38,856 bases of DNA from Solirubrobacterales bacterium. GTDB taxonomy: Bacteria; Actinomycetota; Thermoleophilia; Solirubrobacterales; Solirubrobacteraceae. The translations under genes were made by a program, and so were the position numbers. How positions within the stretch are numbered: the stretch's first letter is position 1; every line of letters starts with the position of its first letter. Below are positions 1 through 38,856 of the stretch, one piece after another. Under the pieces are notes generated by a model, which saw only the letters and a list, made by a program, of their open reading frames with translations, was not told the origin of the DNA and did no database searches. The stretch is taken from NCBI GenBank assembly GCA_027449125.1, contig DAIDME010000001.1, positions 1-38,856 on the forward strand, written 5' to 3'.

Positions 1-480
1 GCAAACGCGCGCTCGGTGATCATCACGCCCGGTTACGGGATGGCGGTCGCCCAGGCCCAGCACGGGGTCGCGGAGCTGACGCGCAAGCTGCGTGAGCGCG
101 GGGTCAACGTACGCTTCGGCATCCACCCGGTCGCCGGGCGCCTGCCCGGGCACATGAACGTGCTGTTGGCAGAGGCGAAGGTCCCCTACGACATTGTGCT
201 TGAGATGGACGAGATCAACGACGACTTCAAAGACACCGACGTGGTGCTCGTGATCGGCGCCAACGACACCGTCAACCCGGCGGCGATGGACGATCCGACA
301 AGCCCGATCGCGGGCATGCCGGTGCTGCGCGTGTGGGAGGCCAAGCAGGTGATCATCTTCAAGCGCTCGATGGCCTCAGGCTACGCCGGGGTGCCCAACC
401 CGCTCTTCTACCGCGAGAACGCGGCGATGCTCTTCGGCGACGCCAAGGCGCGCGTCGAGGATCTGCTCAGAGCGATCTGA
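1..480 (+). CDS. pntB: NAD(P) transhydrogenase subunit beta, C-terminal part (5' end outside window)
   Basis: This is the NADP(H)-binding domain III of the membrane-bound proton-translocating transhydrogenase, which uses the proton gradient to transfer hydride between NADH and NADP+. The frame is open from base 1; a GTG at 16 is internal. The characteristic block [16 protein letters not shown] is followed by [20 protein letters not shown], then by [14 protein letters not shown] and [12 protein letters not shown], all near-invariant in PntB and forming the NADP site. The membrane domain and the start are upstream of the window. It ends with TGA at 478-480 and is followed by 139 bp before the next gene. 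The identification is secure. Confidence 0.97.
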
Positions 481-594
481 GCGCCGGACGGGGCTCAGAA
501 CGGCCTGTCTGGCCTCGCCGCTGGTCCTGCGTGTCGCCAGGCAGAGACAGCGTCGCTTCCACCTGGAGGCAGACAGACCAGGTCTTATCGACAT

Positions 595-610
595 TCAGAT
601 GCTAATCTGA
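595..610. promoter_or_regulatory. Short inverted repeat overlapping the ribosome-binding site of the ATPase gene
   Basis: TCAGAT-GCTA-ATCTGA is a perfect 6-bp inverted repeat. Its right arm runs into the GAGGTGG ribosome-binding sequence at 609-615, just before the ATG at 620. In RNA the hairpin could partly mask the site; in DNA it could be an operator. No T-run follows, so it is not a typical terminator for pntB. Confidence 0.4.
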
Positions 611-619
611 GGTGGTCTA

Positions 620-2086
620 ATGCTGAGCGATGAGCAGCTCATCCGCTACAACCGCTGGTGGACCGAGCCCGAGTGGGCCAGTGTGGATCCGCATCTTCGC
701 CGGCTGTCACAGCAGCCGACACGGCTGCCGGCGCCGCAGGTGGCCGACCTTGACCTGGCCCGCCCCGCCGTTCACATCCTGCGCGGACCCAGGCAGGTGG
801 GGAAGTCAACCGATCTGAAGCTCATCGCGGAGCGCGCGCTGGCGGAGGGGTATAGGCCGCGCCAGGTCGTCTATCTCGCACTGGATCTGCTCGAGGGGGA
901 GGGCGCAACGGCGCTCATCCGGACTGTCGAGCGCGCCTACGCGCTGGCGGGGGGCTCCTACCGCCCGCGGCTGCTGCTGCTTGACGAGGTGACCTCGGCC
1001 GGTGACTGGCGTATTGCCGTAAAGGTCCTCTGGGATGACGGAGTGATCGACGAGGACATCGTCGTCTGCACCGGGTCATCTGCGATCGATCTGGCGCGTG
1101 GGGCAGCCGAGCGGCTGCCGGGGCGTCGTGGACCCGGCCAGGACTATCTGGTTCTACCGCAGGACTTCGGCGCTTTTGCGCATGCGGCCGACCCCGCCAT
1201 TCCGCAGGGTCTCGGGCTGAGCATCGGAGAGATCGTCGGACCGAGCGGCCAGGCAGCCATGCTGGATGCCAGGATCCACCTGCCGGCGATGCAGCGCGCA
1301 CTCGAGCGTTACCTGCTGTTCGGCGGGTTGCCGGCCGCGGTCGCCGAGGCCGTGGCGGGCGCGCCGGGACCAAGCGACGAGGTTCGGCGCGTGATGTGGG
1401 ACTCGCTGATCAAGGAGGTTCAGCGCCGCGGAGCGACGCTCGCGGCTACGCAGGCCCTGCTGGAACGGTTGATGCGCTCGCTCGGGTCGCGTATGAGCTG
1501 GAGCCAGCTCGCGCAGGACATGGACGTACCGCTGGGCGGGAGCACACATCGACCGCGTCGCGCTCAGAGTGTCAACGACCGCAGAACCGTGCAGTCCTAC
1601 GTCGAGTTCATGGCGATCAACTACTTCGCCCTTGTCGTCTACTTCTGGCGGCCTGACTCCGGCACGGCAAACGTCTCGAAGGTGAAGAAGATCTATCTCG
1701 GCGATCCGCTTCTGCACACGATCACGGCAGATCGCGTGGGCCTGAGGCGCGACCCTCACGCGGATGTCGAAAACGCCCTGGCGCTTGCGCTCTACCGCCG
1801 CTACGAGCGATCTGAGCGGCGCGCTGAGAGCACCGCAGCTCCTGACAGCCTGCACGTGTGGGGCACGAAGAGCGGTGGCGAGATCGATTTCGTCTGTGGC
1901 CCGCGCCAGCAGATAGAGGTGGTCGAGGTCGCCGACTGGGAGCGCGTCAACCGCCAGAAGGCAACCGCACCGATGCGTGCTCTTCCCGGCCGGCCGGCGG
2001 TTACCGCGACGCGTCGTGAGCTTCAGTTTGGGCCAACCTACAACCTGGTACCGGCAGCGCTGCTGCTGTGGGCCCTGTCAGGCTGA
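620..2086 (+). CDS. AAA_14/DUF4143-family ATP-binding protein
   Basis: A 488-residue protein with an N-terminal P-loop ATPase domain of the AAA_14 type: Walker A GPRQVGKST (56-64), Walker B LLLLDE (118-123) and the family's sensor-like CTGSSA stretch. It has a C-terminal DUF4143-like region that resembles PD-(D/E)XK nuclease folds. In the C-terminal domain GEIDFV (420-425) is followed by IEVVEVADW (432-440). Where many relatives have E-V-K, this one has E-V-A, so a nuclease activity is doubtful. The ATG at 620 follows a GAGGTGG ribosome-binding site. The gene stands alone between pntB and the rho-type gene. The biological role of this family is poorly understood; it is often a mobile or accessory gene. 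The family call is firm, the function unknown. Confidence 0.8.
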   Translation: MLSDEQLIRYNRWWTEPEWASVDPHLRRLSQQPTRLPAPQVADLDLARPAVHILRGPRQVGKSTDLKLIAERALAEGYRPRQVVYLALDLLEGEGATALIRTVERAYALAGGSYRPRLLLLDEVTSAGDWRIAVKVLWDDGVIDEDIVVCTGSSAIDLARGAAERLPGRRGPGQDYLVLPQDFGAFAHAADPAIPQGLGLSIGEIVGPSGQAAMLDARIHLPAMQRALERYLLFGGLPAAVAEAVAGAPGPSDEVRRVMWDSLIKEVQRRGATLAATQALLERLMRSLGSRMSWSQLAQDMDVPLGGSTHRPRRAQSVNDRRTVQSYVEFMAINYFALVVYFWRPDSGTANVSKVKKIYLGDPLLHTITADRVGLRRDPHADVENALALALYRRYERSERRAESTAAPDSLHVWGTKSGGEIDFVCGPRQQIEVVEVADWERVNRQKATAPMRALPGRPAVTATRRELQFGPTYNLVPAALLLWALSG

Positions 2087-2177
2087 GCAAGCTCAGATCC
2101 TCCCGAGTGGTCATGCGGGTAGGGCTCAGCAGCGGTCCAGGCGCCGTCTGCTTAACTGGAGGCGCACACACGAATCG

Positions 2178-2203
2178 CCGGCCGCTGCCAGCAACGCGGC
2201 CGG
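2178..2203 (+). promoter_or_regulatory. GC-only stem-loop in the leader of the rho-type gene
   Basis: CCGGCCGC and GCGGCCGG form a perfect 8-bp all-GC stem with a 10-nt loop (2186-2195), ending 30 nt before the ATG at 2234. The gene's own ribosome-binding site, GAAGGAG (2221-2227), lies free between hairpin and start. It could be an attenuator or leader structure of this gene, or a terminator without a T-run for the ATPase gene. Confidence 0.4.
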
Positions 2204-2233
2204 AGCCAGCCGATCCATCCGAAGGAGAACAAC

Positions 2234-3568
2234 ATGTCTGTACTTGACCGCTCGCTGCTCGAGCAGAGCACGCTCGCCGACCTGCACGCGATCGCAGCCG
2301 AGCTTTCGATCGAGCACTACCGCCGGCTGCGCAAGGCAGAGCTGGTGGACGCCATCATCAGCAGCCAGGGCGGCGATGAAGCGCCCGCTGAGCGGCCCTC
2401 CGGCCGTGGGCGCCAGCGTCAGCGCCGCGGCGCGCCAGCGACCGAGGTTGCGGCGGAGGAGACTGAGACTCAGGAAACGGCCCCGGCGGACGCCGGTGAG
2501 CCGGAGGACGAGACGGGCTCATCCGCCCGCCGCCGGCGCGGACGCCGCGGTGGTCGCAGCCGCGCCGCCGGACGCGGTGAGGCCGACGGCGAGCGGCGCG
2601 CCGACGGGCACCGGGACGATGAGGACGGTAGGCAGGAACGCCGCTCTCAGACTGAGACCGCCGTGGAGCCAGAGATCGTCGAGGGTACGGTCGAGCTGCT
2701 GCCCAACGGCTCGGGGTTCGTGCGCGTCTCGCCGCCGGAGCCGTCTGACGCCGACGTCTACGTCTCGGCCGCGCAGGTCAAGCGCTGCGAGCTTGTCAAC
2801 GGTGACCACGTCAGCGGCCCACGCCGCGCCCCGCACCGCTCCGAGCGCTTCGCCTCGCTGGTGCGCATCGACACCGTCAACGGCCGTCCGGCGGCCGAGG
2901 TCGCCGACAAGGGGCGCTTTGACGACCTGCCGGCGGCGTTCCCGAGCGAGCGCTTCGAGCTCGACCCCAGCGACCCGACGCTCAAGGCGCTGGGCGTGAT
3001 CGCCCCGTTCGGACGCGGTTCGCGGGTGGTGATCAGCGGCGGCGCCTGGGCCGGCAAGTCGCATCTGCTGCGCCTGCTCGCCCAGCAGCTGGCCGCCACC
3101 GAGGGGGTGAGCGTGCTCGTCGCGTTGGCGGGAGTGCGCCCGGAGGAGCTCGCTGAGTGGACCGAAGGGCCGCTCTCGCCGGCGGCGGCGGTCAGCTTTG
3201 CCGCCTCCGCGGAGGCGCAGGACAACGCCGTTGAGATGGTGGTCGACCAGGCCAAGCGCCTGGCTGCCCGCGGCGCGCACGCGGTCGTGCTGATCGACAC
3301 GCTCGACGGTCTGCATCCGTTGAACGCGCGGCGGGCGCTCGCGGCGGCGCGCTGCCTGCGGGACGGCGGCTCGCTGACGGTGATTGCCACGAGCTCGCGG
3401 CCTCTCGGTGGCGAGACGACCGTGATCGCGCTCGACGCGGCCGCCGCCATGGCCGGGCGCCACCCGGCGGTGGACGTAGCCACGAGCGGCACGATGCGCC
3501 CGGAGCTGCTGGTCAGCGCCGCGGCGGTGAAGGCGATGGCCAAGGAGCGCGCCAAGGCGCTGCGCTAG
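2234..3568 (+). CDS. Divergent Rho-type transcription termination factor, predicted loss of ATPase catalytic residues
   Basis: The 444-residue protein follows the Rho layout: Rho_N domain (about 8-45), an Arg/Glu-rich insertion (about 50-140) as in actinobacterial Rho, an RNA-binding OB domain (about 147-215, with NGSGFVRV and VYVSAAQVKRCELVNGDHVSG), then the RecA-type domain. Walker A is GGAWAGKS (269-276) and Walker B VVLID (351-355). However, the Rho signature D-E-R-P-E-E is G-V-R-P-E-E (300-305), so the catalytic Glu is Val. The region of the R-loop G-T-G-N-M-E-L is absent. The arginine-finger position before F/H-P-A-[IV]-D appears to be Gly, with an Arg one residue later. It may bind ATP and RNA but be a weak or non-translocating paralogue. 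The ATG follows GAAGGAG at 2221-2227. Family certain; activity inferred. Confidence 0.85.
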   Translation: MSVLDRSLLEQSTLADLHAIAAELSIEHYRRLRKAELVDAIISSQGGDEAPAERPSGRGRQRQRRGAPATEVAAEETETQETAPADAGEPEDETGSSARRRRGRRGGRSRAAGRGEADGERRADGHRDDEDGRQERRSQTETAVEPEIVEGTVELLPNGSGFVRVSPPEPSDADVYVSAAQVKRCELVNGDHVSGPRRAPHRSERFASLVRIDTVNGRPAAEVADKGRFDDLPAAFPSERFELDPSDPTLKALGVIAPFGRGSRVVISGGAWAGKSHLLRLLAQQLAATEGVSVLVALAGVRPEELAEWTEGPLSPAAAVSFAASAEAQDNAVEMVVDQAKRLAARGAHAVVLIDTLDGLHPLNARRALAAARCLRDGGSLTVIATSSRPLGGETTVIALDAAAAMAGRHPAVDVATSGTMRPELLVSAAAVKAMAKERAKALR

Positions 3569-3581
3569 CGGCTGGCGGCCT

Positions 3582-4547
3582 TCAGTAGGCGGTGCTGCGG
3601 CTGCGGTGCCGCGGCACCGCCTTGTACTCAGGCGCCTGTCCCCGGTTCCACAGGATCTCGTCTACCGCCGCCGCTGTCAGTGGCGGCCCGCTGGCCGCCA
3701 CTGACGCCCGCACGATCAGCTCCACGGCATGCACAGCGCAGGCCCTGATCTCCACTTCTTCCGGCGAGCCGTGCTCGATCAGCTCGCCACGCTCGATCCG
3801 CGCCACGAGTTCGGGGTCGAACCAGAGCACGCCATCCAGGCGCAGCACGTGGGGCACGAGGTTGTCCGCGAACATCGTCAGACGGTCCAGGTCGGTGAAC
3901 CGAGCCACGCCGGCGCGATGCAGGTCAGCGGCGGCGATCTGCGCGCGCTTGAGGAACGGCACCGGCCGACCGTCGTAGGCCGAGACGTCTTGGAAGCAGC
4001 GCCAGCCTGCCAGGGTCTCAACCAGCGCGACCGCGGAGCCGCCGGAGCCGTCCACAACGGCGGCGAACGAGCCGCCGTAGAGCCGTCGAACGCTCGCTCC
4101 GAGGTCCCGCAGGGACGCTGCCATCAGCGCCATCAGCTCGTGACCTGGATCCTGGTCAAGCCAGCCGGCGATCTCGGCCGCGGTGAGCTCCGCAAGCTGG
4201 GCGGCACTCCAGCGGCCTTCCTGGTCAAAACGTCGCCTGATGCCCGCGGCGATCGTCCGGTAGCCCGTCGGCTGCTCTCGCTTGCGCAGCGTCGGAAACC
4301 AGCCGGAGCCGAAGTTGATCGCATCGAGCGTCAGCCAGAAGGTGGCCTCATCCTCGAGGGCCACCTGCGTCAGTCGTAGTACTGGCGCTACGGTTCCCGG
4401 AACTGCGGCGTCCAGGTCGCGCTCTGCGGGCCGCGTCAAAGTGAGAGCATATGGCTCGATGTGCGTGTCGATCACCCGGACCTGCGTCGACCGATGAGCT
4501 ATCCATGCGCAGGCCTCTCGGAGGCGGTGGGTGACGCTATCGGCCAA
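3582..4547 (-). CDS. Queuosine-nucleotide N-glycosylase, Qng1/DUF2419 salvage family
   Basis: This family releases the base queuine from queuosine 5'-phosphate so that it can be reused in tRNA. Recognisable blocks are NFGSGWFP (residues 78-85 from the chosen start), FQDVSAYDG, FLKRAQIAAADL, and the conserved MFADNLVPHVLRLDGVL followed by GELIEHGSPEEVEIRACAVHAVELI-type sequence. I chose a TTG start at 4547 (321 residues). It has GAAAGG (4557-4562 on this strand) 9 nt upstream, and the conserved region begins soon after. The only longer ATG, at 4661, would overlap the preceding gene by 38 bp and add a low-complexity Arg-rich leader. It lies 76 bp downstream of the MauE-thioredoxin gene and probably shares its transcript. 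A bacterial Qng1 is known from Sphaerobacter. Its 3' end converges with the rho-type gene, 13 bp apart. Confidence 0.85.
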   Translation of the reverse strand: MADSVTHRLREACAWIAHRSTQVRVIDTHIEPYALTLTRPAERDLDAAVPGTVAPVLRLTQVALEDEATFWLTLDAINFGSGWFPTLRKREQPTGYRTIAAGIRRRFDQEGRWSAAQLAELTAAEIAGWLDQDPGHELMALMAASLRDLGASVRRLYGGSFAAVVDGSGGSAVALVETLAGWRCFQDVSAYDGRPVPFLKRAQIAAADLHRAGVARFTDLDRLTMFADNLVPHVLRLDGVLWFDPELVARIERGELIEHGSPEEVEIRACAVHAVELIVRASVAASGPPLTAAAVDEILWNRGQAPEYKAVPRHRSRSTAY

Positions 4548-4623
4548 TGTGTCTGACCTTTCGCTATTGCGCGATGCGAGCGATGGTGGGCGTGGCTCGC
4601 GGCGCGTGGTTGACCGGTCGTCG

Positions 4624-5637
4624 CTACGTAACGGGCAGCTCCGACCTCGGGCGTGCCTCAACGGTTGGCTGAATGCGGTAAACGGTCAAGCGGATCAGGT
4701 CCTCGATCGCGTCCTGGCCGACGACAGGTCCGTTGAGGACCGTGCCGTCAGCGGCAAGCGAGAGCGCTGAGGGGCTGCCCACGATGCCGTAGTCGCGGAA
4801 CACCTGGGTGTCAGCGTCGGAGAGAACCGCAGTCAGCCCGTGCTGCGCGGCGATTTGCCGAGCCACTACCGAATCAGTGCCCATCACGATGGCGATCCGC
4901 AGGCGCTCTTCTAATGCTCGCTGCCAGCGGCCCAGGTGCGGGTACAGGTCGGTGCATGCGCCGCAGCCGGGAGTGGTGAACACGAGTACCAGCGGTGAAC
5001 CCGGCACGAGGAGCGATTCAAGCGTCCGCGGACCCGCGGCACCGGTGCCGGGCAGGCTGAAGCTCGGTGCGGGCGCTCCAATCGCCGGCGGCCTGTGCGC
5101 CGCGCTCGAGGCGGACGTGCCCGCGACTGGCGGCCGACGGGCCCGAGCAATCAGGGCCACGGCGAGAGCCGCGAGCGATACCGCAGTGACCAGCGCGACT
5201 TCGCCGGGGCCGTCCATCGCCCGCCAGCTGTCGCTCGTAGCTGTGGGCGCCACGGCGACCGCCAGGGCGGCGAGCAGTAGAGCGCCGTTGCGCGCCAACG
5301 TCACAGGGCCGATTGGCATTGGCCTCAGTCCACCAAAGCAGCCACAATCGGGCCGTCTGCCGTGGAGGAGGGCGTTAGCGATTCCCGCGGTGAACACTGC
5401 TAGCAGTGCGGCCGCACCGGCTCCCGCCCCCCGCGAAACGGGCCCCAGCAGGAGACCGATCGCGACGACCAGCTCGGCTGGCGCCAGCACCACGGAGCCG
5501 ATCCGCACGAGCCTCTGCGGAACCCCGAACCCTTCCAGGGTGCCTCGTGAACCGTCCGCGTCCCGCAGCTTCGCAAGGCCCGCTATCAGGAACACCGCGG
5601 CTAGCAGCCCTCGCGCCGCGAACGTGGCGGTTCCCAT
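4624..5637 (-). CDS. MauE/DoxX-type membrane protein fused to a TlpA-like thioredoxin domain
   Basis: 337 residues from the ATG at 5637; a TTG at 5643 would add two residues. The N-terminal half has four or five hydrophobic helices of the MauE/DoxX type (LLAAVFLIAGLAKLRD..., with CGCFGG at about 98-103). The C-terminal half, after APSFSLPG, is a redoxin domain with VLVFTTPGCGACTDLYPH; the active-site pair is C225-G-A-C228, and the cis-Pro-like segment is GIVGSPSALSL. In methylamine dehydrogenase operons separate MauE and MauD proteins handle disulfides of the Cys-rich MauA. Here the two functions are fused. The thioredoxin domain should face outside. It diverges from the HprK-like gene, with 43 bp between start codons. 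TACCAT lies 7 nt before the ATG, suggesting a leaderless transcript. Role in oxidising or isomerising the Cys-rich Tat protein at 6621 is an inference. Confidence 0.88.
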   Translation of the reverse strand: MGTATFAARGLLAAVFLIAGLAKLRDADGSRGTLEGFGVPQRLVRIGSVVLAPAELVVAIGLLLGPVSRGAGAGAAALLAVFTAGIANALLHGRRPDCGCFGGLRPMPIGPVTLARNGALLLAALAVAVAPTATSDSWRAMDGPGEVALVTAVSLAALAVALIARARRPPVAGTSASSAAHRPPAIGAPAPSFSLPGTGAAGPRTLESLLVPGSPLVLVFTTPGCGACTDLYPHLGRWQRALEERLRIAIVMGTDSVVARQIAAQHGLTAVLSDADTQVFRDYGIVGSPSALSLAADGTVLNGPVVGQDAIEDLIRLTVYRIQPTVEARPRSELPVT

Positions 5638-5644
5638 TTGCAAG

Positions 5645-5650
5645 ATGGTA
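5645..5650 (-). promoter_or_regulatory. -10-like element placing transcription start at the ATG of the MauE-thioredoxin gene
   Basis: On the minus strand TACCAT (T-A-N-N-N-T) ends 7 nt before the ATG at 5637, the spacing expected when the transcript starts at the start codon. No ribosome-binding site is seen. A perfect TTGACA lies further upstream (5692-5697 complement), but no good -10 sits at the right distance from it. Confidence 0.35.
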
Positions 5651-5680
5651 TCTGCCTGGCGCGGCTAGGATGCTCACGCG

Positions 5681-6460
5681 TTGCCATCACGTGTCAAGGA
5701 CAATCCCGAGACGATCACGATCTCAGCCCATGGCGTCCAGGTGACGGTAGCGGCGGCTGAGTCATCAGTGCTGCGAACGCTGTGCGACGTTCTGCCGCGG
5801 GGTTGGAGTGCGTCGAGCCGCGCCCGCGAGGCTGACACTGGCCACTCCGATCTGACGGTGCTCCGCCTCGACCACCGCTACCGCATCAGAGACGCGAGCG
5901 GCCGGGAGTACGGGTGTCCAGAGCGTGAGCTCGCCGTGTGGATGCTGCGCCGCCAAGTCGGCCGGCACGTCGCAGCGCGACTCGTCGGCCGCACCGTCCT
6001 GAGGGCCGCTGTCGTCCTGCACGAATCCGGTGCGATCCTGCTGCCAGCGTTGGCGCTTGCGGGCACGAGTACGCTCGTGGACGCGCTGGTCGACCTGGGT
6101 GCTCGGTTCCGCTCTGATGACTACGCGGTGATTGACCCCGAGGGCTCGGTGGTCGACTCTGCCGGAACTCTCGGAGAAGCGCCGCACAGCGAACCACTCC
6201 CGATGAGGGTCGCGCTCGTGGCACTGGCCGTCTACTCTAAAGCGGCTACGTGGTCTCCAACAGCCTTGTCGGAAGCTCAGGCGGTGGTGGCGCTAACGCC
6301 ATATGCGGTTTCGCTCGGCGAGCGCCCGGGCGAAGCTATCGTCGCGTTGCACCACGTAGTCTCGGGCGCCACGCTCCTGCAGGGCGAGCGTGGCGACGCC
6401 CAAAGTACGGCAAAGGCGCTCATTGACCTGCTCGATCGCAGGTCGTCGGAAGAAGCCTGA
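5681..6460 (+). CDS. HprK-like P-loop protein with degenerate Walker A (putative pseudokinase)
   Basis: 259 residues, collinear with the HprK-like protein at 7468. Shared blocks are LPRGW near the N-terminus, SDDYAVI versus SDEYAIF, ATWSP versus ATWAP and LLQGERGD versus LLAGERGE. In this copy the P-loop is LPALALAGTSTL (121-132) where the other has LPGSSYAGKSTL, so the ATP-contacting Lys is Thr129 and the leading Gly is Ala. The HAGSVA segment before the P-loop is also replaced. HPr kinase/phosphorylase-type proteins phosphorylate Ser or other groups on partner proteins; this one probably cannot hydrolyse ATP normally and may be a regulatory or scaffold partner. The TTG start at 5681 follows AGGA at 5667-5670. 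The reading frame is intact over its full length, arguing against simple decay. Confidence 0.75.
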   Translation: MPSRVKDNPETITISAHGVQVTVAAAESSVLRTLCDVLPRGWSASSRAREADTGHSDLTVLRLDHRYRIRDASGREYGCPERELAVWMLRRQVGRHVAARLVGRTVLRAAVVLHESGAILLPALALAGTSTLVDALVDLGARFRSDDYAVIDPEGSVVDSAGTLGEAPHSEPLPMRVALVALAVYSKAATWSPTALSEAQAVVALTPYAVSLGERPGEAIVALHHVVSGATLLQGERGDAQSTAKALIDLLDRRSSEEA

Positions 6461-6490
6461 TGGGTCGCCAGCGGCACTCCCGCGAAGACC

Positions 6491-6519
6491 TTGCGTTCCG
6501 GCCTGGGCCCTGGTAGAGT
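6491..6519 (+). promoter_or_regulatory. Predicted sigma-70-type promoter of the PqqD-Tat gene
   Basis: TTGCGT (6491-6496) and TAGAGT (6514-6519) are separated by exactly 17 bp. Transcription would start near 6526, about 95 nt before the PqqD gene. The leader holds a hairpin, GGCTCG (6538-6543)/CGAGCC (6549-6554), and a short open frame (6580-6633). Confidence 0.55.
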
Positions 6520-6579
6520 ACCGGTTGGAAGTGTGTCGGCTCGCAGGCCGAGCCTGCACATGACTACCGAAGGGACTCG

Positions 6580-6633
6580 ATGCGAATGGCGGATCACACA
6601 ACGGAATTGGGGTATTGGAAATGGGTCCGGTGA
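6580..6633 (+). CDS. Possible 17-residue leader peptide overlapping the PqqD-Tat gene
   Basis: ATG at 6580 follows AGGGA (6571-6575). The frame reads MRMADHTTELGYWKWVR and ends in TGA at 6631-6633. That stop overlaps an in-frame GTG of the PqqD gene (6630-6632) in a GTGA arrangement typical of translational coupling. It could be a leader peptide that couples translation, a small Trp/Tyr-containing peptide product, or chance. Only the ribosome-binding site, position and overlap support it; there is no homology evidence. Confidence 0.3.
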   Translation: MRMADHTTELGYWKWVR

Positions 6634-7430
6634 CTTACGGAGAATCGCGGCCAGAGGCCCGCACGGACGAACTCGTAATCGAGGCAGTAGGAGATGAGCT
6701 CGTCATCTTCGACCGCGACACGTCCGTGGCGCACGCGCTTCAGCCGCTCGCCGCCGCAGTGTTCCGTGCGGCTGACGGGAGCCTCACGGTGGCGGAGATC
6801 GCCAGCAGCGCGGCGGGGAAGCTGGGGCGGCCCGTTGACGTTTCCGAGGCGTACGCAGCGGTTCGCGAGCTTCAGGAACTCGGTCTGTTGGCGAGCGGCG
6901 GTCTCCGCGGCGTCTCTCGCCGGCGCCTGTTGCAGGTTGGGGGCGCGGCAGCCGCCACGGCACTGGTGGCCTCCGCTGTCGTCCCGGCTTATGCTGCGGC
7001 ATCCACCACACCGTGCGCAGTGTCCACGCTGTCCCAATTCGCGGTCTTGGTGGAGTCGTGCCAGGAGTACTACTTCCTCGTTTACTCGCTCGCAGGCGTG
7101 AATTCCATTACGGAGACTGACTGTACAAAGCTATCGGGCAGCTGCGACGGTACTCTCGGAGGGAAGTCGAACACGAACTGCTACAACAACCAGGGCAGCG
7201 GCCCAACAAGCTTGTCAGTCGGCGGTAGCACCTACGACATTCAGTCGAGCAACTGTCCCAACGTCACGGTTTGCGCCGGTGGAACCAGCGGCGGAGTGAC
7301 GGTCAACCTTCCGTCTGGCGTGACGCTCATAGCGTGGTACTTGCACAACGGTGACTACTGCTACGGTCCTTTCACGAACGCGCCTAGCGGCAGCAATCCC
7401 TTCATCGATCCTTGTACAGCTCTAAGCTGA
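6621..7430 (+). CDS. PqqD-like domain / Tat signal / Cys-rich exported domain fusion protein
   Basis: About 269 residues from ATG 6621; TTG 6615 and GTG 6630 are alternatives. Residues about 10-93 form a PqqD-like winged-helix domain (GDELVIFDRDTSVAHALQP, VAEIASS, AAVRELQELGLL). These domains bind peptide substrates of RiPP-type enzymes. A twin-arginine signal follows: SRRRLL (about 99-104), then an Ala-rich hydrophobic stretch and a likely cleavage site after VVPAYAAA. The remaining ~140 residues are an exported Ser/Gly/Asn-rich domain with nine Cys and no family I recognise. The PqqD domain would stay in the cytosol while the C-terminal part crosses the membrane folded. It sits between two HprK-like paralogues, near the divergent MauE-thioredoxin gene. 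It resembles MauA in overall logic (Tat export, many Cys, MauE/D nearby), but the exported part has only one Trp, so a tryptophan tryptophylquinone cofactor is not supported. Confidence 0.82.
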   Translation: MGPVTYGESRPEARTDELVIEAVGDELVIFDRDTSVAHALQPLAAAVFRAADGSLTVAEIASSAAGKLGRPVDVSEAYAAVRELQELGLLASGGLRGVSRRRLLQVGGAAAATALVASAVVPAYAAASTTPCAVSTLSQFAVLVESCQEYYFLVYSLAGVNSITETDCTKLSGSCDGTLGGKSNTNCYNNQGSGPTSLSVGGSTYDIQSSNCPNVTVCAGGTSGGVTVNLPSGVTLIAWYLHNGDYCYGPFTNAPSGSNPFIDPCTALS

Positions 7431-7467
7431 CCAGGCGTCCCGCAACTAACTGGAGACTCGGCGGGGC

Positions 7468-8232
7468 TTGAGTTCGCGGTTCGAGGCGACGGCTTACGGC
7501 GCTACGATCGAGGTTGTCGCTTCGGACGCGAGTCTGCTTGAGGCGCTGGTGAGCGCCCTCCCGCGCGGATGGCGCCTAACCGATGAGGCCACGGACCGCT
7601 GGCGCTTTGAAGCGAGGCGTGAACCGGGCGGACTAGTGGTCGTGAACGGCGCTGGCATCGAGGCGGACGTGCGGGACGTTGGGGGCGCTCAGGCGGCCCT
7701 GCGCGAGGAGTTGCGACGGTTCGTCGGTTTGCACTCGCCGGAGTGGATCTTCGTCCACGCCGGGTCGGTGGCCTACGGCGACCGCGTGATCGTGCTACCC
7801 GGGAGTTCCTACGCGGGCAAGAGCACGTTGGTGGAGGCTTTGGTGCGGGCCGGTGCCGAGTTCTACTCGGATGAGTATGCGATCTTCAATCTGAGCGGTC
7901 GTGTAGTTCAGTACAGAGAGCCTCTCATTCTGCGGACGCAAGATGGCCGCACTGAATCTGAGACGGCGGCCGAAGGTCCGGATCGACCGTTACCTGTAGG
8001 CATCGTGGCCTTGACTGGCTACAAACCTGGCGCAACTTGGGCGCCTCGCGAGGTTAGTACAGCTGAGGGCATCGTGGCGTTACTGCAGCATGCCGGTGGC
8101 GTTCGTTCGCGTCCCGATACCGCAGTTCGTGTGTTTAGGAAGGCTCTGACGGGTGTGAGGCTGCTCGCTGGCGAGCGGGGCGAAGCCGACGAGACGGCAC
8201 GGCTGTTGCTTGATGCGCTGAGCGGAACCTGA
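7468..8232 (+). CDS. HprK-like P-loop kinase-related protein with intact Walker A
   Basis: 254 residues. After an N-terminal region with LPRGW come FVHAGSVAYGDRVIVLPG, the P-loop GSSYAGKST (112-120) and SDEYAIF (134-140), which matches the conserved acidic segment after the P-loop of HprK (V-A-D-D). This is the C-terminal kinase core of HPr kinase/phosphorylase without its N-terminal domain. Such HprK-like proteins occur in peptide-modification loci; a relative phosphorylates lasso peptides. Here the most obvious partner is the PqqD-Tat protein 37 bp upstream, a guess from gene order. The TTG at 7468 is the chosen start; GGCGGGG lies just before it, so the exact start is uncertain. It is the catalytically competent-looking paralogue of the protein at 5681. 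Confidence 0.8.
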   Translation: MSSRFEATAYGATIEVVASDASLLEALVSALPRGWRLTDEATDRWRFEARREPGGLVVVNGAGIEADVRDVGGAQAALREELRRFVGLHSPEWIFVHAGSVAYGDRVIVLPGSSYAGKSTLVEALVRAGAEFYSDEYAIFNLSGRVVQYREPLILRTQDGRTESETAAEGPDRPLPVGIVALTGYKPGATWAPREVSTAEGIVALLQHAGGVRSRPDTAVRVFRKALTGVRLLAGERGEADETARLLLDALSGT

Positions 8233-8277
8233 ACTCGTTGGTGGTCTCCGTCACGACCTCGGCTGACGTTACCGTTG

Positions 8278-10521
8278 ATGGAAAGCATGATGCAGACCAC
8301 TGACCAGCTTGAGACCTTGCTCGCGGGCCTGAACGACCCGCAGCGCGAGGCGGTGACCTACGGCGAGGGGCCGCTGCTCATCCTCGCCGGCGCTGGCTCC
8401 GGCAAGACGCGGGTGCTCACGCACCGGATCGCCTACCTGGTCGCCACCGGCGCCGCGCAGGCGGGTGAGATCCTCGCGATCACCTTCACCAACAAGGCGG
8501 CCGCGGAGATGCGCGAGCGCGCCGAGCTGCTGGTCGGCCGCCGCGTGCGGGCGATGTGGGTGATGACCTTCCACGCCGCCTGCGCACGGATCCTGCGGGC
8601 ACACGCCGACAGGCTCGGGTACACGCGCCAGTTCACGATCTATGACCAGGCCGACTCGCGCCGGCTGATCAAGCGCTGCATGGAGGCGGCCAACGTCGAC
8701 CCCAAGCGCTTCACGCCCGCCGCCATCCACAGCCAGATCTCGGACGCGAAGAACCGCATGCGCGACGCGGAGGCCTACGCGCAGATGGTCGGCTCGTACT
8801 TTGAGCAGACGGTCGCCAACGTCTACACCGGCTACGAGCGCGAGCTGCACCGCGCCAACGCGATGGACTTTGACGATCTGCTGGGCCGCACGGTCAACGT
8901 GATCGAGCTCTTCCCGGAGGTGCGAAGCGCCTACCAGGACACCTTCCGCCAGATCCTCGTCGACGAGTACCAGGACACCAACCCCGTCCAGTACCGGCTG
9001 CTCGAGCTGCTCTCAGGCGAACGGCGCAACCTGACGGTGGTCGGCGACCCGGACCAGTCGGTGTACGGCTTCCGCGGCGCCGACATCACCAACATCCTGA
9101 GCTTCGAAGAGCAGTTCCCCGACGCGGCCGTGATCCGCCTGGAGCAGAACTACCGCTCCACCCAGACGATCCTCGACGCGGCCAATGCGGTGATCGCAAA
9201 CAACCGCGGGCGCAAGGAGAAGCAGCTCTGGACCGAGCTGGGGGAGGGCGACCCGATCCATGTGCGCGAGCTGGACGACGAGCATGCCGAGGCGCGCTTC
9301 GTCGTCGGTGAGATCCAGCGGCTGGTCGACGCGGGCGCCTCGCTCAGTGAGGTGGCGGTCTTCTACCGCACCAACGCCCAGTCGCGTGTCCTGGAGGACA
9401 CGCTCGTGCGCGCCGAGGTGGCCTATCAGGTGGTGGGCGGCACGCGCTTCTACGAGCGCGCCGAAGTCAAGGACGCGATCGCCTACCTGACGCTGCTCGT
9501 CAACCCGCAGGACGCGGGGTCCTTCAGCCGCATCGTCAACTCCCCGCGGCGCGGGATCGGCGTGACCTCCGTCGCCAGGATCCTCGGATACGCAAACACG
9601 CTGGGCGCGAGCGTCTGGGAGGTGGCCGCGGAACCGGCCTCGGTGCCCGGTCTGGGCGCGGCGGCGATCAAAGCGGTGGGGCGCTTCATGGAGACGATGG
9701 TCGCGCTGCGCGAGCGCGCAACCTCGGGCGAAGCCTCGGTTGCACCGCTGCTCGGCGCCGTGCTCGACCAGACCGGCTACCTGGAGGCGCTGCGCGCCGA
9801 GCGCACGATCGAAGCTCAGGGCAGGATTGAGAACCTGGAGGAGCTCGTCAACGTGGCCAGCGAGTACGACGCCACGGAGGGCGAAGAGCGCTCGCTGAGC
9901 GCCTTCCTGCAGCAGCTGTCGCTGGTCGCGGATGCCGACACGCGTGAGGACGACAAGGGAGTCGTAACGCTGATGACACTCCACAATGCCAAGGGGCTCG
10001 AGTACCCGATCGTGTTCATGATCGGCTGCGAGGACGGGATCTTCCCGCACTCGCGCGCGATCGAGGAGGGCGCCCTGGAGGAGGAGCGCCGGCTCTGCTA
10101 CGTGGGCATCACCCGCGCCCAGCGCGACCTCTACATGACCTGTGCGCGCCAGCGCACGGTCTTTGGCGCCCACGGATACGCTGTGCCGAGCCGTTTCCTG
10201 GGGGAGATCCCAGACTCGCTGACCGACCGCGGCGAGCAGCAGGCGCGCGGCCGAGCGGGCTTCCGTGAGCGCCTCACGTCGTGGCCGGCCAGCGGGCCGG
10301 CCGCGACGGCGGAGACGGGCGGTCAAAGCCTGCGCGTCGGCCGCGCGCGCGCGAACCCGGAGCCACCGGCGTTCGCCCTCGGCGAGGACGTGAGCGACTC
10401 CAAGTTCGGTGAGGGCACGGTGATCGGCCTCGAGCCCGGCGGCATCGTCGTCGTGCGCTTCCGCCGCGACGGCTCGGAGCGCAAGCTGCTCAGCCAGTAC
10501 GCACACCTGAGCCGGCGCTGA
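8278..10521 (+). CDS. pcrA: ATP-dependent DNA helicase of the UvrD/PcrA type
   Basis: 747 residues from ATG 8278 (ATG at 8287 or 8290 also possible). It is an SF1A 3'-5' helicase for repair and replication-restart. Motif Q-like NDPQREAV is followed by Walker A AGAGSGKT, GAITFTNKAA-type motif Ia (ILAITFTNKAA), motif II VDEYQDTN, motif III GDPDQSVYGFRGAD, motif IV QNYRS, motif V TLMTLHNAKGLEYPIVF and motif VI YVGITRAQ. The C-terminus ends with the PcrA-type Tudor-like segment (SKFGEGTVIGLEPGGIVVVRF). The length is normal for PcrA. It is transcribed alone, downstream of the HprK-like gene with a 45-bp gap. Confidence 0.97.
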   Translation: MESMMQTTDQLETLLAGLNDPQREAVTYGEGPLLILAGAGSGKTRVLTHRIAYLVATGAAQAGEILAITFTNKAAAEMRERAELLVGRRVRAMWVMTFHAACARILRAHADRLGYTRQFTIYDQADSRRLIKRCMEAANVDPKRFTPAAIHSQISDAKNRMRDAEAYAQMVGSYFEQTVANVYTGYERELHRANAMDFDDLLGRTVNVIELFPEVRSAYQDTFRQILVDEYQDTNPVQYRLLELLSGERRNLTVVGDPDQSVYGFRGADITNILSFEEQFPDAAVIRLEQNYRSTQTILDAANAVIANNRGRKEKQLWTELGEGDPIHVRELDDEHAEARFVVGEIQRLVDAGASLSEVAVFYRTNAQSRVLEDTLVRAEVAYQVVGGTRFYERAEVKDAIAYLTLLVNPQDAGSFSRIVNSPRRGIGVTSVARILGYANTLGASVWEVAAEPASVPGLGAAAIKAVGRFMETMVALRERATSGEASVAPLLGAVLDQTGYLEALRAERTIEAQGRIENLEELVNVASEYDATEGEERSLSAFLQQLSLVADADTREDDKGVVTLMTLHNAKGLEYPIVFMIGCEDGIFPHSRAIEEGALEEERRLCYVGITRAQRDLYMTCARQRTVFGAHGYAVPSRFLGEIPDSLTDRGEQQARGRAGFRERLTSWPASGPAATAETGGQSLRVGRARANPEPPAFALGEDVSDSKFGEGTVIGLEPGGIVVVRFRRDGSERKLLSQYAHLSRR

Positions 10522-10533
10522 GTGGCGCCAGAC

Positions 10534-10562
10534 TTGGCCAAGCTTGGCTAAGAGGCTACGCT
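10534..10562 (+). promoter_or_regulatory. Promoter and palindromic operator of the antitoxin gene
   Basis: TTGGCC (10534-10539) and TACGCT (10557-10562) are 17 bp apart, and the GTG start at 10569 lies only 6 nt after the -10, so the transcript is probably leaderless. The perfect 12-bp palindrome GCCAAGCTTGGC (10537-10548) overlaps the -35 and spacer, and CTTGGC recurs directly at 10533 and 10543. Antitoxins of the Phd family repress their own promoters at such palindromes. Confidence 0.6.
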
Positions 10563-10568
10563 TCGAGT

Positions 10569-10817
10569 GTGCGCGTGAGCGTGGGGCAGGCGAAGAGCGA
10601 CCTCTCCAAACTGCTCAAGCGTGTTGAAGCGGGTGAGGAGGTGGAGCTCGCGCGCAACGGCGTTCCGCTGGCACGCCCGGTGCGGGTCGAGTCTGACGCC
10701 ACGCCTGGGCAGAGCTTTCTGGCGTCGAAGGGGATCCTGTCCGGCAGGATCCGGATCGGCGAAGACTTCGAATTCACCGAGCAGGAGCTCGATGAGATGC
10801 TCGGCGACCAGCCGTGA
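10569..10817 (+). CDS. Phd/YefM-family type II antitoxin
   Basis: 82 residues starting with the family hallmark VSVGQAKSDLSKLLKRVEAGEEVELARNG (read as short blocks: V-G-Q-A-K near the N-terminus, L-L-x-R-V-E-A-G-E-E). This N-terminal part dimerises and binds DNA; the acidic C-terminal tail (EFTEQELDEMLGD) would wrap around a PIN-domain toxin. The GTG start at 10569 follows a leaderless-type promoter. The next gene begins 4 bp before its stop, the usual toxin-antitoxin arrangement, but that toxin is truncated. Confidence 0.88.
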   Translation: MRVSVGQAKSDLSKLLKRVEAGEEVELARNGVPLARPVRVESDATPGQSFLASKGILSGRIRIGEDFEFTEQELDEMLGDQP

Positions 10818-10905
10818 GGCTGCTGCTGGACACGCATGTCGTGCTCTGGCAGGCGGCGGGCGAGGATCTGCTTGGGCCGGCAGCCAAAGACCGCCTGCTG
10901 ATCCG
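10814..10905 (+). pseudogene. Truncated VapC-type PIN-domain toxin
   Basis: The frame starts with GTG at 10814, overlapping the antitoxin stop, and reads MRLLLDTHVVLWQAAGED followed by LLGPAAKDRL. That is a clear PIN-domain N-terminus with the first catalytic Asp (D6) and the usual W. After about residue 30 the similarity ends abruptly. The frame continues to 11080 but runs through AT-rich intergenic DNA and the next gene's signal peptide in another frame. The later acidic residues of the PIN active site are missing, so no active RNase is made. The end at 10905 is approximate. Confidence 0.75.
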
Positions 10906-10943
10906 CCGGCGCTCCGTCCTAATATTTGAGTTAATTCTCATGT

Positions 10944-10988
10944 GTGCTGCTGATTGGCTCGGCAGCACGGCTCTGGCAATCAGCAGCA
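10944..10988 (+). promoter_or_regulatory. Two mutually exclusive hairpins directly before a strong ribosome-binding site
   Basis: TGCTGCTGATTG (10945-10956) pairs perfectly over 12 bp with CAATCAGCAGCA (10977-10988). The same left arm can instead pair as GTGCTGC (10944-10950) with GCAGCAC (10962-10968), a 7-bp stem. The longer stem ends at the first base of AAGGAGGT (10988-10995), the ribosome-binding site of the secreted protein at 11002. This is compatible with a translational switch. Alternatively the inverted repeat marks an old insertion or excision scar, as the toxin gene breaks off just upstream. Confidence 0.45.
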
Positions 10989-11001
10989 AGGAGGTAGCCA
11001 G

Positions 11002-11406
11002 ATGTTTCAGATCCAGTCCCGGCCAAGGTTCCTCGCCCGGACTCTGCTGCCCTTCGCGGTGGCTGCCTGCGTCGCCCTGAGCCTCGCCCCGGCCGCCCAG
11101 GCGGCGACCTTCAAGGTCAAGGCACACTTCCCCAACCACACGCCCGTGGTGAACCGGAAGTGGCCGCTCGTGATCGACGTGACCCGCGGGCGCGAGCGCC
11201 TCAGCGGCAGCGTCAGGTACGAGTTCCTCTACGCAGGGTCGGTGGTCAGCCATCAGCCCGGGCATCGCTTCAAGGATGGGGTGTACCGCGACGCGATGAA
11301 GTTCCCGGCGGACTCGCTGGGCGAGCCGCTGACCCTGCGAGTGATCGTCACGGTGCCACACCTGGGCACCGAGCACGTCGACTGGGCCGTCCACAGCAGG
11401 CGCTGA
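11002..11406 (+). CDS. Small secreted protein, family not recognised
   Basis: 134 residues. ATG at 11002 is preceded by AAGGAGGT at ideal spacing, the strongest ribosome-binding site in the window. The N-terminus is a Sec signal peptide: basic FQIQSRPRFLAR, hydrophobic TLLPFAVAACVALSLA, and probable cleavage after APAAQA. The mature part of about 100 residues is beta-rich (alternating hydrophobic residues, e.g. KWPLVIDVTRG, SVRYEFLYAG, LTLRVIVTV) and could be an Ig-like domain. It has no Cys in the mature part and no lipobox. It lies 28 bp before the ABC transporter genes, and may be a periplasmic partner of that transporter or independent. Confidence 0.75.
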   Translation: MFQIQSRPRFLARTLLPFAVAACVALSLAPAAQAATFKVKAHFPNHTPVVNRKWPLVIDVTRGRERLSGSVRYEFLYAGSVVSHQPGHRFKDGVYRDAMKFPADSLGEPLTLRVIVTVPHLGTEHVDWAVHSRR

Positions 11407-11434
11407 GCGAAGCCGACCAGGGGGCGAGCCGAAG

Positions 11435-12172
11435 GTGCCCGGATCGCGAGTCGAGGTGGAGAGGCTCACGCACGCGTTCGACGGCAACGTCGTCCTGCGC
11501 GACGTGAGCTTCTCGATCGAGCCCGGCGAGCTGGTCGCGCTCACGGGACCGTCAGGCTCCGGCAAGACCACGCTGCTGCAGCTGCTCGGCGGCCTGGACC
11601 GCCCGACCGCCGGCCGGATCATGGTCGACGGAATCCCGGTCCATGCGCTCAGGCACGCGACCCGCTACCGCCGCGAGGTGGTCGGCTTCGTCTTTCAGCT
11701 CCACCACCTGCTGCCCGCGCTCACAGCGCAGGAGAACGTGCAGCTGCCGATGGTCGCAGCGCACGTGCCACGCCGCGAGCGGGATCTGCGCGCCCACGAG
11801 CTGCTCGACGAGGTCGACCTCTCCGGCCGTGCCCGCTCGCTGCCGTCGAGCCTCTCCGGCGGTGAGCGCCAGCGCGTCGCGATCGCCCGGGCACTGGCCG
11901 GCCAGCCGCGCCTGATCCTCGCCGACGAGCCGACCGGGTCGCTCGACGCGGCCGCCACCGAGCGCATCTGGCAGCTGCTCGCGGCGGTGCGGGAACGGCA
12001 CGGAAGCACCATCCTCGTCGCCTCGCACGACGCGAGCCTGCTGCGGCACGTGGACCGTAGCCTCGCGATCCGCGGGGGCGCCGTGTGCGAGCAGCCGGCG
12101 AGCAACCTCGCCCCGCCACCACCGCCGGCAACCGGCCCCGACCACCATGACCGCGCTCCTGCAGAGCTTTGA
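11435..12172 (+). CDS. ABC transporter ATP-binding protein, LolD/MacB type
   Basis: 245 residues from GTG 11435. Walker A GPSGSGKTT (38-46), Q-loop VFQLHHLLPALT, signature LSGGERQ (140-146), Walker B LILADEPTG (160-168) and the switch His in VASHD. The P-T-A-x-E-N-V and L-L-P-x-L-T features place it in the MacB/LolD/FtsE subfamily, whose partners are FtsX-like permeases. Its 3' end overlaps the permease gene by 26 bp, so the two are co-translated. The substrate cannot be told from sequence; mechanotransmission or export of a peptide or lipid are the usual roles. Confidence 0.93.
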   Translation: MPGSRVEVERLTHAFDGNVVLRDVSFSIEPGELVALTGPSGSGKTTLLQLLGGLDRPTAGRIMVDGIPVHALRHATRYRREVVGFVFQLHHLLPALTAQENVQLPMVAAHVPRRERDLRAHELLDEVDLSGRARSLPSSLSGGERQRVAIARALAGQPRLILADEPTGSLDAAATERIWQLLAAVRERHGSTILVASHDASLLRHVDRSLAIRGGAVCEQPASNLAPPPPPATGPDHHDRAPAEL

Positions 12173-13256
12173 GTCGCTCGAGCGCCGGCCGTTGCGCACG
12201 TTCCTGACGGCGCTCGGCACGGCGCTCGGGATCGCCACGATCGTCGCGCTGCTGGCCGTCGCCGGTGGCGCGCAGGCGAGCGCGACCAAGTTCCTGAGCC
12301 TGGGCGGCTCGGACCTCGGCCTCTTCCAGCGTGACGCCGCGGACCCTACGACCTCGGTCCTGCCGCTGGCGCTCGTCAGCGAGCTGCGCCGCACGCGCGG
12401 GGTCCAGGCAGCCACACCGCTCGTGCTGCTGGTCGGCGAGATCCACCGGTCGCCCGGAGCGATCGCGTTCGGCGCATACCCTGACTCGTTCGTCACCGAC
12501 CGCTACGTGTTCCTCCAGGGCCACATGCTCACGGGTGACCGGCAGGTCGCGGTCGGCAGCGGCCTGGCGGCACAGCTGCACCTCCATGTCGGCGACACGC
12601 TGAGCATCGCCCACCGCGAGCTCAGTGTCAGCGGCATCTACCACATGGGCGTCCCCGAGCAGGACGACGGCGCCGTGATCGCCTTCGGGTTGGCCCAAGC
12701 GCTCGCCGGCAAGCAGGGGGAGGCGACCACGATCGCGGTCAGCCTCGCGCCGACGGTCAGCCGCAGCCAGGGCGTCGAGACGATACGGAGGCGCTTTCCG
12801 GGTCTGCTGATCCTCGGCGACGGTGTGAGCGCTCCCCGCGCCGGCGTGAGCGGCGTGTTGCTCTCGCGCCTGGCGCTGGTGCTCGCCGTGATCGCCCTGG
12901 TGATCGGCGGTGTCGGCGTGATGAACACGATGCTGATGGCGGTGACCGAGCGGCGCACCGAGTTTGCGCTGCTCGCGGCGGTCGGCTGGAGCGGCCCGCA
13001 GATCGCCTTGCGGGTGATGGCGGAGGGCGTCCTCACGAGCCTGATCGGCGCGGCCCTCGGCCTGCTGCTCGGCGTCATCGGTGCGCAGCTGCTGGTCGGC
13101 CTGCTGGGCGCCGGCGAGTACGTCGCGCCGAACGTGACGGCCTGGGACCTCGGCCGGGCGCTGCTCGTCGGCGTGCTGCTGGGCGTGCTCGGCGGGATGT
13201 ACCCGGCGTGGCGCGCGGCACGCCTCTCACCGGCGAAGGTGCTGGCCGAGCGCTGA
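12147..13256 (+). CDS. FtsX-like/MacB-type ABC transporter permease
   Basis: 369 residues. An N-terminal cytoplasmic and membrane segment (SLERRPLRTFLTALGTALGIATIVALLAVAG) is followed by an extracytoplasmic MacB_PCD-like domain (about 45-230). The FtsX domain comes next, with three more helices (starting LLSRLALVLAVIALVIGGVGVMN) and the conserved MLMAVTERRTEFALLAAVGWS coupling stretch. The C-terminus ends in the typical YPAWRAARLSPAKVLA. It forms a transporter with the ATPase upstream. Confidence 0.93.
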   Translation: MTALLQSFESLERRPLRTFLTALGTALGIATIVALLAVAGGAQASATKFLSLGGSDLGLFQRDAADPTTSVLPLALVSELRRTRGVQAATPLVLLVGEIHRSPGAIAFGAYPDSFVTDRYVFLQGHMLTGDRQVAVGSGLAAQLHLHVGDTLSIAHRELSVSGIYHMGVPEQDDGAVIAFGLAQALAGKQGEATTIAVSLAPTVSRSQGVETIRRRFPGLLILGDGVSAPRAGVSGVLLSRLALVLAVIALVIGGVGVMNTMLMAVTERRTEFALLAAVGWSGPQIALRVMAEGVLTSLIGAALGLLLGVIGAQLLVGLLGAGEYVAPNVTAWDLGRALLVGVLLGVLGGMYPAWRAARLSPAKVLAER

Positions 13257-13290
13257 AGGCGCCGCCAGCCACGCCGCCGGCACTTGCATG

Positions 13291-13296
13291 TAGCTT
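13291..13296 (+). promoter_or_regulatory. Leaderless-type -10 element of the membrane-protein gene
   Basis: TAGCTT lies 7 nt before the GTG at 13304. There is no ribosome-binding site and no strong -35. The spacing repeats at gatC and at the asparagine synthase gene. Confidence 0.4.
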
Positions 13297-13303
13297 GAGT
13301 GCC

Positions 13304-13858
13304 GTGAGGCTCCGCTTTTCACGGCTGCGCCTGGGTGAGTGGCTGATCGCCGCGGCCGCCCCGCTGATGGTGGCCGACACCTTCGCCACGACCTGGTTTC
13401 AGGCACGCCCGGCCGGACGCCGCCACGCCGCCACGGCGCTCTCCGCGGCGCTGAGCCTGAACGGCTGGCAGACGTCGCTGCCGGCTGTCGTGCTCGCGCT
13501 GATCCTCTGCGGTGGCGGGCTGGCGATCTGGCTCACGACCGCCACCCGCCGCTCGCCGGCCCTGCCGGTGGTGTTGAACACGCTGCTGCTGCCGCTCGCG
13601 CTCGCCCTCGCCGCGCTCGTCGCGATCCGCGTCCTGCTCGTGCCTCCGAGCCTGCACGGCGCCGCCCGGAGCCTCGCTTCGGCGCCGTCTGTGCGACCCG
13701 GCGCCTGGGCCGGCCTGGCGCTCAGCCTGGCGCTCTGCGCGGGCTTCTACGTGGCGCTCCGGCGCGAGGGGCTCGCGCCGGCGGACGCGCCCGCCGAGGT
13801 CCCCACGGTCGAGCTAGCGCCGCGCACCGGCGAGTCGCGCGACCGGCCTCACGCCTAG
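13304..13858 (+). CDS. Integral membrane protein, function unknown
   Basis: 184 residues from GTG 13304, with about four predicted helices (LIAAAAPLMVADTFATTW; LPAVVLALILCGGGLAIW; LNTLLLPLALALAALVAI; WAGLALSLALCAGFYVAL) and a short polar C-terminal tail. An ATG at 13208 would give a longer product, but it overlaps the permease and adds Ala/Pro-rich sequence that does not look like protein. GTG 13304 is preceded at 7 nt by TAGCTT (13291-13296), a leaderless-type promoter. No recognised domain. It lies between the ABC genes and gatC, ten bases from the latter. Confidence 0.7.
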   Translation: MRLRFSRLRLGEWLIAAAAPLMVADTFATTWFQARPAGRRHAATALSAALSLNGWQTSLPAVVLALILCGGGLAIWLTTATRRSPALPVVLNTLLLPLALALAALVAIRVLLVPPSLHGAARSLASAPSVRPGAWAGLALSLALCAGFYVALRREGLAPADAPAEVPTVELAPRTGESRDRPHA

Positions 13859-13861
13859 AAT
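13856..13861 (+). promoter_or_regulatory. Leaderless-type -10 element of gatC
   Basis: TAGAAT, one base from the TATAAT consensus, ends 7 nt before the gatC ATG at 13869, so transcription would begin at or next to the start codon. It overlaps the stop codon of the upstream membrane-protein gene. No ribosome-binding site is visible. Confidence 0.55.
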
Positions 13862-13868
13862 CGGCCAG

Positions 13869-14162
13869 ATGCTCGAACGCCACCAGGTCGACCACGTCGC
13901 CCGTCTAGCCCGCCTGGAGCTGAGCGACGTGGAGGCTGACAGGATGGCGACCGAGCTGTCCAAGATCCTGGATCACATCGAGGCGATCCGCTCGCTGGAC
14001 CTCGCGGGCGTGCAGCCCACCTCACACGTCGTGGACCTCGTCAACGCGCTGCGCGCAGACGCGCCGCACGGCTCGCTCACGCCAGAGCAGGCGCTCGCCG
14101 CCGCGCCCGAGCCGACCGCCGCTGGCTTCGGCGTACCGAGCCCCGGTCAGGGCGCCGAGTGA
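13869..14162 (+). CDS. gatC: Aspartyl/glutamyl-tRNA amidotransferase subunit C
   Basis: 97 residues, standard for GatC. The N-terminus [18 protein letters not shown] and the following [17 protein letters not shown] are diagnostic. The C-terminal part carries [13 protein letters not shown] and ends with GFGVPSPG, like the usual F-x-V-P. GatC stabilises GatA-GatB in the enzyme that converts Glu-tRNA(Gln) or Asp-tRNA(Asn) to the amide form. Its stop overlaps the gatA start by 4 bp (GTGA). Confidence 0.97.
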
Positions 14163-15601
14163 GCTCAGATCTCCTGCAGCTGAGCGCCGCCCAGGCGGCG
14201 GCGGCGATCCGCGCCGGTGAGATCGACGCCACGGAGCTCTTCGCGTTCTACCGCGCCCGTGCCGCTGCCGATCAGCTCAACGCCTTCACCTGGGTAGCTG
14301 AGGCTGCGGCCACGGCTGCGCCCGCTGGCGCGCCGCTGGCCGGCGTGCCGGTCGCCGTAAAGGACCTCTTCTGCACCGAAGGGGTCCCGAGCCAGTCCGG
14401 CTCACGAATCCTCGAGGGCTACCGACCGCCCTACACCGCCACGGTCGTGCGGCGGCTGGCGGCGGCGGGCGCGCCGCTGCTCGGCAAGACCAACCAGGAT
14501 GAGTTCGCGATGGGCTCCTCCAACGAGAACTCGGCCTACGGGCCGGTCCTGAACCCCTGGGACCGGACGCGTGTGCCGGGCGGCTCCTCCGGCGGCAGCG
14601 CCGCCGCCGTCGCCGCCGGGCTCGCACCGTGGGCGCTCGGCACCGACACCGGCGGCTCGATCCGCCAGCCGGCCGCCTTCTCCGGGATCGTCGGCCTGAA
14701 GCCCACCTACGGAGCCTGCTCGCGCTACGGCATGATCGCCTTCGCCTCATCGCTTGACCAGGCTGGGCCGCTGACGCGCGATGTCACCGACGCGGCGCTG
14801 CTCCTGCGCCACATGGTCGGGCGCGACGCGAACGACTCGACCTCGCTCGAGCTCCCGGAGGAGATCCGTCTGCCGCGCCGCGGCGAGCTGCATGGTGTAC
14901 GCCTGGGGGTGCCGGAGGAGCTGACCGGCAGCGCCGGGGGGATCGACTCCGGTGTGCGGGCGAGCTTCGAGGCGGCGCTCGCGCAGGCGCAGGCGCTCGG
15001 CGCGAGCATCGAGACCTGCACGCTGCCGCACGCACCGCACGCGCTGTCTGCCTACTACATCATCGCCCCGGCCGAAGCTTCGGCGAACCTCGCGCGCTTT
15101 GACGGCGTGCGCTACGGCCTGCGTGTCGCGGGCGACACCGATCTCGACACCATGTACAGCCGCACGCGCGCGCAGGGGTTCGGGGCCGAGGTCAAGCGGC
15201 GCATCATGCTCGGCACCTACGCGCTCTCGAGCGGCTATTACGACGCCTACTACGGCACCGCCCAGCGCGTGCGCACGCGCATCTCGGAGGACTTCCGCAC
15301 GGCCTTCAGCGCGGTCGACTTCATCGTCACGCCGACCGCTCCGACAACCGCCTTCGAGCTCGGGGCGAAGTCACATGACCCGCTTGCGATGTACCTGAAC
15401 GACTTCTGCACGGTGCCGATGTCGCTCGCCGGAATCCCCGCCATTTCGATCCCCTGCGGCTTGAGTGACGGCCTGCCGGTCGGCCTGCAGCTGGCCGGGC
15501 CGGCGTTCAGCGAGAATGCGCTCCTGGACGTCGCCTACGCGATCGAGCAGGCGCTCGGCTTCGACGGGCGTCCCGCGTTGAGTGCAGGCGGGGCGGCCTG
15601 A
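14159..15601 (+). CDS. gatA: Aspartyl/glutamyl-tRNA amidotransferase subunit A
   Basis: 480 residues, an amidase-signature enzyme that releases ammonia from glutamine for transamidation on GatB. The Ser-cisSer-Lys triad is visible: K68 in VAVKDLF, Ser143 in GGSSGGS (141-147) and Ser167 in [20 protein letters not shown], the tRNA-amidotransferase-specific block, separates it from other amidases. GTG at 14159 overlaps the gatC stop; the gatA stop overlaps the gatB ATG by one base. Together they form one operon. Confidence 0.98.
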
Positions 15602-17040
15602 TGGCGGCCGAGACCGAGTACGAGCCGGTGATCGGCCTGGAGATCCACGTGCAGCTGAAGACTCGCACGAAGATGTTCTGCGGCTGCGAGCTCTCCTTCG
15701 GAGATCCGCCCAACACCCACACGTGTCCCCGCTGCCTCGGCCTGCCCGGCACGCTGCCGGTGATCAACGCGCAGGCGGTGCACTACGGCATCATGATCGG
15801 CCTGGCGCTCGGCAGCCAGATCGCGGCGCGCTCGCAGTTTCACCGCAAGAACTACTTCTACCCCGACCTGCCGAAGGGCTACCAGATCTCGCAGTACGAC
15901 GTGCCGCTGTGCAGCGGCGGCCGGCTTGGTGAGGTGCGCATCCACCGCGTGCACCTGGAGGAGGACGCAGCCAAGCTCGTGCACGCCGGATCCAGTGGCC
16001 GCATCCACGGCGCGGAGCGCAGCGCCGTTGACTTCAACCGCGGCGGCACGCCGCTCGCGGAGATCGTCACCGAGCCCGATCTGCGCTCGGCCGAGGCGGC
16101 GCGCGAGTGGCTCACCCTCCTGCGCACGACGCTGCGCGCGATCGGCGTCTCGGACGTGAACATGGAGGAGGGCTCGCTGCGCTGCGACGCGAACGTCTCG
16201 CTGCGGCCGGTCGGCTCGAGCGAGCTCGGCACCAAGACCGAGCTCAAGAACATGAACTCGTTCCGCTTCCTGGCCCAGGGGATCCGCGCCGAGGTTGAGC
16301 GCCAGACCGAGCTGCTGCGCTCCGGCCGGCCGGTACAGCAGGAGACGCTGCATTTCGATCCTGCAAGCGGCAGCCTGACACCGCTGCGCTCCAAGGAGGA
16401 GGCGCACGACTACCGGTACTTCCCGGAGCCTGACCTGGTGCCCCTCGAGGCGACGGCGGAGATGATCGACGCCGCGCGCGCACAGCTGCCGGAGCTGCCG
16501 TCCGCGCGGGCGGAGCGCTTTGCGGGCGCGCTCGGCCTGCCGGCCGAGCGCGCCCGCGAGCTGGCCTTCCGTCCCGAGCTCGGCGACTTCTTCGAGGTCG
16601 CCCTGGCCGCCGACGCTGGCGCCGAGCCCGCGGCACTGGCCAACTGGATGCAGACCCTGGTCGAGCGGCTGGGCGACGGGGCCGACCCGGCGAGCTCTCT
16701 TGTGACGCCGCAAGCCTTCGCCTCGCTGGTGGCAATGGTCTCTGAGAAGGCGATCAGCCGCGACGCGGGCCGTGAGGTGATCGAGCTGCTGGTCGCTGAG
16801 GGCGGAGACCCGGGGACGATCGTGGAGCGTGAGGGGCTCGGCGCGATCTCCGCCGACGACGACAGCCTGAGCGCCGTTGTAGCGGCGGCCCTGGCCGCGG
16901 ACCCGGCTGCCGCCGAGCAGGTGCGTTCCGGGAACATGAAGGCGATGGGGCCGCTCGTCGGCTACGTGATGCGCGAGACCAAGGGCCGTGCCGATGGCGG
17001 TGAGATCAACCGCCTGATCCGCGAGCAGCTCGGGCTCTGA
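15601..17040 (+). CDS. gatB: Aspartyl/glutamyl-tRNA amidotransferase subunit B
   Basis: 479 residues. GatB binds the misacylated tRNA, activates the acyl group with ATP and accepts ammonia from GatA. The N-terminus YEPVIGLEIHVQLKT, the Zn-type cysteine pattern in MFCGCELSFG with CPRCLGLPG, the SQFHRKNYFYPDLPKGYQISQYD block and DFNRGGTPLAEIV are diagnostic. The C-terminal GatB/YqeY tail domain ends with GPLVGYVMRETKGRADG. Full length. Confidence 0.98.
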   Translation: MAAETEYEPVIGLEIHVQLKTRTKMFCGCELSFGDPPNTHTCPRCLGLPGTLPVINAQAVHYGIMIGLALGSQIAARSQFHRKNYFYPDLPKGYQISQYDVPLCSGGRLGEVRIHRVHLEEDAAKLVHAGSSGRIHGAERSAVDFNRGGTPLAEIVTEPDLRSAEAAREWLTLLRTTLRAIGVSDVNMEEGSLRCDANVSLRPVGSSELGTKTELKNMNSFRFLAQGIRAEVERQTELLRSGRPVQQETLHFDPASGSLTPLRSKEEAHDYRYFPEPDLVPLEATAEMIDAARAQLPELPSARAERFAGALGLPAERARELAFRPELGDFFEVALAADAGAEPAALANWMQTLVERLGDGADPASSLVTPQAFASLVAMVSEKAISRDAGREVIELLVAEGGDPGTIVEREGLGAISADDDSLSAVVAAALAADPAAAEQVRSGNMKAMGPLVGYVMRETKGRADGGEINRLIREQLGL

Positions 17041-17045
17041 CGGCA

Positions 17046-17070
17046 CTGCAGGCCTGGCTTCAGCTGCAGG
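17046..17070 (+). terminator. Possible hairpin terminator after gatB
   Basis: CTGCAG occurs twice within 25 bp just after the gatB stop and, being self-complementary, the two copies can pair across a loop of about 12 nt. No T-run follows, so termination is only suggested by position. Confidence 0.25.
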
Positions 17071-17107
17071 ACTCAAGCGGCCGGATTGGAAGATTAATTG
17101 CTTGGCC

Positions 17108-17136
17108 TAGACGGAATGCCGCAAATCGGTTAGCTT
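17108..17136 (+). promoter_or_regulatory. Predicted promoter at the head of the glycan locus
   Basis: TAGACG (17108-17113) and TAGCTT (17131-17136) are 17 bp apart in a 190-bp gap that is locally A+T-rich. This would give a leader of about 88 nt before the GTG at 17231. The leader includes a short stem CCGGC/GCCGG around 17190-17206. I compared it by eye with c-di-GMP and c-di-AMP riboswitches and saw no convincing match. Confidence 0.4.
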
Positions 17137-17230
17137 TTGCGCCTCAAGGATCGTCTACACCAACCTACGGAGCTGGGAATGGTGGCCGGCGGGCTAGGCC
17201 GGTTGCTCACTTGGCAGGGGGAAAATCAAC

Positions 17231-19258
17231 GTGCGTGCACTGGTAACTGGCGGCGCCGGCTTCATCGGCTCGCATATCGTCCGTGGGCTGCTCGCCTCAG
17301 GACATGAGGTACGGGTCATCGACAACCTCTCGACAGGTCGCCTGGCGAACCTTGACGAGGTGATCGAGGAGATCGAGCTCTATGAGCTCGACATTCGTGA
17401 CGCCGACGGGCTGCGTGCGCCGCTGGTCGGCTGCGATGCGGTGATCCACCTGGCGGCGTTGCCGTCGGTTCCGCGCTCGATCGCCGATCCGTCGGCGAGT
17501 CACGAGACGAACGCGACGGGGACCCTGAACGTGCTGCGCGCCGCCCGGGACGCCGAGGTCGGGCGCGTGGTCTCAGCGTCATCCTCGTCGATCTACGGGG
17601 CCGCTCAGGGGCTGCCCAAGCGCGAAGGGATGCGGCCGCTGCCGATCTCTCCCTACGCGGTCTCAAAGCTGGCCGCGGAAAGCTATTGCCAGAGCTTCTA
17701 TGAGGTCTACGGCCTGGAGACGGTGGCGCTGCGCTACTTCAACGTGTTCGGCCCGCGCCAGGACCCCAACTCCGAGTACGCCGCGGTGATCCCCAAGTTC
17801 ATCCGTGCGTTCCGGCTCGGTGAGGCGCCGGTGATCTTCGGCGACGGGCAGCAGTCTCGCGACTTCACCTACGTGGATAACGTCGTGGCTGCGAACCTGG
17901 CGGCGCTGAGCACCGCTGGGATCGGCGGGCGTGTCTACAACATCGCCTGCGGCGCCGGCATCACACTCAATGAGATTGCGGCGCGGCTCCGTGAGGCGCT
18001 CGCTGCGGATGTGGAGCCGACGCACGGTCCCGACCGCGTCGGTGACGTGCGCCACTCGCTGGCTGACATCAGCGCCGCCCGGACCGACCTCGGCTACGAG
18101 CCCGAGGTGGGCCTCGAGGACGGGATAAGGCGGACGGTCGCCCACTATCTCGACCTCGGCCCGATGGTGGGGCCGGCATCGGCGCCCGGACCACGCCTCA
18201 AGCTCGTCGAGCCGCGCGGTGGCTCTGGCCGTAAGCACCGCACCCGGAACTATCTGATCACGGGCGGCGCCGGTTTCATCGGCTCGCACCTGACCGAGGC
18301 GCTGGTCAAGCGCGACGAGTCGGCAACGGTGACGATCCTCGACGATCTCTCGACCGGGTCGTTTGAGAACGTCGCACATCTGGTCGACGGTGACCGTGTG
18401 CGCTTCGTGCGCGGCTCGGCGACGGACGCGGCCCTGGTCGACGACCTGATGCGCGCGGCCGGCCAGTGCATCCACCTTGCCTCCGCGGTGGGCGTGCAGA
18501 TGATCGTCAACGAACCACTCGAGACGCTGATGCGCAGCGTCCGCGGCTCAAACGTGATCATGCATGCCGCAACTCGTAACGGCGTGCGGGTGCTGTTCAG
18601 CTCGACCTCCGAGGTGTACGGCAAGCAGTCCCACCGACTGCTCTCAGAGGATGACGATCTCATCTTCGGCTCGCCGTCGAAGGGGCGCTGGACCTACGCG
18701 ATCGCCAAGAGCTTCGGTGAGGCGCTGATCCACGGCTACGGTCGCCAGCGTGGAGTCGATGCCACGATCGTGCGCCTGTTCAACTGTGTCGGGCCGCGCC
18801 AGACCGGCACCTACGGCATGGTGCTGCCGCGCTTCGTGCGCCAGGCGCTGGCCAATGAGAATCTCACCGTCTACGGCGACGGCAAGCAGACCCGCTGCTT
18901 CACGCATGTCAACGACACGGTCGCGGCGCTGCTCGCGCTGAGCGACTGCGACGGCGCCTGCAGCCGTACGTTCAACGTCGGGACACCGAACCTGATCTCA
19001 ATCCACGAGCTGGCCCGGCGGGTGATCATCCGCTCGGGCAGTGACAGCGGGATCACGCTGGTCCCATACGAGGAGGCCTACCCGACGGGCTTTGAGGAGC
19101 TCGGCACGCGTGTCCCCGACACCACGGCGCTGCGCGAGCTGACGGGCTGGGAGGCTCGGTTCTCCATCGACGACGCGATCGACGACGTGATCGCACACGA
19201 GCGGGCTCGCCTCGCCCTGGCCGCATCGCTCGAGTCAGCGGCCGGCACGGGAGCGTGA
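17231..19258 (+). CDS. Double-domain NAD-dependent nucleotide-sugar epimerase/dehydratase
   Basis: A 675-residue protein made of two complete extended-SDR domains. Domain 1 (1-310) has TGGAGFIG (6-13), the acidic residue D31 for NAD, SASSSSIYG and Y142-x-x-x-K146, and resembles GalE/WbpP-type UDP-sugar 4-epimerases. A linker (about 311-338, Pro/Arg-rich) leads to domain 2 (339-675), with TGGAGFIG (344-351), FSSTSEVYG and Y489-x-x-x-K493. Domain 2 resembles UDP-glucuronate decarboxylase-like SDRs. Both active sites look intact, so two consecutive sugar conversions may be done by one chain. GTG 17231 follows AGGGGG at about 10 nt. The gene heads the glycan locus and is 6 bp before the WecA-like gene. 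Confidence 0.88.
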   Translation: MRALVTGGAGFIGSHIVRGLLASGHEVRVIDNLSTGRLANLDEVIEEIELYELDIRDADGLRAPLVGCDAVIHLAALPSVPRSIADPSASHETNATGTLNVLRAARDAEVGRVVSASSSSIYGAAQGLPKREGMRPLPISPYAVSKLAAESYCQSFYEVYGLETVALRYFNVFGPRQDPNSEYAAVIPKFIRAFRLGEAPVIFGDGQQSRDFTYVDNVVAANLAALSTAGIGGRVYNIACGAGITLNEIAARLREALAADVEPTHGPDRVGDVRHSLADISAARTDLGYEPEVGLEDGIRRTVAHYLDLGPMVGPASAPGPRLKLVEPRGGSGRKHRTRNYLITGGAGFIGSHLTEALVKRDESATVTILDDLSTGSFENVAHLVDGDRVRFVRGSATDAALVDDLMRAAGQCIHLASAVGVQMIVNEPLETLMRSVRGSNVIMHAATRNGVRVLFSSTSEVYGKQSHRLLSEDDDLIFGSPSKGRWTYAIAKSFGEALIHGYGRQRGVDATIVRLFNCVGPRQTGTYGMVLPRFVRQALANENLTVYGDGKQTRCFTHVNDTVAALLALSDCDGACSRTFNVGTPNLISIHELARRVIIRSGSDSGITLVPYEEAYPTGFEELGTRVPDTTALRELTGWEARFSIDDAIDDVIAHERARLALAASLESAAGTGA

Positions 19259-19264
19259 GCTGAG

Positions 19265-20329
19265 ATGCACGCCGTCGTTGCGGGGACGGTGGCGGCGGTT
19301 GTCACCTACCTGCTCACACCGCTCGTGATCAGGCTGGCGATGAGGACGGCGTTCTTCGACCGGCCGGCCGGCTACAAGGGCCACGACAACCCCACTCCTT
19401 ACCTGGGCGGCACCGCGATCTTCGCGGGCGTCTGGGCGGGCCTGGCCATCGGCGGCCTGCACACGCACTGGGCACCGATCGTGCTCTGCGCGGTCCCTAT
19501 CTGGGTGATGGGCACGATCGACGACCGCGTCGGCCTGCCGATCCTGCTGCGAGTCTGCGTGGAGATCCTGGTCGGCGTCGCGCTCGTCGTCGCCGGCTTG
19601 GGGTGGCAGGTGGTCCACTTCGCTCCGGTCAACGACGTGCTCACAGTCTTCTGGGTCGTCGGTGTGATGAACGCCTTCAACCTGATGGACAACATGGATG
19701 GGGCAGCCGCCACGACCGCGGCCGCCTCCGCCGTCGGTGCCGCCGGCATCGCGCTGCTCTCAAACCAGCGTGGCCCCGCGACCATCTGCCTGGCGACGGC
19801 CGGCGCCTGCGCCGGCTTTCTGCCGCGCAACCTCGCAAAGCCTTCACGCATCTTCATGGGGGACGGCGGCAGCCTGACGCTCGGGCTCCTGGTGGCAGGC
19901 CTCACGATGTCCTCAGTAACCCGCGCCTACTTCGGCCCGAGCGGCGTGGTGATCGGCGCGCTCCTCGTGGGCCTCGTGATCTTCGACACCACGCTCGTGA
20001 CCATCTCGCGCACGCGGGCCGGCCGGTCGGTCCTTTCCGGTGGACGCGACCACACCACCCACAGGCTCGGCCGGCTGGTTGGGTCGCCGCGCCGAGTTGC
20101 GCTCACGCTCGCGACCACTCAACTCGGCTTGTGCGCAGCGATAATCGGCGTCTCTCAAGCGGGCAGGGGGTGGGTTCTTCTCTCCGGAGCAGTCGGCCTT
20201 TGCTTCGGGCTAATGTTGCTGTGGCAGTTCGAACACGCGAGCTGGTTCCGGGTGGAGCGGCTGCCGCTGGACAGCGCATCCCCGTCAGAGGCGTCAGTTA
20301 GCCCCGTCGCTCGGATTTTCTCGACCTGA
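19265..20329 (+). CDS. WecA/TagO-type undecaprenyl-phosphate sugar-1-phosphate transferase
   Basis: 354 residues, a polytopic MraY-superfamily enzyme that links a HexNAc-1-phosphate (probably GlcNAc-1-P) to undecaprenyl phosphate, the first membrane step of glycan synthesis. Diagnostic blocks: DRPAGYKGHDNPTPYLGG near the N-terminus, the Mg site NLMDNMDGAAA, and IFMGDGGSLTLG. About ten hydrophobic segments fit the family. The ATG at 19265 follows GTGAGCTGAG. It probably shares a transcript with the double epimerase upstream. The sugar specificity cannot be fixed from sequence. Confidence 0.92.
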   Translation: MHAVVAGTVAAVVTYLLTPLVIRLAMRTAFFDRPAGYKGHDNPTPYLGGTAIFAGVWAGLAIGGLHTHWAPIVLCAVPIWVMGTIDDRVGLPILLRVCVEILVGVALVVAGLGWQVVHFAPVNDVLTVFWVVGVMNAFNLMDNMDGAAATTAAASAVGAAGIALLSNQRGPATICLATAGACAGFLPRNLAKPSRIFMGDGGSLTLGLLVAGLTMSSVTRAYFGPSGVVIGALLVGLVIFDTTLVTISRTRAGRSVLSGGRDHTTHRLGRLVGSPRRVALTLATTQLGLCAAIIGVSQAGRGWVLLSGAVGLCFGLMLLWQFEHASWFRVERLPLDSASPSEASVSPVARIFST

Positions 20330-20440
20330 GATGGATGCCAGACCGCCGAGGGTTGCAGCTGACTCGATCAGGGACAGGTGAACATACTCTTGTCGTTTGC
20401 CATCAGGCCGGGGTGATACCCCTGTGAGCGACACGACTGC

Positions 20441-20470
20441 CACTCGCATGCCTTGGAAGGCCTACGAGTG
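20441..20470 (+). terminator. Long interrupted hairpin downstream of the WecA-like gene
   Basis: CACTCG (20441-20446) pairs with CGAGTG (20465-20470), and inside it GCCTT (20450-20454) pairs with AAGGC (20457-20461) around a 2-nt loop. The 3-nt internal loops are symmetrical. It may terminate the epimerase-WecA transcript or be an end of the decayed insertion sequence next to it. No T-run follows. Confidence 0.35.
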
Positions 20471-20559
20471 TGCCATGAGTCTCTCGTCTTCGGACAATCT
20501 CGGCATCGATGTGGTCAAATTGAACGGAATCTGGAGGGCCTGCGCGTGTGTGGCTGGTG

Positions 20560-21020
20560 AAGGGTGACTAGGTCCGCAGGTGAGCGGGATCAGTGCGAGC
20601 GCCGCTACGGTGCTGTGGAACCCGTATGCGCGCCGTGTGATCGGCCGGACCTGATCGTTCAGCGTTTGGGCTCGGAGGCGGCTGATCCCGCGACGGATCG
20701 CGGCGGGGATCCCCTCTCGGCGCTTGCAGGTCGCTTTGCCGAGCAGGGTCAACGGTCGAAGCTGCAACGAGAGAGACGTGTGCGCAGGCGGTCTATGGGT
20801 TGGTCGATGGTTTCGACGCTGACCCCTTTGGCGAGGATCGCGCTAACCGTACCTGTCATCGTGCAGCCGTGCGCGGCTTACCGCCGAGCGCTTCGATCTG
20901 CGCGCGCGCCGGCTTCGCGGTCGATGAGCTCGTCGAGGCTTCGCAGCAGCACCCAGCGAGCTGCTTTGAACTCGCGGGCGGTGCCCTTGTTGCCGGTGGG
21001 ACGCGGGTCGTTCCAGTGCT
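20560..21020 (-). pseudogene. Decayed ISL3-family transposase remnant
   Basis: In this 718-bp gap (20330-21047) the minus strand carries pieces of an ISL3 DDE transposase in different frames. Around 20997-20941 it reads WNDPRPTGNKGTAREFKAARWVLL, shown here as blocks W-N-D, K-G-T-A-R-E-F-K and A-A-R-W-V-L-L, matching the family's W-N-x-x-R ... K-G-A-R-W-A-L-L. Around 20647-20573 it reads RPITRRAYGFHS then TVAALALIPLTCG, matching the C-terminal I-R-L-I-x-R-x-A-[FY]-G-F-x-S block. A stop codon (TAG) and at least one frameshift interrupt it, and the N-terminal zinc-finger part is missing. Assignment is by eye; boundaries are approximate. The rest of the gap shows no gene I can support apart from the hairpin at 20441-20470. 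Confidence 0.7.
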
Positions 21021-21047
21021 ATTGCAGCCACTCTGCGATTCCTCACC

Positions 21048-21986
21048 GTGACTGAACGCCTCCCGACAGTCTCGGTGGTGATCACCACTTACAACTGTGC
21101 TGACTACGTCGCCGAGGCTGTGAGTTCCGCGATCGCACAGGACTACGACCGCATGGAGATCGTTATCGTCGACGATCACTCGACCGACGAGACGTTTGAT
21201 GTACTGCAGTCAATGAAGGACAGCCGCCTCCGCGTCCATCGAAACCAGGCACGCCTTGGACAGATTCGCAACCGCAACAGAGCTGTGGGCTTGGCGCGCG
21301 GCGAGCTGCTCAAGTTCCTCGATGGCGACGACGCGCTCGAAGCGCGAGCTGTCGCGCGGCTGGCGGAACCGCTGCGCGATGACCCGCGCGTGGGCCTGGC
21401 TGCCTGTCGCCGGACCGTCGTCAACCCCCGCGGCCGCGTGGATACCAGCGAGTGGGCGGCTCGTTTTGGCAGTTTGTGGCCGGCGTGCATTGCTACGGGA
21501 GAAGCGGTCGATGCCGTGCCAATGCTCCGCGCCTGGCTCGATGGCGGCGCGACCGGCAATTGGATAGGCGAGCCGACGGCAGCCATGGTGCGACGCGATT
21601 TGACCACCTGCGCGGGAGGGTTTCCAAACGTGAGGGTCGCCACTGACATGGCTCTCTGGGCAAAGATCATCGCCCGCGGCCAGCTCTTCTTAGTCGACGA
21701 GCCACTGGTGCGCTACCGCCACGGGCATGAGTCGGAAACGTCGGCAAGGTGGACTGAGAGCGGTCGCTGGCTGGCTGGGTTGGAAATTTGGGAGTCGCTG
21801 GCCGCCGACCAAGCGGTCCGGCGGTGCTGTCCAGAGGTTACGAGCTACGTGGCTCGAGCGCGCCGCGACGCGCTGCGCACTGCGGTAACGTCGCTCGGTG
21901 AGGAGCATGGCCACGTTGCGGTGTCGCAATACCTGTGTTACCTATTCGCGCGAAGCCGTCGGCGGTATCGTGCGAGCATCAACTGA
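21048..21986 (+). CDS. Family 2 glycosyltransferase
   Basis: 312 residues with a GT-A fold: VVITTYNCADYVAEAVSSA at the N-terminus, IVIVDDHSTDET, and the metal-binding D-x-D in KFLDGDDALE. It transfers a sugar from a nucleotide donor, presumably to the lipid-linked glycan. There is no membrane segment. The GTG at 21048 is the chosen start; no clear ribosome-binding site. It begins only about 30 bp after the ISL3 remnant, so its original promoter may have been lost or replaced. The next GT2 gene follows at once and looks like a diverged relative (both have an F-L-x-x-D-D motif and an E-P-T-A-x-M-V segment). Confidence 0.9.
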   Translation: MTERLPTVSVVITTYNCADYVAEAVSSAIAQDYDRMEIVIVDDHSTDETFDVLQSMKDSRLRVHRNQARLGQIRNRNRAVGLARGELLKFLDGDDALEARAVARLAEPLRDDPRVGLAACRRTVVNPRGRVDTSEWAARFGSLWPACIATGEAVDAVPMLRAWLDGGATGNWIGEPTAAMVRRDLTTCAGGFPNVRVATDMALWAKIIARGQLFLVDEPLVRYRHGHESETSARWTESGRWLAGLEIWESLAADQAVRRCCPEVTSYVARARRDALRTAVTSLGEEHGHVAVSQYLCYLFARSRRRYRASIN

Positions 21987-21987
21987 T

Positions 21988-22989
21988 GTGTCCAGGCCGA
22001 AGTCGCATCAATCGCTTGTGAGTAGGGGCGAGGGTCGCGCCGTCCCACGTCCCGTTGTGTCGATTTGCATTCCGACTTACAACGGCGGCGCGCTGGTCGC
22101 GGATGCCGTCGAGTCAGCGCTATCGCAGACCTACCCTGCTATCGAGGTGATTGTCGTGGACGACGCGTCGACTGATGGCTCAGCGCAGCGGGTAAGGATG
22201 CGCTTCGGCTCTCGGATTGTGGTATTGCGCAACAGGCGCAATCGTGGCCAAGCGGTGAGCACGAATCTGGCCGTTGCGCGGGCGCGGGGCGAGTTCGTCA
22301 AGTTCTTGCACCACGACGACCGCCTGAACGCAGACTGTGTGGCTCGCATGGTCGACGCGAGTTCACAGTCGTCTTCAGTCGTCTTCGTGTTCAGCCGTCG
22401 CAAGGTCGAGGTGGCGCAAGCCGCTCACAGGGGGCCAGACTGGCTGGCGGAGTTCTCAAACCCTCATCTCAGGATTCCTGGGCTGAGTGACGTCAACCGC
22501 GGATCTGACCTAGTTGATGTGCTAGTGCACTCTGGGCTGCGCGCGAACCATCTCGGCGAGCCAACGGCGGTGATGGTCAGCCGGGGGGCCTTCATTGCAG
22601 CTGGCGGAATGAGTTCAAGGCCCAAACAGTTCGCTGACCTGGACGTCTGGCTGCGCGTTCTGCTGCGCGGCGACGCTGTCTTCGTCGACGACGAGCTAAG
22701 TGCTTATCGAGTCGCGGCGGACTCGACAACTGGACGCAACGGCCGGGAGAGGCGGGGCTGGATGGACCGACTGTGGATAGCGGAGAATCTGCTGCGCGAC
22801 CCGCGTGCGCACCTCTGGCGCGAAGAGCTTCTGGCTATCAGAGACGAAGAGCGGGCGATTGCCTGGAAGACGGCACTCCGCGGCGCTTTGCGCCTTCAAG
22901 AGAATGCTGGGCACCCCGCGGAGTGGCTCGAGTACGCGATGTGGCGGTTAGAGTCACTCCTTCGGCGAACCGATGCCGGGATGAGGTGA
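21988..22989 (+). CDS. Family 2 glycosyltransferase
   Basis: 333 residues from GTG 21988, one base after the stop of the previous gene; GTG 22018 is an alternative. GT-A motifs: VSICIPTYNGGALVADAV, VIVVDDASTDGS and KFLHHDDRLN (the D-x-D is H-D-D here). The segment HLGEPTAVMVSRGAF parallels NWIGEPTAAMVRRDL in the upstream gene, suggesting that the two arose by duplication. The acceptor and sugar are unknown. Its stop overlaps the next start (TGATG). Confidence 0.88.
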   Translation: MSRPKSHQSLVSRGEGRAVPRPVVSICIPTYNGGALVADAVESALSQTYPAIEVIVVDDASTDGSAQRVRMRFGSRIVVLRNRRNRGQAVSTNLAVARARGEFVKFLHHDDRLNADCVARMVDASSQSSSVVFVFSRRKVEVAQAAHRGPDWLAEFSNPHLRIPGLSDVNRGSDLVDVLVHSGLRANHLGEPTAVMVSRGAFIAAGGMSSRPKQFADLDVWLRVLLRGDAVFVDDELSAYRVAADSTTGRNGRERRGWMDRLWIAENLLRDPRAHLWREELLAIRDEERAIAWKTALRGALRLQENAGHPAEWLEYAMWRLESLLRRTDAGMR

Positions 22990-24074
22990 TGCCAAGAGAT
23001 GGAGATGACGCCTCTCAACCGAATCCACATGGTGGCATGGGCCTGGATGGCGGGGAAGTGGCCCTTGCGCTTCATGTCCAGGCGCCGGAGGCGATAACAG
23101 TGGATGCGATTCGGGGCCCCGTGGCATCTGTCATCATCGTCAGCTGGAACACATCCAGTGCCACTCAATTGTGCGTCCAGTCCGTACTCGCACACGACCC
23201 AGATGGTGCGCTAGAGGTCATCGTGATCGACAATGCATCTGCCGACGACACTGTGGCCCAGCTAACCAGCCGCTACCCGAGCGTCAAGGTGATTGTCAAC
23301 CCTGAGAACGAGGGCTTTGCGCGCGCGTGCAACCAAGGAATGGCCGTCGCAGCCGCTCCGTTCCTAGTTCTCCTAAACAGCGATGCAACGGTCTCTGACG
23401 CTGTCATCTTCAGATGCATCGATTGGCTAAGTGCTCACAGGGATGCGGGGATCGTTGGCTGCGAACTGGTAAATCAGAGTGGCCGACGGACGTACACAGC
23501 TTTCCGCAAGCTTGCGATTTGGCGAAGCCTATTTGAGAACCTGTGGCTATATCGCTGTCTCCCTCGATCCCGCTGGCCACGGATCCTCCTTGGTGGGTAC
23601 TGGGACAGCAGCGAACCCGTATCCGTCGACTGGTTGGCTGGTGCCTTCATGTGTCTGCGCCGGGAGGTCTTCAACGCCAGTGGAGGGTTCGACTCACGCT
23701 TCTTCATGTATGGCGAGGACTGCGAATGGGGAATGCGACTGCGGAGAATGGGGATTGAAGTCTGGTACGTCCCGAGTTTGGGACGGATTTGGCACGCTGG
23801 GTCCGGTAGCTCAAATGACCTTTGGAGCACGCGCGAGCGCTTGCAGCTTGGGCATGACGGCGGCAGCCAAGCTTACAGGATGATGTATGGTCGTACGCGC
23901 GCGAATTGGTACCGGCTTGCTCAACTAGTTGGCTACACGATCAGGTGGGCGGTATACACTGCTGCGAGCCGTTTGCAAACAAGTGAGTACTATACAGCGC
24001 GGGCGCAACACTACCGTCTTCTACGTTCTCTGTACGCACCGCGTATGGTGCCGCTGTCGCGACAGCGACGGTGA
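22989..24074 (+). CDS. Family 2 glycosyltransferase, rhamnosyltransferase-like
   Basis: 361 residues from ATG 22989, which overlaps the previous stop. After an unusual N-terminal extension of about 40 residues come SVIIVSWNTSSATQL, VIDNASADDTVAQL, NEGFARACNQGM, LLNSDATVSD and DWLAGAFMCLRREVF. GEDCEWGMRLRRMG, typical of WbbL-type rhamnosyltransferases, follows. It is closely related in layout to the GT2 domain fused to AsnB at 29219. Local base composition is much lower in G+C than in the housekeeping genes, fitting acquired DNA. It ends 94 bp from the converging ABC gene. Confidence 0.9.
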   Translation: MPRDGDDASQPNPHGGMGLDGGEVALALHVQAPEAITVDAIRGPVASVIIVSWNTSSATQLCVQSVLAHDPDGALEVIVIDNASADDTVAQLTSRYPSVKVIVNPENEGFARACNQGMAVAAAPFLVLLNSDATVSDAVIFRCIDWLSAHRDAGIVGCELVNQSGRRTYTAFRKLAIWRSLFENLWLYRCLPRSRWPRILLGGYWDSSEPVSVDWLAGAFMCLRREVFNASGGFDSRFFMYGEDCEWGMRLRRMGIEVWYVPSLGRIWHAGSGSSNDLWSTRERLQLGHDGGSQAYRMMYGRTRANWYRLAQLVGYTIRWAVYTAASRLQTSEYYTARAQHYRLLRSLYAPRMVPLSRQRR

Positions 24075-24168
24075 CTCGTCACTCTGAGGAGCACTGAAGT
24101 ACGTCGGGCCCGCTGACGATGGCTGAGTCGATCTGCGCGATAGGTCTGCAGTCACGTTGGGCGGCACG

Positions 24169-25986
24169 TCAACTAGCATTTTGTGGCAAGCGGACTGTCG
24201 TGCTCGCTGTCAGCGCTGATCGATAGTAGCCATCAGAAGTCAGTAGGTCGCTCATAGAGCCAAATGCCTGGACTTGGCCGTCTACAATCACCAAGATCCG
24301 TTCGCAGATCTCGAGCGTTGACATGCGGTGCGCGACGATGATCAGGGTGAGGTCCTGTCGAAGCCGCTTCAGTGACGCTTGAATCACTTGCTCCGCTAGC
24401 GGGTCTAGCGCGCTGGTCGGCTCGTCAAGAATGAGAACGCTCGGCCTGCCGGCGAGTGCGCGCGCGAGGCAGATCCGCTGTTGCTGGCCCCCGGAAACAG
24501 CGTCAGCGCGTGGACCCACTACCGTCTGGTAGCCTGCGCTCCAGTTCAGGATGTCATCGTGAATGCCCGCCTGGACTGCGGCGCTCTCAACGTCGTCATC
24601 AGAGATGTCTCTGAAAAATCTGATGTTGTCGGCTACGGACGTGTGTAGTAACCGCGGCTCTTGGGGTACATAGGCAAATGCAGCACGCCAAGACTCACGC
24701 GTGAAGGTCCAGCTTTGACGGCCATTAACCAAATACTCTCCTGAACTCGGCTCACGTAAGCCAAGCAGAATCTGGACGAGGGTCGACTTGCCTGCGCCCG
24801 ATGGTCCGACGACGCCCACCGTCGCCCCGCCTGGCACCTCGATATTGACGCCCCTGAGACTCGGTGGCTGACCACGGTAGGAGAACGCAACGTCCTTCAA
24901 CGTGAGAGCGTGAACGCCATCGAGGGTAGTGGCTCCAGGTGGCGCCGTGCTTTCCTGGTAGTTACGTGCAGTCTGTTCAAGCCGTTCCACATACGGCTGC
25001 GACTGGCGCAGGTTCTGGATCGCGGCCTGGACCTGCTGTCCGTATGAGCCGGAGCGCACTAGCAGAAGGACAACGATTCCGAGCGTCCCCAGGTCGTTTG
25101 GCGCTAACGCGTATAAGACTAGCAGCGAGAGAATGAGAAGCAGGTAGATGAGCGATTGGTAGACGCTGGCCACGAGAAGGCTGAGCCAGGCGACCTGCAG
25201 GCTCGGACGGCGGAAGCCCTCTATGAGATGATCCTGTCGGCCACGCAGGCGGTCGGCTGCTCCAAACACGTGTGTTTCTTCTGCCAGGCTGACCGCCTCG
25301 GTGATGCCCCCCGCATATGCCAGCCAGCCCTCAGAAACAGCGTGCGCGCGACGCTGACCAAGGTTCGCCAGCGGTCTCAGACCGGCAGAAAGCATGAGCG
25401 CGAGGACGACGATGCCGATGGCGGCGTAAGGGCTGAGCGCGACAGCGCTGAGCACTAGTACCATGAACGTCAACAGCGAAGTCACTAGTTGCGCCGCCGT
25501 GGAGTAAGCCTGAGTGGCGCCAGTAATCTGATTGGTGATCAGGTCTTGGAAGTGGCCCTCTCGATCATGAGCTTGGATGCTCCATGATGCGCCGGTAAAC
25601 GCCTCGAACAGGGTTCGCCGAAACGCCACGTTCGCAGCAGTTGAAATGGACGCTGATACATAGGACCCGGCGATTCCTAGGATGAGTTTGACGACAGTGA
25701 GCGCTGCGCCTAGCAGGAGCAGAACAGAGGCCGACGCGTGCAAGCGCAGTGGTCCTGCACTGAGGTTGAACTGTGTTTGGTGCTTGGCAATGACTAGCGC
25801 GACCTCAGCCAGTATGCCGAGGATGCCAGCCTCCGCGAGACCGCCGGCGATTGACGAGAACACGAGTGCCAGCGTCTGTCCGGGCATCTCCGCGAGGAGC
25901 TTCATGACTCGCGTTCCAGCGAAGGAGGCGTGTAGCCTGTAAGGCAAGCGGCTTCCATCTAGGTTGTGTTCAAACGGCGTTTTCAT
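24169..25986 (-). CDS. ABC transporter with fused membrane and ATPase domains (lipid-linked glycan flippase type)
   Basis: 605 residues: six hydrophobic helices (about 35-330) followed by a nucleotide-binding domain with GPSGAGKST (394-402), VSGGQQQ (497-503), VLILDEPTS (517-525) and the switch His in VAHRMS. This layout matches MsbA/PglK-type half-transporters, which act as homodimers and flip lipid-linked oligosaccharides or lipids. Its place among glycosyltransferases makes a glycan flippase likely. It would take the role of a Wzx protein, which is not seen in the window. On the minus strand TAGGAT ends 8 nt before the ATG, again a leaderless-type start. Confidence 0.9.
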   Translation of the reverse strand: MKTPFEHNLDGSRLPYRLHASFAGTRVMKLLAEMPGQTLALVFSSIAGGLAEAGILGILAEVALVIAKHQTQFNLSAGPLRLHASASVLLLLGAALTVVKLILGIAGSYVSASISTAANVAFRRTLFEAFTGASWSIQAHDREGHFQDLITNQITGATQAYSTAAQLVTSLLTFMVLVLSAVALSPYAAIGIVVLALMLSAGLRPLANLGQRRAHAVSEGWLAYAGGITEAVSLAEETHVFGAADRLRGRQDHLIEGFRRPSLQVAWLSLLVASVYQSLIYLLLILSLLVLYALAPNDLGTLGIVVLLLVRSGSYGQQVQAAIQNLRQSQPYVERLEQTARNYQESTAPPGATTLDGVHALTLKDVAFSYRGQPPSLRGVNIEVPGGATVGVVGPSGAGKSTLVQILLGLREPSSGEYLVNGRQSWTFTRESWRAAFAYVPQEPRLLHTSVADNIRFFRDISDDDVESAAVQAGIHDDILNWSAGYQTVVGPRADAVSGGQQQRICLARALAGRPSVLILDEPTSALDPLAEQVIQASLKRLRQDLTLIIVAHRMSTLEICERILVIVDGQVQAFGSMSDLLTSDGYYRSALTASTTVRLPQNAS

Positions 25987-25994
25987 CTATGGGC

Positions 25995-26061
25995 ATCCTA
26001 TTCGGCTTGCGCTGGCTGCAATGGTAAGCACCTACCCGTCGCCCAGTGTTGGTGGCGCCAC
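25995..26061 (-). promoter_or_regulatory. Promoter region of the ABC flippase gene
   Basis: The minus strand has TAGGAT (complement of 25995-26000) 8 nt before the ATG at 25986, with TTGCAG 15 bp upstream of it. A perfect 10-bp palindrome GTGGCGCCAC at 26052-26061 could be an operator. The rest of the 163-bp gap to the next gene shows nothing else. Confidence 0.35.
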
Positions 26062-26149
26062 ACTTATGCGTCGGGTGTGCAGAGGCCGTGCTCAAGACAT
26101 CTCACGGATCTCGCCGCGAGGCGGTCGTGACGTCCAGCTATGGGCGAGA

Positions 26150-27379
26150 TCATGCGCATACCTGGTCTAGCAGCGTAGCGAGCTTGGTAGTGAGCGACTG
26201 ACGGGTGAATGCGCTGGCATCTCGAATCACGACCTCATCTCGCGCCGCCCGGAGTGCTTTGATGGCGCCTTCAACGTCCCGTGTAGCGACCACGTGTGTA
26301 CCGCCGAAACCGCTGAGTAGGCTGGCGGCATCAGTATCTGATGCGCCGATGTATATGATCGGCCGGTCAGTCGCAAGGTACTCGAAGATCTTTGCAACGA
26401 TCCAGCCGCGGTCTACGCCGCCCGAACTCGGTGGTCCGGCGACTACGAGGGCAGTGCACCGCGCGAGTTCGTCTGCAACGGCGGCGTGCGGAAGATAACC
26501 AGTAAAACGCAGCAGCTCGCCGGCCCCACAGGCTGCGGCGCGCGCTGCTAGTGCGTCATCGTAGTCACCGATGACTTTTATGGTCGCGACGGGTGCTCCA
26601 TGCTGGTTATGCGAGCCGACGGCTGTCCAGAGCGCGTCCAGGTTCTGACGCTCTGGGTAAAAAGTCCCAGCGTAGCCCAAGGTGAAGGCGCCCTCTTCGA
26701 TCGGCTGGCTCCGTGGCGCAGCGCCGTCGTGGCCGTTGGTGATAACGGATACGTCGCGGTTCCAGCTTTCGCTGAACATGCGCGCCCACGTGGGAGAGAC
26801 GGTCACGATGGCGGATGCCGCCTGTGCAAGGTTGCGTTCAAACCGTGTTGCGCGCAGACCGCTTCTACCTTCTGCCTCTAGGTGGTGAGACCATGGGTCC
26901 CGGAATTCCGCAACCCAAGGGATCCCGAGGCGTCGATGAAGAGTGCGGGCGATCAGATGCGATGTGATGGGGAACGAGGTCGAAAAGATCGCATCGTAAT
27001 TGGCTGTCGGCACCTGCCTAAGGGCTCTGGTGACTGCGGTCGGATACCAGCCGATTTGCCCGTCGGGAAAGTATGCGTAGCGCCGCACAAGGGCCCTGGG
27101 AAGTCTGCGCGCGCGGCCGATCTCGGCCGGCGCGCTGTCGGATCCGCCCGTCCGCAGCAGCCGCTTGCCGGTTCTACTCAGCTCAATTGATGGCGTCCGG
27201 ATGACGCGAGCTTCGGGAAACGCTAGCTCTGGATCACGATGATAGGCGCCGTTTGACGGCGCGAGTACGGTGGCTTCCCAGCCGTGCTCGCCGAGGTGCC
27301 GCGCGAAGCTTGTAGTCCTGACGCTGCCGATCCCGCCAAGTGGTGGGAAGTAGTAGGCGATGAAAAGGACGCGTCTCAC
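26150..27379 (-). CDS. Family 4 glycosyltransferase
   Basis: 409 residues with the GT-B fold. The N-terminal domain has the glycine-rich YYFPPLGGIGSVRTTSFARHL acceptor loop and AEFRDPW. The C-terminal domain has LGYAGTFYPERQN, the R-F-T-G-Y-L stretch and the E-x-L-A-T-D-R-P donor-binding end. It is the last gene of a minus-strand operon; its GTG overlaps the upstream stop by 4 bp (GTGA). The sugar is not predictable. Confidence 0.88.
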   Translation of the reverse strand: MRRVLFIAYYFPPLGGIGSVRTTSFARHLGEHGWEATVLAPSNGAYHRDPELAFPEARVIRTPSIELSRTGKRLLRTGGSDSAPAEIGRARRLPRALVRRYAYFPDGQIGWYPTAVTRALRQVPTANYDAIFSTSFPITSHLIARTLHRRLGIPWVAEFRDPWSHHLEAEGRSGLRATRFERNLAQAASAIVTVSPTWARMFSESWNRDVSVITNGHDGAAPRSQPIEEGAFTLGYAGTFYPERQNLDALWTAVGSHNQHGAPVATIKVIGDYDDALAARAAACGAGELLRFTGYLPHAAVADELARCTALVVAGPPSSGGVDRGWIVAKIFEYLATDRPIIYIGASDTDAASLLSGFGGTHVVATRDVEGAIKALRAARDEVVIRDASAFTRQSLTTKLATLLDQVCA

Positions 27380-28551
27380 GGGTCGGTGATCGCCGCTTCG
27401 TACAGCGCCCTGAGTTCCTTACGAAAGCGCGCTACGGTGAACCGCTCATCGAACCGTCTGCGGGCCGCAGCGGCCATTCTCCGTGTGCGGCCGCGCGATG
27501 TCGCCAGCTCCGCCATGGCGGCAGCTAGCGCTTGCACATCGCCCGGCTCCACCAGCACGCCGGTCTGGCCGTCGACCACGATCTCGTCGGCTGGCCCGAC
27601 CGTCGAGCTGATTACCGGCAAGCCGAAGGACATAGCTTCTACATTCGTGAATCCGAAACCCTCGGCCCGGGTTGGCATCACGAAGATGTCCGCGCGTGGG
27701 AAGATTTCATCTCTAAGGCGCGTCGGGCTTACCATCGCCAGCTGCGTCAGCCGTCCCTGTTGCTGAAGTGTGTCGACGCTCGCGGCCACGCGACGGCGTC
27801 GGGCGTCTGACACCCAGGAGTGCTCGAGCAGGTCTGGATTGGGACGAAGTGGGTCGAAGCCAGCCAAGATGAGGTGGACTTCTGGCAGCTCACTAGCCAC
27901 GCGCTCGTAGGCTTCGATGAGGTCGTGGCCTCCTTTGCGCTCAAAGTCTGTCCCTACGAACAAGAACGTGAACCGCTCGCTGTCCGAACTGCGCGTCGGG
28001 AGTGGAGGACTCGGGAAGCCGGGGTAGATCACGGCGAGCTTGCGCGGGTCAGCTCCCCACGCCAGATTGATGTCGCGAGCCCACTCGGAGAAGACATAGG
28101 TCCGACTTGCTCGCTCCATGGTGAGCAAGCGGTCGTGAATCCGCAGCGCGCGGTAGACACGCCTGCTTCTTGCGCACCCGCGTGAGAGCATCTCCGTTGT
28201 CCAGCCAAGGTAGTCACGTAGGTACACAACGGCTGAAGAACCCTCGCTCATCACCATCGGTGTTCCGCGCAGCCGCCAGACCAACAGAGGGTGAGCGTGG
28301 ACGTGCACCAGGTCGTAGCGTTCGCGCAGCATCATGGCTCGGAAGCCAATATCTGGGATCGTAGCGGGCCGGACAATCTTGTTGAGCGCGACTTCGACGG
28401 GGTATAGGCAGCTCGCACCACGAGCCGAAGTGTGGAATCCAGCGGCCGTATCGTAGCTCACGCCCGGCGGTGGCGACGACCGCAGTGTGTCGAGGTAGAC
28501 CCCTTCACCCCCGTAGCCAGTCGGACCGATCAGCAACGTCTTCAGGGTCAT
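27376..28551 (-). CDS. Family 4 glycosyltransferase
   Basis: 391 residues, GT-B fold. An N-terminal glycine-rich GPTGYGGEGVYLDTL is followed by HVHAHPLLVWRL. The C-terminal Rossmann domain has FVGTDFERKGGHDLIEAY and FVMPTRAEGFGFTNVEAMSFGLPVI, the canonical E-G-F-G-x-x-x-x-E-A-M nucleotide-sugar site of GT4 enzymes, then TGVLVEPGD. It overlaps both neighbours by 4 bp, so it is part of a strictly coupled operon. Confidence 0.92.
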   Translation of the reverse strand: MTLKTLLIGPTGYGGEGVYLDTLRSSPPPGVSYDTAAGFHTSARGASCLYPVEVALNKIVRPATIPDIGFRAMMLRERYDLVHVHAHPLLVWRLRGTPMVMSEGSSAVVYLRDYLGWTTEMLSRGCARSRRVYRALRIHDRLLTMERASRTYVFSEWARDINLAWGADPRKLAVIYPGFPSPPLPTRSSDSERFTFLFVGTDFERKGGHDLIEAYERVASELPEVHLILAGFDPLRPNPDLLEHSWVSDARRRRVAASVDTLQQQGRLTQLAMVSPTRLRDEIFPRADIFVMPTRAEGFGFTNVEAMSFGLPVISSTVGPADEIVVDGQTGVLVEPGDVQALAAAMAELATSRGRTRRMAAAARRRFDERFTVARFRKELRALYEAAITDP

Positions 28552-29222
28552 AGCGGCTTGCCTGCCACAGCCACATACTGAAATGCGAGTAACTCCGGGA
28601 ACATCCAGCGTGCGAGGGTTGCATTGGAGATGCGCGTAGCGATCGCGCCGACGCGACCTATGTGTGTTTGGTCCTCCAGCAACCTATGATTGCGGTGCAA
28701 CTCGATCAACTCAAGGCCGCTCGTTCGCACAAACGATTCGAGGCTGTAGCGCGTGAACACGCGCAGGTGTGTTCTATCGCGCACGCCCGCATCGCTGTAG
28801 CTCCACCGGTCAAGGATCAACCGCAAGAGAACTGTGTAGAAGCGCCAGTTGGGAACGCTGATGATCACCTTGCCGCCCGGCTTGAGGAAGGGGAGGTAGC
28901 GTCGCACGACGGCGTCTGGGTCAGGCAGATGCTCCAGCACGTCGGCGAAGAGCAGGTAGTCAAATTCGTCTCGTGCGAACGGAACGGCGGCTGCCGTGAT
29001 GTCGCCCTCGATCAGCAGGTCCAGCCGTGATCTGGCCAAAGCAGCAGAAGCCGCGTGCAGCTCAATCCCGGCCACGTACGCTGCACCGCTGGATTTGAGC
29101 GTCGCGGCCAGCATCCCGGCGCCACAACCGAGATCCAGTATTCGAGCTCCCGCAGGGCGTATGAGGGCATATATGTCCGGGCGCGGGTCGCCATAGTAGT
29201 CGTGCGTAGTGGCCACCGTCAA
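28548..29222 (-). CDS. SAM-dependent class I methyltransferase
   Basis: 224 residues. The SAM-binding motif I is ILDLGCGAGMLAATL (about 28-42), followed by the acidic residue in GIELHA, then DYLLFADVLEHLPDP, typical of Methyltransf_11/23 proteins, and LKPGGKVIISVPNW. It probably methylates a sugar or the glycan end, which would fit its place between glycosyltransferases. TTG 29222 is the start in a TTGA overlap with the upstream stop; there is no ATG near the motif-bearing region. Confidence 0.9.
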   Translation of the reverse strand: MTVATTHDYYGDPRPDIYALIRPAGARILDLGCGAGMLAATLKSSGAAYVAGIELHAASAALARSRLDLLIEGDITAAAVPFARDEFDYLLFADVLEHLPDPDAVVRRYLPFLKPGGKVIISVPNWRFYTVLLRLILDRWSYSDAGVRDRTHLRVFTRYSLESFVRTSGLELIELHRNHRLLEDQTHIGRVGAIATRISNATLARWMFPELLAFQYVAVAGKPL

Positions 29223-32056
29223 CCAATCGTGCGCGATAGCAGTGCCTTGAGCGATACTTTGCAGCCTGCAATCATGCCGTCATAGCGCGCGCGCGCGTCC
29301 GCGTCCGCTGCTATCCGCATGCGGTAGTAGAGCAGCCGCTCCGCCGTTCCCAGCGCACGAATAACGCGGTGTGCGGCGGCGGCGCCGCGACCGGCTCGTT
29401 GAGCGATCAGCCGCTGGTCGGCTGCTATGCAGAGGGCGATGCGTCTTTCGTCCGCTATCCACTTCTCGGTGCTCGCGTGGTTTTGGTGTAGGACCGTCGC
29501 ATCTGGAAAGTACGTGATCCGCCAACCGCTTGCGTTGATTCGTTGGCACCACTCGACATCCTCACCGTACATGAAGATCGACTCGTCGAACCCGCGCGAC
29601 TCCTCGAAGACTTCGCGGCGCACCAGCATGAAAGCTCCCGCTACGGCGTCTACTTCCCGCTCCTCGGTCTGCTCCCAGTAGCCGCCGAGTAGGCCCTCTC
29701 GGAGACGCTTCGGTCCCAGCTTGCTGAGGCCGAGGGTGTCAAGCAGTGCCAGCCTTACGCTAGGGAAACGGTACGTCGTGTACTGCAGGCTCCCGTCTGG
29801 CGACACTAGCCGACAGTGTGCAACGCCCAGAGTCCGCTCGCCGGCGATCCGCCTGAACAGTTTGGCCACCGACTCATCGATCAACTCGGCGTCGCTGTTG
29901 AGCAACAGAAACCATCGACCTCGTGCAACGGCCATCCCCTGGTTGTTTGCGCGCCCGAAGCCCACGTTTTGGGCGTTGCGGATCAGGCGGACGCTCGGAA
30001 ACTCTGAGGCGACCATCTCCGGGCTGCCATCGCGAGAGGCGTTGTCGACCACGATCACCTCGTGAGGCACGGAGCTGAGATGGCGCTCTATTGACTGCAG
30101 CGCGGCGCGTGTGAACTCTGCGGTGTTCCAGCTCACAACGATGACAGAAAGCTCTGGCGGTACCGTCAGCGTCAGGGTCGAATCCGCTGGATAGCTTGAC
30201 GGCTTGAGCCAGCTCTGGGCCCAGACCTCGAAGCTGTAGAGCATCATGACTGCAGGGACGAGCGAGCTGTCGCCGGCAAGGCAGCGCCGGACTGTTCGCG
30301 CTACCGCACCTGGGTCGAAGATGCCACGGTCACCGACCGCGTCTCGCGCGAGCGTGTCCGCGACGTCTTCGCCGAGCGGCCCCTGTAGCCAAGTCACCAG
30401 CGGCGGCGAGAAGCCGCGCTTGACGGCGCTCGTAGGGTCCGGGACGGCCTGCTCAGCGAGTTCGCGAAGCAGGAGCTTGCCCGTCCGCCAACGGAGCTTG
30501 TGCGCGGGCGAAATCGCCATGGCACGCTCGACCAAGTGGTGGTCAAGGAATGGCACTCGGAGCTCAAGCGAATTCAGCATCGACATGGCATCAGATGCGC
30601 GCAGCAGCTCGTTTGGAAGGTATGTCTTCAGGTAGAGATAGAGCAGGCGGTTCAGTGGCGTGCGGGCCTGCGCGCGAGCCATGTGCTCGACCAGGTAGGT
30701 GACGGGCGCCGAGAGGTCCATGCTCGACGCGACTTCAGCGCTGAGGAGCTCCGATCGCAGCTGAGCGGAGGTCTGGTGGAAGAGCTCGTGGGTCACGCGC
30801 TGGTCGGCGGGCATCGCAGCAAGCTCGGCGAGGCGCCGTAAGCGCCTGTGCGGCGCGTTCTGGGCAGCGGTCCAGAACGCGCGGCGTGCGGTCCCTGGGA
30901 TCGCGTCGAGCCGAGCCAGGACGCTGGCTGCGACGTGCGTGGGGTAGGCGGCGAACAACTCATCGCCACCAAGGCCGGACAGCGCCACCGTGACATGTTC
31001 CCGCGCGAATGCGGACACGAAGTGCGTCTGGATCAGCGACTGACCAGGCTCATCGTAGAGTTCGACCAGGCGCCGGAGCGCTTCGGCGCCTTCGGTGGCG
31101 CTCATTACCGCTTCGTGGTGGCGTGTGCCGAGGCTTGTGGCTATCGCCCGTGCGGCAGGCCGCTCGTCCTGTGCCGGGTTGTCGAAGCCGAGCGTGAAGG
31201 TTTGCAGCTGCGAGTCGGCGCGGGCGGCGTAGGTTGCAAGCAGCCGTGAATCAACGCCGCCCGATAGCAGCACGCCGAGCGGCACGTCGCTGACCATCGT
31301 GCGGCGCACCGAGTCCTCAAGCAAACCGCCGATCTCATCGACGTAGCTCTCGCGCCCGCGGTCGGGCTCCTCGGCAACTGCGCAGTCCCAGTATTCGTAC
31401 TCCCGTGGGCCATCTGGCGTTAGGAACATCGCATGGCCAGCCTCCAGTCGTCGCACACCTTGAAAGAGGCTGTATGGGTCAGGCACCGCGAAGGCCGACA
31501 GGTAGTGAGGAATGGCAGTTGTGTCGAGTTCTGGATCGACCAGTCCTGACGCCATGAGGCCCTTGATCTCCGACGCGAACACGACGGCACCAGGGAGAAC
31601 GGCGTAGACGAGTGGCTTGATTCCTAGCCGGTCACGGGCGAGGAACGTGCTGCGGGTCTGACGATCCCAGACGGCAAAGGCCCACATGCCATCGAGGTGC
31701 TCGACAACCCGCGCACCCCACTGCGCATAGCCACGCGCGACAACCTCGGTGTCGCAGCTGGTCCGGAACCGGTGGCCAAGACTCTCGAGCGTGGCGCGTA
31801 GCGTTCCCGTATTGAAGAGTTCGCCGTTGTAGACGATCGTGTAGTTGCCGTCGCCCACCGTGATCGGCTGTGCCCCGCCCTCCGGATCGATGACCGCGAG
31901 CCGGCGGTTCAAGAGCCCTACGGATGGTCTGCCTTGGTCAATGTGATAGCCGGCGCTGTCGGGGCCACGGTGAGCGATCGCGTCCCCCATCTGCTCGAGC
32001 GTGTGGTGTTCGACCGGGCGTCCATCGAAAGCGTAGATTCCTGCGATCCCGCACAT
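29219..32056 (-). CDS. Asparagine synthase-like amidotransferase fused to a family 2 glycosyltransferase
   Basis: 945 residues. Residues 1 to about 625 are a full AsnB-type enzyme: Cys2 nucleophile in MCGIAG, HRGPDS (29-34), YNGEL (76-80) for the glutaminase, and LSGGVDS (264-270) as the ATP pyrophosphatase loop. From about 636 to 945 a GT2 domain follows: LSVIVVSWNTAEF, VVDNASRDGS, NVGFGRANNQGM, LLNSDAEL, DAVAGAFMLVRREVF and YGEDVEWCQRI. The two are joined by a short Pro/Ser-rich linker with no stop, and both have their key residues. AsnB-like proteins in polysaccharide loci are thought to amidate uronic acids; the fusion suggests amidation coupled to sugar transfer, an inference. It heads the minus-strand operon, diverging from a second AsnB 129 bp away. 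Confidence 0.9.
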   Translation of the reverse strand: MCGIAGIYAFDGRPVEHHTLEQMGDAIAHRGPDSAGYHIDQGRPSVGLLNRRLAVIDPEGGAQPITVGDGNYTIVYNGELFNTGTLRATLESLGHRFRTSCDTEVVARGYAQWGARVVEHLDGMWAFAVWDRQTRSTFLARDRLGIKPLVYAVLPGAVVFASEIKGLMASGLVDPELDTTAIPHYLSAFAVPDPYSLFQGVRRLEAGHAMFLTPDGPREYEYWDCAVAEEPDRGRESYVDEIGGLLEDSVRRTMVSDVPLGVLLSGGVDSRLLATYAARADSQLQTFTLGFDNPAQDERPAARAIATSLGTRHHEAVMSATEGAEALRRLVELYDEPGQSLIQTHFVSAFAREHVTVALSGLGGDELFAAYPTHVAASVLARLDAIPGTARRAFWTAAQNAPHRRLRRLAELAAMPADQRVTHELFHQTSAQLRSELLSAEVASSMDLSAPVTYLVEHMARAQARTPLNRLLYLYLKTYLPNELLRASDAMSMLNSLELRVPFLDHHLVERAMAISPAHKLRWRTGKLLLRELAEQAVPDPTSAVKRGFSPPLVTWLQGPLGEDVADTLARDAVGDRGIFDPGAVARTVRRCLAGDSSLVPAVMMLYSFEVWAQSWLKPSSYPADSTLTLTVPPELSVIVVSWNTAEFTRAALQSIERHLSSVPHEVIVVDNASRDGSPEMVASEFPSVRLIRNAQNVGFGRANNQGMAVARGRWFLLLNSDAELIDESVAKLFRRIAGERTLGVAHCRLVSPDGSLQYTTYRFPSVRLALLDTLGLSKLGPKRLREGLLGGYWEQTEEREVDAVAGAFMLVRREVFEESRGFDESIFMYGEDVEWCQRINASGWRITYFPDATVLHQNHASTEKWIADERRIALCIAADQRLIAQRAGRGAAAAHRVIRALGTAERLLYYRMRIAADADARARYDGMIAGCKVSLKALLSRTIG

Positions 32057-32066
32057 CTACGCACGC

Positions 32067-32072
32067 AGCATA
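32067..32072 (-). promoter_or_regulatory. -10-like element of the AsnB-GT2 operon
   Basis: On the minus strand TATGCT ends 10 nt before the ATG at 32056, giving a transcript with almost no leader. No ribosome-binding site is visible. Together with TATCGT at 32173-32178 it makes a divergent promoter region of 129 bp. Confidence 0.35.
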
Positions 32073-32172
32073 CGGGCCCGGCACGCGGGAGCTTCGCCCG
32101 CACGATCCAAGCAACGCGCCGTGCACGGCCATGCTGGCTCAATTGAAGCGATGTGATCGGCCGCGACATAGG

Positions 32173-32178
32173 TATCGT
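32173..32178 (+). promoter_or_regulatory. Leaderless-type -10 element of the second asparagine synthase gene
   Basis: TATCGT ends 7 nt before the GTG at 32186. There is no ribosome-binding site. A matching -35 is not evident. Confidence 0.4.
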
Positions 32179-32185
32179 CGCGTAG

Positions 32186-34063
32186 GTGTGCGGGATCTGC
32201 GGAGCGGTGGAGGCACGGCCTGGGGCGACGGTCGATGCCGTCGCTGGTCAGCTTCTTACCCAGCGCCACCGCGGACCCGACGCCGAGGGCTGGTTCGACG
32301 GTGGGCGTGGAGTGATCGCGCAAAACCGCCTCGCAATCATCGATCTGGTGACCGGCGACCCGCCAATCCTCAACGAGGATGGCACGATCGGCGCCGTCCT
32401 CAACGGCGAGATCTACAACTTTCGCGAGCTTCGCGACGACCTTCGCCACGCTGGGCACACGCTCCACTCCTCAGGCGACACAGAAGTTTTGGCGCACTTT
32501 GCCGAATCACTGAGCGCACGGGAACTAGCTCGGCGCTTGGACGGGATGTTTGCGTTCGCGACCTGGGATCGGCGTCGAGAGACGCTGACGCTAGGCCGTG
32601 ACCGAACCGGCAAGAAGCCGCTTTACTACTACTGCAGTGACGGCATCTTCGTGTTCGCGAGCGAGCTCAAAGGCGTGCTTGCCCACCCAAGCGTGCCGAG
32701 GGAGCTGAACCAAAGGGCCCTGCCGGCGTACCTGACGTTTGGCTACGTTCCAACTCCCGAGACTTTCTTCGAAGGCATCTACAGCCTGCCGGCTGGACAC
32801 GTGCTCACCTACGAGCCCGGTGGCCAACCTCTGGTCGAGCGATATTGGAGCGTGCCCGTGCCGGGAGTGACGGCGGGCGTTGACACGCTAGATATAACCA
32901 TGCGGGAAGCGGCGGCGGAGGTGCGGCGATTGCTCGCGGAGTCCGTTAGGCGTCGGCTCGTGGCCGATGTGCCACTCGGAGCCTTCCTCAGTGGTGGCAT
33001 CGACTCGAGCGCGGTCGTGGCGATCATGTCCGGGCTGATGGCCGAACCGGTGAAGACCTTCACAATCGGGTTCGACGACCGCGACGGCTTCGACGAACGT
33101 CCCTACGCCAAGATCGTCGCGGAGCGGTTCGGCACGGAGCACTACGAGCAGGTTGCGAGCCCTGAAGCGGTTGAGCTTGTGGAGCGTCTCGTGCATCACC
33201 ACGATCAGCCTTTCGGTGATTCCAGTGCCGTCCCGACCTTTCTCCTAAACGAGGCAGCACGGCGTCAGGTGACCGTGGCGCTGTCAGGCGACGGCGGCGA
33301 CGAACTCTTCGCCGGTTACGAGCGCTTTGCCGCCGGCGTGCTCGCGTCCAAGCTCATAGCGGTTCCGACGGGGCTCCGTCGAGGAGGACGGACTCTCCTC
33401 GGTATGCTCCCGCCGGAAGCTGTGCACGGCCGCATGGGCCGCGCACAGCGGTTTGCAGCTGCCGCAGACCGAGGTATGCCAGACGCATACCTCGAGTGGA
33501 TCAGCTACGTGCCAGAGCTGTGGCGCCGGCGGCTGATCAACCCGTCGAGCGAGTGGGCGCGCGACGATTATCGGGCGCGCTGGGAGGCGACCCAGGGTGC
33601 CAAACCGCTTGACCGGTTGCTCGGGCTCAACCTTGAGACCTACTTGGTTGACGACCTGTTGGTGAAGATGGACCGTACGAGTATGGCCCACGGTCTTGAG
33701 GTGCGCTCGCCGTTTCTTGACACGGCGCTCATCGAGTTCGCCGCTAGACTGCCGCCAGCCAGCAAGGCGAGGGGCCTGTCGCTCAAGCGGGTGCTGAAGC
33801 GCGCAGTCGCGGATCTGCTTCCGGCCGCCATACTCGATCGCCCGAAGCGCGGCTTTGGTGTCCCGCTGGACCGCTGGTTTCGCGAGGATCTGGAGCGCTA
33901 TACGGCAGCCATGCTTGGTGGGGGCGCGCGGGTCCGCAACCATGTGAACGACGAGGCGTTGGACACCATGCTCGCCGAGCATCGCTCTGGTGCGAGTAAC
34001 CACGGACACTCGCTCTGGACGCTGCTCACTTTGGAGCTTTTCCTGAGGCGTCAGGATTGGTAG
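32186..34063 (+). CDS. Glutamine-hydrolysing asparagine synthase-like amidotransferase
   Basis: 625 residues, the typical length of AsnB proteins of surface-polysaccharide loci. Cys2 (MCGICG) fixes the GTG at 32186 as the start, because the Cys must become N-terminal. NGEIYNF (73-79), RDRTGKKPLYY, LSGGIDSS (268-275) for ATP, and ALSGDGGDELFAGYERF and MAHGLEVRSPFLD are all present. It forms an amide from glutamine ammonia and an ATP-activated acid; in this locus the acceptor is probably a uronic acid or amino-acid substituent rather than free aspartate. It is a paralogue of the first 625 residues of the divergent fusion protein. Confidence 0.92.
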   Translation: MCGICGAVEARPGATVDAVAGQLLTQRHRGPDAEGWFDGGRGVIAQNRLAIIDLVTGDPPILNEDGTIGAVLNGEIYNFRELRDDLRHAGHTLHSSGDTEVLAHFAESLSARELARRLDGMFAFATWDRRRETLTLGRDRTGKKPLYYYCSDGIFVFASELKGVLAHPSVPRELNQRALPAYLTFGYVPTPETFFEGIYSLPAGHVLTYEPGGQPLVERYWSVPVPGVTAGVDTLDITMREAAAEVRRLLAESVRRRLVADVPLGAFLSGGIDSSAVVAIMSGLMAEPVKTFTIGFDDRDGFDERPYAKIVAERFGTEHYEQVASPEAVELVERLVHHHDQPFGDSSAVPTFLLNEAARRQVTVALSGDGGDELFAGYERFAAGVLASKLIAVPTGLRRGGRTLLGMLPPEAVHGRMGRAQRFAAAADRGMPDAYLEWISYVPELWRRRLINPSSEWARDDYRARWEATQGAKPLDRLLGLNLETYLVDDLLVKMDRTSMAHGLEVRSPFLDTALIEFAARLPPASKARGLSLKRVLKRAVADLLPAAILDRPKRGFGVPLDRWFREDLERYTAAMLGGGARVRNHVNDEALDTMLAEHRSGASNHGHSLWTLLTLELFLRRQDW

Positions 34064-34323
34064 GAGGAGATCTCCGAAGGTCGCGGCGATGAGCAGTTGC
34101 CGTGCACCAGCACGCTGCGGCCGACACCGTGGTCGATGCTGTGTTGCGTGTGCCGGCGTGCGTCCGCACCTCCGGTTCTGGTTTGGAAGGGTGGCACGGC
34201 TCTGGTGCCAGGCGGTGGCTCAACTACAGGGCCGCTGGGGCCATCGTACACTCGAAACTCGGCATAATCGGCCACGCAAGCCGCTTTCGGCGCGCAGTTC
34301 AGGACGACAGCCACGTTCCGTGC

Positions 34324-35331
34324 ATGATGCCATCTGACGAAACACCAGCCAGCTACCGTGCGGCGCTGAGCGGCCGACGTGTGCTCGTCACCGGCTGCGC
34401 CGGGTTCATCGGCTCCCACGTCGCTCAGGCTCTGCTCGAGGCCCAGGTTGACGTCGTCGGGGTCGACTGCTTCAACGATAACTACGCCCGCCGTGAGAAG
34501 CTCGATAACCTGCGGCATCTGACAAGCTGGGAGAGATTCGAGTTCACGCCGATCGACCTGGCGAGGGGCGCATTGGCGGAGGTCGTTCATGAGTGCGACC
34601 TGGTCTTGCATCTTGCCGCCGAGCCTGGCGTGCGAACCAGCTGGGGTTCGCGCTACGAGCAGTACCTCCGTAACAATGTCCTGGCGACTCAGCATCTTCT
34701 CGAGGCGCTCCGCGCCACGCCTGAGACGCGGATGGTGTACGCGTCGTCGTCCTCGGTGTACGGTGACACCGATCTGCGCCCCACGCCCGAGGCGGCCAGC
34801 CTGCGTCCCCGGTCTCCTTACGGGCAGACGAAGGTCGCGATGGAGCATCTCTGCGAACTCTACAGCGCCAACTTCGGCGTAGATACCGTTGGACTCCGCT
34901 ACTTCACCGTGTACGGTCCGCGCCAACGCCCCGACATGGCTTTCTACCGGATCTGTCGTGCAGTGCTGACAGACTTGGAGTTCGTCGTGTTCGGCGACGG
35001 TCGGCAGACACGGGACTTCACGTTCGTCGACGACATCGTGGCCGCGACGCTCGCGGCAGCGACCGCGAAAGTCTCGGAGGACCGGATATTCAACATCGGC
35101 GGGGGCTCTCCCGCTTCACTGAGAGAGGCGATCGAGATCGTGGCCCATCTCGCCGAGCGCACACCGGCGATCCGTTACGAAGACAGTGAACGCGGCGACG
35201 TGCGTGACACCGCGGCAGACACCACTCGCGCCCAGAACGTTCTCGGCTTCACTCCGTCCACCAGTCTCTCCGACGGACTTGCGGCTGAGTTGCACTGGCT
35301 CAGCGGACGGCTGACAAGCAACCCCGTCTGA
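34324..35331 (+). CDS. NAD-dependent nucleotide-sugar epimerase, UDP-glucuronate 4-epimerase-like
   Basis: 335 residues from ATG 34324 (or 34327). Extended SDR: VLVTGCAGFIGSHVAQALL, D-C-F-N-D-N-Y as in UDP-glucuronate epimerases, LHLAAEPGVRTSWG, YASSSSVYGD, and the catalytic SPYGQTKVAMEHL (Y-x-x-x-K). RYFTVYGPRQRPDMAFYRI is characteristic of the GAE group, which makes UDP-galacturonate. That would supply a uronic acid for the AsnB-like enzymes. A longer frame from 34102 would add about 74 residues with no family similarity. The 260-bp gap upstream contains CATAAT (34263-34268) as a weak -10 candidate and no gene I can support. Confidence 0.92.
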   Translation: MMPSDETPASYRAALSGRRVLVTGCAGFIGSHVAQALLEAQVDVVGVDCFNDNYARREKLDNLRHLTSWERFEFTPIDLARGALAEVVHECDLVLHLAAEPGVRTSWGSRYEQYLRNNVLATQHLLEALRATPETRMVYASSSSVYGDTDLRPTPEAASLRPRSPYGQTKVAMEHLCELYSANFGVDTVGLRYFTVYGPRQRPDMAFYRICRAVLTDLEFVVFGDGRQTRDFTFVDDIVAATLAAATAKVSEDRIFNIGGGSPASLREAIEIVAHLAERTPAIRYEDSERGDVRDTAADTTRAQNVLGFTPSTSLSDGLAAELHWLSGRLTSNPV

Positions 35332-35371
35332 TATGCCAAGCGTACGCTGCGAGTTCTCTGGCCTGACACGG

Positions 35372-35389
35372 CTGCCGGTACTCCGGCAG
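35372..35389 (+). terminator. Strong GC hairpin after the epimerase gene
   Basis: CTGCCGG-TACT-CCGGCAG is a perfect 7-bp stem with a 4-nt loop, 40 bp after the epimerase stop. No T-run follows. Its place between two codirectional genes suggests a terminator of the epimerase. Confidence 0.45.
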
Positions 35390-35425
35390 GCTCGCTGCAA
35401 TGCGCGTGGCGCTGGCAGGGCATGG

Positions 35426-35431
35426 TAGAAT
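35426..35431 (+). promoter_or_regulatory. -10 element before the glycosyltransferase gene at 35453
   Basis: TAGAAT is one base from consensus; transcription would start about 15 nt before the GTG at 35453. No clear -35 and no ribosome-binding site. Confidence 0.45.
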
Positions 35432-35452
35432 GCGCCACGTCGCACAGCACAC

Positions 35453-36604
35453 GTGACGCAGGCGCGAATCTTCTATCTCTCCTACGATGGCATGGGGGAG
35501 CCGCTTGGACGCTCACAGGTGCTCGCCTATCTCTTCAGGCTCGCGAGAGAGTTCGAGGTCGTCCTCGTTTCGTTCGAGAAGCCTGATGCCGACCACGCCG
35601 CTCTGCATGCGGAGCTGGCATCGCACGGGATCGACTGGCATCCCTTGAGCTATCACAAGCGCCCACCCGTTCTGTCCACCATCCTGGACGTGGCTGCTGG
35701 CGTGCGAGAACTCTGGCGGGTGAGCCGCGCGGTCAAGCCTGACATCGTCCACGTGCGCAGCTACGTACCGGCGCTGATCGCGATGTTAGGTAGGCCCGCC
35801 ACCGGCGGCAGGTTCGTCTTCGATATCCGTGGCTTCTGGCCTGAGGAACGTGTCGAAGGCGGAATCTGGCCGGCCGGCGGCGCTCTCTTCAGAATCGCCA
35901 AGCGCTGCGAGCGATGGTTCTTCCGCTCCGCCGACGCCGTGGTGACACTCACGCAGGCGTCTGTGCCCCGGATCCAAGGCATCATGGGCGGCAACACCGC
36001 GCCGCTCGTGGTGATCCCCACGTGCGCCGAGCTTGCGCGCTTCGACCAGTCGGCAGCTCGTCCCACCGGTCCGCGCGTGCTCTGGTGCGGCTCGATCGGG
36101 ACGTGGTATCGGTTCGACCTCGCTGCCCCCCTGGCCCGGGCGCTCGGCATGCAGCTGGAGGTGCTCACGCGGCAGACAGACCTTGCTCGCGAGGTGCTGG
36201 CTCAGGATCAGGATCAGGCCCACGTGCGCACGCTGCCTCCGGCCGAGATCCCGAGCGAGATGTGCGCACGCGACGTTGGCCTCGCACTCTGCAAAGATGT
36301 GCTCGCGATGCAGGCCATGGCGCCGACTCGCTTTGCCGAGTACATGGCCGCGGGGATGGCGGTGATCGTCACCCAGGGCCTGGGAGACGTTGAGCGGCTG
36401 GTTGCTGAGCACCGTGTCGGCGTCGTGCTCCGCAGCGAGGATGAGGCCGGATTTGCCGAGGCCGCCCAGGCGGTCACGGAGCTGCTCGCCGATCCCGACC
36501 TGGTGGATCGCTGCAGAGCGCTCGCGCGCGAGCGCTTTGACGTTGAGGCTGGAGTCGCAGCGTACGCAGAGCTCTACCGCAGGTTGCTGAGCTCCGCGGG
36601 CTGA
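35453..36604 (+). CDS. Family 4 glycosyltransferase
   Basis: 383 residues. GT-B fold with YDGMGEPLGRSQVLAYLFRLA, FDIRGFWPEERVEGG (the second part of the acceptor site seen in many exopolysaccharide GT4 enzymes), VVTLTQASVPRI, and a C-terminal domain with LWCGSIGTWY and APTRFAEYMAAGMAVIVT, where E-Y-M-A-A-G-M replaces the usual E-A-M-A-x-G. No membrane segment. It converges with the next gene, whose stop is only 30 bp away. Confidence 0.9.
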   Translation: MTQARIFYLSYDGMGEPLGRSQVLAYLFRLAREFEVVLVSFEKPDADHAALHAELASHGIDWHPLSYHKRPPVLSTILDVAAGVRELWRVSRAVKPDIVHVRSYVPALIAMLGRPATGGRFVFDIRGFWPEERVEGGIWPAGGALFRIAKRCERWFFRSADAVVTLTQASVPRIQGIMGGNTAPLVVIPTCAELARFDQSAARPTGPRVLWCGSIGTWYRFDLAAPLARALGMQLEVLTRQTDLAREVLAQDQDQAHVRTLPPAEIPSEMCARDVGLALCKDVLAMQAMAPTRFAEYMAAGMAVIVTQGLGDVERLVAEHRVGVVLRSEDEAGFAEAAQAVTELLADPDLVDRCRALARERFDVEAGVAAYAELYRRLLSSAG

Positions 36605-36634
36605 ATGCGGTGCTCGCCTCGTGGAACCTGCCGA

Positions 36635-37714
36635 CTACGGCAGCACAGAGCGGAACGCGGCGATCACCTTCTCGCTGTTGGCCTGGAGCGTGTAGCGCTC
36701 GCGGGCTACCTCCGCGCCACGCGCGCCCATCTGCTCGCGCAGCGAGGGATTCTCGATCAGCTGTGTCGCAAAGGTGACCCAATCTCGTGGCGTGTCTGCC
36801 AGGAAGCCGGTGTGGCCATGCTCGATGACGGCTGGGTTGGCGCCGAGCGGGGTGGCCACCGGAGGGATCCCGAGTGCCATGTACTGGATCAGCTTCAGAT
36901 AGAACTTGTGCGGTGTCCAGGGTGTGTGGGGGAGCGGCAGGAGCCCCACATCGAGCTGACGGAGGTCCCGCACTTCTGTGGCAGCGTTCCAGGGCTGCCC
37001 GCGATGAGGAACGTCCGGAAGGCCGAAGTCCTGGGCTCCGATCAAACGCACGCTCACGTCGGTACGCGCGGCGAGCTCTCGCAGCGGTGTCCGGATCACC
37101 TGTAGGTTGGGAGCGGTGCTGGGACTGCCGCTCCAGCCGATGACGACGCGAGGGTCGGGGCTTGCGCGCGGTCGCCAGCCATCGTAGAGGTCGCCGTCAA
37201 CGATGCTCGGTATCTCCCAGACGTTGCTGTTGAAGCGCCTCGCATAGGCGACGTGACTGGGGGAGTTGGCGGTGACCGCGGCGCTCATGCGGCACAGGCT
37301 CCGCACCTTGCCCGGGAACTTGAGATAGGAGAAGAGGCCGTTGGTCGGGCTCCGATACGGAATGTAGAGCGGATCGTCGAGGTGATAGATGAGTGGCCGC
37401 CCGAAGCTCGCGACCCAGCGCTCCACGAGTGCCGGTCCGATCAACGTCGCCTCCCGGTTGATGAGGACCGCATCGTACTCCCGTGCCGCCCGTGCCTTGG
37501 GCAGGAACGCGGCGTATGCGCGTGCCATCTCGTACGCCTTACGGCCGACGCCTACAGACTCGTAGATGATCTGGTGGAGCGCATCGGTCTCAAAGACAGC
37601 GTAATGGAGCGTGATGCCAGCGTCGGCAAGCGGACGCTCCCAAAGCTCAAAGCTGGATCGCGGGCCGGCCGTCGAGCCATACGGGTATGGCGTGAGCACC
37701 AGAACTCGCATCAT
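36635..37714 (-). CDS. Family 4 glycosyltransferase-like protein
   Basis: 359 residues from ATG 37714 (the next codon is also ATG). GT-B architecture: LVLTPYPYGSTAGPRSSFELW at the N-terminus, YHLDDPLYIPYRSP in the middle, then IGWSGSPSTAPNLQVI and a C-terminal KLIQYMALGIPPVATPLGANPAVI that corresponds to the donor-binding E-x-M-A-x-G-x-P segment with Gln for Glu. RPLIYHLDD is typical of this GT4-like group. Likely adds a sugar to the glycan. Confidence 0.85.
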   Translation of the reverse strand: MMRVLVLTPYPYGSTAGPRSSFELWERPLADAGITLHYAVFETDALHQIIYESVGVGRKAYEMARAYAAFLPKARAAREYDAVLINREATLIGPALVERWVASFGRPLIYHLDDPLYIPYRSPTNGLFSYLKFPGKVRSLCRMSAAVTANSPSHVAYARRFNSNVWEIPSIVDGDLYDGWRPRASPDPRVVIGWSGSPSTAPNLQVIRTPLRELAARTDVSVRLIGAQDFGLPDVPHRGQPWNAATEVRDLRQLDVGLLPLPHTPWTPHKFYLKLIQYMALGIPPVATPLGANPAVIEHGHTGFLADTPRDWVTFATQLIENPSLREQMGARGAEVARERYTLQANSEKVIAAFRSVLP

Positions 37715-37793
37715 GCGCTTGGCAGGAACGATGCTTTCGGGCCATCAGCCGACTCGCGACGAAACAAGCGTGGGCGACGCAGTCGCGGCAGCT

Positions 37794-38856
37794 TCACGCC
37801 GTCAAGTCTTGATCGGCAGCGGAGTTATCGGAACTCGCTTTGGCGGCTACCACCGTCGGCGCCTGTGTCAGCTTGACGCCCGCCCCGGACTGACCGCGCG
37901 CTTTCCGACCGCTCCGCTTGGTCTTGCGGTCCGTGGCCGCGTAGTAATGACGTGCGTAGCCAGCGTAGCCAGCTCCGGATCGAACGGCGGTCGCGACCGT
38001 ACCCAACAGCCTGCCATGGGCTGCGACAACGATCTTCTGTAGGCGCGTGACGGTCGCGCGGTGGGACTGGTTCATGCGCGCGACGAGGATGACGCCGCTG
38101 ACGGCCGACATGAGCGGAACCGCGTCGCTGACGGCAAGCGCTGCGGGGGTATCGATGACCACGAGGTCGCAGAGCGACTCGAGGTGCCTGACCAGTTCGC
38201 GCATCGCAGTCGAGCTCACGAGCGCCGCAGGATTTGGCGGAACCGGCCCAGCCGGCAGGAGCCGCAGGCGCCCGGTCGCGTCCGCTGGAAGCTTCCAGTC
38301 CGTGAGCACGGACTCGGCTGGACGTGAGTCCGCGATCACAGAGGTGAGGCCAGGCGTCTCGACCATCTCGAAGCGGTGGCTGGTGCCGGCGCGCCGCAGG
38401 TCCGCGTCTACCAGGATCACGTCCATGTTGGCTCGCGCGGCGGCCAGGGCCAGGCCCGAGGCGACGGTGCTCTTGCCCTCCTGTTCGAGCGGACTCGTGA
38501 CCAGGACGCTGTTCAGGCGCTCGTCCGCGCTGAAATAGGTGAGCGCCGTCCGGAGCATCTGAAACGACTCCTCCTCTACGGCCCCCAAGTCGAGGCCCTC
38601 GGAGAACGCCGCCGGACCGATGGCCGCGAGCAGCGGCAGCTTCGTCAGGCGCTCGAGGTCGTCGGGACCGTGCAGGCCTTTGTCAGCCCCCTCCAGCAAG
38701 AGCACTGCGCCAGCTGCGAGCAGGATCCCGATCACGAGCGCGAGTTCAACCGCACGGCGGATATGCGGTCCCACGGGCGTGTAGTTTGGCGTTGCGGCCT
38801 GGATTATCTGCGGGCCGTGGGACTCCGTTTGGAGCTGCGCCTTGTCCTGGCCTATC
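37794..38856 (-). CDS. Wzz-type chain-length regulator with fused BY-kinase domain (5' end outside window)
   Basis: The frame is open to the window edge, so the N-terminal Wzz part is missing; the in-frame GTG at 38774 is not the start. The visible sequence starts just before the second membrane helix (VELALVIGILLAAGAVLLL) and continues with a bacterial tyrosine autokinase domain. That domain has Walker A SPLEQEGKST, Walker A' VILVDADLRR and Walker B LVVIDTPAA. A Tyr cluster (YAGYARHYYAATD) near the C-terminus is the expected autophosphorylation site, followed by a basic tail. Such proteins control chain length and export of capsule or exopolysaccharide. It points away from the GT4 gene at 36635, in the same direction, 79 bp upstream of it. 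Confidence 0.93.
   Translation of the reverse strand, partial: IGQDKAQLQTESHGPQIIQAATPNYTPVGPHIRRAVELALVIGILLAAGAVLLLEGADKGLHGPDDLERLTKLPLLAAIGPAAFSEGLDLGAVEEESFQMLRTALTYFSADERLNSVLVTSPLEQEGKSTVASGLALAAARANMDVILVDADLRRAGTSHRFEMVETPGLTSVIADSRPAESVLTDWKLPADATGRLRLLPAGPVPPNPAALVSSTAMRELVRHLESLCDLVVIDTPAALAVSDAVPLMSAVSGVILVARMNQSHRATVTRLQKIVVAAHGRLLGTVATAVRSGAGYAGYARHYYAATDRKTKRSGRKARGQSGAGVKLTQAPTVVAAKASSDNSAADQDLTA

What the first reader, a model, noticed from the sequence alone, without database searches (positions are those of the whole stretch)
4624..8232. Candidate undescribed system: MauE-thioredoxin, two HprK-like proteins and a PqqD-Tat-Cys-rich fusion
The sequence shows, within 3.6 kb, a MauE/thioredoxin fusion diverging from a three-gene plus-strand set: HprK-like (dead P-loop), PqqD-Tat-Cys-rich, HprK-like (intact P-loop). 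PqqD domains are known to hold peptide substrates for modifying enzymes, HprK-type proteins are kinases, and MauE/MauD handle disulfides in an exported Cys-rich subunit. An attractive reading is modification in the cytosol under PqqD guidance, Tat export, then oxidative folding outside. No known operon with this combination comes to mind.
Basis: partly seen in the sequence, partly recalled or inferred. Interest (0 to 1): 0.85.

Follow-up and report, generated by a model that had tools for sequence, protein, structure and literature searches.

The report
Tat-exported cysteine-rich protein with modification leader
A soil bacterium carries a small gene set that appears to tag a cysteine-rich protein inside the cell with the help of a peptide-binding leader domain, export it, and then set its disulfide bonds; relatives in other phyla use the same leader for much smaller cysteine-rich peptides.

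Summary
In detail: a MauE-thioredoxin protein, a degenerate HprK-like protein, a PqqD(RRE)-Tat-cysteine-rich protein and an intact HprK-like protein. They form a real unit. In the window's genus the leader, HprK and MauE-Trx are strong in the same 10 of 28 genomes. Six carriers have the set between qng1 and uvrD, which are adjacent in 8 of 9 inspected non-carriers.

It lies beside the set in 8 of 10 carriers; in the window's genome it is about 33 kb away, in the exopolysaccharide-type cluster that begins in the window.

Full PqqD-Tat leaders also occur in 25 of 297 and 8 of 149 genomes of two other phyla. In Acidobacteriota the cargo is usually 27-60 aa with 6-8 Cys; some have knottin-like spacing.

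Kinase + RRE + nucleotidyltransferase resembles published phospho(glyco)peptide pathways (paeninodin/pseudomycoidin, LPP). Different here are the RRE fused to a Tat-exported Cys-rich cargo, the MauE-Trx partner and recurrent degenerate HprK copies. The modification itself is inferred, not shown.

The parts
4624..5643 (-). MauE-thioredoxin fusion (probable start ATG 5637); MauE CGCFG and Trx CGAC motifs intact
   Evidence: PF07291 E 3.3e-26, AhpC-TSA E 8.1e-9; motifs kept in relatives
5681..6460 (+). degenerate HprK-like protein (HprK1): P-loop region 6044-6076 has Thr for the catalytic Lys; catalytic His replaced by Arg
   Evidence: TIGR04352 E 6.5e-8; residue table; His and Lys also lost in the first copies of three congeners
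6621..7430 (+). PqqD(RRE)-Tat-Cys-rich precursor: PqqD about 6651-6890, twin Arg 6918-6923, signal to about 6998, mature region about 6999-7427 with 9 Cys
   Evidence: ORF starts at TTG 6615, in-frame ATG 6621
7468..8232 (+). HprK-like kinase (HprK2), intact His97 / P-loop Lys118 / Asp135-Glu136
   Evidence: TIGR04352 E 2.9e-10, fold, residues
3582..4661 (-). left flank of the insertion: qng1 (queuosine salvage protein)
   Evidence: PF10343 E 8.8e-52; directly adjacent to uvrD in 8 of 9 inspected non-carrier congeners
8275..10521 (+). right flank of the insertion: UvrD/PcrA-type helicase
   Evidence: PF00580 E 6e-91
17231..38856 (.). exopolysaccharide-type gene cluster that continues onto contig C6, where the nucleotidyltransferase partner lies (G000:C6:25858-26790)
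   Evidence: exact 141-base end overlap of the two contigs

Best explanation
The set makes and exports a modified, disulfide-bonded surface or matrix protein linked to exopolysaccharide production. The PqqD domain at the N-terminus of the precursor is an RRE carried in cis: it recruits the HprK-like kinase (HprK2 active; HprK1 an inactive partner, perhaps in a mixed oligomer) and then the NTP_transf_5 nucleotidyltransferase, which put a phosphate and then a nucleotidyl or phospho-sugar group on a Ser/Thr of the cargo in the cytosol. The Tat system exports the cargo, signal peptidase removes the PqqD-Tat leader, and the membrane MauE-thioredoxin protein forms or shuffles its disulfides outside. 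Shown by sequence: the gene set, the leader architecture, the intact and degenerate catalytic residues, the co-occurrence, the exopolysaccharide-type setting. Inferred: recruitment, the chemistry and its site, the order of steps, the final role.
For: Unit: PqqD-Tat leader (E<=1e-20), HprK (E<=1e-40) and MauE-Trx (E<=1e-40) fall in the same 10 of 28 congeners; the nucleotidyltransferase is strong (E<=1e-100) in all 10, and otherwise found only in G236 (3.7e-69) and G405 (4.5e-13). Movable: set inserted at qng1-uvrD in 6 carriers; site empty in 8 of 9 fetched non-carriers (of 18) and in 3 of 3 readable carriers that have the set elsewhere. Leader conserved, cargo variable: in 45 of 45 pairs of the 10 congener precursors leader identity exceeds mature identity, medians 0.45 and 0.27. 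Fold: PqqD part like lasso RREs, HprK2 like HprK/P. Catalysis: 43 of 50 distinct HprK-like sequences keep His, P-loop Lys and Asp (2 partial hits left out); His-Lys-Asp-Asp is reported essential in lasso kinases (PMC9266682, passages). Nucleotidyltransferase KG...D.D motif in 28 of 28. Precedent: PsmK phosphorylates Ser and PsmN is needed for the hexose (PMC9266682, passages); LppK polyphosphorylates core Ser3 beside an RRE and an NTP transferase (PMC13381572, passages). Disulfides: even Cys number in 44 of 47 non-redundant Cys-bearing cargos. Degenerate partner: 7 copies, 3 label changes forced on the tree.
Against: No modification, binding or export was measured. The PqqD and Tat parts of the window protein score below curated cut-offs. 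The nucleotidyltransferase is not in the cassette in G000 and G194. The window cargo has an odd number of Cys (9). No acceptor residue is established: Ser/Thr just before the first Cys is frequent (31 of 51, against 12 of 50 and 9 of 49 at the next two), but Ser/Thr at mature positions 1-4 did not differ from a small, crude control (30 of 47 against 10 of 17). In LPP, deleting the NTP transferase gene changed nothing detectable (PMC13381572, passages). MauE-Trx lies near only 5 of 49 leaders outside the genus, one of these a thioredoxin-only match and two rows from one locus; HprK and nucleotidyltransferase were not found within 5 kb for 14 and 20 of 49. The exopolysaccharide setting outside the genus rests on Pfam for 3 loci that I chose by eye.
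Confidence: 0.55

Rival explanations
1. The PqqD domain is a Tat quality-control domain: HprK-like proteins bind it and use ATP to hold or release the precursor until it is ready for export. Nothing is covalently added to the cargo.
For: PqqD lies directly before the Tat signal and would be cut off with it; a degenerate and an intact HprK could form such a chaperone; cargos differ widely, including Gly-rich and von Willebrand-type domains, so a common modified site is not obvious.
Against: Catalytic His-Lys-Asp are kept in 43 of 50 distinct HprK-like sequences and a nucleotidyltransferase with intact DxD travels along; published relatives of the trio modify peptides.
Confidence: 0.2
2. HprK and the nucleotidyltransferase act on a sugar or lipid-linked intermediate of the exopolysaccharide pathway; the PqqD-Tat protein is a matrix protein whose leader senses or controls that pathway.
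For: Four carriers of the genus have the set inside an exopolysaccharide-type cluster, three further loci of other phyla have such genes nearby, and the window genome's nucleotidyltransferase is within such a cluster.
Against: The leader (RRE fold) is fused to the precursor and an HprK lies within 5 kb of 35 of 49 leaders outside the genus; known HprK-like/RRE pairs act on peptides.
Confidence: 0.15
3. A quinone-cofactor enzyme subunit related to methylamine dehydrogenase light chain, matured with MauE/MauD-like help.
For: MauE domain and a Cys-rich Tat-exported partner.
Against: No methylamine dehydrogenase family match for the precursor; MauD model 23.1 bits against 188.6; cargo poorly conserved even within the genus.
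Confidence: 0.02

Closest known systems
LPP (linear polyphosphorylated peptides) of Bacillota, PMC13381572 (passages read)
   Same: RRE + HprK-like kinase + NTP transferase around a precursor, loci rich in glycosyltransferases, leader removed by a signal-peptidase-like enzyme
   Different: RRE is a separate protein there; exporter is MsbA-like; its main text has no 'twin-arginine', 'PqqD' or 'disulfide'. Here the RRE is fused to the precursor, followed by a Tat signal and a Cys-rich cargo, with MauE-Trx
Paeninodin/pseudomycoidin-type lasso peptides, PMC9266682 and PMC8498205 (passages read)
   Same: HprK-like kinase with His-Lys-Asp-Asp; nucleotidyltransferase needed for hexose on phospho-Ser; RRE (B1), the closest solved fold to the PqqD part
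   Different: Cargo 143 aa here, 27-60 aa in 28 of 32 leaders of the Acidobacteriota search; Tat signal; lasso enzymes were not searched for
NCBIfam 'HPr-rel-A system' (TIGR04352 HprK_rel_A, TIGR04353 PqqD_rel_X)
   Same: Best family matches of the HprK and PqqD parts
   Different: Scores far below the curated cut-offs (39.7 against 200; 21.7 against 35); PqqD_rel_X is a 74-position model without Tat or cargo
MauE/MauD redox pair of methylamine utilisation
   Same: MauE domain and thioredoxin-like partner
   Different: Fused in one protein; MauD model not met; no methylamine dehydrogenase match for the cargo

Membership tests
TIGR04352 HprK-related kinase A | score above 200 bits | tested here: not met
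   39.7 (HprK2) and 32.0 (HprK1) bits
HprK/P fold and catalytic residues | HprK/PEPCK fold; His, P-loop Lys, Asp | tested here: met
   HprK2 only; HprK1 lacks His and Lys
HPr kinase/phosphorylase | phosphorylates HPr on serine | not testable with these tools
   no experiment; NCBIfam hpr-ser not among the listed matches for HprK2
PqqD / RRE | Pfam PF05402 cut-off 23.4 bits | tested here: not met
   18.6 bits; 6 of 7 family members match at E<=0.1, best 3.2e-5
PqqD / RRE | winged-helix RRE fold | tested here: met
   residues 11-90 confident, TbiB1 top match at probability 1.00; no match at E<=0.001
PqqD / RRE | binds a leader peptide or a partner enzyme | not testable with these tools
   -
Tat substrate | twin arginine, hydrophobic stretch, AxA-type end | tested here: met
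   R100-R101 invariant in 13 of 13, stretch and end read; Pfam TAT_signal below cut-off, 11 against 22.7
LPP | discrete RRE protein | tested here: not met
   RRE is fused to the precursor
LPP | HprK-like kinase and NTP transferase | tested here: met
   in the window's genome the nucleotidyltransferase is about 33 kb off
LPP | SpI peptidase and MsbA-like exporter | not tested
   no dedicated search was run; neither is among the four genes
Lasso peptide cluster | lasso cyclase and B2 protease | not tested
   the asparagine-synthase homologue at 29219-32056 is fused to a glycosyltransferase; no search for a B2 protease was run
NTP_transf_5 (PF14907) | score above 31.2 bits | tested here: met
   84.9 to 215.5 bits for the 4 checked and 93.8 for the one; the window genome's copy was found by profile, not scored with Pfam
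Methylamine dehydrogenase light chain | Pfam match | tested here: not met
   no match at E<=0.1 for the precursor or its 6 relatives

The most novel reading that the evidence does not exclude
A widespread, undescribed secretion-and-modification route in which an RRE carried in cis marks Tat substrates for phosphorylation and phospho-glycosylation before export, so that disulfide-rich miniproteins (some knottin-like) or larger matrix domains leave the cell already tagged for attachment to exopolysaccharide; inactive HprK paralogues have repeatedly evolved as subunits of the kinase.
Probability: 0.27. Interest if true: 0.87.

Novelty: new variant of a known kind. Interest (0 to 1): 0.72.

Why it matters
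If true, it joins two fields that have been separate: leader-guided peptide modification and Tat export. It gives a route by which bacteria could make genetically encoded, disulfide-locked, phospho-sugar-bearing peptides, gives a testable role to uncharacterised families (HprK-related kinases, NTP_transf_5, MauE-Trx fusions), and offers a portable leader (same leader, many cargos). The repeated decay of one HprK copy beside an intact one gives a simple system to ask what inactive HprK subunits do.

Tried and rejected
Chance neighbours: rejected by co-occurrence and by the empty site. Methylamine dehydrogenase-like cargo: no family match. Fold of the mature domain: the AlphaFold2 model of the cargo is of moderate confidence and gave no credible PDB match; left open. 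C-terminal Ser as acceptor, as in lasso kinases: only 6 of 56 cargos end in Ser, so not general, although the window protein does. Ser/Thr near the mature N-terminus as acceptor: against shuffles it looked strong (Ser/Thr in the first 6 residues in 51 of 52, shuffle mean 37.5; just before the first Cys in 28 of 45, shuffle mean 10.8), but a crude control of other Tat-like ORFs showed no difference at positions 1-4 (30 of 47 against 10 of 17; several control ORFs are doubtful, and 12 of 59 leaders were not cut by that rule or left under 15 residues); I do not claim it. Paralogues of the precursor in the window's genome: no second match at E<=1. Literature: searches were searched; nothing in the listed titles and abstract starts, or in the passages I read of five papers (PMC7470986, PMC12710340, PMC9266682, PMC13381572, PMC8498205), describes a PqqD-Tat fusion. 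Searches (173 papers, 30 listed; 217, 15 listed; 161, 10 listed) were seen in part only. The one search that joined RRE with twin-arginine gave one unrelated paper; TIGR04352, TIGR04353, PF14907 and HPr-rel-A gave none. The library holds open-licence papers only.
Full report
What is there. The four ORFs are real and at the stated places. The minus-strand protein is MauE (PF07291, E 3.3e-26) followed by a thioredoxin-type domain (AhpC-TSA, E 8.1e-9); the MauE C-x-CFG pair and the Trx CxxC are kept in the relatives that cover both domains. HprK1 and HprK2 match NCBIfam TIGR04352 weakly (E 6.5e-8 and 2.9e-10, 32.0 and 39.7 bits against a cut-off of 200). The precursor matches PqqD below Pfam's cut-off (18.6 against 23.4) and TIGR04353 below its own (21.7 against 35). 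AlphaFold2 models, made from 14 and 13 sequences of the window and of named records, support the folds: HprK2 mean pLDDT 91.2, with PEPCK and HprK/P matches at Foldseek probability 1.00; the PqqD part (residues 11-90) is confident and its top match is the lasso RRE TbiB1 (E 3.1e-3, probability 1.00), with no match at E<=0.001. The cargo model is of moderate confidence and without credible match.

It is a unit. Across the 28 genomes held for the window's genus, the PqqD-Tat leader is strong (E<=1e-20) in 10; 4 more genomes had weak hits (7e-6 to 6e-4). HprK is strong (E<=1e-40) in the same 10, with weak hits in 3 others. MauE-Trx is strong (E<=1e-40) in the same 10, with weaker hits in 4 others, the best 1.8e-36 in G367. 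The species share ancestry, so these are not 10 independent events. In 6 carriers (G000, G372, G310, G406, G194, G139) the set lies between qng1 and uvrD. I fetched the qng1 region of 9 of the 18 non-carriers: in 8 qng1 and uvrD are adjacent; in the ninth, G358, no uvrD was seen in the fetched stretch. They are also adjacent in 3 carriers that have the set elsewhere (G163, G252, G399); for the fourth, G407, the contig ends. In G252 the order is PqqD-Tat > MauE-Trx > HprK on one strand; G163 and G407 show the same order split over two contig ends; in G399 HprK is divergent. These four sets lie among genes that I read as an exopolysaccharide-type cluster; of two of these loci tested with Pfam, L021 gave a CbiA and L143 a Wzz match just below its cut-off.

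The missing component. Beside the set in 8 of 10 carriers (L016, L017, L019, L088, L020, L021, L089, L090), and in a second set of G310 (L147), is a protein of the NTP_transf_5 family (PF14907; 84.9, 90.5 and 103.7 bits for L016, L090 and L147, cut-off 31.2). A profile search finds it strongly (E<=1e-100) in all 10 carriers, and otherwise in G236 (3.7e-69) and G405 (4.5e-13). In the window's genome and in G194 it is on another contig, inside an exopolysaccharide-type cluster; G139 has such a second copy too. The window's own right end codes residues 178-530, and the C6 end residues 1-221, of a protein that matches one Wzz/CpsD-like protein of G139, and the two contig ends share an exact 141-base overlap, so the nucleotidyltransferase lies about 33 kb from HprK2 in the cluster that begins in the window. 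Neighbouring genes carry Wzz and Poly_export (L238), glycosyltransferase (L248), Wzy_C (L149) and, just below cut-off, Wzz (L255) domains (loci chosen by eye).

Beyond the genus. A scan of named genomes gave 12 loci: 8 of the window's type, including Conexibacter sp. S30A1, and 4 others (Armatimonadetes L083, Abditibacteriales L084, Acidobacteria L085, unassigned L087). With a leader profile from these (A8), full leaders (start by model position 20, end at 125 or later) occur in 25 of 297 genomes of the phylum of the L085 genome (47 had any hit at E<=1e-6), in 8 of 149 of the phylum of the L087 genome (30 had any hit), and in 7 of 399 of the window's class, all in its genus (14 had any hit). 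Only some candidates per genome were scored in these searches, so the numbers are lower bounds. I fetched context for 40 of these places, mostly the best; with L083-L085 and L087 they hold 49 distinct full leaders (1 duplicate dropped). Within 5 kb HprK lies beside 35, the nucleotidyltransferase beside 29, both beside 24, MauE-Trx beside 5 (one only a thioredoxin match, two rows from one locus). Several loci end at contig edges, and this is a chosen, not a random, sample. The commonest layout, HprK > PqqD-Tat-peptide > nucleotidyltransferase on one strand, is seen in 13 of 49 rows, 14 with L085, whose over-long ORF hides it.

The cargo. In the genus the leader is better conserved than the mature part in 45 of 45 pairs of 10 precursors (median identity 0.45 against 0.27). 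Of the 32 leaders from the Acidobacteriota search, 28 have cargos of 27-60 aa and 26 have 6-8 Cys. Over all 56 cargos of at least 20 aa (3 shorter ones dropped), 44 of 47 non-redundant Cys-bearing ones have an even number of Cys, and 8 of 56 fit a knottin-like spacing C-C-CC-C-C. Other leaders carry Gly-rich domains (L147, L237, L244), a YfbK-like von Willebrand domain (L235) or Thr/Gly repeats (L230). The leader is therefore portable. Knottin is a statement about Cys spacing only.

The kinase pair. Of 50 distinct HprK-like sequences compared (53 rows, 3 repeated; 2 partial hits left out), 43 keep the catalytic His, P-loop Lys and Asp. The 7 that do not are the window's HprK1 and the first copies of three congeners, and L237, L238 and L245 of another phylum. 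In the first six an intact HprK is in the same locus; in L245 only a fragment of a second HprK is seen at the contig edge. On a 50-row tree the degenerate label needs 3 changes, forced by well-supported branches; if lost residues are not regained, inactivation happened at least three times (deep branches are weak, and the degenerate rows have long branches). L237 and L238 repeat the window's four-part set (MauE-Trx, PqqD-Tat-Cys-rich, intact HprK, degenerate HprK) in another phylum.

How it most likely works. In the literature read as passages, HprK-like PadeK/ThcoK phosphorylate a Ser of the lasso precursor and depend on His-Lys-Asp-Asp; PsmK and the nucleotidyltransferase PsmN give a phospho-hexose Ser, though a host glycosyltransferase was not excluded (PMC9266682; PMC8498205); LppK polyphosphorylates Ser3 of the LPP core beside an RRE and an NTP transferase, in loci rich in glycosyltransferases, but deleting the NTP transferase had no visible effect in the test host (PMC13381572). 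The same trio here, with the RRE fused to the precursor, suggests that HprK2 phosphorylates and the nucleotidyltransferase elaborates the cargo before Tat export, after which the leader is cut off and MauE-Trx handles the disulfides. The gene set and residues are shown; every chemical step is inferred. I could not fix the acceptor residue: Ser/Thr precedes the first Cys in 31 of 51 cargos, against 12 of 50 and 9 of 49 at the second and third Cys, but a crude control does not show that the mature N-terminus is enriched (30 of 47 against 10 of 17).

Known or new. It works like LPP and phospho-lasso pathways but is not filed as a member: the discrete RRE of LPP is not met. The HPr-rel-A models are the nearest named families but their cut-offs are not met. 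Searches for TIGR04352, TIGR04353, PF14907 and 'HPr-rel-A' found no paper in the held library, and RRE with twin-arginine found one unrelated paper. I rate it a new variant of a known kind.

Noticed in passing
window 29219-32056 (-): Asparagine synthase/glutamine amidotransferase fused to a family-2 glycosyltransferase in one 945-aa ORF, next to another ORF that reads as an asparagine-synthase homologue, inside the exopolysaccharide-type cluster.
   Followed up: partly
window 17231-19258 (+): Two NAD-dependent epimerase/dehydratase domains in tandem in one 675-aa ORF.
   Followed up: no
window 3582-4661 (-): Queuosine salvage protein (Qng1) beside rho, found in 27 of 28 genomes of the genus; useful as a synteny anchor.
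   Followed up: partly
L147 7484-10572: G310 has a second set (HprK, nucleotidyltransferase, PqqD-Tat) with a glycine-rich instead of Cys-rich cargo; Gly-rich cargos recur in L237 and L244.
   Followed up: partly
G769 (L087; L163, L164, L166-L168): One genome with five PqqD-Tat leader proteins at E<=1e-5.
   Followed up: no
L099 4406-5175; L100 7287-8050: Pairs of overlapping small PqqD-like ORFs in tandem in two genomes of one genus.
   Followed up: no
L156 6034-10356: In congener G399 a weak PqqD match, an HprK-like and an NTP_transf_5-like ORF around an ORF that looks by eye like an ABC transporter; perhaps closer to a lasso/LPP cluster.
   Followed up: no
window 620-2086 (+): AAA_14-type ATPase (DUF4143 below cut-off) just upstream of rho, conserved at the same place in G139, Conexibacter sp. 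S30A1.
   Followed up: no
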